This document shows, piece after piece, positions 1 to 64,000 of a DNA stretch of 64,000 nucleotides. A program made the position numbers and the translations under genes. Numbering within the stretch: position 1 is the first letter of the stretch; every line of letters starts with the position of its first letter. Source of the DNA: Lysobacteraceae bacterium SCN 69-320 (GTDB taxonomy: Bacteria > Pseudomonadota > Gammaproteobacteria > Xanthomonadales > Rhodanobacteraceae); assembly GCA_001725155.1 (NCBI GenBank), contig MEFP01000012.1, positions 248,001 through 312,000 of the forward strand, given 5' to 3'. The notes under the pieces are model-generated. The model saw nothing but the letters and a program-made list of their open reading frames with translations. It ran no database searches and was not told the origin of the DNA.

Positions 1-1323
1 GACGCGCAGGACGTTCTGGCCGCACTGCGGCCGACCTCGGATACCGTCACGCCGCAACAGGTGGCCGATAAAGCCGCGGAGCTCAACACGGCGCGCGTCG
101 CGGCCCAGAAGGCTCGCGAGGTCCTGGAGAAGCTCGCGGCCCAACGCGATGCCGCGCGCCACGCGGTCGCGACGCAGGAATATGCCGTCGACGACTACCG
201 GCGCGCGCTGGCGCAATCGGATGCGGCCTACATCAGCCACGCCCTGCCGGGGCTGGAGGACAAGCTCCAGTTCCTGATGCAGGGACTGGGCAGTGGCGTG
301 GGCTGCTTCGTCTGCGGCACGCCGGGCCGGAAACAACACCATGCGATCAGCAAGACCCTGCGCTCGGGCCATTGCTTCGTCTGCCACAGCAAGCTGCCGG
401 CGGGGCGGGCGAACGTGGCGTCCATCAAGGTGGCCGACGTGCGCAAGGACGAAACCGCGCTCGCGGAAGCGGTCGCGATCTTGAACGCCCGCGAAGCGAC
501 GCTGGCGCAACGCGAGCAAGCGGTCGTTGATCAGCAGGGCCGTCTTCGCCAAGTGCTCACCCAAGTGCAGCAGCGCAGCGAAGAGCACCTCTTCCTCGCC
601 GCGCAAGTACCCGATCCTGTCGCCTCCCCCCTGCAGGATGAGATCACCCGCGAAGAGCTGGAACTGGAGCAGCTCGACACCAAGCGCAAGGCGCTGACCG
701 AAAATTACCGCAGCGCGGTCGGCCGGGCACAGACGTCCATCGAGGCCATCCGCGAGGCCTTGGCCGAACGGATCGCCGCCTATGCGGAACGGTTCCTGCA
801 GGAAAGCGTCAGCGTCCGCTTTGAACGCAACAGCCCGTTTTCCCTGGCCACGGGCGTATCCAAGGTCAACATCCCGACGTTTCGCGTGGCGATGACCTCG
901 GGCACGCATGCGACCCAGCAGGTGCGCACGAGCGAGACCAGCGTGTCGGAATCCCAAAAGGAATTTCTGGACTTGGCGTTTCGACTCGCCGTGCTGGACA
1001 TGGTGACCCACGACGGGGCGATGACCCTCGTAGTCGAGACGCCGGAAGCGAGCCTGGACACGTGGTTCATGCAGCGCGCCGCCGATTTGATGCGCGATTT
1101 TGCCAGCCGCGGATCGAGCGGACAGCGACGCGTCATTGCGACGTCCAATCTCAACGGCACGTCGATGATCGGCCATTTGCTGGGGCGCCCGGCAGGGTCC
1201 CGGCGCAAACCCAGCGGGCATCTGATCAACCTGATGGAGCTGACCGCGCAGCCGGGCGTACTCAAGGACAAAACGGCGCAGGCACTATTCGAGCACGAAG
1301 TAGGGCAGTACACCGATGCCTAA
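1..1323 (+). CDS. SMC/Rad50-like ATPase with zinc ribbon in the coiled coil (5' end missing)
   Basis: The frame is open from base 1, so the N-terminal Walker A half lies outside the window. Visible are a coiled-coil stretch (codons 20-75), then C102-x2-C105-x19-C125-x2-C128, a second coiled coil (about 130-265), and a C-terminal ATPase half. That half has an ABC-signature-like SESQKEF (about residue 316) and a Walker B/D-loop-like LVVETPEASLD (about 344-354), with Glu where Asp is usual. The layout is that of DNA-repair-type SMC ATPases (Rad50/RecN-like), but with a four-Cys ribbon instead of the single CxxC hook. The stop overlaps the next gene by 8 bp, so the two are translationally coupled. 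A role as the ATPase of a multi-component defence system is inferred from the downstream nuclease. The family is fairly sure, the exact subfamily is not. Confidence 0.8.
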   Translation, partial: DAQDVLAALRPTSDTVTPQQVADKAAELNTARVAAQKAREVLEKLAAQRDAARHAVATQEYAVDDYRRALAQSDAAYISHALPGLEDKLQFLMQGLGSGVGCFVCGTPGRKQHHAISKTLRSGHCFVCHSKLPAGRANVASIKVADVRKDETALAEAVAILNAREATLAQREQAVVDQQGRLRQVLTQVQQRSEEHLFLAAQVPDPVASPLQDEITREELELEQLDTKRKALTENYRSAVGRAQTSIEAIREALAERIAAYAERFLQESVSVRFERNSPFSLATGVSKVNIPTFRVAMTSGTHATQQVRTSETSVSESQKEFLDLAFRLAVLDMVTHDGAMTLVVETPEASLDTWFMQRAADLMRDFASRGSSGQRRVIATSNLNGTSMIGHLLGRPAGSRRKPSGHLINLMELTAQPGVLKDKTAQALFEHEVGQYTDA

Positions 1324-1966
1324 CGCGCGTTTCGTTCGCAAAGAAGACTACGGGCACCTGCATTTCGCGCGGTGGTTGCTCTTGCTGTTCGCTGCCTGTG
1401 ACGCCGCCGGCCTGGGGCCCGTCTCTCGCCGTCGGCTTCATACCTTGCTGTTCGTGTCCTTCGCGTCTTCGCGCTTCTACGACATTGCGCCCCTGCGCTA
1501 CCGCGCCCGTCGCACCGAACACGGGCCCTACTACCGCGCGGCGCACTTTACGCTGGGCGCGCTCATTCTGAGCGGCCTGATCGACGTAAGTCAGTTCACG
1601 CCGTATCCGGCGCGCAACGAGCTGCAGTTTGAGGGCGACCTGCGCCTGCGGCGGCGCGGTCTGTCCATCGCCCGCCGATTGCGCCAGACCAGCACGGGCG
1701 AACGGCTGTACCAGTTCCTCCTGGAACTGTGCTTATCGGCAGCTCGCACCGAGACCTCCCAACTCGACCAGGCCCTGCTGCAGGATTTGACCTACCAGAC
1801 CGCCACCGCACGTGGCGAATCGACCATTGGCATGGACGAGGAGCAGACCCCGACCGTGGTGGGCCTTCGCACGATCGATCGCTACCTGAACGAGCTCGCG
1901 CTGTCGCACCGGCGCGATGCGCTGGCGGCCTACCAGCGGCTTCTCGTGCATCGGATGGCTGCCTGA
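1316..1966 (+). CDS. small helical partner protein of the ATPase-nuclease operon
   Basis: This 216-residue protein has no motif I can name. It is rich in Leu, Arg and Tyr and predicted mostly helical; the early segment RWLLLLFAAC is hydrophobic, but the surroundings are too charged for a clear membrane anchor. It overlaps the upstream ATPase gene by 8 bp and shares its last base with the next ATG (TGATG), so all three genes should be translated together. Its size and middle position match the 'middle component' of ABC-three-component conflict systems. That assignment rests on context only; a profile search would be needed to confirm it. Confidence 0.7.
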   Translation: MPNARFVRKEDYGHLHFARWLLLLFAACDAAGLGPVSRRRLHTLLFVSFASSRFYDIAPLRYRARRTEHGPYYRAAHFTLGALILSGLIDVSQFTPYPARNELQFEGDLRLRRRGLSIARRLRQTSTGERLYQFLLELCLSAARTETSQLDQALLQDLTYQTATARGESTIGMDEEQTPTVVGLRTIDRYLNELALSHRRDALAAYQRLLVHRMAA

Positions 1967-3069
1967 TGGCGGGTTCGCTCGAACCGGCGGAATTGCAGCG
2001 CGTGCTGGGCGTCTGGCTGATGCAGGCCGACGGCGACCCGGCGCTGCGTTTCGTGCAGGAAGCCATCGCCTGGCAGAAGCAATGGTTCGTGGCGCACCAG
2101 GCCCGGGTGGCCGCAGGGCAGGCGAGTGATGAGGCGGTCGCGATTCTGGTGTACGCCGAGCATCCGCTGCTGGATCCCGGCGTCACGATCAGGCCCGCCG
2201 CGGCCCGGCGCAAAGACACCCTGTATCGCCACGCCTTGGACTGGGCATTGTCCACGGGCGTGATCGTCTGCAACGAAAACCTCGCGACCATGCGCCGCAT
2301 TCGAACCGGATGGGCCAGCATCAGCGATGCGTTTCACTTCGCCGCCACCACCCTTCGCGTGGACCAGTGTTTCGTCATCGCCGTGCTGGGGCAGTCCCGC
2401 ATGCTGGTGCACTTGCCCGGCGAGGACGTCGCCGCCTGGTGCAGCAACCCGGTGAGCGTGACCGTGAATGCCGGCTCGCCAGCGATCACGGCGCCGGCGA
2501 TTGCTGACTTGATTCACGCGTTTGCCGACGAGAATCTGCGCTATCCCACCTGTCCGGTCGCACCGCACATCTGGCTCAAGGGCAAGCCGTTTGACCTGAT
2601 GCCCCAGCCCGAGCACCTCATCCAGTCCTACCTGCTCGTGCACCTGAAGGCCGCGTACCGCTGCAGCGTCACCTTCGTCGACGAGGAGGCGCGCACGCCG
2701 GGCGGCCGCGCGGACCTGCGTATTGCGCGGGCATCACCGCCGGGTTCCGCACACCCGACAGCGACGACCATGATCGAGCTCAAGGTGCTGAGCACGGCTA
2801 AGTCCTATCCGGCGAATGTGGACTGGGCCCTCAAAGGGGTCGAGCAGGCCAACAGCTATCGACGGCCCGATACGGACGCCGTGTTCGCGTGGTTGTTTGA
2901 CGCACGCAAGGTCAAACGCAAGCTTCCTCCCGCCGTCGCGACGGCGGCCCGGACCTGGAACGTCACGGTGGAGAACTCGCCCATGCTCGACCAGCGCCCG
3001 ACGGTGCGCTCGCGCACCACCACGTCGCGGCGGCCGGCACGCAAGACCAAGCCACGTCCAGCGCGCTGA
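1966..3069 (+). CDS. PD-(D/E)XK nuclease-like protein of the ATPase operon
   Basis: The protein has 367 residues with the ATG embedded in the TGATG junction with the previous gene. An earlier in-frame ATG exists inside the upstream gene but is less likely. The C-terminal half shows the PD-(D/E)XK arrangement: GGRAD with D250, then IELK with E271 and K273 after a short spacer, and a Gln (EQANSY) further on. This predicts a metal-dependent nuclease. The last 25 residues are Arg/Lys/Thr-rich, suitable for DNA contact. The N-terminal 200 residues are unassigned and may sense the target or bind the partner protein. As the last gene of the operon it is the natural effector of a defence system. The nuclease fold is likely; its substrate is unknown. 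Confidence 0.72.
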   Translation: MAGSLEPAELQRVLGVWLMQADGDPALRFVQEAIAWQKQWFVAHQARVAAGQASDEAVAILVYAEHPLLDPGVTIRPAAARRKDTLYRHALDWALSTGVIVCNENLATMRRIRTGWASISDAFHFAATTLRVDQCFVIAVLGQSRMLVHLPGEDVAAWCSNPVSVTVNAGSPAITAPAIADLIHAFADENLRYPTCPVAPHIWLKGKPFDLMPQPEHLIQSYLLVHLKAAYRCSVTFVDEEARTPGGRADLRIARASPPGSAHPTATTMIELKVLSTAKSYPANVDWALKGVEQANSYRRPDTDAVFAWLFDARKVKRKLPPAVATAARTWNVTVENSPMLDQRPTVRSRTTTSRRPARKTKPRPAR

Positions 3070-3131
3070 CGCCCCGGGGACTCTGATGGTGGTCCTGATC
3101 CGCGCGCGCGGCGAACTCCCGCCACCGGCGT

Positions 3132-3893
3132 CTATTCGGCCTTCGTGCTCACTTGCTGTGTCCCGAAGACGTAGCCGAGCAAGGCGGTCAACAACGGCAG
3201 CAGCAGGTTGAGAAGGATCAACTGGGCCGCCTGCAGCCAAAAATCGTGCAAGGACTTGCGCTGCGCGTTCACACGATCGGCCAGCTCGCCAGCGGTTTGC
3301 GCCGCGGTGGAACCTGTCGCCTGGAAGGCGGCGCGCCGTAGGGTCGCCATCGTGTCCACGCACGCCTGCAATGTGGCCTCGCGTTCCGTGCCCGATGGCA
3401 GCGGAATGCAGGCGTTGAGCGTCTCGCGCTGCGATTCGGTCAGCGCTGAAAGGCGCTCCAACAGCGCCATCGTGCTTTTCGCGTTTTGCAGACTGTCGGG
3501 TGACCAGGAGGGTGTCTGCGCGGCTTTCGCGGCCGCCAGATCGCTCCATAACCGGTCGATACGGCCCACGACTTCCAACTGCAGGCCAAACTGGGACTGG
3601 CTGATCGCGGGTTTGTACGCAGCCTCCAGATCCGTGCCGATGGTGGAATCCATGCGGTACAGATAGGCCAGCAGCGCCACGATGGACAAAACGGCGAGCC
3701 AGAGCACGAACTTCGCCAACTGGACGCCGGCGCCCAGTACCGGTGGCATGGATGCCTTGATGTCCGCAATGGGCTCCACCACGGCCCGCGTAACGCTGTC
3801 AAAAACGCGGCGAATCGTCCCCGTTCTGGGTTCTTCGGCCGTGACGCCGGGCAAGGGCTGCAGATCGTGTGCGGTGAGCGGCGGCAAGGGCAT
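3132..3893 (-). CDS. two-helix membrane protein with a central helical domain
   Basis: This 253-residue protein has a hydrophilic N-terminus, one membrane segment at about residues 58-80, a roughly 140-residue helical domain with one Cys pair (NACIPL, LQACVD), and a second membrane segment near 222-245. The central domain should sit on one side of the membrane, probably the periplasm. A GGAGGT ribosome site lies 5 bases before the ATG. It follows the ribbon-helix-helix gene by 24 bp on the same strand, so the two probably form an operon, convergent to the ATPase-nuclease operon. I do not recognise the family. A toxin or sensor role next to a defence operon is possible but unproven. Confidence 0.65.
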   Translation of the reverse strand: MPLPPLTAHDLQPLPGVTAEEPRTGTIRRVFDSVTRAVVEPIADIKASMPPVLGAGVQLAKFVLWLAVLSIVALLAYLYRMDSTIGTDLEAAYKPAISQSQFGLQLEVVGRIDRLWSDLAAAKAAQTPSWSPDSLQNAKSTMALLERLSALTESQRETLNACIPLPSGTEREATLQACVDTMATLRRAAFQATGSTAAQTAGELADRVNAQRKSLHDFWLQAAQLILLNLLLPLLTALLGYVFGTQQVSTKAE

Positions 3894-3917
3894 GCGTCAC
3901 CTCCACGACGATGTGCG

Positions 3918-4151
3918 TTATGCCACTTTATCCCTTTTTACCGTATCGAGCGAGCGCATGGCCAACTGGATCATCTTTTCGCCCTCCTCATCGGAGGACA
4001 GCACCAAGCGACCTTTCGCCCGCTCGTTCACGGCCCAGTTGAAGAGCGTGATGGCGTCCCGGGCGATGTCGGTCAGCTTGACCGAATCGCCGAGTTTTTT
4101 CTGCAGTTCCGCGACGAGGTCGTCGGGGATGTGAAGGCGTAGTTCGGCCAT
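3918..4151 (-). CDS. ribbon-helix-helix-like small DNA-binding protein
   Basis: The 77-residue protein starts with an alternating strand (ELRLHIPDDL) followed by two helices, the pattern of MetJ/Arc-type ribbon-helix-helix proteins; the strand residues would enter the DNA major groove. The ATG has a GGAG site 9 bases upstream. It is the first gene of a two-gene unit with the membrane protein downstream and probably regulates that unit. It could also act as an antitoxin-like partner. The fold is a moderate-confidence call from pattern alone. Confidence 0.6.
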   Translation of the reverse strand: MAELRLHIPDDLVAELQKKLGDSVKLTDIARDAITLFNWAVNERAKGRLVLSSDEEGEKMIQLAMRSLDTVKRDKVA

Positions 4152-4406
4152 GGCGTGCTCCGAAAATGAGGGTGCGATGCCACGATACTGCCGATCTTTC
4201 TCCGTTTCAACTCCATCGTTTGTCCGTTTTTACTCCGACGCCCCCTCATTCCGCGGCGCGTGCACGGCCGAGTGGGCGGGCCAAAGGGTCCCGACGCACC
4301 GTCGATGGCGATGGGCAGCCGTGCTGCACGGTCCTGAGAGGGCTCGCGCGCACGTCACGCGCTGAGCGCGCTTGCTGCGGGCGCCGTCCTGCCGCACGCT
4401 AGCGCC

Positions 4407-4769
4407 ATGATGCGTGCGCGACCCTTCCTTGCCTGGCGCGGCCTGTTCTGGCGGAGCCTGCTGAGCCTCGCGCTGGTGCTGACCGGGGCGACGGGCGCGG
4501 GCGCCCGGCCGGCGGCACCGGGTTTACCGCTGCGGTCGGCCCATGCCTGCCACGGTGAGCACGCCGTGCCGGAAACCCCCACGCCGTCGGCCCCGTGCTG
4601 CGCGGACCACGTCTGCCACTGCGGGTGCCTGCCGGTGGCCGCGTCGGCGCTTCCCCAGCGGCTACCCGGGCCCGAGCCGGATGCGACGCGCACGACGGAG
4701 GTACCGGCGTGGTCGCTGGCCCTGCGTCCCTCGGTGCTCCTGCGACCGCCCAACCCCGCTCAGACCTGA
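4407..4769 (+). CDS. CopL-like exported metal-binding peptide
   Basis: This 120-residue protein begins with an Arg-rich start and a hydrophobic signal segment (LLSLALVLTGATGAGA), so it should be exported. The mature part has a Cys/His-rich core (HACHGEH, then PCCADHVCHCGC) suited to Cu(I) or other soft metals, and ends in a Pro-rich tail with RPP. This matches the CopL family that controls copper-resistance operons in Xanthomonas. Two more members occur in the window, at 34036-34434 and 45236-45631. It precedes a MerR-type regulator gene by 83 bp. No strong ribosome site is visible, and a second ATG directly follows the first. Confidence 0.7.
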   Translation: MMRARPFLAWRGLFWRSLLSLALVLTGATGAGARPAAPGLPLRSAHACHGEHAVPETPTPSAPCCADHVCHCGCLPVAASALPQRLPGPEPDATRTTEVPAWSLALRPSVLLRPPNPAQT

Positions 4770-4783
4770 AACACGGTCGAGTC

Positions 4784-4814
4784 GATCCGCGCCGAGCGTT
4801 GATGCGCGCGGATC
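4784..4814. other. 9-bp inverted repeat between copL-like and merR-type genes
   Basis: GATCCGCGC and GCGCGGATC form a perfect 9-bp stem with a 13-base loop in the 83-bp gap. There is no T-run, so it is not a clear intrinsic terminator. It could be an mRNA hairpin that separates expression of the two genes, or a protein-binding dyad. Confidence 0.35.
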
Positions 4815-4852
4815 GCCGGTGCGCCTGCGCGCGCGCTTAGCGGAGCATTTCC

Positions 4853-5347
4853 ATGGATTCCAAGATGCCGGCGTCGATCGACGCCCCGGACGGCGCCGTC
4901 GCGCCGTCCACCCCCGGCCCGATGCGTATCGGGGAATTGGCCAGCGCCAGCGGCGTGCCGGTCGACACGGTGCGCTACTACGAACGCATCGGCCTCTTGC
5001 CGCCGCCGGCGCGCCGCGGCGGCGGCTACCGCAAATACGAACCCGACGACGTCTTCCGCCTGCAGGCCATCCGCGGCGCCAAGGCGCTGGGCCTTACCCT
5101 GGAGGCGATCCGCACCCTGTTGGCGATGGCGCTACCGAGCGCGCGGCCGGCACCGGTGCGCGCGTGCGCCAAGGCGCTGCAGCAGGAATTGGCGGAGCGG
5201 TGCGCGGCGCTGCAGGCGCTGGCCGTCGCGGTCGAAACCTGCCGCCGGGGCCCGCCGCCGACGCTCGCGGCGTGCCCGATTCTGGCGACCTTGCAGACCT
5301 ATGCCTGCACGCATGCCACGAGCGGCAGCGCGCTCCTGGATAGTTGA
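4853..5347 (+). CDS. MerR-family metal-responsive regulator
   Basis: The 164-residue protein carries a winged-helix MerR domain (MRIGELA, then DTVRYYER) starting at about residue 24, a dimerisation helix, and C-terminal cysteines (RACAK, ERC, ETC, and AACPIL) for metal. The first ATG has a GGAG site 8 bases upstream, so the 23-residue Pro-rich extension is probably real; M24 has no ribosome site. ACPIL resembles the metal loop of Cu/Cd/Zn-sensing members. It lies between a CopL-like gene and a convergent Csp-like block, which suggests control of copper genes. The exact metal cannot be assigned from sequence alone. Confidence 0.85.
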   Translation: MDSKMPASIDAPDGAVAPSTPGPMRIGELASASGVPVDTVRYYERIGLLPPPARRGGGYRKYEPDDVFRLQAIRGAKALGLTLEAIRTLLAMALPSARPAPVRACAKALQQELAERCAALQALAVAVETCRRGPPPTLAACPILATLQTYACTHATSGSALLDS

Positions 5348-5373
5348 GTCCGGCGCCTCCGACGGGGCGGGCG

Positions 5374-5601
5374 CTACTCGCCGGCCCGCGCATGGACCAG
5401 GGCGTCGACCAGGCCGCCGATGCCCAGGAGCGCCATGACCGTGGCGTCGGCGAACCAGTGCGCGGTCGGGAAACCCAGCCACACGCCGGTAGCGGTCATC
5501 GCGCTGATCCAGGCGGCCAGCATGGCGAGGAAGCCGAGCGTAAGGGCCACGCGGCCAATCGTCGCGAACAGGCGCGCGCGCGGTGTCATCGGCGTGCTCA
5601 T
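5374..5601 (-). CDS. small two-helix membrane protein, copper-block partner
   Basis: The 75-residue protein has two predicted membrane helices, one at about residues 12-37 (ATIGRVALTLGFLAMLAA) and one at 50-67. The ATG overlaps the stop of the upstream Csp-like gene (ATGA at 5598-5601), so the two are co-translated. The reading frame is open upstream, but longer starts would overlap the Csp-like gene extensively and are rejected. No family recognised. The context points to copper handling at the inner membrane. Confidence 0.65.
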   Translation of the reverse strand: MSTPMTPRARLFATIGRVALTLGFLAMLAAWISAMTATGVWLGFPTAHWFADATVMALLGIGGLVDALVHARAGE

Positions 5602-5993
5602 GAGGCGCGGGCCGACGTGCCGGCAGCATGGCCGGTGGCACTGCGGCCGCCGCCGCTGGCCATCGCTTCGCAGGCGTCCGCGCACCGCTCGCAGGCCTGG
5701 ACGCACTCGTCCATGTCGCCCACGCGCTTGCAGCTCTCGGCGCACGCCCGGCAAATGTCGGCGCACACCACGCACTGCGCCGCGTGGAAGGCCGAGCCGT
5801 TGGCCATGAGCGCCGCGGCGCTGCGGCAGACTTCGGCGCAATCGATCATGAGCCGAAAGTGCGTCGGTTCGACGTGCTCACCGCCGAGCTCCAGACAATG
5901 CGTCAGCGCCGTCTGCTGGCAGGTCGTGTAGCAGGCCAGGCACTGCTGGATGCACTCGGTCATGGCAGGGGAGGTGTGGGTCTGATGCGGCAT
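5598..5993 (-). CDS. four-helix-bundle copper-storage protein (Csp-like)
   Basis: This 131-residue protein contains 16 cysteines placed along amphipathic helices, for example ECIQQCLACYTTC and QCVVCADICRAC. This is the mark of Csp-type four-helix bundles that load many Cu(I) ions into the bundle core. No signal peptide is present, so it resembles the cytosolic Csp3 group. The ATG follows a GGAGAACTTTC site. It overlaps the downstream small membrane protein gene by 4 bp and lies 36 bp after the outer-membrane-like gene on the same strand, forming a three-gene unit. A second Csp-like gene lies at 27571-27921. Confidence 0.85.
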   Translation of the reverse strand: MPHQTHTSPAMTECIQQCLACYTTCQQTALTHCLELGGEHVEPTHFRLMIDCAEVCRSAAALMANGSAFHAAQCVVCADICRACAESCKRVGDMDECVQACERCADACEAMASGGGRSATGHAAGTSARAS

Positions 5994-6029
5994 GAAAGTT
6001 CTCCGTAGGGAAGGAAAGTGCGGCGGTCG

Positions 6030-7379
6030 TCAGAGGCGCCACCGGGCGAACGCCAGCCACGCGTCCGGCTGGTTGCCGTAAACGGGCTTCAAGGCCGCCG
6101 GAATCGCGTAGCGGCTGTACTGCAGACCCAGGCCAAAGCGGCCCAGGCGCGTGGGCGGAAAATCGTGGATGGCGCCGAGCGTCGCCTTGTCCACGGTGAA
6201 GACCTGGCCCGCGAGCGGTTCGTCCTCACCAAAGAGCTCGTCCTTGTCCACGCGCTCCACGCGGCCGAACAGGGTGTGCACCGTATCGATCACGAGCGCG
6301 CTTTCGAGCAGGAAGGATTCGGTCGCGTGGCCGGGCAGTTTCTGGTTGCGACCCCAGGCCAGCGTCGTCTGCCATTGCGCCCGCTCGAACGGGTGGTGGT
6401 AGATGACGGACGCGGTCGTGCGGCGCATGTCGACGTCGGGTTCCAGCTGCTCGGGACTGCGCAAGACCCCGCGGCTGACCTGCAGCGCCCAGCGCACGCT
6501 GGGGTTGTAGGACACGCGCCCGGACCAGGAGTCGAGCGCGCGCAGTTCGATGTTGGTGCGGATCTGATCAGGCTCGCGGGCATTGAAGGCGGAACCTTCC
6601 ACTTTGAGATCCTTCCACACCCAGCCGAGGGTCGCGACGCCGAAGGTGATATGGGTGGCATCGAGCCAGTGATGGCCCAGCGGCGCTTCGGGGTTGTCCA
6701 TGCCGGAGAACCGGTGCATGAAGGTCGGCGGGCCCAGCGCCGGTTCGCCCGGCAGACCGAGGTAGACGAAGGCCGAACTGGATTCGCCCAGCGGCTGGGC
6801 GTAGCTCGCCGCCAGTTCCATGAAAAGATCGTGCGGGTGCTGCCGGTCGATCAGCGGCGTGCGGCCATCGGCGGTCTCGCCGGTCTGGAACAGGAGCGGG
6901 TAGCCGGTCTTGCCCACGCCCCACGGATCCAACGACACCATGGCGCGCACGCCCAGCGTGCCGGGGCCGAGCGGGCGCATGCCCATCAGCATGCCCATGC
7001 TCTGGACCACGGTGTCGCGGTCCCCGCGCGGTCCGGCATTGTCGGTGACCACGAGGTTCGCCGACCCGTGCGCCATCCACATCCACTCGCCCGTCATCCA
7101 CGGTGCGCTGCCGCCCATGGGTGTTGCTTGCGGCTGCCAGCTAGTGCCCGACGCCTCGCGGCTCATGGCATACGGCCCCAGCAAACCGCGCATGGGGGCA
7201 TCACCCTCGTGCTCGGCCATCGCCGGCATCGTGCCCGCCGGCGCCGTGGCCGGTTCGTGCGCGTGCGACGGTGCGTCCTGCGCCCGCAGCGTCCCGGCGG
7301 TCAGCACCAGGAGGCCGGCCACGAGCGGCGAGGGGAGGGCGCGCAGGCGCCGCCGGTGAGGCAAGTCAGGAGGCAGCAT
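6030..7379 (-). CDS. exported beta-rich outer membrane protein of a copper block
   Basis: The 449-residue protein starts at the ATG at 7379, behind an AGGAG-like site (CTCCTGACTTGCC on the plus strand); the frame extends 67 codons further upstream without a credible start. An Arg-rich start and the hydrophobic segment LVAGLLVLTAGTLRAQ form a signal peptide. The mature start is His/Met-rich (SHAHEP, PAMAEHEG), then come many aromatic, alternating segments ending in an aromatic strand (ARWRL), the usual sign of an outer membrane barrel. Conserved-looking HPHDLFME and HHPFERAQW occur inside. It leads a unit with the Csp-like and small membrane protein genes, so a role in copper passage at the outer membrane is inferred. 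Confidence 0.72.
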   Translation of the reverse strand: MLPPDLPHRRRLRALPSPLVAGLLVLTAGTLRAQDAPSHAHEPATAPAGTMPAMAEHEGDAPMRGLLGPYAMSREASGTSWQPQATPMGGSAPWMTGEWMWMAHGSANLVVTDNAGPRGDRDTVVQSMGMLMGMRPLGPGTLGVRAMVSLDPWGVGKTGYPLLFQTGETADGRTPLIDRQHPHDLFMELAASYAQPLGESSSAFVYLGLPGEPALGPPTFMHRFSGMDNPEAPLGHHWLDATHITFGVATLGWVWKDLKVEGSAFNAREPDQIRTNIELRALDSWSGRVSYNPSVRWALQVSRGVLRSPEQLEPDVDMRRTTASVIYHHPFERAQWQTTLAWGRNQKLPGHATESFLLESALVIDTVHTLFGRVERVDKDELFGEDEPLAGQVFTVDKATLGAIHDFPPTRLGRFGLGLQYSRYAIPAALKPVYGNQPDAWLAFARWRL

Positions 7380-8169
7380 GGCAAGGCATCCGTGCAGGGG
7401 GAGATAGTCAGGCAGCACGCGCTGTGCCACGGCATCCCCGCGTCGGCCGCTATCGCGCCCGATGCGTCCAAAATCCACCCCCGATGCCACAATTCCACTC
7501 GGCGTCAATCGCTTGGCATCGCGCGCAATCGCTTGAATTCGTTGGACATTGGAGTCAGCTCCAACCTTGTACCCCGGCACCGGTCATGCAACGTGCACCG
7601 CGAGCCGTGCGCCCGAGCCGTGTCCTGCACGAGCGTGCACGACCGGAACGGGCCCGACCGCTGTCCGCGACGCGCACGCGCCGTGCACCGTCGACGGTTT
7701 TTCGAGGGAATTCTCTCGTGCAGTCTGCGGCGTTCAGCGCAGCGACAGGTTTAGACTTTGCTCCAGACTCCATCTGTATACCGGCACGTCGGGCGCCCTC
7801 GCGAACCGTCTCTCATGCCGCGCCTAGCCGTTCGTGGCGCGCGCTACCTGATTGATTTGGCGACCGATGCCCTGTGCTGTGGCGACGCGTCGTGAGCGGA
7901 CACGCACCGCGACGAAGATCACCATCGCCGCGCGACAGCACACCGCGCGCGACGGCGCTCGCCACGATTCGTGCGCAACGCTGCCGCCGCGTATTGCAGC
8001 GCAGAATGCTTTTTTTGCGCGGCTGCGTAGCGTGCCTGCGCCTGTCGCTCCGGGAGGGGATCGACAGGCCCACGACAGGGGCGTGGTGCAGGGCATTCGC
8101 TCTGGACATCCCGTTCGCCGCGCCGCGGCGATCGTGCGCTTATCGTCATTCTTCGGAGGGGTAGATCGT
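7380..8169. other. 790-bp intergenic region with a MerR-type dyad
   Basis: The gap separates the divergent genes at 6030-7379 and 8170-8970. No convincing gene is present; the open frames are Arg-rich GC shadows. It holds the dyad at 7549-7564 and, near 7750-7775, a stretch with the direct repeat AGACT and a TGTATA. It presumably contains both divergent promoters. Confidence 0.6.
7542..7572 (+). promoter_or_regulatory. candidate MerR-family operator/promoter
   Basis: A perfect dyad, TTGGAG-TCAG-CTCCAA (7549-7564), sits between a -35-like TTGGAC (7542-7547) and a -10-like TTGTAC (7567-7572) with the 19-bp spacer typical of MerR-activated promoters. It points right, but the next plus-strand gene begins 600 bp away, so the real target may be the minus-strand copper unit or a lost gene. 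The 14-base core recurs at 22775-22788. Confidence 0.45.
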
Positions 8170-8970
8170 ATGCGTCGTTCTTTGCTTGCTGTGGCCGTAG
8201 GCCTGGGTTTTTCGCTCGTCGCCAGCACCGCGTCGGCCAGCCACGATTGGAACAACTACCACTGGGCACGCACCACATCCTCGTTCAATCTCGCCACCGT
8301 CGACAGCGTCACCGCGACCTGGCAGCCCATGTTCAACACGTCCGTCTCGCAGTGGTCCTCGTCGACGAAACTCAATCTCGTGGCCTCCCAAGGCACCGAG
8401 ACGGCCAGCGCGCGCAGCGCCTGCACGCCGATCGCCGGCAAGCTGCGCGTGTGCAACTACACCTACGGCCAGAACGGCTGGTCGGGACTCGCGTCCATCA
8501 ACCTCGATTCGCGCGGCCACATCTCGCAGGGCACCGCGAAGATGAATGACAGCTACAGCTTCACCAGCAACGCGCGCTACCACGTCATGTGCCAGGAAAT
8601 CGGCCACGTGCTCGGTCTGGATCACACCAGCACCAACGGCACCTCGCAGAACACCTGCATGGACTACTCCCAGTCGGCCAGCAGCACCGCGCCCAACTCG
8701 CATGACTACGCGCAGCTGACGAGCCTGTACGGGCACCTGGACACCTACAGCAGCGCCAGTTCCAGCATGGCGCTCAGCGCGCAGGAAATCGCCCTGACCG
8801 ACGGCCCGATGGCCCGCCTGGAAATGGTCGGCGGCGTGCCGCTGGGACACCTCGTCAAGCGCGAGCGCTTCGCGGAAACGTACGTGGCGCCCGACGGCAA
8901 GGGCGGTCTGTGGATCCACCACATCACGCTCGCGCCGGGATCGGAAAACCTCGATCTGAGCGAGGAATAA
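8170..8970 (+). CDS. secreted metzincin-like protease with Gln in place of the first zinc His
   Basis: This 266-residue protein has a strong site (GGAGGGG) before the ATG at 8170 and a clear signal peptide (residues 1-22, ending ASTASA). The zinc-site region reads CQEIGHVLGLDH (141-152): E143, H146, G149 and H152 match HExxHxxGxxH, but residue 142 is Gln instead of His. A Met-turn-like CMDYS follows about 20 residues later. The fold is therefore matrixin/M10-like, acting outside the cytoplasm. Gln could still bind zinc weakly, or the protein may be inactive. Four Cys suggest disulfides. It is not obviously linked to the metal genes around it. Confidence 0.75.
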   Translation: MRRSLLAVAVGLGFSLVASTASASHDWNNYHWARTTSSFNLATVDSVTATWQPMFNTSVSQWSSSTKLNLVASQGTETASARSACTPIAGKLRVCNYTYGQNGWSGLASINLDSRGHISQGTAKMNDSYSFTSNARYHVMCQEIGHVLGLDHTSTNGTSQNTCMDYSQSASSTAPNSHDYAQLTSLYGHLDTYSSASSSMALSAQEIALTDGPMARLEMVGGVPLGHLVKRERFAETYVAPDGKGGLWIHHITLAPGSENLDLSEE

Positions 8971-9037
8971 GCCGCACCGACCGCGGCGTCGCCGACGCGG
9001 CGCCGCGGTCATTGGATGAGCCACGGAGGACCGCGGG

Positions 9038-9418
9038 ATGCGATCGATGTTGGGCATGGTATGGATCGGGTTGGCCGGGTGTGCGGCTGCGCAGACAACG
9101 CCACCGGCGTCGCCGGTGACCTCGGCAGGGACGGGCAAGAGCGGGCCCGTCGTGACGTCGCGCGCGCAGTGCCTGGCGCTCAAGGGCACCTGGCGCAAAG
9201 TCGGCGTGCAGCAGCTCGAGGCCTGCGACGTGCCCACGCGCGATGGCGGTAAAGCCTGCCGCTCCAGTGACCAGTGCGAGAGCCTGTGTGTCGCGAACGC
9301 CGATGCCGATCCGGCCGGACCCGTCGAAGGCCATTGCTACGCGTCTTTCTTGACGGTGGGTACCTGCCTGTCGGAAGTCAGCGATGGCCGTATCGTGCGG
9401 GCGCAATGCGCGGATTGA
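9038..9418 (+). CDS. Cys-rich putative lipoprotein
   Basis: The 126-residue protein starts after a GGAGG site and has a short lipoprotein signal (WIGLAGC, lipobox LAGC at about residues 12-15), so Cys15 would be lipidated and the protein membrane-anchored in the periplasm. The mature part has about nine further Cys in paired positions (CRSSDQCESLC), suggesting a disulfide-knotted domain. No family recognised. It lies 67 bp after the protease gene on the same strand and may be co-transcribed. Confidence 0.65.
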   Translation: MRSMLGMVWIGLAGCAAAQTTPPASPVTSAGTGKSGPVVTSRAQCLALKGTWRKVGVQQLEACDVPTRDGGKACRSSDQCESLCVANADADPAGPVEGHCYASFLTVGTCLSEVSDGRIVRAQCAD

Positions 9419-9676
9419 TGCGCTGACGCGCGTTCCCGCCGCGCGGTGCGATGCATCGCCCGACAACACCGCGTGATACGCCACGCGGTGCGCCGCGGTC
9501 GGGCCGACCGTCATCGATCCATTCCGAGCGCAGCGTCCGATTCTGCAGGCCACGGCACTCCATCCTGGACTTGGCTCTCAACTTCCACGTTGTGCGTGAA
9601 ATCCGCGCGCGTGTGACAACGCGCACGGTGCACGCTAGGCTGCGCGCGCCACGGCATTGTTCACAAGGGGACTGTC

Positions 9677-10036
9677 ATGGGAATTCGGTTGGCGAGTGGG
9701 GTGGGAATACTGTGCCTGCTGACGATGAATGCCGCTGTCGCGCAGGATCATCACCATTACGAATACTACGTCGACGTGGAAAACGGGTTGAGCGAACCCG
9801 TCGGGGTGAGCTGCAACGGCAAGCCCGCGGTACGGGTGCGGCCGGGCGAACAGCGATCCATCAACGTGCATGGCGGTGAATCCTTGCGCGTTCGCTGCGT
9901 CGCGCTCGACCACCATGGCCAGCCGCTGCAGCGGCAGGTGTTTGCGTTGGATCACCACGACAATCGCGCCGAGTGGCCGCTGGGGCAGGGCGATCACGAT
10001 CACGACGACGATCCTCGGCGCGACGACGAGCGCTGA
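9677..10036 (+). CDS. small exported His/Asp-rich protein
   Basis: This 119-residue protein has an AAGGGG site 6 bases before the ATG and a signal peptide ending near AAVAQ (residues 18-22). The mature protein begins DHHHYEYYV and ends in a His/Asp-rich tail (DHDHDDDPRRDD), both able to bind divalent metals. The central part is predicted beta-rich (about residues 28-95). I do not recognise a family; a periplasmic metal-binding role is possible but rests on composition only. Confidence 0.6.
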   Translation: MGIRLASGVGILCLLTMNAAVAQDHHHYEYYVDVENGLSEPVGVSCNGKPAVRVRPGEQRSINVHGGESLRVRCVALDHHGQPLQRQVFALDHHDNRAEWPLGQGDHDHDDDPRRDDER

Positions 10037-10125
10037 GCGAACGGGGCCGGTGGCGATTCCGTGGCCATCGCCGCCGACCCTCGTCAACGCCGCATACCGC
10101 TGATACCGGCAACGCTCGCTGCGGC

Positions 10126-11019
10126 TCAGCCCGACGACGTGCGCGATGTGCGTGCGGGCTTGAGCGCGTACGCGGTGGTCAGCGCAGGCACGGCAACGCT
10201 ACCCTGCGCGCGGATCATCATGAGCGTGAGCAACACGAACACGGCTTGGCGCACCTGCTGGCGGGTGGCCTGCGTGCGGGCGATGCTGTGGGCGATGCAA
10301 TTGCGCTCCTCGAGCAACGCCTCGAGCACGCTCGCCAAGCGACTGACCAGCGGCTCATCGCGCAGGACATCGCGCTGCACGGCGCGCTTGAGTACCAGTT
10401 GGAACTTGTCCATTAATTTCAGCCGGTTGACCGGCTCACGCAGTTCCTCGTACATCGTCAAATCGCGCAGGGCGTGATTGATCAGGCCGTCGATCGCGGT
10501 CACGTAGGCAAACAAGGCCTGCTTGGTGCGGCCGTCGGCGGCAAAAGCGCGCGCTTCGACCGCGGTCTCCTTGTAGAACTCCGCCGGCAAGTGCTTCTTG
10601 TGCAAGCCGAGGATGCGTAACCGGGCGACGCAGCGCAGCAGCTCGGCTTCCAGATCCGTGCCGCCGCGCAGCACGCCCGAAAGCACGACCTGCGCGTCGT
10701 GCCGCCGCGGCTCGGCCGTATTCAACGCCAGTGTGAAGGTGTCGGACTCGGTCACCAGCGCGGCGCCCGAGGTCCCTTCCGGCTCGATGGTGAAGCCGGC
10801 TTCCTCTATTTTCACCGCCTGCACGAACGCGTAGCGCCGCGACAGATCCACCCGCGCTGAGATGACATGATCGTGCGGCATCGAGTTCAAGCGCTCGCGG
10901 TCGGCGACGTCCAGCTCCAGGTCGACGGTTTCGGTATAGACGCGCGCCATACCGAATTCCCGGAACAGCCGGGGTAGGGCTTTAATGACGCGGGCTTCGA
11001 ACGCATCCAGGGCATTCAT
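10126..11019 (-). CDS. HEPN-domain protein, possible RNase
   Basis: The ATG at 11019 has a GGGAG site 7 bases upstream and gives 297 residues; a TTG at 11106 is less likely. The C-terminal third is all-helical and contains EERNCIAHS, the R-x4-H motif (R239, H244) of HEPN domains, preceded by helices resembling those of Apea/AbiA-like HEPN proteins. HEPN domains of this kind often cut RNA in abortive-infection or toxin systems. The N-terminal 150 residues are mixed alpha/beta and unassigned, perhaps a sensor. The gene stands alone, with no obvious nucleotidyltransferase partner. Domain call moderate, function inferred. Confidence 0.6.
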   Translation of the reverse strand: MNALDAFEARVIKALPRLFREFGMARVYTETVDLELDVADRERLNSMPHDHVISARVDLSRRYAFVQAVKIEEAGFTIEPEGTSGAALVTESDTFTLALNTAEPRRHDAQVVLSGVLRGGTDLEAELLRCVARLRILGLHKKHLPAEFYKETAVEARAFAADGRTKQALFAYVTAIDGLINHALRDLTMYEELREPVNRLKLMDKFQLVLKRAVQRDVLRDEPLVSRLASVLEALLEERNCIAHSIARTQATRQQVRQAVFVLLTLMMIRAQGSVAVPALTTAYALKPARTSRTSSG

Positions 11020-11187
11020 GCCGTGCTCCCATGCGGTGGGGAAATCGTGCAAGGGCCGGCCTGCACTAAAATACGCCAGTACGATTTGCCGGAAATCGAG
11101 CAGCAACGGGATTCCCTGCGACGTCGGCGCCTTGGGAAGATGCCGTCGTCATACTGGCTGTGCCATCGGGAGTTGTAGCGGGTGCCT

Positions 11188-12252
11188 TCAATGCCGATGT
11201 CGATGATGCAGGTCCGGATAGTGCGGATGGGAATGCACCAGCGGCTGGTGGCGATGGGGATGCGTATGCGGCTCTTGCCCGTCCCAGTCGAAGTCGTGCT
11301 CGTGCTGGTGATGTTCGTCGTGCCGATGGCGATGCATGTGATCCATCGCCTCGTGCACGTGTTCGTGCTCGTGGCGCTCGGTGACGTGCAGCCAGACGCC
11401 GATCGCCATCAACACGCCGGCGATGCAGAACAGCAGCGTGGGTGTTTCCCCGAGCAACAGCAGCGACAATGACGCGCCGACGAACGGCGCGGTCGAGAAA
11501 TAGGCGCCGGTGCGCGCCGTGCCGAGGTGCCGCAGCGCGAGCACGAACAGCACGAGGCTCACGCCGTAGCCGAAAAAGCCGACGGTGGCCGCGCCAACGA
11601 GCGCCGGCCACGCGGGGAGCGAAGCGCCCAGCGCAAGGGCGAGGCTGGTATTGATCGTGCCGGCGACGGCACCCTTAATCGCCGCGATCTGTACGGGGTC
11701 GCCGCCGGAGACGACGCGCGTCAGGTTGTTGTCGATCGCCCAGCACAAGCAGGCGCCGGCGATCGCGACCGAACGCCAGGAGACGCTGCCGCCGGCGCGC
11801 GGATCCCACGACAGCATAACGCCGCCGAGAACGATCACGACCATGCCGGCGAAGATGCGACGATCCACGTTCTCGCGGAACACGACCCACGCGAGCACGG
11901 CGGTAAGCACAGATTCGAGGTTGAGCAGCAGCGACGCGTCGGCCGCGGCCGCGTACTGCAGGCCGTACATGAGCAGTGCCGGCCCGAGCACGCCGCCGAA
12001 GAGAACGGCGCCGGCGAGCCACGGCAGGTCGCGTCTTGTCAGCGCGGCATCGCCATCACTGCGCCGCCCGCGACGCACGAGCCACCACGCGAACAGGCCG
12101 AGCCCCGATCCGGCGTAGAGCAGTCCCGCGAGCAGCAGCGACGACACCTGCCCGACGAGCAGCTTCGCGAACGGCGTGCTCGCGCCGAACAGTCCGGCGG
12201 CCAGCAGCGCGTAGCCGACACCCGTATGCAGTCGTGTCGTGGTGGTGTCCAT
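11188..12252 (-). CDS. EamA/DMT-family transporter with His-rich tail
   Basis: The 354-residue protein has ten predicted membrane helices in two five-helix halves (EamA repeats, about 10-140 and 155-290), typical of drug/metabolite exporters. Unlike ordinary members it ends in about 60 residues very rich in His (HEHEHVHEAMDHMHRHRH and later HTHPHRHQP). This looks like a cytoplasmic or periplasmic zinc, nickel or cobalt buffer. The start ATG at 12252 was chosen because the frame upstream lacks a signal or helix. The gene lies beside the czc-type block on the same strand, supporting a metal-linked exporter. Substrate unknown. Confidence 0.8.
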   Translation of the reverse strand: MDTTTTRLHTGVGYALLAAGLFGASTPFAKLLVGQVSSLLLAGLLYAGSGLGLFAWWLVRRGRRSDGDAALTRRDLPWLAGAVLFGGVLGPALLMYGLQYAAAADASLLLNLESVLTAVLAWVVFRENVDRRIFAGMVVIVLGGVMLSWDPRAGGSVSWRSVAIAGACLCWAIDNNLTRVVSGGDPVQIAAIKGAVAGTINTSLALALGASLPAWPALVGAATVGFFGYGVSLVLFVLALRHLGTARTGAYFSTAPFVGASLSLLLLGETPTLLFCIAGVLMAIGVWLHVTERHEHEHVHEAMDHMHRHRHDEHHQHEHDFDWDGQEPHTHPHRHQPLVHSHPHYPDLHHRHRH

Positions 12253-12342
12253 CAAGCTCCTGTCGGCGGCGACGGCTCGCCACAAGATAAGGGAATGTAG
12301 CGCAGCTGGCGGAAGTGCGACGCGTGCTTCCGCCGGCCTGGG

Positions 12343-12594
12343 TCAGTGGTCGTGCTCGGCTTCGGCAGCCGCGTCGGCGGCTTTCCTGGCGTCTTTCTTC
12401 GCCGCTTCGCACTTGTCGTACGCGGCCTTGATCGTCGGGTTCTTCGGGTCGATCGTGGCCGGGTCCTTGCCATCGAGCGCGGCGCATTCGGCCGGCTTCG
12501 CCGGCGGCCGGCGCGAATGGGCGGCAGGGTCATGCGCGAGGGCCGGCAGGGTGGTCGCCGCCAACAGGCTGGTGGCGAGGAATCGCAGTGTCAT
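12343..12594 (-). CDS. small periplasmic protein with two-Cys motif, czc block
   Basis: This 83-residue protein starts at an ATG with GGAG 9 bases upstream and has a signal peptide ending at ALAHDP. The mature part has one Cys pair about 25 residues apart (PAECAALDG and YDKCEAAKK), separated by a DPKNPTIKAA stretch, then a charged helix ending in HDH. It is clearly related to the protein at 31527-31859, which shares HDP at the mature start and the C...DPxDP...KAxxxKC pattern. It probably binds metal in the periplasm. No family name known to me. Confidence 0.65.
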   Translation of the reverse strand: MTLRFLATSLLAATTLPALAHDPAAHSRRPPAKPAECAALDGKDPATIDPKNPTIKAAYDKCEAAKKDARKAADAAAEAEHDH

Positions 12595-12676
12595 CGTGAG
12601 GATCTCCAGGAGTTTTCGCCGTGGATAAGGACAGAGCACCGCCCGCCGGCGAACGGATGACGCACCGTTGCTGAAC

Positions 12677-13294
12677 TCAGGGCCGGTACAACTCGCTGTA
12701 GAAGCCGCTGACCGTCACCGTCACGGTAACCGGCTCGGTGCCGTGGTTGTGCCAGTACCAGCCGTGCGAACCGTCGAACGGCGCCGTGAACGCGCCGGCG
12801 CCGCTCGCGGTTTCGTCCTTCCAGTAGCTCGTGAACTCGTCTTTCGCGGTGTTGGTCTCTTCGCCGTGCATATCGAACTCGACGGGCCCGGCGCCGGTCG
12901 ACCACGCAAAGGTAAACTGTTCTCCTTTGCGCATCTTGGCCTTGATCTCGGCGCCCTTGTCGGGCCCGAGCGTCACGTGCATGTCGCCGCTGCGGAACGG
13001 CGTCGCGCTCTGGACGACGTATTCGTTCCTGACGAGCGTTGCGGATGTCGCGACCGGCACGACCGGCGTCGGAACCGGTGTCGCCGGATTTTCGGCAACC
13101 GGCTTGGCGTCTGGCGCGCTGGCGCTCATGCCGAGCAGGCCGAGCCGGCGGCCGAGGCCCGTGGGGTCGATGCCGTGTTCGGCCGGGAGCACAGCGACGC
13201 CCAGGATTGCCGCCGCGACCGCGAGCGCGACGAGTGTCGCCTTCGCGAGCCGGGTTCGCGAAGGCAGAGGTTGAAGAACGGTCGATGTCGTCAT
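12677..13294 (-). CDS. transmembrane anchor protein of the czc block
   Basis: The 205-residue protein has one N-terminal membrane helix (about 20-38), a Pro/Ala linker and a C-terminal beta-rich domain with aromatic and His residues (FDMHGEE, WYWHNHG). This matches the conserved 'transmembrane anchor protein' commonly encoded next to HupE-like and Czc/Cus genes. The domain should face the periplasm. The ATG has GAAGG about 8 bases upstream. It lies 11 bp after the HupE-like gene, so it is in the same operon. Its molecular role has not been established as far as I know. Confidence 0.75.
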   Translation of the reverse strand: MTTSTVLQPLPSRTRLAKATLVALAVAAAILGVAVLPAEHGIDPTGLGRRLGLLGMSASAPDAKPVAENPATPVPTPVVPVATSATLVRNEYVVQSATPFRSGDMHVTLGPDKGAEIKAKMRKGEQFTFAWSTGAGPVEFDMHGEETNTAKDEFTSYWKDETASGAGAFTAPFDGSHGWYWHNHGTEPVTVTVTVSGFYSELYRP

Positions 13295-13305
13295 GAGACT
13301 TGCCT

Positions 13306-14025
13306 TCAGGAATTGAAATAGCCGGTGAGCTGGTGGCCGATCAGCACGAAGCCGGCAGCCATGAGGAGGGTGTTGGCGGCGAATGCCTGGCGCTGGAACG
13401 CGCTCGTTCGGCGCCAGAAGCTGATCGTGATGAGAATCCCGCCGAGCGCGAGCAGCTGGCCGAGTTCGACGCCCACGTTGAACGCGACGATGTTCGCCAA
13501 GAGGCCGTCGGCCGACAATGTGAATTCCTGCAGCTTGGTCGCGAGGCCGAAGCCGTGGAAGAAGCCGAAGATCAGCACGGCCGCCTTGGTGTTCGGCTGG
13601 ACGCCGACGAAGCGCTGGAACGCGCCGAGGTTGTCGAGGGCCTTGTAGACCACCGAGAGCCCGATGATCGCGTCGACCAGGTACGGGTTCACGTGCGTGC
13701 CGGAAAGCACCCCGTAGAGCAGCGTCACGCTGTGGCCGACCGCGAAGAGCGTGACGTAGAGCCCGACGTCGCGCAGGCGGTACAGGAAGAAGATCACGCC
13801 GAACAGGAACAGCAGATGGTCGTAGCCGGTGACCATGTGCTTGGCGCCGAGGTAGATAAAAGGCGCGAGCTGCATGCCCCGGCTGCCCTCGATGAATGCC
13901 TTGTCATCGCCGGCGACACCGTGCGCGAAGGCAGTACCGGTCGCGAGCATCGACAGCGCCAGCCAGAACAATGTCCGCCACGGCGACGACGCGCCGCGAC
14001 GGGTGGAATGTGAAGCAAATGTCAT
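13306..14025 (-). CDS. HupE/UreJ-family membrane protein, metal-linked
   Basis: The 239-residue protein begins at the ATG at 14025, behind an AAAGGA site, and has a signal-like N-terminus followed by the HupE hallmark HGVAGDDKAF and YDHLLFL (the conserved D-H pair), then about six helices, with FGFFHGFGLA inside. HupE/UreJ proteins are linked to nickel or cobalt passage; members next to Czc pumps are common. It lies 30 bp downstream of czcA and 11 bp upstream of the anchor protein gene, so it belongs to the czc operon. Confidence 0.8.
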   Translation of the reverse strand: MTFASHSTRRGASSPWRTLFWLALSMLATGTAFAHGVAGDDKAFIEGSRGMQLAPFIYLGAKHMVTGYDHLLFLFGVIFFLYRLRDVGLYVTLFAVGHSVTLLYGVLSGTHVNPYLVDAIIGLSVVYKALDNLGAFQRFVGVQPNTKAAVLIFGFFHGFGLATKLQEFTLSADGLLANIVAFNVGVELGQLLALGGILITISFWRRTSAFQRQAFAANTLLMAAGFVLIGHQLTGYFNS

Positions 14026-14055
14026 TCGTGGATTCCTTTGCATGGGTCGGGTCGG

Positions 14056-18459
<4,404 letters not shown>

Positions 18460-18463
<4 letters not shown>

Positions 18464-19767
18464 GGCGTAGCCTCCGTGACGGTCACGCCGAGGGCGCGGC
18501 CGGCCAGTCGTTCGAGTTCGACGAAGAACAGGTGGTAGTCGCGCGCCGCATCGACGGCTTCGCGCCGCACCGTGAGCAGCTGCTGCTGCGCGTCGACCAG
18601 TTCGAGATACGAGTAGCGCCCGAGCGCATAGCCGGCTTCCGTGTGCGCGAGCGTGCGCTCGGCTTCCGGAATCACGCGGGCGCGCAGCGCGTCGGACTGC
18701 GTGCGCGCGTGCAGCAGCTCCTGGTACAGCGCGTAGAGCGTGCGGTAGAGATCCGCGCGGACGGCCGACGCTTCGCTGTCGATCGCATCGCGCCGGAATT
18801 CGGCTTCCCGCTCGAACGGCGCCGCGCGCGCGGCGCTGCCGAAAGGCACCGATACGCTCAGCACAAAGCCCTGGTCGTTGCCCGCTTCGAGACGGCGGAT
18901 GCCGGCGTTGAACGTGACGTCGGCCGACCGCGACGAACGCGCGAGCGCTAGGCGCGCGTCCTCGACGCGACGCGCCGACGCGAAGCGCGAGAGGCTCGGG
19001 TTGCGATCGAGCGCGGCGACGAGCGCCTCGAACGACTCGGGCGCCGGCAATTCGAAGAACGCAGCGGAAGTGCGGTCGAAGTCCGGATCGCGCGCATTCC
19101 ACGTTGCCGCCAGCGCGACGCGCGCGCTCTTGAGCGCGTGCTCGGCGTGCTCTTCCGCGATGTCCGTGCGGGCGACGGCGATGCGCGCCTTGCCGGATTC
19201 GGCGTCGCCAGCCTTGGCAGCCTTGACGCGCTGTTCGACCAGCGATGCCCCGCGCTGCGCCAGCGTCGACGCCTCGCGCGCGAGTGCAAGCGCCTGCTCG
19301 TCGGCGGCTACGGTGATATAGCGGCGCGCGACTTCGGCGAGCAGGTCCAGGCGTACGACATCCTGGTCGGCGGCGAGCAGCGCCTTGTCCGCGTCGACGC
19401 TGTCGATGCGTCGCGCGCGCTTGTCGCCGCGCTCGATGACGGTGCCGAGGCGCAACGTGGTTTCCAGTGCGTCGGCGCCGTGCAGGCGGCCCGAGCCGAG
19501 GAAGTTCTCGGCATCGAGCGTGCCGTGCCAGGTGGGCTTGAGCGCCGCCTGGTCACGACGCGCGTCCTGCACGCGCAACGAGAACGCGGCGGCTTTGAGG
19601 TTGGGGTTTTCACGCAACGCGCGGCCGACGGCGTCGGCGAGTGTCAGTTCGGTAGTCGCGGAAGCGGCGACGAAAGGCGTCGGCGCGGGCACGGGCGGTG
19701 GGGCCGCGACGGCAGCCCATGCCGGGCACGCCGCAACGGCGAGCCCGATCCAATGTAGACGGGACAC
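18460..19767 (-). CDS. czcC: TolC-like outer membrane factor, CzcC type
   Basis: A GTG start at 19767, with GGAGAAA 7 bases upstream, gives 435 residues and places the signal peptide (LHWIGLAVAACPAWAAVAA) at the N-terminus; an upstream ATG adds an unlikely 18-residue extension. Two outer-membrane-efflux repeats of long helices (about 60-240 and 250-425) match the TolC/CzcC fold that forms the trimeric exit channel. The stop overlaps czcB by 4 bp. It is the first pump gene, 88 bp after the CzcI-like gene. Confidence 0.9.
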
Positions 19768-19855
19768 GAAGATTTCTCCGATCGATAGACGGCAGCCGCG
19801 CGCGATACGCACACGGCACAATCGGCCGCGGCACGCGCGGCCGTAACGTTACCGA

Positions 19856-20287
19856 TCAGGCGATGGGAGGGCGGAACGGGTTATCGGGCGGACTGTCGCC
19901 CGGTGCGCACCAGGGCCAAGCAGTGAGAACCTGAGCTACTTGCGGTGCGGCAGCGACGAGCCAGAGCGCGGGCGGCAGGCCGGGACAGGTTCCGCCGACG
20001 TGATTGTGGCCGAGGGTCAGCAAATCCTTGAGCGGATCGCCGCTGTGATGGTGGCCGTGACCATCGTCACGTGGGACTTCTTCGGCCGTCGCGTGATCGT
20101 CAGCGTGGGCAGCCCATGTCGCTTTGGATTGGGTTGCAGCAGTGTGCTGGTGGGCGTGCCCATGCCCGTGGGCTTGGGCCGTTACGCTGATCAGCAAGAA
20201 CCCGAGCAACGACCCGAACACGAGCAAGCAAATCAGCATACGACGCTGGCGCTCCGTCGAAGTTCGGGGAAGGTTGACGGGTCGCAT
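19856..20287 (-). CDS. His-rich CzcI-like peptide upstream of czcCBA
   Basis: The 143-residue protein has a hydrophobic segment (LLVFGSLLGFLLISVTAQA, about 21-39) that works as a signal or anchor, then a His-rich region (HGHGHAHQH, DGHGHHHSGD) and a short C-terminus ending NPFRPPIA. Position directly before czcC and the composition fit CzcI, a periplasmic modulator of Czc expression. The ATG at 20287 has no clear ribosome site; M17 (20239) could be the true start. The FRPPI ending resembles the RPP ending of the CopL-like peptides of this window. Confidence 0.65.
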   Translation of the reverse strand: MRPVNLPRTSTERQRRMLICLLVFGSLLGFLLISVTAQAHGHGHAHQHTAATQSKATWAAHADDHATAEEVPRDDGHGHHHSGDPLKDLLTLGHNHVGGTCPGLPPALWLVAAAPQVAQVLTAWPWCAPGDSPPDNPFRPPIA

Positions 20288-20696
20288 ATTCGCCGATGGT
20301 AGACGGGCTTGACGCTGGCGTGCAATCGACGATGGATTGCGGAGGTCGGCGTTGCAGCGGCGTTGGCGATGCTCGTCCTCCCGTTCTGCACGTCCTTTGT
20401 CACGGCCAAGCTGTAACGCCGCGGACGCCAGCCGGTGCGTCTATCCGCGTTTTTCGTTCGAGGGTAGGTTAAGCGAAGCTTCCGGTCAGCGTGGCGATAC
20501 ACCGCGCGTTAAACCGCTGGCACGAGGCAGCTTCTCCAGGCGTCGACGCCGACTCCGCCGCCCGCGAATCGCAATGCGATTAGCCAGACGGCCGTGAGCC
20601 TGAACAAAAAACCCCTGCCTCCGCGATGGTTTAGCGCTCGCTGCACAGAAGTTCCGCACGCGCGCCCGTTGAGAGCTAATCGCTTGTCCTGTCCGT
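20288..20696. other. 409-bp intergenic region
   Basis: No convincing gene. The region lies upstream of the CzcI-like gene and should carry the promoter of the czc unit on its left part. Near 20607-20615 is a short A/C-rich run (AAAAAACCCC) without a stable stem before it. No tRNA-like fold was seen. Confidence 0.5.
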
Positions 20697-21998
20697 CTAA
20701 CGCAGCGTTCGCGCAATGGCCAGCACGCCCTTCACACCCGTGCCGAACCGAGCGATCGCATCGCGGTGCGCAGTGAGTTCGCTGTAGGGCAGGTAATGCA
20801 AATTGAGATCGGTCGCCCGGCTGAAGGCCGGCCGCGCAAACTGCGCACGCACATCGGCCTCACGTGCATCGGGCGCGACGAGGAAATACGCCCCATCCGC
20901 GTGCTCGGGCACGCCGAGCGCGAGATCGAGCATGCGCACGATGCCCGAATAGATACTCGTGGAATGTTCCACTTCAAAGGCCGCCGCCACGCGTGCGCTG
21001 GCGGGCTCCAGCCACAGCACGTCGATCAGGCCGAACGTGTCGGCCGCGGCATGCGCGGCGAGCGGCGGCGGGAGCTGCGTCAGGCAGCCCTCGCCCAACG
21101 GGGTATCCGCATAGGGGCGGCTGCGATCGTTGCTGGCGATCCATACCGCGTAGCCCAGTGCTTTGCCCAGATCGCGCAGCCAGGCCTGGATCTGCGTGTG
21201 CGTGTGATCGCCCTCGCGGGCGAGCGCCAGGGCCTTGCGGCTGGCCGCACTCTCCTCCCGCACGACCGCGAGGTCCTGCGACCAGCGCGCCAGCGCCGCG
21301 GTATCGCCCGCACGCGGCGGCGCCGGATAGCGGCCGGTGCCGACGTCAAACAGAAAACCCGCGACCGCCCCGAAATCGTTGGAAAACTGCGTCCGATGCC
21401 GCGCCATGAGCGCGAGCAAGCCGCGGCGCATGGCGAGGTACTCCTCCCACCGGCCGAGCTTGACCCGCGCTCCCGTGACGGCGTTGTAGCCGTTGACGAT
21501 CGCCGTGTTGAACGGCGGCACGTGGGTCGGGTGCAGGAAGTACAGGAGGTTCGCCGCTGCCGGCCCCAGCCCCTTGATGCGCCGGCGGTCCAAGGCATGG
21601 ATCGCCTCGAGGATCGCGGCCTCGCCGTTGCAGCACAGGCACGTGTCCAGGAACCGCCCGAACGCGCGCTGGTGCTCGGCATCCTCGTAGATGTCCGGAA
21701 TGCGCAGCTTGGGCTTCCACAGGAAGGCGTGATCGGCGCCCTTGAAGATCTGCCGCTGCTCGGCGATCGAACCGACGACGGTTTCCAGCGACGAGCCGCG
21801 GTAGGCGCAGCCGAATGTGCCCTCGGCGATTTCCGTGACCACGGCCTGCAGGCCGCGCCGGATCGCCCGGAAATTCTTGAGTCGTTCCTCCCACAGAAAC
21901 CAGGTGCGGTAGGTGCCGCCCGGGTCGTCGCGCCAGCGGCCGATCAGGGCACTCAAGGCCGCAGCGTCGGTGGCATCGGCCGGCAGGGTCTGGGTCAT
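20697..21998 (-). CDS. nuclease-like protein with helix-hairpin-helix region
   Basis: The 433-residue protein, from the ATG at 21998, has a helical N-terminal half with a helix-hairpin-helix-like GLGPAAANLLYFLHP (near 150-165) and Cys residues (CLCCNGE) just before it. The C-terminal third has DVLWLE followed by AAFEVEHSTSIYSG, a D...E-x-E pattern like that of degenerate PD-(D/E)XK restriction-type nucleases. Together they suggest DNA binding and cutting, perhaps an orphan restriction enzyme. No methyltransferase is next to it. It interrupts the metal genes, on the same strand as the czc unit but separated by over 400 bp. Family assignment is tentative. Confidence 0.6.
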   Translation of the reverse strand: MTQTLPADATDAAALSALIGRWRDDPGGTYRTWFLWEERLKNFRAIRRGLQAVVTEIAEGTFGCAYRGSSLETVVGSIAEQRQIFKGADHAFLWKPKLRIPDIYEDAEHQRAFGRFLDTCLCCNGEAAILEAIHALDRRRIKGLGPAAANLLYFLHPTHVPPFNTAIVNGYNAVTGARVKLGRWEEYLAMRRGLLALMARHRTQFSNDFGAVAGFLFDVGTGRYPAPPRAGDTAALARWSQDLAVVREESAASRKALALAREGDHTHTQIQAWLRDLGKALGYAVWIASNDRSRPYADTPLGEGCLTQLPPPLAAHAAADTFGLIDVLWLEPASARVAAAFEVEHSTSIYSGIVRMLDLALGVPEHADGAYFLVAPDAREADVRAQFARPAFSRATDLNLHYLPYSELTAHRDAIARFGTGVKGVLAIARTLR

Positions 21999-22119
21999 CG
22001 GCGGGCGGTCTCGGCAGGGGCGGGCGCCAGTGTACCGAGCCGCCGCGTGGCGACGCACGCGCAACGACAGCCGCCGAGGCGGGTGCCGGCACGAACGCGC
22101 CGGCGCCCGCTCAACGGAT

Positions 22120-22461
22120 TCAGTGCGTCTTCGCCAAGCGCTCCAGATCGGCGATTTCGCGCTTCTGCTGCTCGTTCATTTTCTTGGCCATTGCCTGCAG
22201 TTCGGGATTGTGGCCGTCGCGGATTTCCACCTCGGCCAGGGCGATCGCCTGGCGGTGGTGCGCGATCATCATCGTCGCGAAGTCCTTGTCCACATCGCCG
22301 CTCATCGTCATCGACGGCATACCGTTCATCATGATCTCGTGCAGTTGCGCCGAGCCGCCTTTGCCGGCCTTGGCGGCGTCCTCATGTGAGGTGGCGGTGG
22401 CGGCGACCGCGAGCAGCGCGACGGCGGATCCGAGCGCGAGGGTTTTCCGTAACAGTGACAT
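22120..22461 (-). CDS. DUF305 periplasmic copper-associated protein
   Basis: This 113-residue protein has AAGGAG before its ATG and a signal peptide (VALLAVAATATS). The mature part matches DUF305: Met-rich MMNGMPSMTMSG, then MMIAHHRQAIALAE, whose paired His and Met residues are the putative metal site. DUF305 proteins are small helical periplasmic proteins often found with copper-resistance genes. It stands alone on the minus strand. A second, membrane-type DUF305 gene is at 22985-23512. Confidence 0.82.
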   Translation of the reverse strand: MSLLRKTLALGSAVALLAVAATATSHEDAAKAGKGGSAQLHEIMMNGMPSMTMSGDVDKDFATMMIAHHRQAIALAEVEIRDGHNPELQAMAKKMNEQQKREIADLERLAKTH

Positions 22462-22984
22462 CGGGGTTTCTCCTTTGGTGACAGGGGACGCCTTTGCCGG
22501 CGTGTCGCAGGCCCTGCATCAACCGATCCACGCCAGCAGCGAGTGCCCGAGTATCGGCGCCCGATGTGAACCCCACGGCAATGCGCCCCGCGCTCTGCGG
22601 ATCGCGCGGGGACCTCGCCCGCATCAGATCGTCTCAACAACCCGCTGGGTTCGGCAGTGCGCCAAGCCATTCCGGGCCGGTTCGCCGCCGGCGGCCGCGC
22701 ACTCTGCAGCACGTCCGCCGCGCCAGCATGCAACCTGCGGGATGCCGATCGTCGTCGGGCGCGTTCTTCCGCCCTGGAGCTGACTCCAAGCTCCGGTTTT
22801 TCCGCGGATTTTGCGCACCCGGAATTGCGAGGCCCGTGAGGCGCTTGCCGGTGCCGCGCACCGGTCACGGCCGCGTGCGCACCGCGCCGCCGGCGCGCTG
22901 GCGCGCTTGGTACGCGCCCTGCAGCCGTTGCGTACCCGCCGCCGATGGCGCGGGCTTTCCTGTCCCCTCGCAAGGAGCGCCCCG
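22462..22984. other. 523-bp intergenic region between divergent DUF305 genes
   Basis: No credible gene. It separates the minus-strand DUF305 gene from the plus-strand DUF305/dehydrogenase unit and should hold both promoters. The dyad at 22774-22789 is its main feature. The short open frames are Arg/Ala-rich GC shadows. Confidence 0.55.
22774..22789. promoter_or_regulatory. candidate MerR-type dyad, same core as 7549-7564
   Basis: TGGAG-CTGA-CTCCA (22775-22788) is a perfect 5-bp inverted repeat. Read on the minus strand its 14-base core is identical to the core at 7550-7563. The flanks have no good -35/-10 pair, so promoter direction is unclear; it sits between two divergent copper-associated genes. 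Confidence 0.4.
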
Positions 22985-23512
22985 ATGACCTCTCCGCACG
23001 CCGCCCATGCGGCTTCCTCGACCACGGCGACGCACGCCGGCCACGACCAGGCGAAGGCGATGCACCACTACTCGCGCTTCGCCGCGATGATCGGGGTGTC
23101 CTTCCTCGTGATGTTCGGCCTGATGTACGTGATGGTCGACCGCTTTGCCCACGTCCTGAGCAATCTCAACCAGGTCTACATGGCCGCGCTGATGGCCGGC
23201 GCCATGGTGCTGATCGAGCTGGCCTTCATGGGCGCGATGTACCCGAATGCCAAACTCAACGGCCTCTTCCTCGCCGTCGCGCTGGTCATCGTGGGGGTCA
23301 GCTGGTTCGGCGTGCGCTACCAGTGGGGCATTGGCGATGCGCAGTTCCTGCGTTCGATGATTCCGCACCACGCCGGCGCGATCCTCATGTGCGAGGAGGC
23401 AACGATCACCTCCGCCGAGATCCGCGCCTTGTGCGGAGAGATCCAGCGCTCCCAGCGCGCCGAAATCCTGCAGATGGAGGCGCTGCTGGCCGCCGAGCGG
23501 CAACGGCAATGA
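22985..23512 (+). CDS. membrane-anchored DUF305 protein
   Basis: The 175-residue protein has AAGGAG 7 bases before its ATG, a His-rich N-terminus (HAAHAAS, HAGHDQAKAMHH), three or four membrane helices between about residues 30 and 115, and a C-terminal DUF305 segment with MIPHHAGAILMCEEA, the His-His-Met-Cys metal-site pattern. Its stop overlaps the ATG of the dehydrogenase-like gene (AATGA), so the two proteins are made together. A role in copper handling at the inner membrane is inferred from the family. Confidence 0.8.
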   Translation: MTSPHAAHAASSTTATHAGHDQAKAMHHYSRFAAMIGVSFLVMFGLMYVMVDRFAHVLSNLNQVYMAALMAGAMVLIELAFMGAMYPNAKLNGLFLAVALVIVGVSWFGVRYQWGIGDAQFLRSMIPHHAGAILMCEEATITSAEIRALCGEIQRSQRAEILQMEALLAAERQRQ

Positions 23513-24891
23513 CGCCGGCCCGCGAGGGACGCCGCAACGCGCGCGGCAAGCGCGCGCGCTGGGCGGTGCTATGCGGCGCGGGCGCGGCGATCGTCACGCT
23601 GGCAGGCCTCGCGGCCTGCGGTCGCACCGCACGCCCCCTGTCGGAATCCACCGGGCCGGCCCCTACCTTGCCACCGCCGACCCGCTCGCTGATACCGGTC
23701 ATCGACATCGCGCCGGCGACCGCCTGGGGACCGGACCAAACGCCGGTCGCGGCCGCCGGCCTGCGCGTGCGCGCCTTCGCGCGAGGTCTCGATCATCCGC
23801 GCTGGCTGCTGGTGCTGCCCAACGGCGACGTCCTCGTCGCCGAAAGCGACGCACCGCCCAACTCACGCGCTACCAAGGGCATCAAGGGCGCGGTCATGAA
23901 AGCCGTCATGAAGCGCGCCGGTGCAGGTTTGCCCAGTCCCAACCGCCTCACGTTGCTGCGCGACGCCGACGGCGACGGCGTCGCCGAGGCGCGGCATGTC
24001 TTCGCGGAAGGGTTGTTCTCGCCATTCGGCATGGCACTCGTCGGCGACACGCTCTACATCGCCAACGCGAACGCGCTGGTGCGCGTGCCCTATCACGCGG
24101 GCGATCTCGCGGCCGCGAGCGCACCCGAGCCTGTTGTGCCGCTGCCGCACGGGCCGGGGCCGTTGAACCATCACTGGACCAAGAGCCTCCTGGCCAGCGC
24201 CGATGGCTCGCGCCTCTACGTGGGCGTGGGCTCCAACAGCAACGTCGCCGAAGGCGGCATGGACAAGGAAATCCACCGCGCCGCGGTGCTCGAGATCGAT
24301 CCGCAGCAACGCACGAGCCGCGTGTTTGCCAGCGGCCTGCGCAACCCGGTCGGACTGGATTGGGAGCCCACCACCGGCGCTCTGTGGGTCGTCGTCAACG
24401 AACGCGATGAACGCGGCAACGATCTCGTTCCCGACTACCTGACACAGGTGGTCGAGCACGCGTTCTACGGCTGGCCGTACCGCTACTTCGGCGATCACGT
24501 GGACAGCCGGGTGCCGGCGCCTGCCGTCGGCGAGGTCCCCACCGCGCGCGTTCCCGACTATGCGCTGGGCGCTCACACCGCCTCGCTCGGGCTCGCGTTC
24601 GCGACGCCGAACGCGCTCGCCGGGCGCTATGGCACGGGCGCCTTTATCGGGCAGCACGGTTCCTGGAACCGCAAGCCGCCGGTGGGCTACCAAGTCCTTT
24701 TCGTGCCCTTCGACCAAGGCCGTCCGAGCGGCGCGCCCCCGCAGATCGTCCTGGACGGGTTTGTCGATGCCCAAGGCAACGCGCGCGGCCGGCCCGTGGG
24801 CGTGCAGCTCACGCGCGATGGTGCGCTGCTGGTCGCCGACGACGTGGGCGACGCGGTCTGGCGCGTCGACGCTGATCCGGCGGTCCGATGA
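23509..24891 (+). CDS. PQQ-dependent sugar/sorbosone dehydrogenase-like lipoprotein
   Basis: The 460-residue protein starts at the ATG overlapping the DUF305 stop. A basic start and a hydrophobic segment end in LAGLAAC (about 32-38), a lipobox. The rest is a six-bladed beta-propeller of the soluble glucose/sorbosone dehydrogenase family: LDHPRWLLVLPNGDVLVAE, SPFGMAL, HHWTKSL, GLRNPVGLDW and GSWNRKPPVGY are the conserved blade motifs. It would oxidise an aldose or similar substrate at the membrane using PQQ. Coupling to a copper DUF305 protein is common in such islands but its purpose is not known. Confidence 0.83.
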   Translation: MTPAREGRRNARGKRARWAVLCGAGAAIVTLAGLAACGRTARPLSESTGPAPTLPPPTRSLIPVIDIAPATAWGPDQTPVAAAGLRVRAFARGLDHPRWLLVLPNGDVLVAESDAPPNSRATKGIKGAVMKAVMKRAGAGLPSPNRLTLLRDADGDGVAEARHVFAEGLFSPFGMALVGDTLYIANANALVRVPYHAGDLAAASAPEPVVPLPHGPGPLNHHWTKSLLASADGSRLYVGVGSNSNVAEGGMDKEIHRAAVLEIDPQQRTSRVFASGLRNPVGLDWEPTTGALWVVVNERDERGNDLVPDYLTQVVEHAFYGWPYRYFGDHVDSRVPAPAVGEVPTARVPDYALGAHTASLGLAFATPNALAGRYGTGAFIGQHGSWNRKPPVGYQVLFVPFDQGRPSGAPPQIVLDGFVDAQGNARGRPVGVQLTRDGALLVADDVGDAVWRVDADPAVR

Positions 24892-24913
24892 GTCGCGTGC
24901 GCGCAGGTGTGCC

Positions 24914-25816
24914 GTGCTCGATTGCCTGATCGTCGGCGGTGGCCCGGCGGGCCTGACGGCCGCCCTCTACCTCGCGCGGTTCGGACGCTCGTGCACGGTC
25001 ATCGACGCGGGAAACAGCCGCGCTGCCCGCATCCCCGTCTCGCACAATCTGCCCGGGTTCCCCGAAGGCATCCCCGGCGAAGCGCTGCTACTGCGGCTTC
25101 GCCGGCAGGTCGCCCACGTCGGCGTGCCGATCGAGCCGGCGACGGTCGACGCGCTCGCGATCGACCGGGGCGGCTTCATCGCCACGATCGGCGAGGAGCA
25201 CCGGCGAGCCGCGACGGTGTTGCTCGCCACGGGCGTCGCCGATCGCTTGCCGCCGGGCGCGCCGCCGTCACAGTGGCACGCGATGACGCTCGACGGTCTC
25301 GTGCGCTGGTGCCCGATCTGCGATGCGTACGAAGTGCGCGACCGGCGCGTGGGTCTCATCGCGCCGGCCCGGAGTGCGCTCGGCCATGCAGAATTCTTGC
25401 GCACCTACACGCGCGATCTGACGCTGATCCTGCTGCCGAGCGAAGGAGCGCTTACCGCCGCTGACCGACGACGCCTGCAAGCCCTCGACGTGCTGGTCAT
25501 CGACCAGCCGATCGCCGGCGTCCGCGACACGCCGTACGCCGTCTTGGTGCAATTTGCCGACGGCGCGGTGGTGGATTTCGACACGGTTTACCCGCTCGTG
25601 GGTTGCGCCGGCCGCTCGCACCTCGCCACGACGCTCGGTGCCCAGTGCGACGCGCAGGGGGAGCTCTTCGTGGACGCCCATCAGTCCACGTCCGTGGCCG
25701 GGCTCTACGCGGCGGGAGACCTGGTCAAAGCCCTGAACCAGATGACCGTCGGCATGGCCCACGCGGCCATTGCCGCGACCGCCATCCATCACCGCTTGGA
25801 CGCCAATCCGCGCTGA
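24914..25816 (+). CDS. thioredoxin-reductase-like NAD(P)/FAD oxidoreductase
   Basis: This 300-residue flavoprotein probably starts at GTG 24914, since the FAD-binding GGGPAGLTAALYLA begins 8 residues later and the overlapping ATG at 24888 is in another frame. The active-site-like WCPICDAYE (about 135) has the CxxC disulfide of thioredoxin-reductase-type proteins; the C-terminal GLYAAGDLVKALNQM is the second FAD motif. The middle NAD(P) motif is poor: GLIAPARSALGHA replaces the usual GxGxxG, so the redox partner is uncertain. It follows the dehydrogenase-like gene by 22 bp. Confidence 0.82.
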   Translation: MLDCLIVGGGPAGLTAALYLARFGRSCTVIDAGNSRAARIPVSHNLPGFPEGIPGEALLLRLRRQVAHVGVPIEPATVDALAIDRGGFIATIGEEHRRAATVLLATGVADRLPPGAPPSQWHAMTLDGLVRWCPICDAYEVRDRRVGLIAPARSALGHAEFLRTYTRDLTLILLPSEGALTAADRRRLQALDVLVIDQPIAGVRDTPYAVLVQFADGAVVDFDTVYPLVGCAGRSHLATTLGAQCDAQGELFVDAHQSTSVAGLYAAGDLVKALNQMTVGMAHAAIAATAIHHRLDANPR

Positions 25817-25900
25817 GCGGTGCAACGATACGGGCTCTGCTGCCACGCCGTTATAGGCGGCTAAGAGCGTGGCGACCCAAGCCACTGAGGTTGCGCCCCG

Positions 25901-26887
25901 TCAGCGTCGCCTAAAACGCCAGGGAATGGATGCCAAAAAGGCGCTTTCGCCCCTTTTCAGCACCACACGTTTGACTCGGCGTGGAATGAAACACGTCGTC
26001 GTGTTGCTACTGGGCTGCCAAACGCAGTTGACCTGTCCGTTCGGAACTGTCCCGGACGTGATCGTCACGCCGAGGGCTCGCATGTACTCAATGAATTCGG
26101 CCATGTTGTGGCTGTCGCCGGGGCCAAAATACCATCGCCCCGGATAGGCTGGCGTGCCGAAGTCCGGGTCCGGGAGCGCGTGTCCACTGCTATCGCGCGC
26201 ACTGTTCGGAACGTACTGCGGATCTTCCCCGAGGGTGAGCTTGATACTGACCTTTGATCCATCGTGGAACTGGACTTTGATCGTCAAATACACGCCCTGC
26301 TTAAATGACAGGTAGGCATTCACATCCGCAGTCAGCGTAGCCAGCGCGTTGCGCAATGATCCGGAGGTGCCCGTACCGGGCGTCGAGAATATTTCCGGGG
26401 TATTGGCCAGATCGAGGATGTCACCACGCAACGAAATGTCGGTCAAAAAATCATGGGCCGTCGGCTTTCCCGGGTAGTAGGAGGGATAGCTGATTCCGCT
26501 GATGTTGGACGTAAAGTCCGCTTTGAACGTACCGCTGGTCTGTCGCCAAACTTCACTCATGGCTGCGGCAACAGTGGCCAGATTGGCAGCGACTTGCAAC
26601 TCCTCGGTCTGCAGATTGCAGGCTGTCGCGATCGCCGTCGCCCCCTTGGCCGGTCCCGGTTCGGCGCTGTTGGGCGAAGAGCCGCAAGAATTTCGATAGC
26701 GCTTGATGTTGCCCGTCGCTGGATCCCAGACGAGGTGAGCCGAAGTACTCGCGCCCAACGCGCGAGCCGCGTTGTACATCTGCGCCTCGGTGCAGTTCAC
26801 GCACTGAACCGCCGCCGCGGCAGCCGGGTTTGCTGCACTGGCTATCAGGCCGAAAACGAGAACCGCGCCAGCCACACGATTTTTCAT
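25901..26887 (-). CDS. exported protein of unknown function
   Basis: The ATG at 26887 has TAAGGA 7 bases upstream and gives 328 residues with a clean signal peptide (VLVFGLIASAANPAAAA). The mature N-terminus has CVNCTEAQM, a CxxC that may bind metal or form a disulfide, and further Cys near CGSS, TACNL, VNCVW and TTCFI. No family is recognised. Base composition is less GC-rich than the neighbours, and the gene is flanked by long intergenic DNA, which suggests independent acquisition. Confidence 0.65.
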   Translation of the reverse strand: MKNRVAGAVLVFGLIASAANPAAAAAVQCVNCTEAQMYNAARALGASTSAHLVWDPATGNIKRYRNSCGSSPNSAEPGPAKGATAIATACNLQTEELQVAANLATVAAAMSEVWRQTSGTFKADFTSNISGISYPSYYPGKPTAHDFLTDISLRGDILDLANTPEIFSTPGTGTSGSLRNALATLTADVNAYLSFKQGVYLTIKVQFHDGSKVSIKLTLGEDPQYVPNSARDSSGHALPDPDFGTPAYPGRWYFGPGDSHNMAEFIEYMRALGVTITSGTVPNGQVNCVWQPSSNTTTCFIPRRVKRVVLKRGESAFLASIPWRFRRR

Positions 26888-27250
26888 GGTTTTCCTTACC
26901 AATAGAGTTTTAGCTTCCGTTGAAGCAATCTTAGAAGTCGGAATCCCGAGGTATGTCGGCTCACGGGCGTGGGCTGGCAACTGCTTGATCTGGGAAATAA
27001 TCAACCTTCGGCGGCTCACTGGTGTCTACGGAGTCCCGGGGGATTTGAATAAAAAGCAGACAAGGAAATAATGTTCCATTTATCGGGGAACTCCTGTTGT
27101 GCGAACAGGTAATATGCGCCGCCATGGCAATCGGGCTGTGGACACGGTCAGCCTGAGTCGTTTTCAACGTCAGCCTGTGCTTTCGCTACCAAGGGGAGTG
27201 CTGGCGGCCAGAAAACCACCGCGCTAGTCGCTAGCATTCCACGGTTCGCG
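26888..27250. other. 363-bp intergenic region, relatively AT-rich
   Basis: The region holds the promoter area of the divergent exported-protein gene (minus) and of the small membrane protein (plus). It is visibly less GC-rich than the rest of the window (for example AATAATGTTCC near 27068). No gene or clear operator was found. Confidence 0.5.
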
Positions 27251-27421
27251 ATGACACATTCCGACTTCCGCCCCTCGAGCAGCGCACAACGCTCCGCTAT
27301 GGGAAACTTTTCCTTTTATCACTTCATCGCATTGATGCTGATCTTGCTGCCGCTGGCCGGAACCATGGCCGTCATCGGCGTTGTGATCTGGTTTGCCAAT
27401 CGCAAGCAACAGCGAAACTAG
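27251..27421 (+). CDS. small single-helix membrane protein
   Basis: A 56-codon frame starts at ATG 27251; a second ATG at 27299 (MGNFSFYHF) gives a 40-residue version that looks more like a natural start, because the helix (IALMLILLPLAGTMAVIG, then VVIWF) follows directly. The last residues are basic (ANRKQQRN), placing the C-terminus in the cytoplasm. It is too small for most gene callers. It precedes the convergent Csp-like gene. Function unknown. Confidence 0.45.
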   Translation: MTHSDFRPSSSAQRSAMGNFSFYHFIALMLILLPLAGTMAVIGVVIWFANRKQQRN

Positions 27422-27570
27422 CCGAATCCCACCTCGCTCAGCGTCCTCATCACCTGCGCATCGTGCGGCCGTCGCACGTACTCGATTCACTGCCACCGCA
27501 TAGGACGTGCGATAGCCGTAGGGGTTCGACGCGCACTGTCAAACCGAGCGCGAAGCGCCGGCGCATCGCA

Positions 27571-27921
27571 CTACATCTGCGCCGCCTCGAGCGAACGGCT
27601 CATGCAGAGGCGGCAATCCCGCACGCACTCGGTCAACTCGCCGCGGGCGTCACAGGCAGCAGCGCATTGGCCACATAGGTCAGCGCATACCGCGCACAGC
27701 GCACCCGCTTGGGAATTCCCCGTCCGCAGGTATTTGGCGGTCACCTTACACAGCTCGGCCGTAACGATGAGGAGCTGGCGCAGTTCGTCGTCGATCCACG
27801 CATCGCTCACGCCGCGGAAGGGCAAGAGCCCGGCGCTCATGCACGTGCTATAGCACCGCAGGCACGCCTCCACCGCGCGGGCCGAAACGGTATCCGGAGT
27901 GGGGTTCAAAAATCGCAGCAC
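27571..27921 (-). CDS. four-helix-bundle copper-binding protein (Csp-like), second copy
   Basis: A GTG start at 27921 with a strong AGGAGG site gives 116 residues; the longer frame upstream has no such site. Twelve Cys lie along helices: CLRCYSTC, ELCKV, then LCAVCADLCGQCAAAC and TECVRDCRLC. This is the Csp copper-storage pattern. There is no signal peptide, so it is cytosolic. It is shorter and less Cys-rich than the copy at 5598-5993. It lies downstream of the two DUF411 genes, transcribed the same way. Confidence 0.8.
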   Translation of the reverse strand: MLRFLNPTPDTVSARAVEACLRCYSTCMSAGLLPFRGVSDAWIDDELRQLLIVTAELCKVTAKYLRTGNSQAGALCAVCADLCGQCAAACDARGELTECVRDCRLCMSRSLEAAQM

Positions 27922-27976
27922 AGCGCCTCCTGCGGGATCCGCGCCACGCCGGCGACGTCCGGTGCAGGACCGTGCC

Positions 27977-28489
27977 TCATCGGACCGATCCCGTGGCGGG
28001 GTGGTGGGCGTAGACGGTGGCTTCGCCTTCCCGCGGCAGGGCCCACACGTCGTACGCCTCAGGATGGGGACTTTCCATGCCGGGCGAACCGGCCGGCATG
28101 CCCGCGACGGCCAAGCCGCGCAGGGGCGGACGTTCCTGCAGCCAGCGTCGCAGGTCCTGCGGCGGCACATGGCCCTCGATCACGTAGCCCTCGCGGGTGA
28201 GTGCGGTATGGCAACTGGCTTTGTCCTTCGGGACGCCCAGGCGCAACCGTACTGCACCCAGGTGCGGCTCGTCCTGCACGGCGACGTCAAATCCCGCCTC
28301 GCGCAGGCGCGCCACCCAGGCCAGGCAACATACGCAACCGGGCCGCCGAAACACGGTGATCTCGCTGCGCACCGGCATCCCGCGTGCGAACACCAGGAGC
28401 GCGGCCAGGACCACCAGCCCAGCCGCACCGACCCCCGCGAGCATCGGGAGGGCGAGGAGACGACGCCTCACGGGAGATCGCTGCGTCAT
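27977..28489 (-). CDS. DUF411 metal-binding protein, membrane-anchored copy
   Basis: The ATG at 28489 gives 170 residues with a membrane anchor (about 13-37), then the DUF411 domain: RRPGCVCCLAW (Cys triplet of the CxCC type), the conserved DKASCHTA, EGHVP and GMPAGSPGME. DUF411 proteins are periplasmic metal-binding proteins of copper and silver clusters (CopG-like). The fold resembles thioredoxin. It is a paralogue of the protein encoded at 28593-29075. Confidence 0.82.
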   Translation of the reverse strand: MTQRSPVRRRLLALPMLAGVGAAGLVVLAALLVFARGMPVRSEITVFRRPGCVCCLAWVARLREAGFDVAVQDEPHLGAVRLRLGVPKDKASCHTALTREGYVIEGHVPPQDLRRWLQERPPLRGLAVAGMPAGSPGMESPHPEAYDVWALPREGEATVYAHHPATGSVR

Positions 28490-28592
28490 CGTGCTCGAAC
28501 GCGGGTCGGTGCGGCGCGTCATCGACGCCTACCTCCGGACCGTGGGGATCGATCCGCCGGCAGCGTCGACAGGGAGCACGTCATCGCCAGGC

Positions 28593-29075
28593 TCATTGAC
28601 CGTGGTGCGCGAAGTCGCTGACGGTGCCTTCGCCGTCGACCTGGTGCACGGTATAAGGCGTCACCCGACCGTCCGGCAGTTCCATGCCGGGCGATCCCGC
28701 GGGCATGCCGGGGACGGCGATCCCGCGGACCGCGGGCCGCTGCGTCAGCAGTCGCCGGATATCCGCGGCCGGCACGTGGCCTTCCACGAAATACCCGCCG
28801 ACTTCGGCGGTATGGCACGACGCCAGCGCGGGAGGTACGCCCAGCTGGCGCTTGGCCGGCGCGACATCGGCCTCGTCGCGCACCTCGACCGTGAACCCGT
28901 TCGCCCGCAGGTGATCCATCCATTTGGAGCAGCAGCCGCAGGTCGGACTCTTGTGCACCAGCACGTGATCGTTGCCGGCGGCTGGCGCCGACGCGGTCGA
29001 TTGCGCCGAAGCGGGGCCGGCGGCGGACATCACGAGCAGGCCCAGCGCGCCTGCCCATCGCAACAGCGTATTCAT
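28593..29075 (-). CDS. DUF411 periplasmic metal-binding protein (CopG-like)
   Basis: The ATG at 29075 follows a GTGAGG site. The 160-residue protein has a signal peptide ending SAAGPASAQ and a DUF411 domain with KSPTCGCCSKW, ASCHTAEVG, EGHVPAADI and GMPAGSPGMELP. The CxCC-type site binds Cu(I). It is 8 bp after the cytochrome fusion gene, so it belongs to the MCO operon running from 33916 downward. The adjacent DUF411 copy is probably a tandem duplicate that diverged in its N-terminus. Confidence 0.85.
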   Translation of the reverse strand: MNTLLRWAGALGLLVMSAAGPASAQSTASAPAAGNDHVLVHKSPTCGCCSKWMDHLRANGFTVEVRDEADVAPAKRQLGVPPALASCHTAEVGGYFVEGHVPAADIRRLLTQRPAVRGIAVPGMPAGSPGMELPDGRVTPYTVHQVDGEGTVSDFAHHGQ

Positions 29076-29082
29076 CGCTACC

Positions 29083-30099
29083 TCACGAGGTCTTGTTGGG
29101 TCGGGACGACCAGTGGATGTGCACAATGCGCCAGCCCTGCGGCGTCTTCTTGAGCACCATGGTTTCGGTGCTGATGAGATCCACGGGCTTGCCCTTCGCC
29201 TGCGCGGTGATGCGCGACTCGCTGCCGACCCAGGCCAGATCGCCCACGGCATCGCCGGTGCGCGATTGCAAGGCCACGGTCGCCGTCTTCAGGAAGGCCG
29301 CGTCGCTCGCCAGGTGGTGCGAGGCGTATTCCGCCTTGGACCGCTCGATGCCGCCGCTCTCGAAAATCTTCACCGCGGGGTCGAGCAACGCCGCCGCGGC
29401 GTCGGTATCGCCCGACGACACGGCTTTCTGGAACTGCTCCACCACGGCCGTCGGCTCAGTGGCGGTCGGCGTCGTGGGGCTCGCCATTTCCGGGCTTGCC
29501 GTCCCCGCGGGCGCCTCGCTGTCCATGCCGGCGTGATCCATGGCCTCGTGATCCATCGCCTCGCCCCCCTCGCGAGCAGTCAGGATCTGGTACTGATCCG
29601 GCGTCAAGGTCGGCAGCTTCTGCAGGAACGCCACCATCGCCCAGATGCGCGCATCGTCGTGGGTGGGTCCCCACGCGGGCATGGCGGAGGCCTTGATGCC
29701 GTGCTTGATGATCCAGAACTGCCGCGCCGCCGCGCCCTCGGCGAGGTTCTTGGTCAACGGCGCTTGCTGGGACGCGGGCTTGGACAGATTGGGCGGTGCC
29801 GGGTACAACCCCTGCGCCAGGTCGGACGTCGCCTTGCCGGGCTTCAGGTGGCAGGTCGCGCACATGTCGTTGTAGTCGGCACCGCCGGCCAACAGCATCG
29901 CCGGGTCGTCCAGGGGCGGTACTTTCAGGTCGGCGCTAGCGCGCGCAATCGAGCGTTCGCGCAGCGTCTCCAGACCCCAGTAGGTCAGGGCGTTGTGCGG
30001 CGTGTCCGCGCCGATCGGGTACAGCCCCGAGTACAAAAACCCCAGTGCGCCCAATCCGCCAACGAGCGCCAGCACGAGGATCACCTTGAGCGTTTTCAT
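29083..30099 (-). CDS. cytochrome c fused to a SnoaL/DUF4440-like domain
   Basis: GGAGGG precedes the ATG. The 338-residue protein has an N-terminal anchor (5-24), a class I cytochrome c domain with the haem site MCATCHLKPG (about 79-88) and a probable axial Met in ASAMPAWGP, then a Met/His linker (EAMDHEAMDHAGMD) and a C-terminal alpha+beta cone domain of the SnoaL/nuclear transport factor 2 type (about 215-330, with VVEQFQKAVSSGD). The cytochrome should transfer electrons in the periplasm, perhaps with the multicopper oxidase encoded 3 bp upstream. The fusion is unusual. Confidence 0.8.
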   Translation of the reverse strand: MKTLKVILVLALVGGLGALGFLYSGLYPIGADTPHNALTYWGLETLRERSIARASADLKVPPLDDPAMLLAGGADYNDMCATCHLKPGKATSDLAQGLYPAPPNLSKPASQQAPLTKNLAEGAAARQFWIIKHGIKASAMPAWGPTHDDARIWAMVAFLQKLPTLTPDQYQILTAREGGEAMDHEAMDHAGMDSEAPAGTASPEMASPTTPTATEPTAVVEQFQKAVSSGDTDAAAALLDPAVKIFESGGIERSKAEYASHHLASDAAFLKTATVALQSRTGDAVGDLAWVGSESRITAQAKGKPVDLISTETMVLKKTPQGWRIVHIHWSSRPNKTS

Positions 30100-30102
30100 G
30101 CG

Positions 30103-31527
30103 CTACCCTCCGGAGGACTTGCCGTGTTGTGAGTGATCCATCGCCGGCATCGGCTCGGTGGCCGGGGCCGGTCGCTTCCCTTGTGCAGGCCCGTACGGCG
30201 TGCGCCGATGGGGCTGGCCGAAGTCGGCATCGGTGCTGACGCGACGCGCGACCAGGTTCTTGGGATAGCGATACGGACCCGGATCGCGAAAATCCCCGGC
30301 CGCCAGGTCGTCGCGCACCTTGACCACGGTGAACATGCCGCCCATTTCGATCGGGCCGAACTGGCCTTGCCCCGCCATCATCGGCAACGTGTTCTCCGGG
30401 CCGGTCAGGCCCATCGCGACGTGCTCGGAATGCTCGGACATGCCGTTTTCGCCCATGGCCATGTAGCCAGGCAGTATCTGGCGGATCTGCGCTTCCACGC
30501 CGCGCTGATCGACGCCCGTCGGGTTCGGGATGCCATGGCCCATCGGCCCCATCGTGTGGTGGGCCATGTGGCAGTGCAGAGCCCAGTCGCCGGGTTCCGT
30601 CGCCACGAACTCGAAATCGCGCATCTGCCCGACGCCGATGATCTCGGTGACCTCGCGCCGCCACTGCGATCGCGGCCAGCGTCCCGCGTCCGACCCGGTG
30701 ACCCAGAACGGGTTGCTGTGCAGGTGGATGGGATGATTCCACATGGATAAATTGCCGATGCGGATGCGCAGCCGCTCGCCCGTGCGCATCACCAGCGGCT
30801 CGATCGCGGGGAACACCTTCGAGTTGAAGGTCCACAGATCGAAGTCCTGCATGATGCTGGGATCCGGGCGATACGTGCCCGGGTGCAGCGCCCAGTTGTG
30901 CAGCAGGAAGGCGTAGTCGCGGTCGATCGGCTCTTCTTCGCCGGCACGCGGATGGATGATGAACAAGCCCATCATGCCGAACGCCATCTGCGTCATCTCA
31001 TCGGCATGCGGGTGGTACATGTGCGTGCCGTGCTGCTTGAGCGTGTATTCGTAGACGAAGGTTTCGCCGGGCAGGATGTGCGGCTGGTTGAGGCCGGCCA
31101 CGCCGTCGAACCCGTTGGGCAGGTCGATGCCGTGCCAGTGCACCGAGGTCGGCTCCTTCAGCCGGTTCGTCACGAACAGCCGCACGCGATCGCCTTCGAC
31201 CGCTTCGATCGTCGGCCCGGGCGTCGTGCCGTTGTAGCCCCAGCAGATCGCGCGCGAGCCCGGCGCGAACTCGTGCTCGATTTCCTCGGCAACCAGGTGG
31301 AATTCCTTGACCCCGCCGTTCATGCGGAAGGGCAGCGTCCAGCCGTTGAGCGTGCGCACGGGCCGGTAGCCGGCCGGCGTCCGCGGCGGGGCCGGATCGC
31401 TCGGGGTGGGCACCGCCGCCGGCTCGTGGCCGGCGGGGTGCTGCGCCCGGGCGGGCGTCACGGCGCCGGCCACCAGGCCCGCGCCGCCGACGCCCATCCA
31501 TTGCAGCAGTTCGCGTCGTGAGGTCAT
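30103..31527 (-). CDS. periplasmic multicopper oxidase (CopA-like)
   Basis: The 474-residue enzyme has a twin-arginine signal (SRRELLQW) and four copper motifs: HWHG (130-133), HPHAD (172-176), HPIHLH (265-270) and HCHMAHH (318-324), so all type 1, 2 and 3 sites are present. It should oxidise Cu(I) or other substrates in the periplasm with reduction of oxygen. A Met-rich segment (MAMGENGMSEHSEHVAMG) and the end (MPAMDHSQHG) may bind extra copper. The ATG overlaps the stop of the preceding small protein gene (TGATG), so translation is coupled. Confidence 0.9.
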   Translation of the reverse strand: MTSRRELLQWMGVGGAGLVAGAVTPARAQHPAGHEPAAVPTPSDPAPPRTPAGYRPVRTLNGWTLPFRMNGGVKEFHLVAEEIEHEFAPGSRAICWGYNGTTPGPTIEAVEGDRVRLFVTNRLKEPTSVHWHGIDLPNGFDGVAGLNQPHILPGETFVYEYTLKQHGTHMYHPHADEMTQMAFGMMGLFIIHPRAGEEEPIDRDYAFLLHNWALHPGTYRPDPSIMQDFDLWTFNSKVFPAIEPLVMRTGERLRIRIGNLSMWNHPIHLHSNPFWVTGSDAGRWPRSQWRREVTEIIGVGQMRDFEFVATEPGDWALHCHMAHHTMGPMGHGIPNPTGVDQRGVEAQIRQILPGYMAMGENGMSEHSEHVAMGLTGPENTLPMMAGQGQFGPIEMGGMFTVVKVRDDLAAGDFRDPGPYRYPKNLVARRVSTDADFGQPHRRTPYGPAQGKRPAPATEPMPAMDHSQHGKSSGG

Positions 31528-31859
31528 CAGTGCCCCCCGTGATCGTCGGTCGCGGCCGGCACGTTCTTGTCGTCCTTCTTCGGATCCTTCGCGGCGTCCT
31601 TGGCCGGCGCGTGCCCGTCGCCGTGGTCGTGCGCGCCGCCAGCGGCGTCGGCCTTGGCGCACTTGGCCATCATCGCCTTCATGACCGGGTCGTTCGGGTC
31701 CATTTTGGACATGTCCATGGTTTTCATCTTGGCGCAGTCGGGCTTGGCCTTGGCCGCGGCCGCTTCTTTTTCGTGCTCTTTGGGGTCGTGCGCCGACACG
31801 TTCAGGGCGATCGTCAGGCCAGCCAGGGCCAGGGCAAGACGCAGGGAATTCGTAGTCAT
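31527..31859 (-). CDS. small periplasmic metal-binding protein, copper block
   Basis: This 110-residue protein has a signal peptide ending NVSAHDP and a mature part with a Cys pair (PDCAKM and MAKCAK) around Met-rich MDMSKMDPNDPVMKAMM, then a His-rich charged tail ending DHGGH. It is a paralogue of the protein at 12343-12594. Its ATG overlaps the upstream outer-membrane gene stop (ATGA) and its stop overlaps the oxidase ATG, making a tight three-gene unit. A copper-carrying role in the periplasm is inferred. Confidence 0.72.
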   Translation of the reverse strand: MTTNSLRLALALAGLTIALNVSAHDPKEHEKEAAAAKAKPDCAKMKTMDMSKMDPNDPVMKAMMAKCAKADAAGGAHDHGDGHAPAKDAAKDPKKDDKNVPAATDDHGGH

Positions 31860-33916
31860 GAGTGATCTCCGTAGGAAGGAACCAGGGGTGAAACGGTGAG
31901 GGCACGCCGCGGTGCGGCGCGTACGGCGGTCCAGTCGAGGGCAGGGAGGCGAGGCATCGACGACAAACGCTCACCGTCCTCGCGCGCCGGCGCCGGCGGG
32001 GTGGCGTCCTTGCCGTGGTCCATGCCCGGCATGCTGTCCTTGTCGGTCGCACGCTCCGTCGCCGGCGGTGACGCCGGCTTTTTGGCGGCGTCGTTCGCGC
32101 CGCGCGGCTTCTTGGTGGAATTGCCGGCTTTGGTAGCCGGCGCCGGTTTCATCGACGACATGTCATGGCCGCTGTGGTCCATACCGGGCTTGCCGGCATC
32201 GCCGGCAGCGTTGTCGGTCGGGGGCGGCGCGGCCGTTTTCATCGATGGCATGTCATGGCCGCTGTGGTCCATGCTCGACATACCGCCATCGTCAGCGGGG
32301 CGTTCGAACGCGGGCGTGGCCGCAGGCTTCATCGACGACATGTCGTGCCCACTGTGATCCATGCCCGGCATCCCGCCATCGTCGGCCCGACGGTCGGTCG
32401 AGGGCGTGCCCGCGGGTTTCATCGACGACATGTCGTGACCGCCATGATTCATCCCGGGCATCGCCGCGCCATGGCCACTGTGACCGCCGTGGCCACCTCC
32501 GATGGGGGCGGGCGGGGACAGGATCGCCTCGACCCCGATCGTGCGTTCGGTGACGCTGGCCGCGCTGGGGAGACGCGTCCCGATCGCGCGCGCCAATTCC
32601 ACCCGCGCCACCCAGTAGTCGCGCACCGCCTCGAGATAGCCCTGGTAGGCGTCGTATTCCTGTTGCTTGGCCAGCAGCAGCTCGAACGCGCCGATCAGCA
32701 TGTAGTTGTGCCGCTCGACCTGGCGTGCGACCACCGCTTCGCGCTGAGGAACGAGCGCCGATCGGTACTGCTCGACGATGGTGCGCTGGGCGTTGACCCG
32801 CTCCACGCCGAGCCGCACGTTGTTGTCGATCTCCAGTTCGAGCTGGGCCAGCGCACTCTTGGCCAACTCCCACTGCGCCTGCGCGCGCGCGATCGCCGCC
32901 TGGCCCTGGTTGAACAGCGGCAGCGCCAAAGACAAGGTCGGGCCGGTCAGTTTCGACCCGTCCGTTTCCTTTTCGCGCTCCACGCCCACATCGACCGCCC
33001 CCAGCAGACGCCAGCGTCGCGCCAGGCCCAGCGCGTCGCCGAGGAGCTCCACCTCACGCCGCGCCGCGGCGAGATCCAGCCGCTGTTCGCGGGCCAGTGA
33101 CTGCAGCGTTTCCAGACCGTCCTCGGCCGGCACCGGAACCCCCAGCGGCACGTCCAGCTGCCAGTGGGCGGCCTGCGCCCCGGACAAGCCCATCTGCGTG
33201 TTGAGCGCGAGCCGCTCGCGCGTGGCATTCGCCCGCGCCGACAGCGCGGCGATGCGCGCCTGGCTCGCCGCTGCCTGCTCGAGCTTGAGCTCTAGCGCAC
33301 TGATGTTGCCCGCCTCGAAGAAGCGCTGGGCAAGTTCGGCCGAGGTCGCCGCGGCCGTGGCCACGGCTTCGCGCATCTGCGCGACCTGCTCGGCACCGGC
33401 GGCCTCGTACCACTGGACCTCCACCTCGGACGCCAGCGTCACCAGATCCGCTGCAATCGTCTGCTGGGCGCGCTCGTACTCGCCCGCGGCCAAACGACGC
33501 CGGGCGGGCAGCAGCAGCACGTCCGCCAGCGGCGCGGTCAGTCCCGTCGTGATCTTGGACGGACCGCCGTCCTTGAGCGCCGACCCGCTGAAGGTCGGAT
33601 TGCCGATACGGCTGGCCTCGACCACGTCGGCTTGCGCCAACCCCAATCGCGCGTACTCCGCCGCCATGCGTGGATTGCGCAGCTGCGCCACCTGAAAGGC
33701 CGTGACCGGCGTGATCTTGGCCGCCGTGAGCTCGGCCACGCGCGCATCGACAGCGGCCGCCCCCTCGGGGTCGCTGCGCCAGGACACGGCGGCAGGCACG
33801 CGTTCGTTCAACAGCGTCTGGACGCGATCGGCGCCCTCGCGCCGCGAGACCCCCACGCACCCGGCAAGGATCGTCAACGCGGCCGCCAGCGGCAGCCGCA
33901 ACAGCATTCGTTCCAT
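31856..33916 (-). CDS. outer membrane efflux lipoprotein with Met/His repeat tail
   Basis: From the ATG at 33916 the protein has 686 residues. A signal ends in the lipobox LAGC (about 17-20). Two TolC-type helical repeats follow (about 60-470), the CusC-like channel. Unlike ordinary channel proteins it continues for about 215 residues of low-complexity sequence with four 30-residue repeats built on MDHSGHDMSSMKP, the kind of motif found at the N-terminus of CopB. It would give the channel a periplasmic copper-binding tail. No RND pump or adaptor gene is adjacent, so the partner is unclear. Confidence 0.82.
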   Translation of the reverse strand: MERMLLRLPLAAALTILAGCVGVSRREGADRVQTLLNERVPAAVSWRSDPEGAAAVDARVAELTAAKITPVTAFQVAQLRNPRMAAEYARLGLAQADVVEASRIGNPTFSGSALKDGGPSKITTGLTAPLADVLLLPARRRLAAGEYERAQQTIAADLVTLASEVEVQWYEAAGAEQVAQMREAVATAAATSAELAQRFFEAGNISALELKLEQAAASQARIAALSARANATRERLALNTQMGLSGAQAAHWQLDVPLGVPVPAEDGLETLQSLAREQRLDLAAARREVELLGDALGLARRWRLLGAVDVGVEREKETDGSKLTGPTLSLALPLFNQGQAAIARAQAQWELAKSALAQLELEIDNNVRLGVERVNAQRTIVEQYRSALVPQREAVVARQVERHNYMLIGAFELLLAKQQEYDAYQGYLEAVRDYWVARVELARAIGTRLPSAASVTERTIGVEAILSPPAPIGGGHGGHSGHGAAMPGMNHGGHDMSSMKPAGTPSTDRRADDGGMPGMDHSGHDMSSMKPAATPAFERPADDGGMSSMDHSGHDMPSMKTAAPPPTDNAAGDAGKPGMDHSGHDMSSMKPAPATKAGNSTKKPRGANDAAKKPASPPATERATDKDSMPGMDHGKDATPPAPAREDGERLSSMPRLPALDWTAVRAAPRRALTVSPLVPSYGDHS
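32148..32507 (-). repeat. four tandem 90-bp repeats in the efflux gene
   Basis: Units begin at 32148, 32238, 32328 and 32418, an exact 90-bp period (30 codons). Each encodes a Met/His block (GMDHSGHDMSSMK) plus a variable Pro/Ala/Asp linker. Copy differences are mostly at wobble positions or in the linker. Such repeats can expand or shrink by slippage. Confidence 0.85.
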
Positions 33917-34035
33917 CGGTTCAACTCGTTGGCAGGCACGCGTCGCAACACCAGACGGCATCGCGCGCATGCGAAAAGAGTGACGGTGCGATAGACGCAC
34001 CGCATCGGCAGCCCGATTGGGCTGCTAGCCAACGC

Positions 34036-34434
34036 TTAGGCGATCGGAGGTCGCAAGGGCACCGTGTACCGCGCGGCGGCCAGGTGCGCACACGAGAAAT
34101 CGCGGCCCTTCAGGTCACGGTGCGGGGGCACGGTCACGCCGGTGATGGGCGCGGCGCTGGCCGACAGCAGGCACCCGCAGGCGCATTGGCCGTGGGTGCA
34201 GCACGACGGCGTGCTGTGCTTGGAAGCGGGGGCTTTTCCCCCGTGCTGGGCGTGCTCAGATGCGTTGTCCATCGCCCCGTCGTGGACCACGGCGTCGCCA
34301 TGGCATGGCGCGTCGGCGACCACCGCCGGGGCCTTCTGCGCCGCGACGTGATGCTGTGCCATCGCCACGGGCATGAGAAACCCGTTCAGGCACAACACGA
34401 TCGCGAGAAGAAGGTGGGTGGCGGTGCGAAGCAC
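34036..34434 (-). CDS. CopL-like exported metal-binding peptide, second copy
   Basis: A GTG at 34434 with GGAGA upstream gives 132 residues aligned with the copy at 45236 (LRTATHLLLAIVLCLNGF against LRSVLVLTLILNGF); a longer frame with an upstream ATG is less likely. After the signal peptide come APCHGD, HAQHGGK and SCCTHGQCACGC, a Cys/His copper site, and the family's C-terminal RPP. It is divergent from the MerR/P-type ATPase unit and lies 119 bp before the efflux gene on the same strand, probably leading that operon. Confidence 0.72.
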   Translation of the reverse strand: MLRTATHLLLAIVLCLNGFLMPVAMAQHHVAAQKAPAVVADAPCHGDAVVHDGAMDNASEHAQHGGKAPASKHSTPSCCTHGQCACGCLLSASAAPITGVTVPPHRDLKGRDFSCAHLAAARYTVPLRPPIA

Positions 34435-34558
34435 GCGCTCTCCGCGGCGGAGGAGGACGGCGCATAGACTGCGCGCCGGTGCCACAAGTTTCAAGTCGTC
34501 GCCCGCGCCGTGCAGAAGCACCCCGCGACGGTGCGTGGAAGCGTCCGCGGACAGGGGC

Positions 34559-34590
34559 TTGACTCTGGACTAGGGTCCAGACTGCACACT
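34559..34590 (+). promoter_or_regulatory. MerR-type operator/promoter of the regulator-copA unit
   Basis: TTGACT (-35, 34559-34564) is followed at once by the dyad CTGGAC-TAGG-GTCCAG (34565-34580) and a -10-like CACACT (34585-34590), an over-long 20-bp spacer as expected for a MerR-family activator that twists DNA. The regulator ATG is at 34628 with GGAG 8 bases upstream. The site should serve the merR-type gene and copA. Confidence 0.7.
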
Positions 34591-34627
34591 GGCGCCTCAC
34601 GCGATCCATGCGTCAGCGGAGCAGACC

Positions 34628-35032
34628 ATGACGAGCTTTACCATTGGCGAATTGGCCCGGCGGGCCGGCGTGGCCATCGACACCGTGCGCTACTACGAGC
34701 GCGGCCATCTGCTGGCGCCCGCGCAGCGCTCGGCCTCGGGCTACCGGCACTACACGCAGACCGAACTCAAGCGCCTGCATTTCATCCGCCGCGCCAAATC
34801 CTTGGGCTTTTCGCTCGAGGACATTCGAACGCTGCTCGCCTTGAGCGACAACGCCGATGTCGCCCAGGTCAAACGCGCGTCCATCGACAAACTCGCCGAC
34901 GTCGATCAGCGCATCGCCGAGCTGACCCGCATCCGCACCGGCTTGCAAACCCTCATCACCGCGTGCCCCGGCCACGGCCGGGCCGACGCCTGTCCCATAC
35001 TCAACGCCTTGTCGCAGGAGGACCTGCCATGA
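34628..35032 (+). CDS. MerR-family copper regulator (CueR-like)
   Basis: The 134-residue protein has the MerR DNA-binding domain ([20 protein letters not shown]) and a C-terminal metal loop [14 protein letters not shown], whose two Cys in C-x8-C spacing match Cu(I)-sensing CueR-type proteins. Its own promoter carries a MerR dyad (34565-34580), so it probably autoregulates. The stop overlaps the copA ATG (ATGA), coupling sensor and pump. Copper or silver is the expected inducer. Confidence 0.88.
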
Positions 35033-37470
35033 CCGCGCCATCCAACAAACCCGCGTGCTGCCACGCGCCCACGCCACCCTCGTCTCCGGCTTCCATCGCG
35101 GGCACCGCCGCCGCGTCGGCGGTCGCCCCGCACGGCGGCCATCACCACGGCGATCACCAGGGCCACGCTCATGGCCCCGGTCCGGGCGCCACGGCCGCGG
35201 CCGACCGCGATCCGGTCTGCGGCATGACGGTTTCCGCAGACTCGCCCCACCACGCGCAGCACGCCGGCCACGACTACCGCTTCTGCTCGGCCGGCTGCCG
35301 TACCAAATTCGTGGCCGATCCCGAACGCTATCTGTCCGTGCAGGGCGAGCCTGACGCGCCGCCGGCACCGCCGGGCACGACCTACACCTGTCCGATGCAC
35401 CCGCAGATCGTCCAGGACGGTCCCGGAGCCTGTCCGATTTGTGGCATGGCGCTCGAACCGCTCATGCCCAGCGAGGACGACGGCGAGCTGCCCGAGCTCA
35501 CCGACTTTCGCCGGCGTTTCACCTGGACGCTGCCGCTGACGCTGATCGTGCTGGGCCTGGCCATGCTCGGTCATCGCCTGACCGGCGTGTCGACCGAACT
35601 GCGCACGGGCCTGGAGCTCGTGTTGGCCACGCCCGTGGTGCTGTGGGCAGGCTGGCCGTTCTTCGAGCGGTGTATCGCTTCGCTGCGCCATCGCAGCCCG
35701 AACATGTGGACGCTCATCGGCATCGGTGTGGCGGCCGCCTACGGCTACAGCGTCGTGGCCACGCTCGCCCCCGGTCTCTTTCCGGAGTCCTTCCGCGAAC
35801 ACGGGCGGGTCGGCGTCTACTTCGAAGCCGCGGCCGTCATCGTTTCGCTGACACTGCTCGGGCAGCTCCTGGAGCTGCGCGCTCGCTCGGCGACCTCTGC
35901 CGCGATCAAGGCGCTGTTGCGCCTGGCGCCCAAAACCGCGCGCCGCCTCAACGCCGACGGCAGCGAGGACGACGTCGCGCTCGAGCAAGTCCATCCGGGC
36001 GATCGCCTGCGCGTGCGCCCCGGCGAAAAGATCCCGGTCGACGGCACCGTGCTCGAAGGCCGCTCCAGCGTCGATGAGTCGATGTTGACCGGCGAATCAC
36101 TCCCCATCGAAAAGGCCCCCGACGCGCGCGTGATCGGCGCCACCCTCAATGGCACCGGCAGCCTGGTCATTCGCGCCGACCAGGTCGGCGCGGCCACGGT
36201 GCTCGCACAGATCGTGCAGCTCGTCGCCCAGGCCCAACGCTCGCGCGCCCCGATGCAGCGCATGGCCGATACCGTGGCGTACTGGTTCGTGCTCGCCGTG
36301 CTCGCCGCGGCGGTCGCGACGTTCCTCGGGTGGGGTTTCTTCGGTCCGGAACCGTCCTGGACCTACGCCGTCCTGAACGCGGTGTCCGTGCTCATCATCG
36401 CGTGTCCGTGCGCCCTGGGGCTCGCGACCCCCATGTCGATCATGGTAGCCACGGGACGCGCGGCGCAGGCCGGCGTGCTGTTCCGCGACGCCGAGGCCAT
36501 CGAGCGCCTGCGCACCATCGACACGCTCATCGTCGACAAGACGGGCACGCTGACGCAGGGACGCCCGGCATTTCGCGAGGCGCTCGTTGCGCCGGGCTAC
36601 ACCGACGATCAGGTCGTGCAGTTCGCCGCGAGCCTGGAGCAGGGCAGCGAGCACCCGCTGGCGGCCGCGATCCTGGCCGAGGCAAAGCAGCGGTCGCTCG
36701 CCCTCCCGGCCAGTGCCGATTTCTCGTCGATCACGGGCCACGGCGTTGTCGGCCGCGTGACCGATCGGGCGCTGGCCCTGGGCAATGCCGCGTTGATGGC
36801 GAAGGTCGGTGCGGACATCGCGCTGCTGAGCGAGCGTGCCGACGCCCTGCGGGCGCTCGGGGCGACCGTGATGTTTCTGGCGGTTGACGGACAGCTCGCG
36901 GGCGCGGTCGCCGTCGCCGATCCGATCAAGCCCTCGACGCCAGCTGCGCTGCAGGCCCTGCGCGCGGCCGGGTTCCACCTCGTCATGGCCTCGGGCGATG
37001 CAGCGGCCACCGCACAGGCCGTGGCCAAGACCTTGGCGATCGACGAGGTGCACGGCGAGGTCAAGCCAGCCGACAAGGTGGCGCTCGTGGAACGCCTCAA
37101 AGCGCAAGGCCGCCGCGTGGCGATGGCCGGCGACGGTGTGAACGATGCGCCGGCGCTCGCGGCGGCCGATGTCGGCATTGCCATGGGCACGGGCACGGAT
37201 GTCGCCATGTCCAGTGCCGCGGTCACGCTGGTGAAGGGCGATCTCGGCCGCATCCTGGCGGCACGCACGATTTCCCAGGAGACCGTCCGCAACATGAAGC
37301 AAAACCTCGGTTTTGCCTTTTTGTACAACGCGCTCGGCGTGCCGATCGCCGCGGGCGTGCTCTATCCGGTTTTCGGGTGGCTCTTGAGTCCCATGATCGC
37401 GGCGCTGGCCATGAGCCTGAGCTCCGTCTCGGTGGTGACCAATGCGCTGCGACTGGGCCGGACCGCGTAA
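35029..37470 (+). CDS. copA: copper-exporting P1B-type ATPase with YHS and heavy-metal-binding domains
   Basis: The 813-residue inner membrane pump starts at the ATG overlapping the regulator stop. N-terminal order: Cys/His-rich leader ([15 protein letters not shown]), a YHS domain (DPVCGM at C64 and FCSAGC), then TCPMHP...CPICGM (121-138), a heavy-metal-binding domain. Transport core: [11 protein letters not shown] (CPC 459-461), phosphorylation site DKTGTLTQ (D503), SEHPLA and GDGVNDAPA. This is the Cu(I)/Ag(I) P1B-1 type (SilP/CopA). A classical GMxCxxC domain is absent, replaced by YHS. It exports Cu(I) from the cytoplasm. Confidence 0.93.
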
Positions 37471-37588
37471 TCGCGCCGCCGAGCGCTATCGGGTTCAGCA
37501 CAAGGGTCGAAATTGTCGGGCTACCGGCAGTCCATCAGGCGGAGCATCCGCGGACATCGATCAGGCCTACCTCCGGTGGCCGGTCGGC

Positions 37589-38269
37589 CTAGCTGCGTTG
37601 TGGCGCACGGCTCGCCGAGAACAGCCACCGCGCGACGATCACACTGATCGTCGCGCCCACGCACTGGGCCACGACGAAACCCACGACGTCCGCCGGCCGA
37701 ATGCCGGCGAAGGTGTTCGTCAGGCAGCGCGCCACGGTGATCGCCGGGTTGGCGAACGACGTGGACGCCGTGAACCAGTAGGCCGCGCCGCTCCATGCCG
37801 CAACCATCCAGGGCGCATCGGCACTGCGCCGGTGGCCGATGACCACGAACTGCAGACCGAACGTCGCGACGGCCTCGGCGAGCCATTGCGCACTACCGGT
37901 GCGTACGTGTGTCGACGTCTGCAGCAGCGGCAGCTCGAACATCGCATGGGCGAGCACGGCGCCTGCACCGCAGCCGATCGCCTGCACGACCACGTAGACC
38001 GCGCTATCCGCCGCCGCCAGGCGTCGACGCAGCAGCTCCATTACCGACACTACAGGGTTAAAATGCGCGCCGCTGATGGGTCCCAGCAAGGCGATCAGCG
38101 CGGCCAACACGGCGACTGTCGCCGCCGTGTTGGCCAAGAGCGCCACGGCCGTGTTTCCGCCCGCCAAACGCTCGGCCATGATGCCCGAGCCGATGACGGT
38201 CGCGGCGAGCATCATCGAGCCCAGGGCTTCGGTGGCAGCGCGGCGCGCCAGCGATGGCTGTTCCTGCAT
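37589..38269 (-). CDS. MIP/aquaporin-family channel of the ars operon
   Basis: This 226-residue protein has six membrane helices and the two NPA-type loops HFNPVVS (residues 68-74) and FANPAITVAR (about 170-179); the first is NPV rather than NPA, as in some arsenite-conducting channels. It starts 3 bp after the arsC stop, so the two are coupled. In Sinorhizobium meliloti an aquaglyceroporin (AqpS) in the ars operon lets arsenite leave down its gradient. The same role is inferred here; no ArsB or Acr3 pump is nearby. Confidence 0.85.
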   Translation of the reverse strand: MQEQPSLARRAATEALGSMMLAATVIGSGIMAERLAGGNTAVALLANTAATVAVLAALIALLGPISGAHFNPVVSVMELLRRRLAAADSAVYVVVQAIGCGAGAVLAHAMFELPLLQTSTHVRTGSAQWLAEAVATFGLQFVVIGHRRSADAPWMVAAWSGAAYWFTASTSFANPAITVARCLTNTFAGIRPADVVGFVVAQCVGATISVIVARWLFSASRAPQRS

Positions 38270-38272
38270 GGG

Positions 38273-38767
38273 TCAGGCCTGGCCGATGGTGCGCACGTGA
38301 TCATGGATCGCCATGCGATCGAGCGAGGCGAACGGCAAGCTCGTGAAGAGCTCGATGCGCCGCTGCAGCGTCGTGAAGGCATCGCGAAACGCGTTGGTCT
38401 TTTCCAGCTCCGAGCCTTCCACGGCGGCCGGATCGGGAACGCCCCAGTGCGCCGTCACCGGCTGGCCGGGCCAGATCGGGCACACCTCGCCGGCAGCGTT
38501 GTCGCAGACGGTGAACACGAAGTCGAGCACCGGCGCGCCGGGCTGCTCGAACTCGTCCCAGCTCTTGCTGCGCAGGCCGTCGGTTGCGATGCCCACGCGT
38601 TGCAGCAACGCCAGCACATAGGGATTGACGGTGCCGTTGGGATGGCTGCCGGCGCTGAACGCGCGAAAGCGCTCATGGCCTCTGTGGTTGAGCGTGGCCT
38701 CGGCCAGGATGCTGCGGGCCGAGTTGCCCGCGCACAGGAAGAGGACGTTGAAGACGCGGTCGGTCAT
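38273..38767 (-). CDS. arsC: arsenate reductase, low-molecular-weight phosphatase type
   Basis: The ATG at 38767 overlaps the arsR stop by 4 bp and gives 164 residues. LFLCAGNSARS holds the CX5R phosphatase loop near residue 12, and FTVCDNAAGEVC holds the two resolving Cys, as in thioredoxin-coupled ArsC of the Bacillus/Staphylococcus type. It reduces arsenate to arsenite in the cytoplasm. The downstream aquaporin would then let arsenite out. Confidence 0.92.
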   Translation of the reverse strand: MTDRVFNVLFLCAGNSARSILAEATLNHRGHERFRAFSAGSHPNGTVNPYVLALLQRVGIATDGLRSKSWDEFEQPGAPVLDFVFTVCDNAAGEVCPIWPGQPVTAHWGVPDPAAVEGSELEKTNAFRDAFTTLQRRIELFTSLPFASLDRMAIHDHVRTIGQA

Positions 38768-39033
38768 GACGAAGCTCCGGATGTCTGGCGGGTTGATCGC
38801 GCGGCCGTCGTGCACGGGCGCCCGCCGCAGCAGTTGTCGGTGAGGAAGTCGACCAGGTCGTTCATGCGCGTGAAGTTGGCCGAGTAGTAGATGAAGCGCC
38901 CTTCGTGCCGCGCCGACAGGAGGTCGGCCTGGCTCAACGCTTTCACATGAAACGACAGCGTGTTGGCGGGGATACCCAGGCGCTCGGCGATGGCCGTGGC
39001 CGGCAGGCCATCTGGGCCCGCCTCAACGAGTTG
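38764..39033 (-). pseudogene. arsR: arsR 3' part, cut by an IS21 element
   Basis: The frame encodes the C-terminal part of an ArsR regulator: the HTH (ATAIAERLGIPANTLSFHVKAL) is retained together with the wing (RFIYYSANF) and a C-terminal Cys cluster (DNCCGGRPC) that would bind arsenite. The N-terminal about 30 residues are missing and the frame runs into the IS end. The matching 5' part is at 41596-41676. The stop overlaps the arsC ATG. As split, a functional ArsR is unlikely unless an internal start is used. Confidence 0.8.
39022..39033. repeat. left copy of a 12-bp imperfect direct repeat flanking the IS
   Basis: CTCAACGAGTTG here and CTCCACGAGTAG at 41596-41607 match in 10 of 12 bases and flank the element in the same direction. 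This fits a target-site duplication that has diverged, or remains of two different arsR copies. Confidence 0.5.
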
Positions 39034-39081
39034 GATATTCCGCCCATGAGAAGCCACCGTTCCGGACGCATGGGAAGCCAG
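39034..39081. repeat. left end of the IS: terminal repeat and one internal copy
   Basis: Two adjoining copies of the terminal motif (CCATGAGAAGCCA, then GCATGGGAAGCCA) start the element. They mirror the five-copy array at the right end and probably bind the IstA transposase. Confidence 0.65.
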
Positions 39082-39115
39082 TGTCGGATGGCCGGTTGAA
39101 CGTGGCGGTTGAAGT

Positions 39116-39859
39116 TTAGGCGGCGGCTTCGGGTTTGTCGCTGTTGGAGGGCTTGCGTTTTCGCATGGACTCGCCGGCGAGCTCGACAATCTCCGCATTG
39201 TGGACGAGTCGATCGAGGATGGCGTCGGCGAGGGTTGGGTCTTGGAACTGCGCGTGCCAGAGCTTGAGCGGCAGCTGACTGGTGACGATGACGCTGCCGC
39301 GTTGCTGGCGATCTTCGAGAAGTTCAAGCAGCAGCGGTTGATGGTTCGGAGCGAGTGGCACGAGCCCCAGATCTTCGAGGATCAACAGATCGATCCGACC
39401 CAGCGTTTTCAGCCAATGGCTGATGCGGCCCTGTGCCTGCAGTAGCGCGAGTTCTTCGCCGAGCCGCGACATACGCAGGTAACGCACAGAGCGCTTTTGG
39501 TCGATCGCTGCTTTGGCGAGCGCGCAGGCGAGCCAACTCTTGCCGATGCCCGTTGGGCCGATCAGCAGCAGATGCTGGTGCTGCTTGAACCAGTTGAGGC
39601 TGGCGAGTTGCTGCCAGCGCGTCTTGCCGAGGCCGCGCGCTGTACGCAGATCGACGTCGGCGGGATGCGCATGCGTCCCGAGCTTGGCGAGCTTTAGTCG
39701 GCGCGCTTGCGCAAGGCTGTCGCGATGCAGGCACTCGGCTTCGAGCAGCACGGCGAGCGTGTCGATGACGTCGGCATTGATCGCCAGGCGCGCGAGCGCG
39801 TCGGCAGAACCGCGCAAGCCCAGGCGGATCAGTTGCTGGTGAATGGGCTCATGCAGCAT
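39116..39859 (-). CDS. istB: IS21 ATP-binding helper protein IstB
   Basis: The 247-residue AAA+ protein has Walker A GPTGIGKS (about 100-107) and Walker B LLILEDLG (about 158-165), with the IstB-type C-terminus (DAILDRLVHNAEIVEL). It hydrolyses ATP to choose the target and activate the IstA transposase. It overlaps the istA stop by 11 bp, the usual translational coupling of IS21 genes. Length is normal for the family, so it looks intact. Confidence 0.93.
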   Translation of the reverse strand: MLHEPIHQQLIRLGLRGSADALARLAINADVIDTLAVLLEAECLHRDSLAQARRLKLAKLGTHAHPADVDLRTARGLGKTRWQQLASLNWFKQHQHLLLIGPTGIGKSWLACALAKAAIDQKRSVRYLRMSRLGEELALLQAQGRISHWLKTLGRIDLLILEDLGLVPLAPNHQPLLLELLEDRQQRGSVIVTSQLPLKLWHAQFQDPTLADAILDRLVHNAEIVELAGESMRKRKPSNSDKPEAAA

Positions 39860-41393
39860 GGTTCACCTCCGCAGCGCTGGTGGCGCCGTAGTAGTCGCCG
39901 CCACGTACGTGCTCGTGAGTGACCGCCGGTAGCGGTAGAGGTGTCTGGACCTGCGCCACGAGCAGCAACCGGCGCACGGCTTCGTAGCCGACCGAGTCGA
40001 GTGCTATGGCACGCGCGCAGGCGGCTTCCAGCGCCATGGCGCTGTGATCGCGCACGAGCGCGAGCACGCCCTGTGCGCTGCGGATCGCCTGTTCTGGATG
40101 TCGACGCTTGGCGAACAGCGTCTCGATCAGCGTCACCGTCTGTGGGCCGATCGCTGTGGCACGCTGCATGATCTTGGGATCGCGGAATGCGCGGTGATGC
40201 GCGGGCATGTGATCGGTCTCAGTAACGAAACGCTGGGTCGCCAGCGCTCGTCGATGCAGCGCGATGCGCGTGTCGTTGCGCAATACCTCGACATGTTCGC
40301 GTGTCAGACGCACTTCGACGGTCTGGCCGGCGTGTTGATACGGCACGCTGTAGTACTGCCGATACACGTCGACGTGATAGTCACGCGCGACCTTGCGGCG
40401 GAGGTACGTCGGCGCTTCGAAGCGCGCCGTCGGCAGTGGTGCGAGATGCGCGCGCTCCTGGAGCAGCTGGCTCTGCCGCGAACCCGCGCGCTTCTGGAAC
40501 GGCGCGGCGTTGAGCGCGGCGACCGCTTCGGTCAGCCAGTCGTTCAACGCAGCGAGCGACGGGAAAACGCGATCGCGCGCGGTTGCAAGGATGCGCATCT
40601 CGATGACTTTGACCGCGCCTTCGACGGCGGCCTTGTCTTTGGGCTTACGCACGCGAGCCGGGATCACGATCAGGCCGTAGTGACGCGCGAAGTCGTCGTA
40701 TACCGGGGTCAACGTCGGCTCGTACCGATCGGCGCGTGCAACCAGCGGCCTGGGGTTGTCGGGCACGCCGATCCTCGTCACGCCGCCGAACGCAACGAAC
40801 GCGCGCTGCTGGCCGTCGAGCCAGCTCGGCGCCGTCTCGTCCGCGTACGCGTACGCGAAGATCGCGTTCGACCAACCCAGCGCGGCGGCGAAAATGTGGG
40901 CATCGCGCGTTGCAGCACCGTCTCGGTAACGCAGCGTGAGGCCGGCAAAGTCGAAGTAGCACTTCTCGCCGGGCACGTGATCATGGCGGTAGGCCAGATC
41001 GCGGTCGCCGAGGAAGGCCGCGAGCTCATCGCAGAACACGCTGTAACCGATACCGTCGGCGTGCCGATCACGGTACTCGCCCCACAACAGCCGTCGCGTC
41101 ACACCCTTGCGCGACAGCTCCTTGGCGACCTCGGCGTAGTTCGGACGCACACAGCGCTTGGCCAAACCCGTCTGCGCCGGGCCGCGATACAGCCGCTGTT
41201 CCAGCTCCGCGTCGGTCAGCGCCGGATCCGGCGGCCACGCCAGCCCCGACGCAGCAAAGCGCTGCAATACTCGCTCTACGGTGGAGCGCACCACACCCAG
41301 CGCACGCGCGATCACGCGCTGGCCGAGCCCCTCCTCGAAATGCAATCGCAACAACTCACGAATCTGGCGCATGGGAATCCTCGATTGAGCCAT
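39849..41393 (-). CDS. istA: IS21 transposase IstA
   Basis: From the ATG at 41393 (MAQSRIPM) the protein has 514 residues; a further upstream start would lie in the terminal repeat. Order: helix-turn-helix (MRQIRELLRLH, then QRVIARALGVVRSTVERVL), catalytic core with D in CYFDFAG, D in GVPDNPR and E in AAVEGAVKV (DDE triad), and a C-terminal beta/linker domain. It cuts and joins the IS ends. All three catalytic acids are present, so it looks active. Confidence 0.92.
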   Translation of the reverse strand: MAQSRIPMRQIRELLRLHFEEGLGQRVIARALGVVRSTVERVLQRFAASGLAWPPDPALTDAELEQRLYRGPAQTGLAKRCVRPNYAEVAKELSRKGVTRRLLWGEYRDRHADGIGYSVFCDELAAFLGDRDLAYRHDHVPGEKCYFDFAGLTLRYRDGAATRDAHIFAAALGWSNAIFAYAYADETAPSWLDGQQRAFVAFGGVTRIGVPDNPRPLVARADRYEPTLTPVYDDFARHYGLIVIPARVRKPKDKAAVEGAVKVIEMRILATARDRVFPSLAALNDWLTEAVAALNAAPFQKRAGSRQSQLLQERAHLAPLPTARFEAPTYLRRKVARDYHVDVYRQYYSVPYQHAGQTVEVRLTREHVEVLRNDTRIALHRRALATQRFVTETDHMPAHHRAFRDPKIMQRATAIGPQTVTLIETLFAKRRHPEQAIRSAQGVLALVRDHSAMALEAACARAIALDSVGYEAVRRLLLVAQVQTPLPLPAVTHEHVRGGDYYGATSAAEVNHAA

Positions 41394-41446
41394 GGGAACC
41401 TCGCGGTAAATCCGCGAGAGTGATCCACGCCAACCGAGCATCCGCA

Positions 41447-41596
41447 CTGGCTTCCCATGGACCGGAATCGGGCCGCACAGGCTGGCTTCACATGCTCCGG
41501 AATCCTGGCTTCACATGGCCCGGAACCGTGGCCTCTCATGCTCCGGAATCCTGGCTTCACATGCTCCGGAACGGTGGCTTCTCATGAACCGGAATC
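41447..41596. repeat. array of 23-bp repeats at the right end of the IS
   Basis: Five units in perfect 23-bp register start at 41482, 41505, 41528, 41551 and 41574; a sixth copy lies at 41447-41469, 12 bp apart from the rest. Each reads approximately TGGCTTCACATG, two variable bases, CCGGAATC. The last unit is the terminal inverted repeat. They are probable transposase-binding sites. Confidence 0.85.
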
Positions 41597-41607
41597 TCCA
41601 CGAGTAG
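41596..41607. repeat. right copy of the 12-bp imperfect direct repeat
   Basis: CTCCACGAGTAG, pairing with 39022-39033 (10 of 12 identical, same orientation), directly outside the right IS end. Confidence 0.5.
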
Positions 41608-41676
41608 CCGATACACGGCGAGTCGGCTGTCCTGAGCGAGGGCAGCGAGCGCTTGGACGGCCGTCTTTGATTCCAT
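41596..41676 (-). pseudogene. arsR: arsR 5' part, cut off by the IS21 element
   Basis: Reading left from the ATG at 41676, about 26 codons encode an ArsR-type N-terminus (MESKTAVQALAALAQ, then RLAVYRLLVE), after which the frame enters the IS. The 3' part at 38764-39033 resumes with a homologous LVEAGPDG, so a few codons are present in both pieces. This repeat segment differs at two bases, so the two pieces may not come from one simple insertion. Confidence 0.75.
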
Positions 41677-41984
41677 GTATCCAGAATAATCGAACGATAT
41701 GACGACTCGAAGACGCGCCGCGCGGCACGTCACTTCACGGTCGGTCGGGTTCGCGAGCCGCCATCGAATGGCGCCTGCGCAAGCTCAGCCCACGGGTTTC
41801 GCTTTGGCGCGCGCCGAAGCAGGAGTCCTGCGTGGGCGGCGTGCCGTTCGAGCGGCAATACGGGGACGCGCCAAGGGAGATGCGGCGCTACGTGATCCGC
41901 CCCATGAAGCGTTTCGGCGACACCGCAATGTGATGCGGAAGCGATCCACGCGCCGTCGGAGACCGGACCAGGGCCGCGTAGCGA
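41677..41984. other. 308-bp region between arsR and the mer genes, possible gene remnant
   Basis: It should hold the arsR promoter. On the plus strand a start-less frame (41703-41933) encodes protein-like sequence (EWRLRKLSPRVSLW, then PFERQYGDAPREMRRY) that ends in a stop at 41931-41933. The composition looks like coding sequence rather than GC shadow. It may be the tail of a deleted gene. No family recognised. Confidence 0.35.
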
Positions 41985-42206
41985 TTAGCCCCCGCCTGCG
42001 CAGCAGTTCCGACTCAGCTGGATCGGCGGGCATGGCACCGTGCCGAAGGAACAGAACACGCAGCAGTCGCCGGCCTTGGGGCGCAGCAGCGTATAGCAGG
42101 CCAGGCATTCGTAGAAGAACTGGCAGGCCATCGTGGGCATGGTCTCGGTCGCCTGATGCCCGCAGTGCGGACAGGTCAGCGTGCTGTGCAACTGCAGCTC
42201 AGCCAT
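41985..42206 (-). CDS. GDCCVxC-domain small protein of the mer operon
   Basis: This 73-residue protein, ATG at 42206, has nine Cys in short motifs: LTCPHCGHQ, ACQFFYECLACY, GDCCVFCSFGTVPC and NCCAGGG. GDCCVFC identifies the 'GDCCVxC domain' proteins that accompany merT-merP. It has no signal peptide and is probably a cytoplasmic Cys-rich carrier or buffer for mercury. It overlaps the merP stop by 8 bp and is the last gene of the merT-merP unit. Confidence 0.85.
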   Translation of the reverse strand: MAELQLHSTLTCPHCGHQATETMPTMACQFFYECLACYTLLRPKAGDCCVFCSFGTVPCPPIQLSRNCCAGGG

Positions 42207-42486
42207 CGCTGGTTCTCGCGGTCGCGGGAAATCCGGCCTCGGTGATCGCCTGAGCAACGGCCGCGACGGTGGTGCGCTCGGCATCAAACATCACGGTTAC
42301 CGTGGCCGTTTCGATATTGACGAGCCTGCTTGTCACGCCGGGCACCTTGTCCAGCGCCGTGTCGATCGTAATGCGGCAAGCCGGGCAGGTCAGGTTCTCC
42401 ACGTGCAGAACGACCTGTCGGGGCGTCGCTGCCACCGCCAGGCCCATCCAGAGGGTAAGCATCCAACCAACAACGATCTTCTGCAT
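42199..42486 (-). CDS. merP: periplasmic mercury-binding protein MerP
   Basis: The 95-residue protein has AGGAGA before its ATG, a signal peptide (MLTLWMGLAVAA) and a ferredoxin-like heavy-metal domain with LTCPACRI holding the Hg(II)-binding Cys pair. It captures Hg(II) in the periplasm and passes it to MerT. It lies 9 bp downstream of merT and overlaps the GDCCVxC gene. Size matches the family. Confidence 0.92.
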   Translation of the reverse strand: MQKIVVGWMLTLWMGLAVAATPRQVVLHVENLTCPACRITIDTALDKVPGVTSRLVNIETATVTVMFDAERTTVAAVAQAITEAGFPATARTSDG

Positions 42487-42495
42487 GAACGTCTC

Positions 42496-42852
42496 CTACA
42501 AAAACCAGCCGATGTAGTAAGGAAAGAGCAGCAACAAGACGATCAGAACGGTTACGAACCACAGCCAGGTTCGTCGGCGGCGCAATCGCGTCGGATCGAC
42601 ACAGATCCCGTCGGTGCGACAGCGTGCAGCCGGCCCATAGAGGGTCCAGAATCCCCACGCCAAGCACAGCAGCGTGGCAGCACTCAACCAAGGACGCCCG
42701 GCGTCCAAAGCCGTGAGGTTGGCGATCCAGGCTCCGCTGATTCCCAGCAGCACCAACACCAAGGGCAGCACGCAACAAACGGACGCGCCGACCGCTGCTG
42801 CTACTGCGCCGAGCAGGGCGGGGACGGGGGAGCGGGCGGGATCCTGGCGCAT
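42496..42852 (-). CDS. merT: mercuric ion transporter MerT
   Basis: The 118-residue inner membrane protein has three helices with the first-helix Cys pair (ASVCCVLPL), a cytoplasmic loop with CRTDGIC, and the C-terminal LLFPYYIGWF. It moves Hg(II) inward from MerP. The ATG at 42852 lies only 8 bases after the predicted -10 box, so the mRNA may be leaderless; no ribosome site fits. It is divergent from merR across a 42-bp gap. No merA follows in this window. Confidence 0.9.
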   Translation of the reverse strand: MRQDPARSPVPALLGAVAAAVGASVCCVLPLVLVLLGISGAWIANLTALDAGRPWLSAATLLCLAWGFWTLYGPAARCRTDGICVDPTRLRRRRTWLWFVTVLIVLLLLFPYYIGWFL

Positions 42853-42860
42853 GGCAGCGA

Positions 42861-42891
42861 TGGTAATCTCCGTACCTGAGTACGGAGTCAA
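42861..42891 (-). promoter_or_regulatory. mer operator and PmerT
   Basis: The dyad CTCCGTAC-CTGA-GTACGGAG (42868-42887) is nearly the Tn501/Tn21 mer operator. On the minus strand TTGACT (42891-42886) and TTACCA (42866-42861) are -35 and -10, 19 bp apart, as required for MerR action. The same 42-bp gap carries the merR ribosome site (GGAG, 42884-42887) inside the operator. Confidence 0.9.
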
Positions 42892-42894
42892 GCG

Positions 42895-43314
42895 ATGTCC
42901 ACCCAGGCAATGACGATCAGCCGGCTGGCCGCCGCCGCCGGCGTGCATGTCGAAACCGTCCGCTACTACCAGCGACGGGGATTGCTGGACGAGCCCGAGC
43001 GGCCGGTGGGGAGCGTGCGCCGCTACGGCGCCGACGAGGTCAGCCGCCTTCAGTTCATCCGTCGAGCGCAAGCGATCGGCTTCAGCCTGGATGAGATTGC
43101 CGGCCTGCTCGAGGTCAAGGGGCAGCGGGCCTGCGAGCAAACACGGCAGCTGACCGAACGGAAACTGGCGGAAGTGCGCGGGCGTCTGAACGACCTGCGG
43201 CAACTGCAGGCGGATCTGGAACGGCTGCTGGAGGAGTGCCGCCGTGCACAGGCCGGCGCGTCGTGTCCAACGCTGGACCGGCTGGCCCACCCAACGGCAG
43301 AAATCATCCGCTAG
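42895..43314 (+). CDS. merR: mercury-responsive regulator MerR
   Basis: This 139-residue protein has a MerR DNA-binding domain (MTISRLAAAAG, ETVRYYQRRG) and the three Hg(II) Cys at the classical places: RACEQT (near 82), EECRRA and GASCPTL (the C-x8-C pair). The cognate operator lies directly upstream. The GGAG site overlaps the operator, so MerR binding may also affect its own translation start region. Genuine Hg-MerR rather than a Cu/Zn relative. Confidence 0.93.
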   Translation: MSTQAMTISRLAAAAGVHVETVRYYQRRGLLDEPERPVGSVRRYGADEVSRLQFIRRAQAIGFSLDEIAGLLEVKGQRACEQTRQLTERKLAEVRGRLNDLRQLQADLERLLEECRRAQAGASCPTLDRLAHPTAEIIR

Positions 43315-43504
43315 CCTTATCGATTGCTCGGTCAGTCCTTAGGCAGTGATACCCCTATGTCGGCTAAACCTGGGATTGCGGCGCTGCCCCGAGCCTGAGT
43401 TCGATCTCGGTGACGACCTGCACTGCGATGGGGCCGGCGGCGTAACCGCGGCGCCCCCGCGGACGCCACAGCCGCGCTGGCTGTCGCGCCCGCCGGCCAG
43501 GGGG

Positions 43505-44914
43505 CTAACCCACGACCGGCCGACGGCTGGTTGCGCGCCAGCGCCGCCAGACCAGGAGCACGCCGGAGACCGACAGGCCCACGCCGCCGAGCGCCATCAG
43601 GATCAGCAGCGGGTGGTTGAAATCGTCGCGCTGCCGGTAGTCCATGATGTGAAGCATCCAAGCGATGTCAAACAGACGCCACACCCGGGTGCGCCGCTCG
43701 ACCACCCCCCCAGTCCGGGCCGAGACGTAAATCGTCGTTGCCAAGTCGTCATCGGTACGAACCCGCCAGAACACGCCGTCGTGGCCGCGGGTTTCCGCGT
43801 CCGCCGTGGCCATCCACTCAGGAGGACCGAGGCGGCCCGGACCGCTGTAGTCCGCAGCGGCGACCGCCTGCGCCACGGCCGCCGTTACCGGTTGCGGCTC
43901 CCCGGTCCGCGCGTTGTAGCGGTCCACGCCGGTCGCGGTGGTCACGAGGTAGACCGGACCATCGAGGGCGCGGTGGAACGCGACGCGATGCACCTCGCCG
44001 GTCTGGCGGGCCGCGAGCGCGCCGGGCGCCTGCACGCTGGCGTAGTCGATGGCCTCGCCGGCGGCGGCCGGGCGGACGTAGGTGTGGCCCTCGACCGCCG
44101 CATGATCCAACAGGCTCATCGTCAAGCCGCTGGCCACCCAGACGAGGAGCTGCGCGCCGATCGCCCATGCGGCCCATCGGTGCAGGCGCGCCGGCCACGG
44201 CCGCCGCGGCAGACGCACCGACCGGACCGCCACGGGCCGGCGCCGAGACACCAGCAGCAGCACCGCGCCGGTCACCACGAAGGCGAGGGCGATCCCGGCC
44301 GCCAGGCGCAGCAGCGCGTTGTTGACGTTGCTGCGCGTGGCGTAATCCATGATGTGCAACATCCACAACGCGTCGAAAATGCGCCAGCCGGCGAAGCGCT
44401 TGGCCAGCAGTTCGCCGCTGTAGGGGGAGTAGTACAGCGTCGGTGCTGAGGCGCCCTCGAAGGTCACGCGCCACAGCGGGGCAGGACGGCTGCTGACTTC
44501 GGCCGGCGCGACCTCGAGCCACTCGATCGACCGGATGGCCCGCGGGTGCGCAAAGCGCGCCTGTGCCAGTGTTTGCACCGCCTCGGCATCCAGCGGCGCG
44601 CGGGCAACGCCTGAGACCGCGTCGACCAGCACGATCGAGCCGGGCCGGTGCACTTCGTAGACCGGTTGGCCGAGCAGCGTCTTCAACGTAAAGCGCTCGC
44701 TGTCCGGAAACTGCCGCTGCAGTTCCGCGGGCGCGATCACGCTGGCCGGCGGCAACGCCCGCCGCTCGGTCTTCACCCAATAGTCGCCGTGAATCCAGTC
44801 GATGGGGGCGGCGCTCATGTAGAGCCCCGAGACGACCCACAGCAAGACCTGCAGGCCGATGATGGCCGCCAACCACCGGTGCCAACGCCGAACCTGCCGC
44901 TGCTCGATACCCAT
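43505..44914 (-). CDS. PepSY-TM membrane protein with internal duplication
   Basis: The 469-residue protein consists of two homologous halves. Each has a start motif (RRWHRWLAAIIGLQVLLW; ARLHRWAAWAIGAQLLVW), a periplasmic region, then WRIFDALWMLHIMDY or WRLFDIAWMLHIMDY and a last helix with a Val/Gly-rich end and RRR or RRW. About four helices in total; PepSY-type proteins link to iron/haem or metal reduction at the membrane. The His in LHIMDY could bind haem. It stands alone, convergent to merR. Confidence 0.78.
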   Translation of the reverse strand: MGIEQRQVRRWHRWLAAIIGLQVLLWVVSGLYMSAAPIDWIHGDYWVKTERRALPPASVIAPAELQRQFPDSERFTLKTLLGQPVYEVHRPGSIVLVDAVSGVARAPLDAEAVQTLAQARFAHPRAIRSIEWLEVAPAEVSSRPAPLWRVTFEGASAPTLYYSPYSGELLAKRFAGWRIFDALWMLHIMDYATRSNVNNALLRLAAGIALAFVVTGAVLLLVSRRRPVAVRSVRLPRRPWPARLHRWAAWAIGAQLLVWVASGLTMSLLDHAAVEGHTYVRPAAAGEAIDYASVQAPGALAARQTGEVHRVAFHRALDGPVYLVTTATGVDRYNARTGEPQPVTAAVAQAVAAADYSGPGRLGPPEWMATADAETRGHDGVFWRVRTDDDLATTIYVSARTGGVVERRTRVWRLFDIAWMLHIMDYRQRDDFNHPLLILMALGGVGLSVSGVLLVWRRWRATSRRPVVG

Positions 44915-45235
44915 CGTGGGTCACCTCACTGCTACCGGGTCAATCCCCCATGCTATCCAATCATTCTGCAATCGTGTCGAACGGAACGATCGCGGTTTGC
45001 CGTTCAACAGCGTCTGTGCCTCGCCTACGATTTGGGAGTCAATATAGAGACGCTATTCGCCAAGAGTTCCGTTTTCGCCAAAGACCCACCAGTGCGGGTG
45101 TGGTAGGAAGTTCGGGCGTTCGACGCCGTTCGAGCGCACCGTGTACGATCGACTCGCCCGCGTGCCGACGGCAGTCGGATCACACCGGCCTGGGAAGCTG
45201 TTGCAACTTCGCCCCTCGCGTCGCACTCTTCCCGG
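44915..45235. other. 321-bp intergenic region
   Basis: Divergent promoter area of the PepSY gene (minus) and the CopL-like gene (plus); a TTGACC on the minus strand near 44943 could be a -35 box. No gene found; the open frames are weak. Confidence 0.5.
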
Positions 45236-45631
45236 ATGCTCCAAAGGGTTCTCCGCTCAGTTCTTGTGCTCACGCTGATTCTTAACGGATTTTCAGCGCC
45301 CTTTGCCATGGCCGCGATGAACCAGGCCCATCATCGCCACCATCATGCCGGGCGACTCATCGACGCCCAGGATGAGCACACCCACGCGAGCGCGCATCAC
45401 GGCGGCACCACCCACCCGGCCGCTGCCGCAGAAGCAGATACTCCGACAGTGTCATCTCCGGAGTGCTGCGACTCAACCTCGTGTCGTTGCGGCTGTGTCT
45501 TGCCTTGCGGTGTCAGCACCAACATGCTGATAAGCGGCGTCGTACGCCGCGCGGGTTTGATGCCCATTGTCTTCAACAGCGGCATTCTCCGGCCCGCTCC
45601 CACGCCGCCGTTTCGCCCACCCGCTGGCTGA
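45236..45631 (+). CDS. CopL-like exported metal-binding peptide, third copy
   Basis: The 131-residue protein has a hydrophobic signal (VLVLTLILNGFSAPFAMA), then His-rich AHHRHHHAG and AHHGGTTH, a Cys core ECCDSTSCRCGCVLPC, and the family end FRPPAG. It resembles the copy at 34036 most in its signal region. It precedes the heavy-metal two-component genes by 315 bp on the same strand and could be under their control. Confidence 0.68.
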   Translation: MLQRVLRSVLVLTLILNGFSAPFAMAAMNQAHHRHHHAGRLIDAQDEHTHASAHHGGTTHPAAAAEADTPTVSSPECCDSTSCRCGCVLPCGVSTNMLISGVVRRAGLMPIVFNSGILRPAPTPPFRPPAG

Positions 45632-45946
45632 TCGACTGAAGCGTTGGTGACCCTGCACAGTTGTGTGTGGGGTTTTCGTCGTGTCCGTCGATGCGCGCTG
45701 CGTCGTTCAGCGCATCGCGCGTGGAGCTCCCATGAACGTCTTACACTGCGGCGTCGCGCGACCGGGCGGTCGCTATCGCGTGCGACCTGTGCTGCGCTGG
45801 GCGTGTGCACGGCGACGGCGCATGGCCACCGGCAATATCGCGGTTGCGCTGCACGAGACGGGCTCTGCCGTCCAGGGCGCCGTGCCGTGAACGCACAACG
45901 CACCCGTTACCTTGCTCGCCCTTTGCTGGAAAAACGTACGCGTCCG
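45632..45946. other. 315-bp intergenic region
   Basis: Upstream region of the response regulator. A short frame at 45732-45890 (52 codons) ends ATGNIAVAL..., weakly similar in style to the end of efflux channel helices, but it has no ribosome site and may be a remnant. No operator was recognised. Confidence 0.4.
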
Positions 45947-46639
45947 ATGAAAATTCTGTTGATCGAAGACGAGAGCAAGGCTGGGGATTACCTCAAGCGC
46001 GGTCTCGCTGAAGCCGGTTTCACGACTGACTGGGTGCAAGACGGATTGTCGGGAGAACAGCTAGCGCTGGAGGAGGAATACGACCTCATTGTGCTGGACG
46101 TCATGCTGCCGCAGCGCGACGGGTGGTCCCTGCTGCGCAATCTTCGCCAGGCCGGCAAAGAAACGCCCGTCATGTTCCTAACGGCGCGGGACCAGATTGA
46201 AGATCGCGTACACGGCTTGGAACTGGGCGCCGACGACTACCTGGTTAAACCCTTCGCCTTCGCAGAGTTGCTCGCGCGTGTGCGCAATCTGTTGCGACGT
46301 CATCCCGGACGTGAGAGCGAAACGCTGCAGGTCGCGGATCTGGAGCTTGACGTACGTCGTCGACGCGCTTTCCGCGGCGGACGTCGCATTGATCTCACCG
46401 CGAAAGAATTTGCCCTGTTGGAGTTGTTGATGCGGCGTGAAGGTGAAATTTTGCCTCGTACGCTAATCGCCTCGCAAGTTTGGGATATGAACTTCGACAG
46501 CGATACTAACGTGGTGGAAGTGGCCATGAAGCGGTTGAGAACCAAAGTCGACACCGGGTTCGAGACCCGGTTGATTCACACGGTGCGCGGAATGGGCTAC
46601 GTGCTGGAGAGTCACAGTGAATCGTCTGCCAGCCCTTAG
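45947..46639 (+). CDS. OmpR-family heavy-metal response regulator (CusR/CopR-like)
   Basis: The ATG at 45947 gives 230 residues: receiver domain with acidic pair ED (7-8), phosphorylation Asp D51 in [10 protein letters not shown]79 and K101 (LVKPF), then a winged-helix DNA-binding domain ([29 protein letters not shown]). It matches CusR/CopR/IrlR-type regulators of copper and silver genes. The stop lies 23 bp inside the kinase gene, so both are translated together. Weak ribosome site. Confidence 0.88.
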
Positions 46640-48050
46640 TTCGATCGCGTGGCGGATCACGCTGCTGTATACCTCGCTGGCCGCTATCATTTTCGTCACC
46701 GTGGCGCTGCTCATTCATGCCTCGGTGGAGCATCACTTTGAAACGCAGGACCGCAAGGTCTGGGAGGGCAAGCTCGAGCTGATCGGACATATCCTGGAGG
46801 AATGGAAATCGCCCCAGGACGCGGCGCAGGTCACGCGCACATTGACGGATGCGATGGTGGGCCATCACAGCCTCCTGGTGCGTATCGAGTTTCCCGAGGG
46901 CAGTTTCCGCTTCGCCAGCGGTCATGCCGAGATTCCGGCGGGGCCTGGCACGTGGCGCCCTGCGCGTGATGCGAACTTGCCCTTTCAGCCGATCGCCTGG
47001 GACGGCGCGAACGCTTCATTTCGTGGCGTCGTGACCTGGGTCAGCACCGGGACGAAAGGTCAGGACATGTTGGTTTACCTGGCCTCCGATACCTCGCATC
47101 ACCAGGACTTCTTGACCTCATTCGATTACCAGCTTGCCCTGATCTGCGGCATCGCGCTGCTGCTGATGTCCGGCCTTGCCTGGATCGCGACACGCCGCGG
47201 GCTATTACCGATTCGTGATATGGCCGAAGTGGCCGAATCGATCTCCGCACAGCGGCTCCACCAGCGTCTCTCGGATGCACAAATTCCCGTGGAATTGCGG
47301 CCGCTCGCGCAGGCCTTCAACGCGATGCTCGATCGTCTCAGCGATGCGCTGCAGCGGCTGACGGATTTCTCCACCGATCTGGCGCATGAACTGCGCACGC
47401 CGATCAGCAATTTGATGATGCAGACCCAAGTCTGCCTCTCCAAACCGCGCGGCGCTGAGGACTACCGCGAAATACTCTATTCCAACCTTGAAGAGTATGA
47501 ACATCTGGCACGCATGATTGCGGACATGCTGTTTCTGGCCAAGGCCGATCACGGACTCATCATTCCTCATCGGGAATCCGTGGACCTCGCGGTCGAAGTG
47601 ACCGCGCTCTTTGACTACTACGAGGCGCTCGCCTCCGAACGTCAGGTGCGGCTGGTACAGCAGGGCGAAGGGCACATCCAAGGGGATCGCGTCATGTTGC
47701 GGCGCGCCTTCGGCAATCTGGTTGTCAACGCGATTCGCTACACGCCCGACGGCGGCACGGTCAGCGTCTTGGTGGCTGCATCGGCGACTACGGTCCTGGT
47801 GAGCGTCGAGAATCCCGGGCCCACCATTCCGCCCGATCAAATCGTGCGCATCTTCGACCGCTTCTATCGGGGCAATGCATCGCGACAACGCACCGACGAA
47901 GGCGCCGGTCTGGGGCTTGCCATTTGCCAGTCGATCGTACAGGCGCATGGAGGGGATGTGTCGGTAGTGTCCTTCGGTGGCATCACACGGTTTGCTGTGG
48001 TGTTTCCGGTGGACGCGAGGGACGGCGCGCAGCCCGCCCTCGCGGCCTGA
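46617..48050 (+). CDS. heavy-metal sensor histidine kinase (CusS/CopS-like)
   Basis: The 477-residue inner membrane kinase has helices at 14-36 and about 168-190 around a periplasmic sensor domain with His-rich VEHHFE, GHHSLL and TSHHQDF (possible metal ligands), a HAMP region, the phospho-acceptor box [10 protein letters not shown]-box [11 protein letters not shown] and G-box EGAGLGLAI. It overlaps its regulator by 23 bp and converges on the biosynthetic cluster. Metal is probably copper or silver. Confidence 0.88.
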
Positions 48051-48069
48051 CAGCGAACCGCCGGCGGGC

Positions 48070-48894
48070 TCACGCGGCGGCCATGTCCTGCCGTGCCAAC
48101 GCATCAGCCAATGCGTCCCACAGCGCGATGCGCGCACGGACCGCCGCTACCGCCGCACGAACCACGGCCAGCCGCCGTTCCAGATCATCGGCCACCAGTT
48201 CATCAATGATGGCTTCGGCCGCAGGGCCGTGAGCGTCGCCATCCAGCTCGATATGGCGCTTGAGGTAGTACACAAACGTGGGCACGCTCGCTTCATCAAT
48301 CGCCCATTCCGCGAGCAGCGCCGAGAACATCGTGGGGATGACGTTCTCGCGCCCATAAAAGAAACTGCCGAGCACCTCGTAAGTACTGCCGGTCTCGGCC
48401 GTGAGCAGCGTCGCTCGCACGAAGTCAGCGACGGCGGTGGGTGCCTGGGCCGATTGCAACGCCTCGCTGACACCGCGTCCGTTGCGCAGTTCGTTGAGGA
48501 ATCGGTTCACTTCCAGGGGCTCTACGCCAACCTCGCGCATGGCCTCCAGATACAAATCGTAGTGACTGGTATGGCCATCGCTCAAGGTCTCATCGGATTC
48601 TTCGCCAAGCACGATTTCATTGACAAGGCGCGCGGCTTTGGGATGTCGCGGCGGCATCCAGGGCAGAGAGACGCAGGTCAAATCCATTTGAAGCCGTTTG
48701 ACCAGCGACATGAAGTCCCACACGGCGAAGACGTGCCAGCGCATGAACAGGCGTAAATCGTCCAGGTCGCGCACCATACCGAAGACTCGGTGGTGTTGAA
48801 GGGCATGACCTGCTTGACGCAGCTCGCTGCTGGCACGCGCGTAGTGGTCGTGCAGCGTGACAGCGACGGTCGGAGAAAGTGTAGTGTCCTGCAT
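48070..48894 (-). CDS. DUF3050 protein, haem-oxygenase-like helical fold
   Basis: The 274-residue all-helical protein matches DUF3050: FMRWHVFAVWDFMSL near the start, NEIVLGEESDE in the middle, and YLKRHIELDGDAHGP near 210. The H-x3-D-x3-H arrangement resembles metal sites of haem-oxygenase-like diiron oxidases, so it may oxidise or cleave a lipid-type substrate. It is the last gene of the lipid-type cluster, 72 bp after the reductase gene. Metal binding is inferred. Confidence 0.75.
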   Translation of the reverse strand: MQDTTLSPTVAVTLHDHYARASSELRQAGHALQHHRVFGMVRDLDDLRLFMRWHVFAVWDFMSLVKRLQMDLTCVSLPWMPPRHPKAARLVNEIVLGEESDETLSDGHTSHYDLYLEAMREVGVEPLEVNRFLNELRNGRGVSEALQSAQAPTAVADFVRATLLTAETGSTYEVLGSFFYGRENVIPTMFSALLAEWAIDEASVPTFVYYLKRHIELDGDAHGPAAEAIIDELVADDLERRLAVVRAAVAAVRARIALWDALADALARQDMAAA

Positions 48895-48966
48895 GAGGGA
48901 TTCCTTGAATTCAGTGATGGGGGCAGCGCGCGCGCAGCGCGGGCAGTGAACGGCGATTCAGTGCGG

Positions 48967-49692
48967 TCAACTCGAATCGTTGCGCTCATGCAGAATGTCG
49001 AGCCAATCGCAGAAGAACTGATCCCGATGCACGCCGTGCGCTTGCAGCGCCGCGACTACCGCCCGCGACATGCCGGGCGAGCCGCTGCAGAAGATCGACC
49101 ACCCCGCCAGGCACGGGTGTTCCCGCAACGCCAGCGCATGCGGAAAACCGACGGCGCCGCGCCAGTGCGAGGGCGCGTGCTCAATGACAGGGTGGTAGTG
49201 CACCCGAGGATGCGCGCTCGAGAGTGCGCGCAGTTCGGCATCAAGAAACAAGGCGTCGGGTGTTGCCACGCCCCAGTACAACTCGATGCGGCGGGTTTCA
49301 GCGCGCGCGATCGAGGAGGCGAGCATGGCGCGCATGGGAGCGATGCCCGTGCCGCCCGCGATCATCATCACGGGACGTTGATCCGGGGGCAGACGACAGC
49401 GCCCATAGGGCATGTGGCAATCGACCGTGGCGCTCTGCCGCAGGTGATCCACCAACGTGCGTCCCGCCATCGCGTCGCTCCGGCGCTGCACTTGCAGTTC
49501 GATGTGGTCGGATTCGGGCGGGCTCGCAATCGAGAGCGGGCGAAGCGAGCCGTCGGGCATCACGACTTTGAGATACTGCCCAGCCTCATACCGCGGCACG
49601 CGCTCACGCGTGGGCTTGAGACCGACACGAAATACCGTCGGGCTCAAGGCGGCGACGTGGTCAACGGCGAGTGTGACCGCGTGGGAATTCAT
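48967..49692 (-). CDS. FAD/NAD(P)H-dependent ferredoxin-reductase-like protein
   Basis: The ATG at 49692 overlaps the SRPBCC stop (ATGA) and gives 241 residues: FAD domain with RPLSIASPPES and an NAD(P) domain with IAGGTGIAPMRAML and FCSGSPGMSR. The family (flavodoxin/ferredoxin reductase, CDP-6-deoxy reductase type) moves electrons from NAD(P)H to a metal centre. No 2Fe-2S domain is attached. In this cluster it is the likely electron source for the desaturase or the DUF3050 protein. Confidence 0.85.
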   Translation of the reverse strand: MNSHAVTLAVDHVAALSPTVFRVGLKPTRERVPRYEAGQYLKVVMPDGSLRPLSIASPPESDHIELQVQRRSDAMAGRTLVDHLRQSATVDCHMPYGRCRLPPDQRPVMMIAGGTGIAPMRAMLASSIARAETRRIELYWGVATPDALFLDAELRALSSAHPRVHYHPVIEHAPSHWRGAVGFPHALALREHPCLAGWSIFCSGSPGMSRAVVAALQAHGVHRDQFFCDWLDILHERNDSS

Positions 49693-50177
49693 GAACGGGG
49701 CTGAGCCATCGTCTGCGTCACGACCGCCGCTTCCATGCGCTCCAAGAAACCATTCATGTCGGCGAGTGTCTGGCGTGCAGCCATCACCCGCACGAGTTTT
49801 GCGGTGATGAACGAAACCGGCAGAGAAAACTGTACGTGTTCGCTGATGCACACTCGCGAGTGCGTCGGGGAGAGGTCGATGAATTGCACGCGCGCATCGA
49901 GCGCGACCGTGTCGCTCTCCTGCGCCATCGTGCGCCAGGACAACGTGCGGGGCGTTTCCCAGATGTAGCGCACGCCATAGCGCGGCTGAAACACGATTCC
50001 CAGGTCGCGTTGGGTGGTCAGTGTCCAGCGTGCCGTGTCGTCGTCGCCGCATTCAAACGTCTCGACATCACTCGTGCAGCGTGCCATCAGCCGCAGATCG
50101 TGAAACGCCCGGGCGATCGCCTCGGCTGGCACGGGCATCGTGCGCTCGGTCGCGTAGCGATACTCAATAGCCTGCAT
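49689..50177 (-). CDS. SRPBCC/START-like protein, first copy
   Basis: The 162-residue protein is a helix-grip fold candidate: N-terminal strand, PAEAIARAFHDLRLMARCT, a beta sheet core (RVQFIDLSPTHSRVCISEHVQF) and a long C-terminal helix (AKLVRVMAARQTLADMNG). SRPBCC proteins bind hydrophobic ligands in a pocket, or act as aromatase/cyclases. It overlaps the exporter gene by 14 bp and the reductase by 4 bp. The second copy is at 55703-56209. Confidence 0.68.
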   Translation of the reverse strand: MQAIEYRYATERTMPVPAEAIARAFHDLRLMARCTSDVETFECGDDDTARWTLTTQRDLGIVFQPRYGVRYIWETPRTLSWRTMAQESDTVALDARVQFIDLSPTHSRVCISEHVQFSLPVSFITAKLVRVMAARQTLADMNGFLERMEAAVVTQTMAQPRS

Positions 50178-52491
50178 GGCTGGTCTCCACGGTCATGACA
50201 GGAGACCCCATAGGGCGCGAGCGGCGCAGTGCCAGCATGGCGGGAATCAGCGTGAACGTCGCCAACCCTGAAAAGACCATGTTGACCGACACCAGGTAGC
50301 CAAAATTCTGGATCGGTGTGAACGCGGAAAAGATGAAGGCGGTGAAACCCAATACTGTTACCACGACCGTGAAGAGAATCGCTGCGCCGGACGCGGCGAT
50401 CGCCTCCACAATGGCATCAAGGGGATAAGGACAGCGTTCCCGCGCCGCACGATAGTGATAGAGAAAGTGATAGCTGAAATCGATGCCGATGCCGATGGTG
50501 ATGCCGGTGATGACGGCGGTGGAAACTTCCAAGCGCAATCCCAGCGCCGCCATCAGCGCAAACGTGGCGAGGATCGCGAGCACGATGGGGGCGGCGGCGA
50601 GCAGGGCGTAGCGCACAGAACGAAAGAAGAATGCACACAGCAAAACGATCGTGATCACCGAGGAGATGATGTTCTGGATCTTGCCGATGATGATGTAGTC
50701 CATCTGGGCGAGCCACACGAGGAGGTTGCCACCGTACTCCACGCGTATGCCGTCGCTGGGTTGCTGCGCGACATAGTCCTTGAGCTGGCGGTAGATCGCG
50801 ATGTGGGTATCTTGCTCCGACGTCTTGACCGGGATAAAAATTTTGATGCGCCGGTAGTCGTAGTCCACGAGATCGGAAAAATCTTCCGGACTGCTCGAAA
50901 TGGAATACAGCAAGAGGTACTGCGCGGCCTGTTCAAAGCTCGCGGGAATGTCGCCCGTCGATTTTCCGGCCACGACTGCGTCGATGCGGCGCAAGACATC
51001 GACGAACGACAGTGTACGACCCACCTGCGGCAACGATTCCGCGTAGGTCTGAATCGCCTGGACGCGGGCCAAGAACGCGGGATCTTGCACGCCCTCGTTG
51101 GCCTTGGCTTCGACCAGGATGTCGAAATAGCGCGACCCTCCCAGACGTGCATCGAAGTAGGCCATGTCGGTCTTGATCGGATGACCGTCGGGCAGGTACT
51201 CGGCGAAGTTGGCGCCGGTGCGCAAGTACGTGAGGGACCACAGCGTCAGCGCCAGCAGTCCCAGGTAGAGCACGAGCGTGGTCACGGGACGCGCCATGCT
51301 GGCCGCCGCCAATCGCGTCAGACCCAGTTCCGCCGCCCGCATGATGCGGGAGCTGGCTTCAAGGCCCGGCGGGCGTCCCGAGACCGCGGTGTCGCTCCAC
51401 CACCAGCGCACGAGTGCCGGCAGTAACGTGATGACAACGATCAGCGACGCGACCGTACCGATCGCGGTCACGACGCCCAGCTCCGCAATGGCGGAGACCT
51501 TGAAGACGATCAGGGAATACGCACCGACGGCGGATGTTAGGCAGGCGATCCACAGCGGATAGGCGACCTTGGCCATCGCCGTTTGCACCGCGACGGCCAA
51601 GTCGTCGCACACCAGACGTTCTTCCAGCAACGCGTGAAGAAAATAAATCGCATACGAACTGGCCGTCACCGCAATCAGGATCGGAATCGACGTGGTGACA
51701 ACCGTCACCGGATAGCCGATCCATCCCATCAGTCCCATCGTCCAGACGATGCCGATGACCGTCGATACCACGCTGGCAGCGACCAAGCGCCAATTGCGGA
51801 ACACACCCCAAAGGATCAGCAGCTGCACGATGATCGCAATCGGAAACAGCACCAGTGCGTCGTCTTGTATCCCTCGATCGATTGCTTCAGACAGGATCAA
51901 GTCACCGATGACGCGCACGGTGAACCGATTCCGATACGGCTCCACGATGCGATAGGTGTCCTCGAACACCTGCGACTGATCGGACCCGCGCACAACATTG
52001 ATCAGAATGAGCGAATCGCGCCCGTCTTCAGAAACGACCCGTCCCTGAATCAGCGGATTGGCGAGAGCCTTACGTCGTACCTGCGCCGCGTCTACCGCAG
52101 TCACCGGCGCCGCGCCATAGAGGGTATCGACCTCCAGACCGTCGTCATTGGCTTCGATATTCTTGGCGGTCGAAAGGCTTTTGATCTCGTTGCCCACGAC
52201 CCATTTGAGCCCGACAAAGGCGTCGGTGATCGCGCGCGTAGCTTCTAGCGATGTCGGCGAAAACGCGTCGTCACTCTCCAGGCTAATGAGCACGCGGTCT
52301 TTGCCACCAAAGATCGCCTCAAATTTCCTGTTGGTTTGTACGATGGGATCGTTCCCGGGCAGATCGGCATCGTCGTTGTTGCGCAGGGTCAGCGTCGAAA
52401 TACCGAACACCATGACCACCACGCACAGCGTGTGGAGCGCGATAACGAGCGCTGGCCGCAGGCCGGCCAGACGACGAAAAAAGGCATTCAC
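50164..52491 (-). CDS. MMPL/RND-superfamily lipid exporter
   Basis: The 775-residue inner membrane protein has 12 helices with two periplasmic loops, the MMPL/HpnN type: opening helix (LVIALHTLCVVVMVFG), loop 1 with IPILIAVTASSYAIYFLHALLEE after helix block 1, and the mirrored ITIGIGIDFSYHFLYHY in block 2. Such proton-driven transporters move lipids or hydrophobic products. It overlaps the outer membrane protein gene by 4 bp. With that protein and the LolA-like protein it forms an export module. Confidence 0.85.
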   Translation of the reverse strand: MNAFFRRLAGLRPALVIALHTLCVVVMVFGISTLTLRNNDDADLPGNDPIVQTNRKFEAIFGGKDRVLISLESDDAFSPTSLEATRAITDAFVGLKWVVGNEIKSLSTAKNIEANDDGLEVDTLYGAAPVTAVDAAQVRRKALANPLIQGRVVSEDGRDSLILINVVRGSDQSQVFEDTYRIVEPYRNRFTVRVIGDLILSEAIDRGIQDDALVLFPIAIIVQLLILWGVFRNWRLVAASVVSTVIGIVWTMGLMGWIGYPVTVVTTSIPILIAVTASSYAIYFLHALLEERLVCDDLAVAVQTAMAKVAYPLWIACLTSAVGAYSLIVFKVSAIAELGVVTAIGTVASLIVVITLLPALVRWWWSDTAVSGRPPGLEASSRIMRAAELGLTRLAAASMARPVTTLVLYLGLLALTLWSLTYLRTGANFAEYLPDGHPIKTDMAYFDARLGGSRYFDILVEAKANEGVQDPAFLARVQAIQTYAESLPQVGRTLSFVDVLRRIDAVVAGKSTGDIPASFEQAAQYLLLYSISSSPEDFSDLVDYDYRRIKIFIPVKTSEQDTHIAIYRQLKDYVAQQPSDGIRVEYGGNLLVWLAQMDYIIIGKIQNIISSVITIVLLCAFFFRSVRYALLAAAPIVLAILATFALMAALGLRLEVSTAVITGITIGIGIDFSYHFLYHYRAARERCPYPLDAIVEAIAASGAAILFTVVVTVLGFTAFIFSAFTPIQNFGYLVSVNMVFSGLATFTLIPAMLALRRSRPMGSPVMTVETSHAGY

Positions 52492-53753
52492 AGGGTGTAC
52501 TCCAAGCTTAGTCCGACGCGGTCATTGCGTGTGTATTGGCCGAAGAACGTGTCGGCCGGTCCACCCAACAGATCACCCGAGACCCGCATCGTCAGGTGAT
52601 CGCTCCATTCGTGTTTCCATTCGAGCATCACCGCGGAATGGCGACGGCGCGTGTCATACACCAGTTCGGTGGCCACGCTGTCGCGGCTGCTCCAGGAGAC
52701 TTCAACGCGGCCGAGCAGCGCATCGGAGAGAATGTGGCGCAAGTCTTCTTTTTCGTAACGTTGCCCCTCGCGCGTGAACTGCTTGCTGTATTCCAGCGCG
52801 ACGTAGGTTTCTTCACCGAACACGCCGTGCTCGAGATTGACGTCAAATCCGACGACGACATGGTCGTAACGATCACGCGAACCATCGCCGTAGTACAGTG
52901 ACACGCGCGTGGCTTCGGCTCTGAACACTGCTTTGCCCAACAACACCTCGGCATCGAAGCCGATCGCGGCTTTGTCCGGAAACGCTTGGTCGATCGGGAT
53001 TACCAGTCCCGCCGACGTCACGACCGGATCGCGTGCACCAAAGGCCGGCAGATTGTCTTCACCGCGGAAGTAGCTCACGGCATAGCTCGCGCCGTCGGCA
53101 TCGCGGTCAAGTTTGAGCAGCACTTGCGGCCGCGACAAATCGGTGTGGCGCGTCGCGTAGTCGGCCCAGGTGTAGGACACCGGTACCGATTGACCCTCCA
53201 CCTCCACATCACGCGGCAAACGGAAAAACCAGCGCGAATCGGTGTGGGGCATGAGACTGGGTGTGTGACGCGGCGCATAGACCGTGTCTAAGCGATATCC
53301 ACCCAGGAAGCCCACCAAGCGCAACGCGTCCGTCGCCCGCAGACGGTCGGTCGAGAGCAGCGCATCCCGGTAATCGCGCTGGTCAAAGTAGTCCGTGGGA
53401 TTAACGAGCGTGGCACGGCCGCCGCGAATCGGCTGACGGCCCAGCGTCATATCCCAAGCGCCCATCTGACGACGCACGAAGAATTCATCCACCGCAAACC
53501 GATCGTCGTACACCGCCCGGTCGGCTTCCGGGTTAGCGTTGGCCGACACTTTGACGTGCGCCGCGTAGGGCCCGATTGCGTGATCGACTTTCCAGCTCGC
53601 GTACACGCCCTGGCGATCGGAGGAATTGCCGGCCGGCGGATCCCACGCGAAGTGACTCAGGTAGGTGAGGGTGACGGTCGAGTCCCACGCCAGCGCCGAT
53701 GATGGAGCGATACTCCCCGCCAGCAGACAGGAAAGCACAACGAGACGACGCAT
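52488..53753 (-). CDS. outer membrane beta-barrel protein of the export module
   Basis: The 421-residue protein has a signal peptide (VVLSCLLAGSIAPSSALA) and alternating aromatic/polar strands through to VGLSLEYTL, as in DUF1302 or alginate-export-like barrels. GRQPIRGGRATLVNP and the ATG position fit this group. Such barrels often pair with an MMPL transporter and a LolA-like protein, giving a path for hydrophobic compounds across the outer membrane. It starts 3 bp after the LolA-like gene. Confidence 0.75.
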   Translation of the reverse strand: MRRLVVLSCLLAGSIAPSSALAWDSTVTLTYLSHFAWDPPAGNSSDRQGVYASWKVDHAIGPYAAHVKVSANANPEADRAVYDDRFAVDEFFVRRQMGAWDMTLGRQPIRGGRATLVNPTDYFDQRDYRDALLSTDRLRATDALRLVGFLGGYRLDTVYAPRHTPSLMPHTDSRWFFRLPRDVEVEGQSVPVSYTWADYATRHTDLSRPQVLLKLDRDADGASYAVSYFRGEDNLPAFGARDPVVTSAGLVIPIDQAFPDKAAIGFDAEVLLGKAVFRAEATRVSLYYGDGSRDRYDHVVVGFDVNLEHGVFGEETYVALEYSKQFTREGQRYEKEDLRHILSDALLGRVEVSWSSRDSVATELVYDTRRRHSAVMLEWKHEWSDHLTMRVSGDLLGGPADTFFGQYTRNDRVGLSLEYTL

Positions 53754-53756
53754 CGC

Positions 53757-54560
53757 TCAGCGCACCTGTGTCAGCGAACGCAATGAAATCGAGTCGGCCA
53801 CAACGCCGGTGTCGATCTGATAGCCGTCGAAAGCCATGACGGTGGTGTGCTGGTTGATCAGATCGACCATTTCCATACGAAATGGACGTATGGCGCCGGC
53901 GGAGTTGACCGGCCGAAAATCACTTGCACGGAACGATTTCGCATGGGTGCCGCTCTTATTGTAGTACTCCGCGGCCACGACCATGTGCGTGGTCGTGTCA
54001 AGCATCAGCACGCGCTTGGCGTATCCGCTTTCGGCCTTTTCCTTTTCGTTCTTCGGTGTGGCGATTATGGCGACACAACCCGTGCAATCGCTCGCCTCAG
54101 CAAAGGCGTAGTCGTAGTTCTCCGGTTCCTCCGTGACCAGATCCTCGTAGCTGAAATCCGTTCCCATGAACGTATCGGATTTGTCGGAACCGGAGATTCG
54201 ACGGGTCTTTTGCAACGCTGGTAGGTATAGCCATCGCTCGTCTTCCTTCCCCTTGTTCTCGTGCGTGAGCAACCCCGTCCCTTCAATGGACTTGGGGCGA
54301 TCGAAATACAGCAGGGATCGTTTGTCGTCATTGGCGAGCGTGACGGTGGTCCAGTGCAGGATGCGTTCCTGCACTTTGCCCTGTGCGTTCTTCAGTGTGA
54401 TAGTCACACGCGTGGTTTCATCACGCGATGCTTCGGCGCGCATATTGGCCTCGATATGCGCCAAGGGGGTTAGCGCTGTAGGCGCCGCTGCCGCGACGGG
54501 AACGGCAACGATCTTGAGCGCCAATGCCAACAGCAGGGAGGTATGGATCATTCGCTTCAT
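53757..54560 (-). CDS. outer-membrane lipoprotein-sorting-like (LolA-like) protein
   Basis: The ATG at 54560 gives 267 residues with a signal peptide (LLLALALKIVAVPVAAAA). The mature protein has the LolA-like half-barrel pattern (TTRVTITLKNAQGK, RWLYLPALQKTRRI, DFSYEDLV), typical of periplasmic carriers encoded beside MMPL transporters. It should carry a hydrophobic ligand between membranes. Its stop is 3 bp from the barrel gene start. Confidence 0.8.
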   Translation of the reverse strand: MKRMIHTSLLLALALKIVAVPVAAAAPTALTPLAHIEANMRAEASRDETTRVTITLKNAQGKVQERILHWTTVTLANDDKRSLLYFDRPKSIEGTGLLTHENKGKEDERWLYLPALQKTRRISGSDKSDTFMGTDFSYEDLVTEEPENYDYAFAEASDCTGCVAIIATPKNEKEKAESGYAKRVLMLDTTTHMVVAAEYYNKSGTHAKSFRASDFRPVNSAGAIRPFRMEMVDLINQHTTVMAFDGYQIDTGVVADSISLRSLTQVR

Positions 54561-54597
54561 AGCGTCCTCGACAGGGAAAGCGGGATGCGTGCAGGTC

Positions 54598-55722
54598 TCA
54601 ACACAACACGAGCTCCCCACCGCGCAGCCAGTGCGCCAGGGAGTCTTGCATCGACGTGCGTGAAGGCGGATGAAAAGCGAGTGCTTTGGTGGCCGTGAGC
54701 AGGTACGGCACCTCAGGATCGGTTAAGAAGCGCATGCCGCCCAGCGCTTCTGTGGCGCGTGCGCTGGTGGCGTCAATCGCATCCTGGATGGCGTAGCGCG
54801 TGAGCAGAATGCGGCCGAGCAGGCCGATGCGTTCGGCATCCGTCGTGTCGAATTCGCCCGCGAGTTGCAGCAGCGCATTCATGGCGCATTCCAGACGAGA
54901 GACCAATGCCGTCGTCTCGCTGCCGCCCGCGCGCGGTGACTGCACCAGTTTTTCGACCAGGCGGCTGGCCGCGCCCAGGTAGCTTGCCGTCAGCAACAGC
55001 TCGAACCAGATGAAGCCCGCAATCTGTACTTGGTCCAGTTCGTCGCGTGTACCGGAATACGAAATCATCTTCTCGTGCACGACCACATCGTTGAACACTA
55101 CCTCATCGCTCTGCGCGCCGCGCAGCACCGGCGCTGACCAAAACGGGCGTACTTCGATGCCCGGGGTATCCGCGGGCAAGAGCGCCACTGCCAGGCGTGG
55201 ACCACCCGCCGACGGCACGTGCAGGCTCAACGTGATAAGCTCCATCGATCGCGACAGACTGCAAGGTTTCTTGGATCCGCGGATCACAAAGCCCTCCGCG
55301 TGCGGTTCCGCGCTGAGGAAAGGCTCCAGAATGCTCGCGCCGGCCGCGCCTTCGGCAAACGCCGACGCCACCAGCATGCGGCCTTCGGCAATCGCCTGCA
55401 GCAGCATCCATTCCACGCCCGTCGACGTCTTGGCCATTTCCACGAGCGTCGCGACGGAGAACTGGTGCATGTTGATGGCGACCGCGAGCGAGGGTGAGAG
55501 CACCCCCAGCGCGCGCTGCACACGCACCAATTCGGTCGCACTCAGCCCTTTGCCACCGTGTGCCCGCGGAATGGCGAGATCCACGCCGCCGTGTGTCTTA
55601 AACACTGTCAAAAGATCCGACGCTTCGTGCTCGCGCTCCAAAAAAGGACGGGCCTGCACGGCCGCGGCAAATCCCGGCATCACTTGCTCAAGCACGGCGA
55701 ACTCAGAGCGAAGAAAGGGCAC
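54598..55722 (-). CDS. acyl-CoA dehydrogenase-like flavoprotein
   Basis: The 374-residue protein has the acyl-CoA dehydrogenase layout: helical N-terminal domain, central beta domain with VIRGSKKPCSLS, and C-terminal helical FAD domain with ATEALGGMRFL near the end. It would put a double bond into an acyl thioester, or in this setting act on a carrier-bound chain. It overlaps the second SRPBCC gene by 20 bp. The catalytic base cannot be assigned with certainty. Confidence 0.82.
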   Translation of the reverse strand: MPFLRSEFAVLEQVMPGFAAAVQARPFLEREHEASDLLTVFKTHGGVDLAIPRAHGGKGLSATELVRVQRALGVLSPSLAVAINMHQFSVATLVEMAKTSTGVEWMLLQAIAEGRMLVASAFAEGAAGASILEPFLSAEPHAEGFVIRGSKKPCSLSRSMELITLSLHVPSAGGPRLAVALLPADTPGIEVRPFWSAPVLRGAQSDEVVFNDVVVHEKMISYSGTRDELDQVQIAGFIWFELLLTASYLGAASRLVEKLVQSPRAGGSETTALVSRLECAMNALLQLAGEFDTTDAERIGLLGRILLTRYAIQDAIDATSARATEALGGMRFLTDPEVPYLLTATKALAFHPPSRTSMQDSLAHWLRGGELVLC

Positions 55723-56209
55723 GATCCGCTCCTGCGCCGGCCACGACCTCGCTCGAGACCGATATCGGGTGTGGCTGTACGTGGCCTTCGAACAGACCGT
55801 TCACAATTGAGGCGATGTTCTCGCGCAGAGCCTGCACCGCGATGGGCTCCAACAACGACGCCAGCTGGGGCAGACCCAAATCGAGGACCGCGTGGAAGGT
55901 GAGCGTCGTCGTCCCATCCTGACGCGGTTCGGCATGCCAGCCGCCATCGAAGATCGCCAGGTCGCCTTTGGTTTGCGAGAAGTGAATGCGACGCTCTTCC
56001 GGATAAAACGCATCGCGTTCATGCCAGCGCAGCAGGCCATCGCGGAACTTCACTTCCCAGAAGCTCTCGCAGCTACCGGGCTTCACGTTGTAGAGCTCGA
56101 CTTTGCGCACGGCATCGGCAAAGGTTTCGTAGGCTGGGAAGTCGGCGATGACCTCATAGACCGAGGTCGCCGGCTGGGTGATGAGGAACTGCAGATTGAC
56201 GGTCTTCAT
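55703..56209 (-). CDS. SRPBCC/START-like protein, second copy
   Basis: The 168-residue protein shows the helix-grip pattern: strand 1 (VNLQFLITQPATSVYEVIADFPAYETFADAV begins with it), a curved sheet (WEVKFRDGLLRWHERDAF) and a long last helix (LEPIAVQALRENIASIVNGLFEG), as in coenzyme-Q-binding COQ10-type proteins. It probably binds a lipid-like chain. It overlaps the aminotransferase gene by 4 bp and the acyl-CoA dehydrogenase gene by 20 bp. Confidence 0.75.
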   Translation of the reverse strand: MKTVNLQFLITQPATSVYEVIADFPAYETFADAVRKVELYNVKPGSCESFWEVKFRDGLLRWHERDAFYPEERRIHFSQTKGDLAIFDGGWHAEPRQDGTTTLTFHAVLDLGLPQLASLLEPIAVQALRENIASIVNGLFEGHVQPHPISVSSEVVAGAGADRALSSL

Positions 56210-57471
56210 GAGCGCTGTCCTTCCGTCTCGAAATAGCGTTTGTGTATGGCCGTCAGCGCGGATTCGACGGCGGCGAGCAGAAAACTGATTTCGGTATCGC
56301 TCAAGATGAGCGGCGGCGTCAGACGTGCGATCGCGTGAGCATTGAGGGAATGGGAGATCAGCACGTGCTGAGCGACCATCTCCAGCAGGAACTCGCCAGC
56401 GAAGGCATCGTCGGAGAACGCGATCGCGATCAGGAGGCCGCGTCCACGCACGGCGGTGACGAACGGAAACTGCCAGCGCTGCTGAATGGCCAGAAGGCCA
56501 TTGACGATGCGATCACCCAGGCGCCGCGCCCGCGTGGGCGCATCCAAATCGCACAGCGTGTCGATCGTGGCTTTGACGACAGCCGATACCAGCGGCGATC
56601 CGGCAAATGTCGAGGTGTGGACCAGCGGCTCGCTGTTGAACGCTTCGTAGAGTGCCGGCGTGCACAAGAGCGCGCTGACAGGCACCAGGCCACCGCTGAG
56701 CGCCTTGCCGCATAAAAGAATATCGGGCGTCACGTCTTCTTCCTGGCAATACCACCAGGCGCCAGTCCGCCCCAACCCGGTCGAAATCTCGTCCATGACG
56801 AGAAGCGCGCCGTGCTGTCGGCAGATATGCTCGACGTCGCGCAAGTAGCCCGGCGGCGGAATCACCACGCCGGCTTCGGATTGCAGCGGCTCCATCACCA
56901 CAGCCGTCGTCGCTCCGTTGTCGCCGATTGCAGTGGCGAGCGCCGCCGCGTCACCGAAGGGCACGAACGTCACGTCGGGCAACAGCGGCAGAAAGGGTTC
57001 GCGGTACTTGGGACTGTGCGTAAGACTCAAGGCGCCCAGCGTCTTGCCGTGGAATCCCCCTTCCATGGCGACAAAACGCGTGCGGCCGTTGAGTTTGGCC
57101 AGCTTGATCGCGGCCTCGACTGCCTCGGCCCCGGAATTGGCGAGCCACACGTAGCGAAGCCCCGGCGGCGCGATGGACGCCAGTGCTTTGGCCGCTTCGC
57201 CTTGCTGACGATTGACCAGTAGGCGCGAGCCCAACGCGACATTTTCCAGCTGCGCGTACGCCGCCTGCAGAATGCGCGGATGGCGTCGACCCAGCAAAAA
57301 CACGCAGTAGCCACCGCAGTCGAGGTAGCGAACACCTTGGTGATCTTCAACGTAGGCGCCATCGGAGGATTGCTCCACGCCGACATTGAGCAGACGCATC
57401 AGCCGCGCCATGCCGCTGTTGACGTGATCGTAGTGCGTGTCGATAACTTCCTCGACGTCGGCGTAAGTCAT
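56206..57471 (-). CDS. class III PLP-dependent aminotransferase
   Basis: The 421-residue enzyme has the class III fold: ANSGAEAVEAAIKLAK binds the cofactor phosphate, VMDEISTGLGRTG holds the PLP-pairing Asp, and LLCGKALSGG holds the Schiff-base Lys. Relatives are acetylornithine or omega-amino acid transaminases. Between an acyl reductase and fatty-chain enzymes it would aminate an aldehyde to a primary amine. Overlaps the reductase gene by 4 bp. Confidence 0.85.
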   Translation of the reverse strand: MTYADVEEVIDTHYDHVNSGMARLMRLLNVGVEQSSDGAYVEDHQGVRYLDCGGYCVFLLGRRHPRILQAAYAQLENVALGSRLLVNRQQGEAAKALASIAPPGLRYVWLANSGAEAVEAAIKLAKLNGRTRFVAMEGGFHGKTLGALSLTHSPKYREPFLPLLPDVTFVPFGDAAALATAIGDNGATTAVVMEPLQSEAGVVIPPPGYLRDVEHICRQHGALLVMDEISTGLGRTGAWWYCQEEDVTPDILLCGKALSGGLVPVSALLCTPALYEAFNSEPLVHTSTFAGSPLVSAVVKATIDTLCDLDAPTRARRLGDRIVNGLLAIQQRWQFPFVTAVRGRGLLIAIAFSDDAFAGEFLLEMVAQHVLISHSLNAHAIARLTPPLILSDTEISFLLAAVESALTAIHKRYFETEGQRS

Positions 57472-58493
57472 GCGGCACGCTCGCGATAGCCCGTCTGCGC
57501 CGCCCAGTAGGTCATGTTGTTGAGAATGACGGCCTCGTTGTCCGGCATCGCCGGCAAACTGAATTCGTCCGCCAGATCGTCGTAGTTGCTCGGAAACGGT
57601 TCGCTGAGATTGAAATAGCAGGCATGATCGACCAGCGCGTTGAGACGCCGACGCGCCGATTCCGGCAGGCTGGGAAGAAACACCGGAATGAACAGTCGAT
57701 CGATGACTTCCGGGTCAACGATCTTGGGCATGGCGCGCGTGTAGCCACACGATTGCGAGAAGCGGTCCATAAGCTGATGAACGTCCGCTACCCGGGTCGC
57801 CGCACGACCGCGCGTGATCCAGTATTCGCGGTGACGACCGTTGCGCCGGGCCAGCGCGGCAATCGCCTGAGCGAGCACGTCCTGCGGCACCAAGTCGACC
57901 AGCGCATCCTCCTTGGCGGGAATCATCGGCGCATACCCTTGCAGCACCGCCCCCACGATCGCGTGCAACCCTTGAAAGCGCGAGATAGCACCCGTGGCCG
58001 AATCGCCGACCACGATCGAAGGACGCACGATAGTCCAGTCACGCGCGTGGGCTTTGACCTGCGCTTCCGCCCGACGCTTGGACTCGCAGTACGTTGAGTA
58101 CTCTTTGAGGTAGGCCGGCAGTTTGAGATCGTGGGTGTAGGCCGTGCTGATGTACATGAAGCGCGCATCGAGCTCGTTGGCGATCGTCACGGCGTGCTGC
58201 GTGCCGAGCACGTTGGCACGGTGCATTTGATCTTCGGACTTGCCGAAATGGGTCAGTGCCGCGGAGTGAATAACGCAGTCGATACGACCAAAGCGCTGCG
58301 CCAATGCCGCCAGATCCAGGCCAAAGCCCGGCACGGAAATGTCGCCCTCCACAGAGACGACGCGTTCGTCGGCCACAGGCGTGGAGCGTGTGAGCGCCAC
58401 GACGCGGATGCCACGCTCGATCAGCCGGGGAACCAGGGCCGAGCCGACAACGCCGGTCGCACCCGTCAACAGCACGGTAAGGGAAGTTTCCAC
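57468..58493 (-). CDS. fatty acyl/thioester reductase-like extended SDR
   Basis: The 341-residue protein has the extended-SDR nucleotide site LTGATGVVGSAL (about 9-20), the conserved VIHSAALTHF, the active-site Y-x3-K in YCESKRRAE, and a C-terminal substrate domain. It matches the NAD-binding-4/male-sterility group, which reduces acyl-CoA or acyl carrier thioesters to aldehydes. It would feed the aminotransferase whose gene overlaps it. A plain epimerase is the alternative. Confidence 0.72.
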   Translation of the reverse strand: METSLTVLLTGATGVVGSALVPRLIERGIRVVALTRSTPVADERVVSVEGDISVPGFGLDLAALAQRFGRIDCVIHSAALTHFGKSEDQMHRANVLGTQHAVTIANELDARFMYISTAYTHDLKLPAYLKEYSTYCESKRRAEAQVKAHARDWTIVRPSIVVGDSATGAISRFQGLHAIVGAVLQGYAPMIPAKEDALVDLVPQDVLAQAIAALARRNGRHREYWITRGRAATRVADVHQLMDRFSQSCGYTRAMPKIVDPEVIDRLFIPVFLPSLPESARRRLNALVDHACYFNLSEPFPSNYDDLADEFSLPAMPDNEAVILNNMTYWAAQTGYRERAA

Positions 58494-58520
58494 AAGAGTT
58501 GCTCTGGCTAGGGGGGCGAT

Positions 58521-59354
58521 TTACGGAAAAACCGGCTGATCGAGTTCAATCTTCAACGTCCCGCGGCGAACCAGATAGTTCACGCGGACACGGATGAACG
58601 CATCGACGAAGCGCGGCACATGGCGCGCAAACCACAGCGACAATGATCCCAGGCGCGTCGTGCCGGCATCGCGGTAGTTGCGCCGGCAGGCGCGAATCAC
58701 GCCCTGCGCGGCCGCTTCCACCGGCTCTTCGAAGCTCAGCAACTTGAGCCCAAACGGTCGGATATCGATGATTTTTTCCACCGAAAGCCCTTGTCGCACA
58801 GCATCGGCATGAATGTCGGTATTGATGAAGCCCGGGTACAGCGTGGTGACACCGACCTTGCCGTGATACTGCATGCGCAGCGAATCGGAGAACGCGGTGA
58901 TCGCGCGCTTACCGGCGCCGTAGGAGGGAATCAGTGGCGCATTGATGTACGCAAAAAGCGATGCGATGTTGATGACTTTTCCGCCGGACTGCAGGAGATA
59001 CGGCATGACCGAAGCGGCCAATGCCCACGCGGACCAGAAGTTCACCTCCACACTGCGCCGCGATCCGGCCGTTGGACGAATCCCCGCGTCCTGCAACGAC
59101 AGCGTTCCGGCATTGTTGATGAGGATGTCGATACCTCCGCCGAGATAGTCCAACGCCTTGACCAGCGCGTCGCTGACCTGCGCACCCTCCGTGAGATCGC
59201 ACTGAATGAAACGTCCGGCGCGCCACGCCGCCCCGACATCACGCACATCCAGGCCGACCACACGCGCGCCTGCTTGCGCGAGCAGCTCTGCCGTCGTTCG
59301 GCCGAGACCACCGGCCGCGCCTGTGATCAGGACGCGCTTGTTCTTCAAACTCAT
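58521..59354 (-). CDS. short-chain dehydrogenase/reductase
   Basis: The 277-residue classical SDR has TGAAGGLGRTTAE (about 11-23), NNAGTLS, a catalytic Ser in INIASLF, and the motif Y-x3-K in SYGAGKRA. The C-terminal part is hydrophobic and basic (LWFARHVPRFVDAF), which may anchor it to membranes. It could reduce a ketone or aldehyde during chain processing. It is the second gene of the biosynthetic unit, 34 bp after the desaturase. Confidence 0.85.
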   Translation of the reverse strand: MSLKNKRVLITGAAGGLGRTTAELLAQAGARVVGLDVRDVGAAWRAGRFIQCDLTEGAQVSDALVKALDYLGGGIDILINNAGTLSLQDAGIRPTAGSRRSVEVNFWSAWALAASVMPYLLQSGGKVINIASLFAYINAPLIPSYGAGKRAITAFSDSLRMQYHGKVGVTTLYPGFINTDIHADAVRQGLSVEKIIDIRPFGLKLLSFEEPVEAAAQGVIRACRRNYRDAGTTRLGSLSLWFARHVPRFVDAFIRVRVNYLVRRGTLKIELDQPVFP

Positions 59355-59388
59355 GACTTCTCTCCTCTTCGGAAAAAGACCGCAACCG

Positions 59389-60171
59389 CTACGCGCTCGC
59401 GCGCTTTGACTGGGCGAGGCCGATCAAGCGCTCGGCGTCGGGAAGTCGGTCGGGGTACTCAAACCACGGCGTACGTGGCCAGAAGTGGTGCACGATATGC
59501 AGGTTGTGGTTGAACATCAGGACCTGCAGGACGCGTGAGCGAATCAGACGGGTGTGCTCAAAACGCTCCTGCGACTCCTGCGGGTAGTGCACGAGCCAGG
59601 CAACCAGCAGCTCAACCACCGCACCGGCAACGGCCAACGGCACGATCCAGATCCACACGGCTGTGGAGACACCGAACACGCCGGCCAGCAATCCGAAATA
59701 GGCCAGCTGACCACCGAGCGTGAGGACATGCTCAAACCAGTACGCGGTGCGGCCGCGCCATAGCCCCTGCCGAATCATGTAGTGGTTGTCGTGCAGCAGA
59801 CGTACCACGACCCATAGCGGCAACAACCAACGCGGGCGACGACCGATCACCCAGTCAGGATCGTGCTGGGGATGGTTGGTATAGCGGTGGTGCATCATGT
59901 GCGACAGCTTGAATAGTGGAAACGTCATGCCCTCATGAAAAGCGCACACGCGTCCCATCGCGTCATTGAGTCGCGGATGAGGACTGGCGACACCGTGAAT
60001 CGCATCGTGACTGACGCTGTACATCGAATAGAGCAGTACAGCGTTGGTGGCTGCCGCGGCGGCAAGCGGAAGGAACCCCACGTAGCACAGCAGGAGCGAT
60101 GCATAGAAAACCGCAACTGTTCCCACGAACAACCAGAACGTTGGATGAGCAAACCACGGTCGTTGTGTCAT
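59389..60171 (-). CDS. membrane fatty acid desaturase
   Basis: The ATG at 60171 gives 260 residues; a GTG 12 bases upstream is possible. Four or more helices carry the three diiron histidine boxes: HDAIH, HMMHHRYTNH and HNLHIVHH. It inserts double bonds into an acyl chain using electrons from a reductase partner. It is the first gene of the unit and lies 250 bp downstream of the AraC regulator gene on the same strand. Confidence 0.88.
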   Translation of the reverse strand: MTQRPWFAHPTFWLFVGTVAVFYASLLLCYVGFLPLAAAAATNAVLLYSMYSVSHDAIHGVASPHPRLNDAMGRVCAFHEGMTFPLFKLSHMMHHRYTNHPQHDPDWVIGRRPRWLLPLWVVVRLLHDNHYMIRQGLWRGRTAYWFEHVLTLGGQLAYFGLLAGVFGVSTAVWIWIVPLAVAGAVVELLVAWLVHYPQESQERFEHTRLIRSRVLQVLMFNHNLHIVHHFWPRTPWFEYPDRLPDAERLIGLAQSKRASA

Positions 60172-60421
60172 GCGAAAGACCACATTAAGGCGTTACCCGT
60201 CACAGCGCGACAGGCGAAGCCGATTGATCAAGGATTTGCTGAGCGGCGCCCCCCGGCGTCCGTCTCAGCGGCGTGGAGAGATTGTGTACGCGTTGTTGGC
60301 GTGTAGCTTGTATGCAGCGGAATCAGGGATGCTGTTCTTGCGCGCCGCTTGCACAAATCGGAACCGGGTTCTCATCACGATGCTGAATAATCCCGTATGC
60401 CATTCGTCGAACGAAATACAT

Positions 60422-61213
60422 CTATACCGCTTGATTTGTATCGATGCTAGCGCGTCGCACGAGCGCAGAGTCAAAGACGTTGGACGGCGGCGCGCCGAAC
60501 ATGCTGCGAAACGTGCGCGAGAAATGCGCGGAATCCGTAAATCCAGCCGTCGCTGCCGCCTCGGTGAAGGAATTGCCGGCCAACACGCAACGCAAGGCTG
60601 CGCGCAATTTGCACCACTGGCGGTAACGTTGCGGAGAAATTCCTAGTTCGCGTTCGAAGAGTTTGCGCAGGTAGCGCGACGTTACGCTGAGGCGTTCAGC
60701 AACATGATCGAGCGAGTCGGCATCGGTCAGATGATGATCGATGTAGTCCAACGCACAGGCAACGCGCCGATCCACAGCCCGGTGCCGCCACGCACCGCCT
60801 GTAACAGCAGCCGTGAGTGCACGCACCAACGGCTCGCCGTCGATCTCACTGGAGTCCATGAACACGCGTCGCGCAGCATCAACGCGATCATGGGGCACCG
60901 GCACGAACTCGCCGGCGACCCACGGGTACTGCGCATTGATCGTACGTCCCAGTTCGCTGGCCGGTTCCAGGAATATGAGAAGCGTGTCAGTGGCCAAAGT
61001 CGTGCCGCGCACGCAATGCGGCATGGTCGACGGAATGATCAACGCATCTGCACAATGCTCCTGTCCGTGGCTATCGGAAACGCGGACGGCTCCCTCGGTC
61101 GCTATTGCAATCTGAATAACGTAGTGGGCATGCAGGTCATTGTCGTGCACATCGCCGACAAAGTATGCCGCGCCCGAGCCAATCCAGGTGTTGCCGCTCC
61201 ACCGCCTTGACAT
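60422..61213 (-). CDS. AraC-family transcriptional regulator
   Basis: The ATG at 61213, behind a GGGAGGGG site, gives 263 residues. The N-terminal cupin-like domain (HAHYVIQIAIATEGAVRV, then DALIIPSTMPH) probably senses a small molecule; the C-terminal part has two helix-turn-helix units (LDHVAERLSVTSRYLRKLFE; SFTEAAATAGFTDSAHFSRTFRSMFG). It is the obvious candidate regulator of the desaturase-led unit 250 bp downstream. Inducer unknown. Confidence 0.88.
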   Translation of the reverse strand: MSRRWSGNTWIGSGAAYFVGDVHDNDLHAHYVIQIAIATEGAVRVSDSHGQEHCADALIIPSTMPHCVRGTTLATDTLLIFLEPASELGRTINAQYPWVAGEFVPVPHDRVDAARRVFMDSSEIDGEPLVRALTAAVTGGAWRHRAVDRRVACALDYIDHHLTDADSLDHVAERLSVTSRYLRKLFERELGISPQRYRQWCKLRAALRCVLAGNSFTEAAATAGFTDSAHFSRTFRSMFGAPPSNVFDSALVRRASIDTNQAV

Positions 61214-61350
61214 GGTTCCCCTCCCAGGTATCGGCCGGTGACGCATCCTGGCAAGCAGCCCGGGAGCGAGGAATGACCCGAACATTACAAACTTGTCATT
61301 TTCAGAGGGCGGCGCGGCTCGGACGGCCAGCACAAGAAAGGAACTTCGGA

Positions 61351-62010
61351 ATGATTCCGCTGAATACAAGCCTCTGCCGTAGCCCGATGAGAGCATCGAG
61401 CCCTCTCGCCGTCGGAGTCGCAATCGCCATGGAATTGACGTCAGAACAAGTGCATTGGATCGGAGGGGCTGCGTTTGTCGCGGTGGCCTTGTTGTCGCTG
61501 GCGCAAGCAGTGGGGCTACTCACGACGCGATGGATTTCCTGGCTGCTACCGATCTTACTGATCGGTTATGGCATCGAGAGCGGAGCGGACTGGTGGATCC
61601 ACGGTGAGGCGCGACCCGCGAACTATCTGGTGCAGGCGTTGCAGCACGTGGCACAGGGGAGCGCGATGCTGATCGCGGGCGTGGTCGAGGTCCTGCTGCT
61701 GCGCGGTCGGCTGCGCGCCCCAGGCTGGTCGTATGTGTTGCCTGTGGCTCTCTTGCTAGTGGGCGTTGGGTTCTGGGTCCATCAGCAGCACACTGCCAGC
61801 GTCGATCCGATGGTCATGATGCTGCAGCATCGGGCCATCGCAATCAGCCTCACCGTAGCAGCTCTGGGGCGTGCCGCCGCAAGCGCGCTCAGTGCCCGCA
61901 CGGGCGTGCTGGAGGCTGGCTGGTGGTTGCCGCTGCTGATCTTTGGACTGTTGATGTTGACGTACACCGAAACCAGCCTGCCGATGTCGGGAAGCATGCC
62001 AGGACACTGA
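61351..62010 (+). CDS. membrane protein of unknown function
   Basis: The ATG at 61351 has AAAGGA 8 bases upstream and gives 219 residues with six or seven helices. A cytoplasmic-side WWIHGEARP and a His/Met pair region (WVHQQHTASVDPMVMMLQH) and the end SMPGH could bind metal. It is divergent from the AraC gene. I recognise no family. Confidence 0.6.
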   Translation: MIPLNTSLCRSPMRASSPLAVGVAIAMELTSEQVHWIGGAAFVAVALLSLAQAVGLLTTRWISWLLPILLIGYGIESGADWWIHGEARPANYLVQALQHVAQGSAMLIAGVVEVLLLRGRLRAPGWSYVLPVALLLVGVGFWVHQQHTASVDPMVMMLQHRAIAISLTVAALGRAAASALSARTGVLEAGWWLPLLIFGLLMLTYTETSLPMSGSMPGH

Positions 62011-62053
62011 GGCGTGCGATGCTCGCCGGTCAGCCTCATCCAAGACACTCGCC

Positions 62054-62779
62054 ATGCCACTTTCCGAAGCCCCGGACACCGTACCGCGCGCACTGACCGC
62101 TGCTCAAAAGGCCCATGCCGCCGGCTGGGTTCTGTATGCATTGGGCATCGGCTGGCGATTGGTCGCGGGCGATCGCGCAGGGCAAGGCACGCTCTTCGCG
62201 ACGGGAACCGCCTGCTTTATCGTCGGGTTCGTCTTGACCGTTTATCCGTGGTTGCGCCGCTTGTGGGGCAGCGCCGTCGCGCAGTTTTTCCACATTGTCC
62301 TGCATGCCATCATTCTTGTTGTGTCGTTGATCTTCGCGCGCAATCAAGTGGCGGAAATTCTTCGGCTACCGCCGCAGGACTTTGAGGTTGCGGTCGGTAT
62401 GGTCGGGCTGTTGACCTACGTCGTCACCTGGTGGGTCGTCATCGTCGCCATCGCCAACCTCGTGGGTATGATTACACTGGGCATTGGCTTCCTGCCCAGT
62501 GAGCGCGACAGGTTGAGTCAGATGTGGCTCTTCGGCAACGCCATCGGCGCGTTCGCCTTTGCGATAGCCGCCGCCTATGCACTCCAAGGCGGCATTGACA
62601 ACCGGACGCTACTCAACCCTTTGGTGGAATGGGCCGCTTACTGGGGTGACTACCACCGGGTTGATGCATATCCTGGCGTTCCGCCCGGTGCACGGGTGCG
62701 CTTGCACGAGAACGGCGTCGTCTCGTTTGCATCCGTAGTGGATGGGCGGGTCGTCATTCGCGTGACGCGAATGCAGTAA
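62054..62779 (+). CDS. membrane protein of unknown function with extracytoplasmic tail
   Basis: The 241-residue protein has about five helices (residues 20-190) and a C-terminal soluble part of about 50 residues with beta pattern (RVRLHENGVVSFASVVDGRVVIRVTRM). It follows the previous gene by 43 bp on the same strand and is likely co-transcribed. No family recognised. Confidence 0.6.
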   Translation: MPLSEAPDTVPRALTAAQKAHAAGWVLYALGIGWRLVAGDRAGQGTLFATGTACFIVGFVLTVYPWLRRLWGSAVAQFFHIVLHAIILVVSLIFARNQVAEILRLPPQDFEVAVGMVGLLTYVVTWWVVIVAIANLVGMITLGIGFLPSERDRLSQMWLFGNAIGAFAFAIAAAYALQGGIDNRTLLNPLVEWAAYWGDYHRVDAYPGVPPGARVRLHENGVVSFASVVDGRVVIRVTRMQ

Positions 62780-62931
62780 AGCGGCGCGTGGCGCCACGCA
62801 CGCATTGTTTCGAGCGCAGTATCGCGCAGCGGCTCGTACGAAATGCGGCGACGAGGGTTTTGCGACGAGTCGTCTCGCGCAGGGTCGTGCGATCGATGTG
62901 GCGGCCGACCGAAGCCGGGATCGCTGCATTG

Positions 62932-63300
62932 CTATGGCTGCGGCACACCTGCTGCCTCGCTCGCCGGCCGCGCACGGTCGTAACGTTTCGGCGTACCATC
63001 GAGCATATCCGCAGTGACGCACGGCGCTTGCGCCAAGCCCGTCACCCGCGCATGCCCGACAGTGGAATAGCGCGGTGTAGCGGGCGTTCCTTTTGAGAAC
63101 GGGATCCACTCCCGAACGATCGTGATCGTGTCGCCAATAGCTGGCGGTGATGTGCGACGAAAGCACACTTCCAGGACGCTGCCATTGATCTTCGCAATAA
63201 CACCGTCGCGTGTTCGGTCCGACGGGGCGGCCGATGTGGGCAAGGGCAATGTCGCCGCTAGAACGGAAAGCAGCACCACCAGGGAGTAAACGCGTTTCAT
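62932..63300 (-). CDS. small exported protein of unknown function
   Basis: The ATG at 63300 has GGAGAT 6 bases upstream. The 122-residue protein has a signal peptide (LVVLLSVLAATLPLPTSAA) and a beta-rich mature part (DGVIAKINGSVLEVCF, GDTITIVREW) like a small OB or SH3-type barrel, with two Cys. It may be a periplasmic protein. No family recognised. Confidence 0.6.
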   Translation of the reverse strand: MKRVYSLVVLLSVLAATLPLPTSAAPSDRTRDGVIAKINGSVLEVCFRRTSPPAIGDTITIVREWIPFSKGTPATPRYSTVGHARVTGLAQAPCVTADMLDGTPKRYDRARPASEAAGVPQP

Positions 63301-63703
63301 CACTATCTCCTTTGAGCGCATTACGCGGGGTCGCGCCGGCGACGCCGGTGCGGTTCAGCAGTACGATTTCGGTAGGCCGTCGATCCGCCGTCGCTTCCGG
63401 CGCAGCAAAGCGACATGCCGTTTCGTCGCAACCCACGGCCGACGCTCTGAACGAACTCGCCAACGACACACTCACAGCAATCGGGTAGTTGTCCAGTGCG
63501 TCTGGTGCTCCCCGGCAGTGCCGCGTCACGCTCGCCGAGCACAAGCGGGGTCCGCACGCGGACGTGCCCGACTCCGACAAGAACGGCAAGCTGAGTGCGG
63601 TCAAGTTCGATGCCGGGTACGCAACACGGGCGCGATACGCGGCCAGGATCATGGCAGCGCTTCTCGCCAGAACAGCTTCCGCCACCGCGCCTGTACCCGC
63701 GGA
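63301..63703. other. 403-bp region without a convincing gene
   Basis: Several open frames cross it on both strands, but none has a ribosome site together with protein-like composition. It separates the small exported protein gene from the partial gene at the window end and should contain the promoter of the former. Confidence 0.45.
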
Positions 63704-64000
63704 TCATGACGGTATCCGCAAATAGACCGGCGCAAAGCCGCCGCCGGGCGTACGGAAATTGGTGGTTTGGCCCTGATAGAGCCGCGCAGCTGACCATTGC
63801 ACCCCACCGTCGTAAACGTAGTTGCGTATATCGAACTTCAACGTCTGCGAACCGGTTTGGCGGGAGAGGGGCCGTTGACCGGGGGTAACGATCGCCTGGG
63901 CGACGTAGTCGCCGGCCCGGATATCGTCCCAGGTGCGCCGAGTGAGCTTGTCGCCGCGGTAGGCTGCGCGGCTGCCAAACCCTGTTGCCGGCTTGAAGAA
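63704..64000 (-). CDS. ATP-grasp-like protein, C-terminal end (partial)
   Basis: The frame is open at the window edge and ends at 63704; 98 codons are visible and the start lies beyond base 64000. The text [20 protein letters not shown], then [20 protein letters not shown] and GGGFAPVY, resembles the end of circularly permuted ATP-grasp ligases (Lys and Gly-rich loop, then the Tyr-Val-Ala-Gln strand). Such enzymes form amide or ester links with ATP. The assignment is from pattern only. Confidence 0.5.

What the first reader, a model, noticed from the sequence alone, without database searches (positions are those of the whole stretch)
48070..60171. Twelve-gene cluster that may build and export a fatty amine or related lipid
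Seen: desaturase, SDR, thioester-reductase-like SDR, class III aminotransferase, SRPBCC, acyl-CoA dehydrogenase, LolA-like, barrel, MMPL exporter, SRPBCC, flavin reductase and DUF3050 genes, with several overlaps of 4-20 bp, one strand, and an AraC regulator upstream. Known: tambjamine-type pathways desaturate an acyl chain, reduce it to an aldehyde and transaminate it. Inference: a similar chain is made here, without PKS, NRPS or pyrrole genes.
Basis: partly seen in the sequence, partly recalled or inferred. Interest (0 to 1): 0.8.

Follow-up and report, generated by a model that had tools for sequence, protein, structure and literature searches.

The report
Gene cluster making nitrogen-oxidised fatty lipid
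A twelve-gene bacterial operon very probably turns a fatty acid into a fatty amine, oxidises its nitrogen with enzymes of two kinds known from unusual nitrogen-containing antibiotics, and exports the product; a related Pseudomonas cluster of unknown product is tied to antibacterial activity.

Summary
The operon is real: twelve minus-strand genes (60183 to 48070), syntenic in Tahibacter aquaticus and in one genome of another family of the order. A thioester-reductase-like SDR plus class III aminotransferase should give a fatty amine, probably not the end product. The 'acyl-CoA dehydrogenase' has Phe where prolyl-carrier dehydrogenases have the catalytic Glu (34 of 34 aligned sequences) and is related to VlmH-type amine N-hydroxylases of azoxy clusters; a Fre-like flavin reductase lies in the operon. 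'DUF3050' is a homologue of HamA (PDB 9vwb, 50% identity), a diiron enzyme of diazeniumdiolate (fragin) clusters. The same seven biosynthetic gene types form 'cluster 17' of Pseudomonas donghuensis P482, linked to antibacterial activity; I found the set in 11 of 318 genomes of a genus taken to be Pseudomonas. Best reading: a long-chain amine oxygenated on nitrogen, exported by MMPL/LolA-like/barrel proteins instead of EmrAB-TolC. Against a true ham- or vlm-type cluster: no AurF, A-T-R NRPS or HamE orthologue, and no convincing VlmA or VlmB, was found. The product is inferred, not shown.

The parts
60422..61423 (-). AraC-family regulator (true start probably further in, about residue 66)
   Evidence: HTH_18/HTH_AraC; homologue upstream of the cluster in G003, G061 and in 11 of 11 Pseudomonas loci
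59389..60183 (-). membrane fatty acid desaturase (GTG 60183 or ATG 60171)
   Evidence: FA_desaturase E=5e-30; His boxes HDAIH, HMMHH, HIVHH; 47% to the Nostoc cluster gene
58521..59354 (-). short-chain dehydrogenase
   Evidence: adh_short E=1e-34, YGAGK motif; 41-45% homologue in 11 of 11 Pseudomonas loci
57468..58493 (-). stand-alone thioester-reductase-like SDR (acyl thioester to aldehyde, inferred)
   Evidence: NAD_binding_4 E=2.5e-36; profile best PDB match MxaA E=4.6e-28; YxxxK
56206..57471 (-). class III aminotransferase (aldehyde to amine, inferred)
   Evidence: Aminotran_3 E=7e-88; PDB relatives putrescine aminotransferase and 4ppm
55703..56209 (-). SRPBCC protein 1, part of the conserved reductase/aminotransferase/ACAD cassette
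   Evidence: Polyketide_cyc E=1.2e-13, Polyketide_cyc2 E=5e-7; homologues in Nostoc, Streptomyces, Leptospira and Pseudomonas loci
54598..55722 (-). ACAD-fold flavoprotein, VlmH-type amine N-hydroxylase (inferred)
   Evidence: 41-43% to three ACADs of VlmB-containing clusters, 46% to the Nostoc C052 one; Phe at the place of the Glu of 5zw0
53757..54620 (-). LolA-like periplasmic lipid carrier (start may be 54560)
   Evidence: LolA_like E=8.3e-48
52488..53753 (-). putative outer-membrane barrel
   Evidence: no Pfam match; strand-rich but low-confidence model, pLDDT 52; conserved in G003 and G061
50164..52491 (-). MMPL/HAE3-type inner-membrane exporter
   Evidence: MMPL E=8.9e-32; TIGR00921 E=2.3e-67 but below its cut-off
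   Evidence: no Pfam match; CoxG E=0.026 for a homologue
48967..49692 (-). Fre-like flavin reductase, proposed partner of the N-hydroxylase
   Evidence: phmmer best PDB match flavin reductase 1qfj E=8.6e-31; start
48070..48894 (-). DUF3050 = HamA-family haem-oxygenase-like diiron enzyme
   Evidence: DUF3050 E=5.6e-86; PDB 9vwb HamA E=1.6e-83, TM 0.84/0.93 and 50% identity; E99, H111, E183, H214, D218, H222 invariant in 18 of 18 rows

Best explanation
The operon makes and exports a long-chain, nitrogen-oxygenated amine. Proposed steps: an acyl thioester from primary metabolism is reduced to the aldehyde by the stand-alone thioester-reductase-like SDR; the class III aminotransferase converts it to a fatty amine; the VlmH-type ACAD flavoprotein, fed with reduced flavin by the Fre-like reductase, hydroxylates the nitrogen; the HamA-family diiron enzyme (DUF3050) oxidises the hydroxylamine further or joins a second nitrogen to it; the desaturase and the SDR modify the chain. 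SRPBCC 1 holds the greasy intermediate (guess). MMPL, LolA-like and barrel proteins carry the product across the envelope. Shown here: gene content, synteny, families, the missing dehydrogenase base, the HamA homology, and that the gene set recurs as 'cluster 17' of Pseudomonas. Inferred: every reaction, their order, and the product class.
For: Operon syntenic in G003 and G061. ACAD: of 72,556 plasmid records 65 match; I opened 11 of the 65, and 5 are valanimycin/azodyrecin-like (VlmB-like, flavin reductase and DUF2156 genes). The Glu of 5zw0 (Ala in the variant 6af6) is Phe in 34 of 34 aligned sequences, the window's included. Azodyrecin's proposed path is dehydrogenase, PLP transaminase, VlmH/VlmR-type N-hydroxylation, desaturase (PMC9379638 passages). 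DUF3050 is the HamA family; HamA and HamE are hypothesised to form the N-N bond after the hydroxylamine (PMC11705231 passage) and were dispensable for the hydroxylamine itself (PMC11659414 passage). Flavin reductase. Eleven Pseudomonas loci hold AraC, ThR, AT, SRPBCC1, ACAD, SDR, a desaturase and DUF3050, as does P482 cluster 17 apart from AraC, which its Table 1 does not list; its SDR mutant lost antibacterial activity on glycerol.
Against: No chemistry. No characterised VlmH sequence was in hand; the link is by cluster context and two papers' annotations, and a single-sequence search hits prolyl-carrier dehydrogenases first. The plasmid ACAD nearest to the window's is in Nostoc C052, whose cluster is not of the VlmA/VlmB kind. 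DUF3050 also occurs without such neighbours: 17 of 23 neighbourhoods lack the mgo set; a disruption of mgoB lowered but did not stop mangotoxin. No flavin reductase match in the 11 Pseudomonas loci, and the Streptomyces one is of another family (PF01613). No acyl-ACP synthetase or carrier protein in the operon (largest gap 72 bp). P482's SDR mutant was near wild type on LB and, against D. solani, on glucose; the main text holds no word beginning 'complement'.
Confidence: 0.62

Rival explanations
1. Tambjamine-like: the ACAD is an acyl desaturase, and the end product is an exported unsaturated fatty amine; DUF3050 and flavin reductase tailor the chain.
For: ThR and AT fit it; ACAD also matches RedW/PigA-type dehydrogenases; the aminotransferase also matches PigE; UndA, which acts on fatty acids, is the next structural neighbour of DUF3050 after HamA.
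Against: Dehydrogenase Glu replaced by Phe in 34 of 34 aligned sequences; relatives at 41-44% lie in azoxy-type clusters; a membrane desaturase is already present; a HamA family member is kept in 14 of 14 close clusters. TamP itself could not be compared.
Confidence: 0.15
2. Lipid diazeniumdiolate (N-nitrosohydroxylamine): the HamA-family enzyme installs the second nitrogen on the alkyl hydroxylamine. (A special case of the best explanation.)
For: HamA homology; HamA/HamE are hypothesised to act after the hydroxylamine in fragin; the related Nostoc cluster has an NO synthase and no listed DUF3050; natural products with such a group exist (nitrosoxacins, named; their fatty chain is recalled).
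Against: No HamE orthologue: SRPBCC1 shares only the broad Pfam family Polyketide_cyc2 with it and profile comparison fails, as for the other small protein; none found in G000, G003, G061 while the control genome matches. The role of HamA is itself unproven.
Confidence: 0.25
3. Aliphatic azoxy lipid made as in valanimycin/azodyrecin, with the last genes elsewhere in the genome. (A special case of the best explanation.)
For: Front half like that proposed for ady and seen in Streptomyces sp. NBC_00887.
Against: VlmB absent from G000, G003, G061 with two positive control records; VlmA only as 21-28% matches inside long open frames in G000 and G003 and not in G061; VlmO not found but without a control.
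Confidence: 0.1

Closest known systems
'cluster 17' of Pseudomonas donghuensis P482 (PMC8154892) and the ten-gene cluster of P. putida W15Oct28 (PMC4219678)
   Same: NAD-epimerase (ThR), aminotransferase, SRPBCC/cyclase, isobutylamine-N-hydroxylase-like ACAD, SDR, desaturase; DUF3050 named for P482, 'hypothetical protein' for W15Oct28; same order ThR-AT-SRPBCC-ACAD in the 11 loci read here
   Different: EmrA-EmrB-TolC or RND exporter there, MMPL/LolA-like/barrel here; here an extra flavin reductase and an extra small protein; desaturase not close (26-28% in 2 of 11 loci, no match in 9); product unknown
aliphatic azoxy clusters: valanimycin (vlm), azodyrecin (ady), and Streptomyces sp. NBC_00887 as read here
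   Same: VlmH-type ACAD and a flavin reductase; in NBC_00887 also a class III aminotransferase and an SRPBCC; ady is said to have an aldehyde-forming enzyme, a transaminase and a desaturase
   Different: no VlmA or VlmB found here; flavin reductase of another family; HamA-family enzyme instead
diazeniumdiolate and related clusters ham / pvf / mgo
   Same: HamA-family DUF3050; reductase and aminotransferase functions (ham); AraC regulator near ham
   Different: no AurF N-oxygenase, no A-T-R NRPS, no HamE orthologue; fatty chain expected instead of valine
tambjamine fatty amine branch (recalled)
   Same: reductase and transaminase logic
   Different: no carrier protein or acyl-ACP synthetase in the operon; ACAD of VlmH type

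Membership tests
cluster-17 type (P482/W15Oct28) | seven biosynthetic gene types ThR, AT, SRPBCC, ACAD, SDR, desaturase, DUF3050 | tested here: met
   window families; counterparts in 11 of 11 Pseudomonas loci; Pfam check of one of them (L139); P482 Table 1; the desaturases share the Pfam family, not close homology
cluster-17 type (P482/W15Oct28) | EmrA-EmrB-TolC export genes | tested here: not met
   11 of 11 Pseudomonas loci have them; window has MMPL, LolA-like, barrel instead
cluster-17 type (P482/W15Oct28) | antibacterial product | not testable with these tools
   mutant data exist for P482; in W15Oct28 inactivation attempts failed
aliphatic azoxy cluster (vlm/ady) | VlmH-type N-hydroxylase | tested here: met
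   41-43% identity to three ACADs of VlmB-containing clusters; by sequence only, activity not tested
aliphatic azoxy cluster (vlm/ady) | VlmB | tested here: not met
   0 of 3 genomes G000, G003, G061; 2 of 2 control records match
aliphatic azoxy cluster (vlm/ady) | VlmA (aminoacyl-tRNA transferase, PF09924) | tested here: not met
   none in the operon; elsewhere only 21-28% matches in long open frames of G000 and G003
aliphatic azoxy cluster (vlm/ady) | VlmO | tested here: inconclusive
   0 of 3 genomes, no control in that call
diazeniumdiolate cluster (ham/pvf/mgo) | HamA (DUF3050) | tested here: met
   tree puts window group, Pseudomonas cluster-17, mgo and two other rows (22) apart from 15 others, 100/100
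diazeniumdiolate cluster (ham/pvf/mgo) | AurF-type N-oxygenase and A-T-R NRPS | tested here: not met
   no such Pfam match among the operon's proteins, while an mgo locus gives both
diazeniumdiolate cluster (ham/pvf/mgo) | HamE orthologue | tested here: not met
   (control genome G377 matches); SRPBCC1 is in the same broad Pfam family, so a stand-in is not excluded
tambjamine-type | acyl-ACP synthetase and carrier protein with the reductase/transaminase | tested here: not met
   none among the operon's twelve genes and no room for one in the gaps; definition recalled
tambjamine-type | TamP-like acyl desaturase | not tested
   no TamP sequence was available

The most novel reading that the evidence does not exclude
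The operon makes a membrane-soluble lipid diazeniumdiolate (or another N-N lipid) by a route not described in the papers read here: VlmH-type flavin N-hydroxylation of a fatty amine followed by a HamA-family diiron enzyme working without AurF, HamE or an NRPS, and this chemistry explains the antibacterial activity of Pseudomonas 'cluster 17'. A portable cassette (reductase, aminotransferase, SRPBCC, VlmH-type ACAD) would then be combined in different bacteria with different third modules: HamA family, NO synthase, or VlmA/VlmB.
Probability: 0.25. Interest if true: 0.78.

Novelty: new variant of a known kind. Interest (0 to 1): 0.6.

Why it matters
It gives a testable chemical class to an antibacterial cluster that the papers read here leave without a product. 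It offers a simple system in which HamA, whose role in diazeniumdiolate formation is open, acts beside a different N-hydroxylase and without a HamE orthologue. And it points to a four-gene module (reductase, aminotransferase, SRPBCC, VlmH-type ACAD) seen in proteobacteria, a cyanobacterium, an actinomycete and a spirochaete plasmid.

Tried and rejected
Tambjamine reading: lowered because of the ACAD evidence. Azoxy reading: lowered because VlmB and a convincing VlmA were not found. HamE as one of the two small proteins: no homology found beyond the broad Pfam family of SRPBCC1; these profiles are shallow, so the comparison is weak. ThR as query in the phylum: 297 of 398 genomes have some match at E<=0.001, but besides the window's own the best is 96.8 bits; of those loci I opened five, and apart from the reductase and two-component genes they hold no homologue of the window's genes. 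The genome-contig scan returned only Tahibacter aquaticus. The barrel model was too poor for a fold search. G716 and G569 have a related ACAD but not this cluster. Dropped from the trees: rows whose tblastn match covered under 70% of the query. The ACAD tree has long branches and does not settle which relative is nearest.


Full report
Observation. Twelve ORFs lie on the minus strand between 60183 and 48070. Gene overlaps are 4, 4, 20, 23, 4, 14 and 4 bp (one depends on the start codon). The flavin reductase starts most likely at 49692. An AraC-family gene lies upstream. Downstream is a CusS-like two-component pair on the other strand.

Conservation. All twelve genes and the regulator are in the same order in G003 and in G061, a genome of another family of the order; in G061 the reductase is split by a frame change. 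In 99 genomes (own included) the aminotransferase has an orthologue in 3 (714-944 bits; the next best is 210). The ACAD profile finds, at E<=1e-30, 3 of 398 genomes in the order (the same three) and 3 of 369 in the class (own, one with 428 bits, one with 107). So the cluster is rare and patchy there, which suggests horizontal spread (inference).

The front half. The reductase is nearest, among solved structures, to MxaA, a thioester-reductase domain (its class recalled), and keeps YxxxK. The aminotransferase is nearest to putrescine aminotransferase, with 4ppm next (NCBIfam lists PigE second, below cut-off). Both fit acyl thioester to aldehyde to amine.

The ACAD. As a single sequence it hits L-prolyl-carrier-protein dehydrogenases (6af6, 5zw0) first; as a profile it hits DszC first. 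In 5zw0 a Glu stands where the variant 6af6 has Ala; I take it as the catalytic base (recalled). The window protein has Phe there, as do all 34 aligned sequences, the window's included. In 72,556 plasmid records 65 match the ACAD. The best is Nostoc sp. C052 (45%), then Streptomyces. I opened 11 of the 65: 5 are valanimycin/azodyrecin-like Streptomyces clusters with VlmB-like, flavin reductase and DUF2156 genes; 4 hold a class III aminotransferase and an SRPBCC gene in the stretch shown (Nostoc sp. C052, Streptomyces sp. NBC_00887, S. clavuligerus, Leptospira plasmid p3), and 3 of these 4, all but NBC_00887, also a homologue of the reductase; NBC_00887 is in both counts. Of the other three, Nostoc sp. 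UHCC 0926 and the Agrobacterium plasmid show no such aminotransferase; P. phymatum has only a distant one (37%) and a gene of VlmA's Pfam family. Azodyrecin is proposed to arise by dehydrogenase, PLP transaminase, two-component flavin N-hydroxylation and desaturase (passages of PMC9379638). The Fre-like reductase in the window could supply reduced flavin (inference).

DUF3050. The best solved relative is 9vwb (E=1.6e-83), titled 'HamA, a Heme-Oxygenase-Like Enzyme' (50% identity, TM 0.84/0.93, from a model with mean pLDDT 92.5). Further down are UndA, CADD, and the N-oxygenases HrmI and RohS. E99, H111, E183, H214, D218 and H222, which match by spacing the diiron ligands described for the family (PMC4520260 passages; the match is mine), are invariant in 18 of 18 sequences. 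HamA/PvfA/MgoB belong to diazeniumdiolate or related signal clusters (passages). In ham, only hamB, hamF and hamG were dispensable for the signal; in mgo, disruption of mgoB lowered mangotoxin without stopping it. In 398 genomes of the phylum, own included, 22 carry DUF3050. Of 23 neighbourhoods examined, the window's own not among them, 6 hold the AurF-like and NRPS-like ORFs (4 of them also the HamE-like ORF) and 17 do not (Pfam check of one, L076). The window's genome has a second copy elsewhere. The tree separates 22 rows (window group, Pseudomonas cluster-17, mgo, and two others) from 15 others with full support; inside, the joins are weaker and the program warns of long branches.

Known counterpart. 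P. putida W15Oct28 has a cluster with AraC, epimerase, aminotransferase, cyclase, VlmH-like protein, SDR, desaturase, a hypothetical protein and an efflux set; attempts to inactivate it failed (passages). P. donghuensis P482 'cluster 17' has the same biosynthetic genes with DUF3050 and EmrA-EmrB-TolC (Table 1). On minimal medium with glycerol its SDR mutant lost all activity against Dickeya solani and about 90% against P. syringae; on glucose there was no difference against D. solani, and on LB it was near wild type; the efflux mutant kept about 40% (glucose) and 30% (glycerol). No word beginning 'complement' occurs in that main text. In 318 genomes of one genus (unnamed in the tool; I take it to be Pseudomonas from its mgo operons and the cluster-17 match) 20 have the ACAD at E<=1e-30 (21 places). 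I opened all 21: 11 loci from 11 genomes hold the full set with AraC and EmrAB-TolC; the other ten are of other kinds. Searches for DUF3050 or for a product of cluster 17 showed none in their listings; only open-licence papers are held.

Evidence against a ham or vlm cluster. HamE-like sequences show no homology to the operon's small proteins beyond SRPBCC1's broad Pfam family and are not found in G000, G003, G061, while the control matches. VlmB is absent with working controls; VlmA-like matches are only 21-28% inside long open frames of G000 and G003; VlmO and NO synthase searches were empty but without a control.

Verdict. The finding is a real, conserved cluster of a known but uncharacterised kind with a different exporter. 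Most likely product class: a long-chain amine oxygenated on nitrogen. The diazeniumdiolate form is the boldest version that the evidence allows.

Noticed in passing
L105 (Nostoc sp. C052 plasmid pC052_E) 10599-21620: A related cluster (reductase 36%, desaturase 48%, aminotransferase 48%, SRPBCC 39%, ACAD 45%) has a nitric oxide synthase oxygenase gene and no listed DUF3050, plus FemAB-like, glycosyl- and formyltransferase genes.
   Followed up: partly
L123 (Leptospira interrogans plasmid p3) 6941-12494: ACAD, class III aminotransferase, SRPBCC and a reductase homologue close together (23-33% identity to the window's), with glycosyltransferase genes nearby.
   Followed up: partly
L107 (Streptomyces sp. 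BHT-5-2) 10853-15212: SRPBCC, reductase and aminotransferase homologues with a FemAB-like gene but no ACAD match in 29 kb.
   Followed up: no
L077 (own genome, G000:C30:608700-628600) 9553-10398: A second DUF3050 gene, 56% identical by tblastn, beside an AAA ATPase that looks like HslU (name by eye) and a hemerythrin-domain protein.
   Followed up: no
L148 and L152 (L149 by BLAST matches only): Pseudomonas clusters with a VlmH-type ACAD, an 873-875-aa ORF beginning as a class III aminotransferase, a carrier protein, a ferredoxin-type reductase and a desaturase (Pfam for L148).
   Followed up: partly
L157 (G1221:C48) 9356-14529: A Pseudomonas locus with ACAD, long aminotransferase ORF, and VlmO (41%) and VlmA (37%) homologues: a likely azoxy cluster outside actinomycetes.
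   Followed up: no
L110 (Paraburkholderia phymatum pBPHY01) 9591-13125: A distant ACAD (34%) beside a protein of VlmA's Pfam family, LPG_synthase_C: perhaps another azoxy-like cluster.
   Followed up: partly
L017 15225-16285: The reductase gene in G061 is split between two frames; assembly error or decay not told apart.
   Followed up: no
L117 (G569:C191): A very distant ACAD (24%) next to LolA-like (31%) and MMPL (25%) homologues.
   Followed up: no
45644-48050: Response regulator and CusS-like sensor kinase directly downstream on the plus strand, kept beside the cluster in G003; in G061 the kinase is kept and the regulator was outside the stretch read.
   Followed up: no
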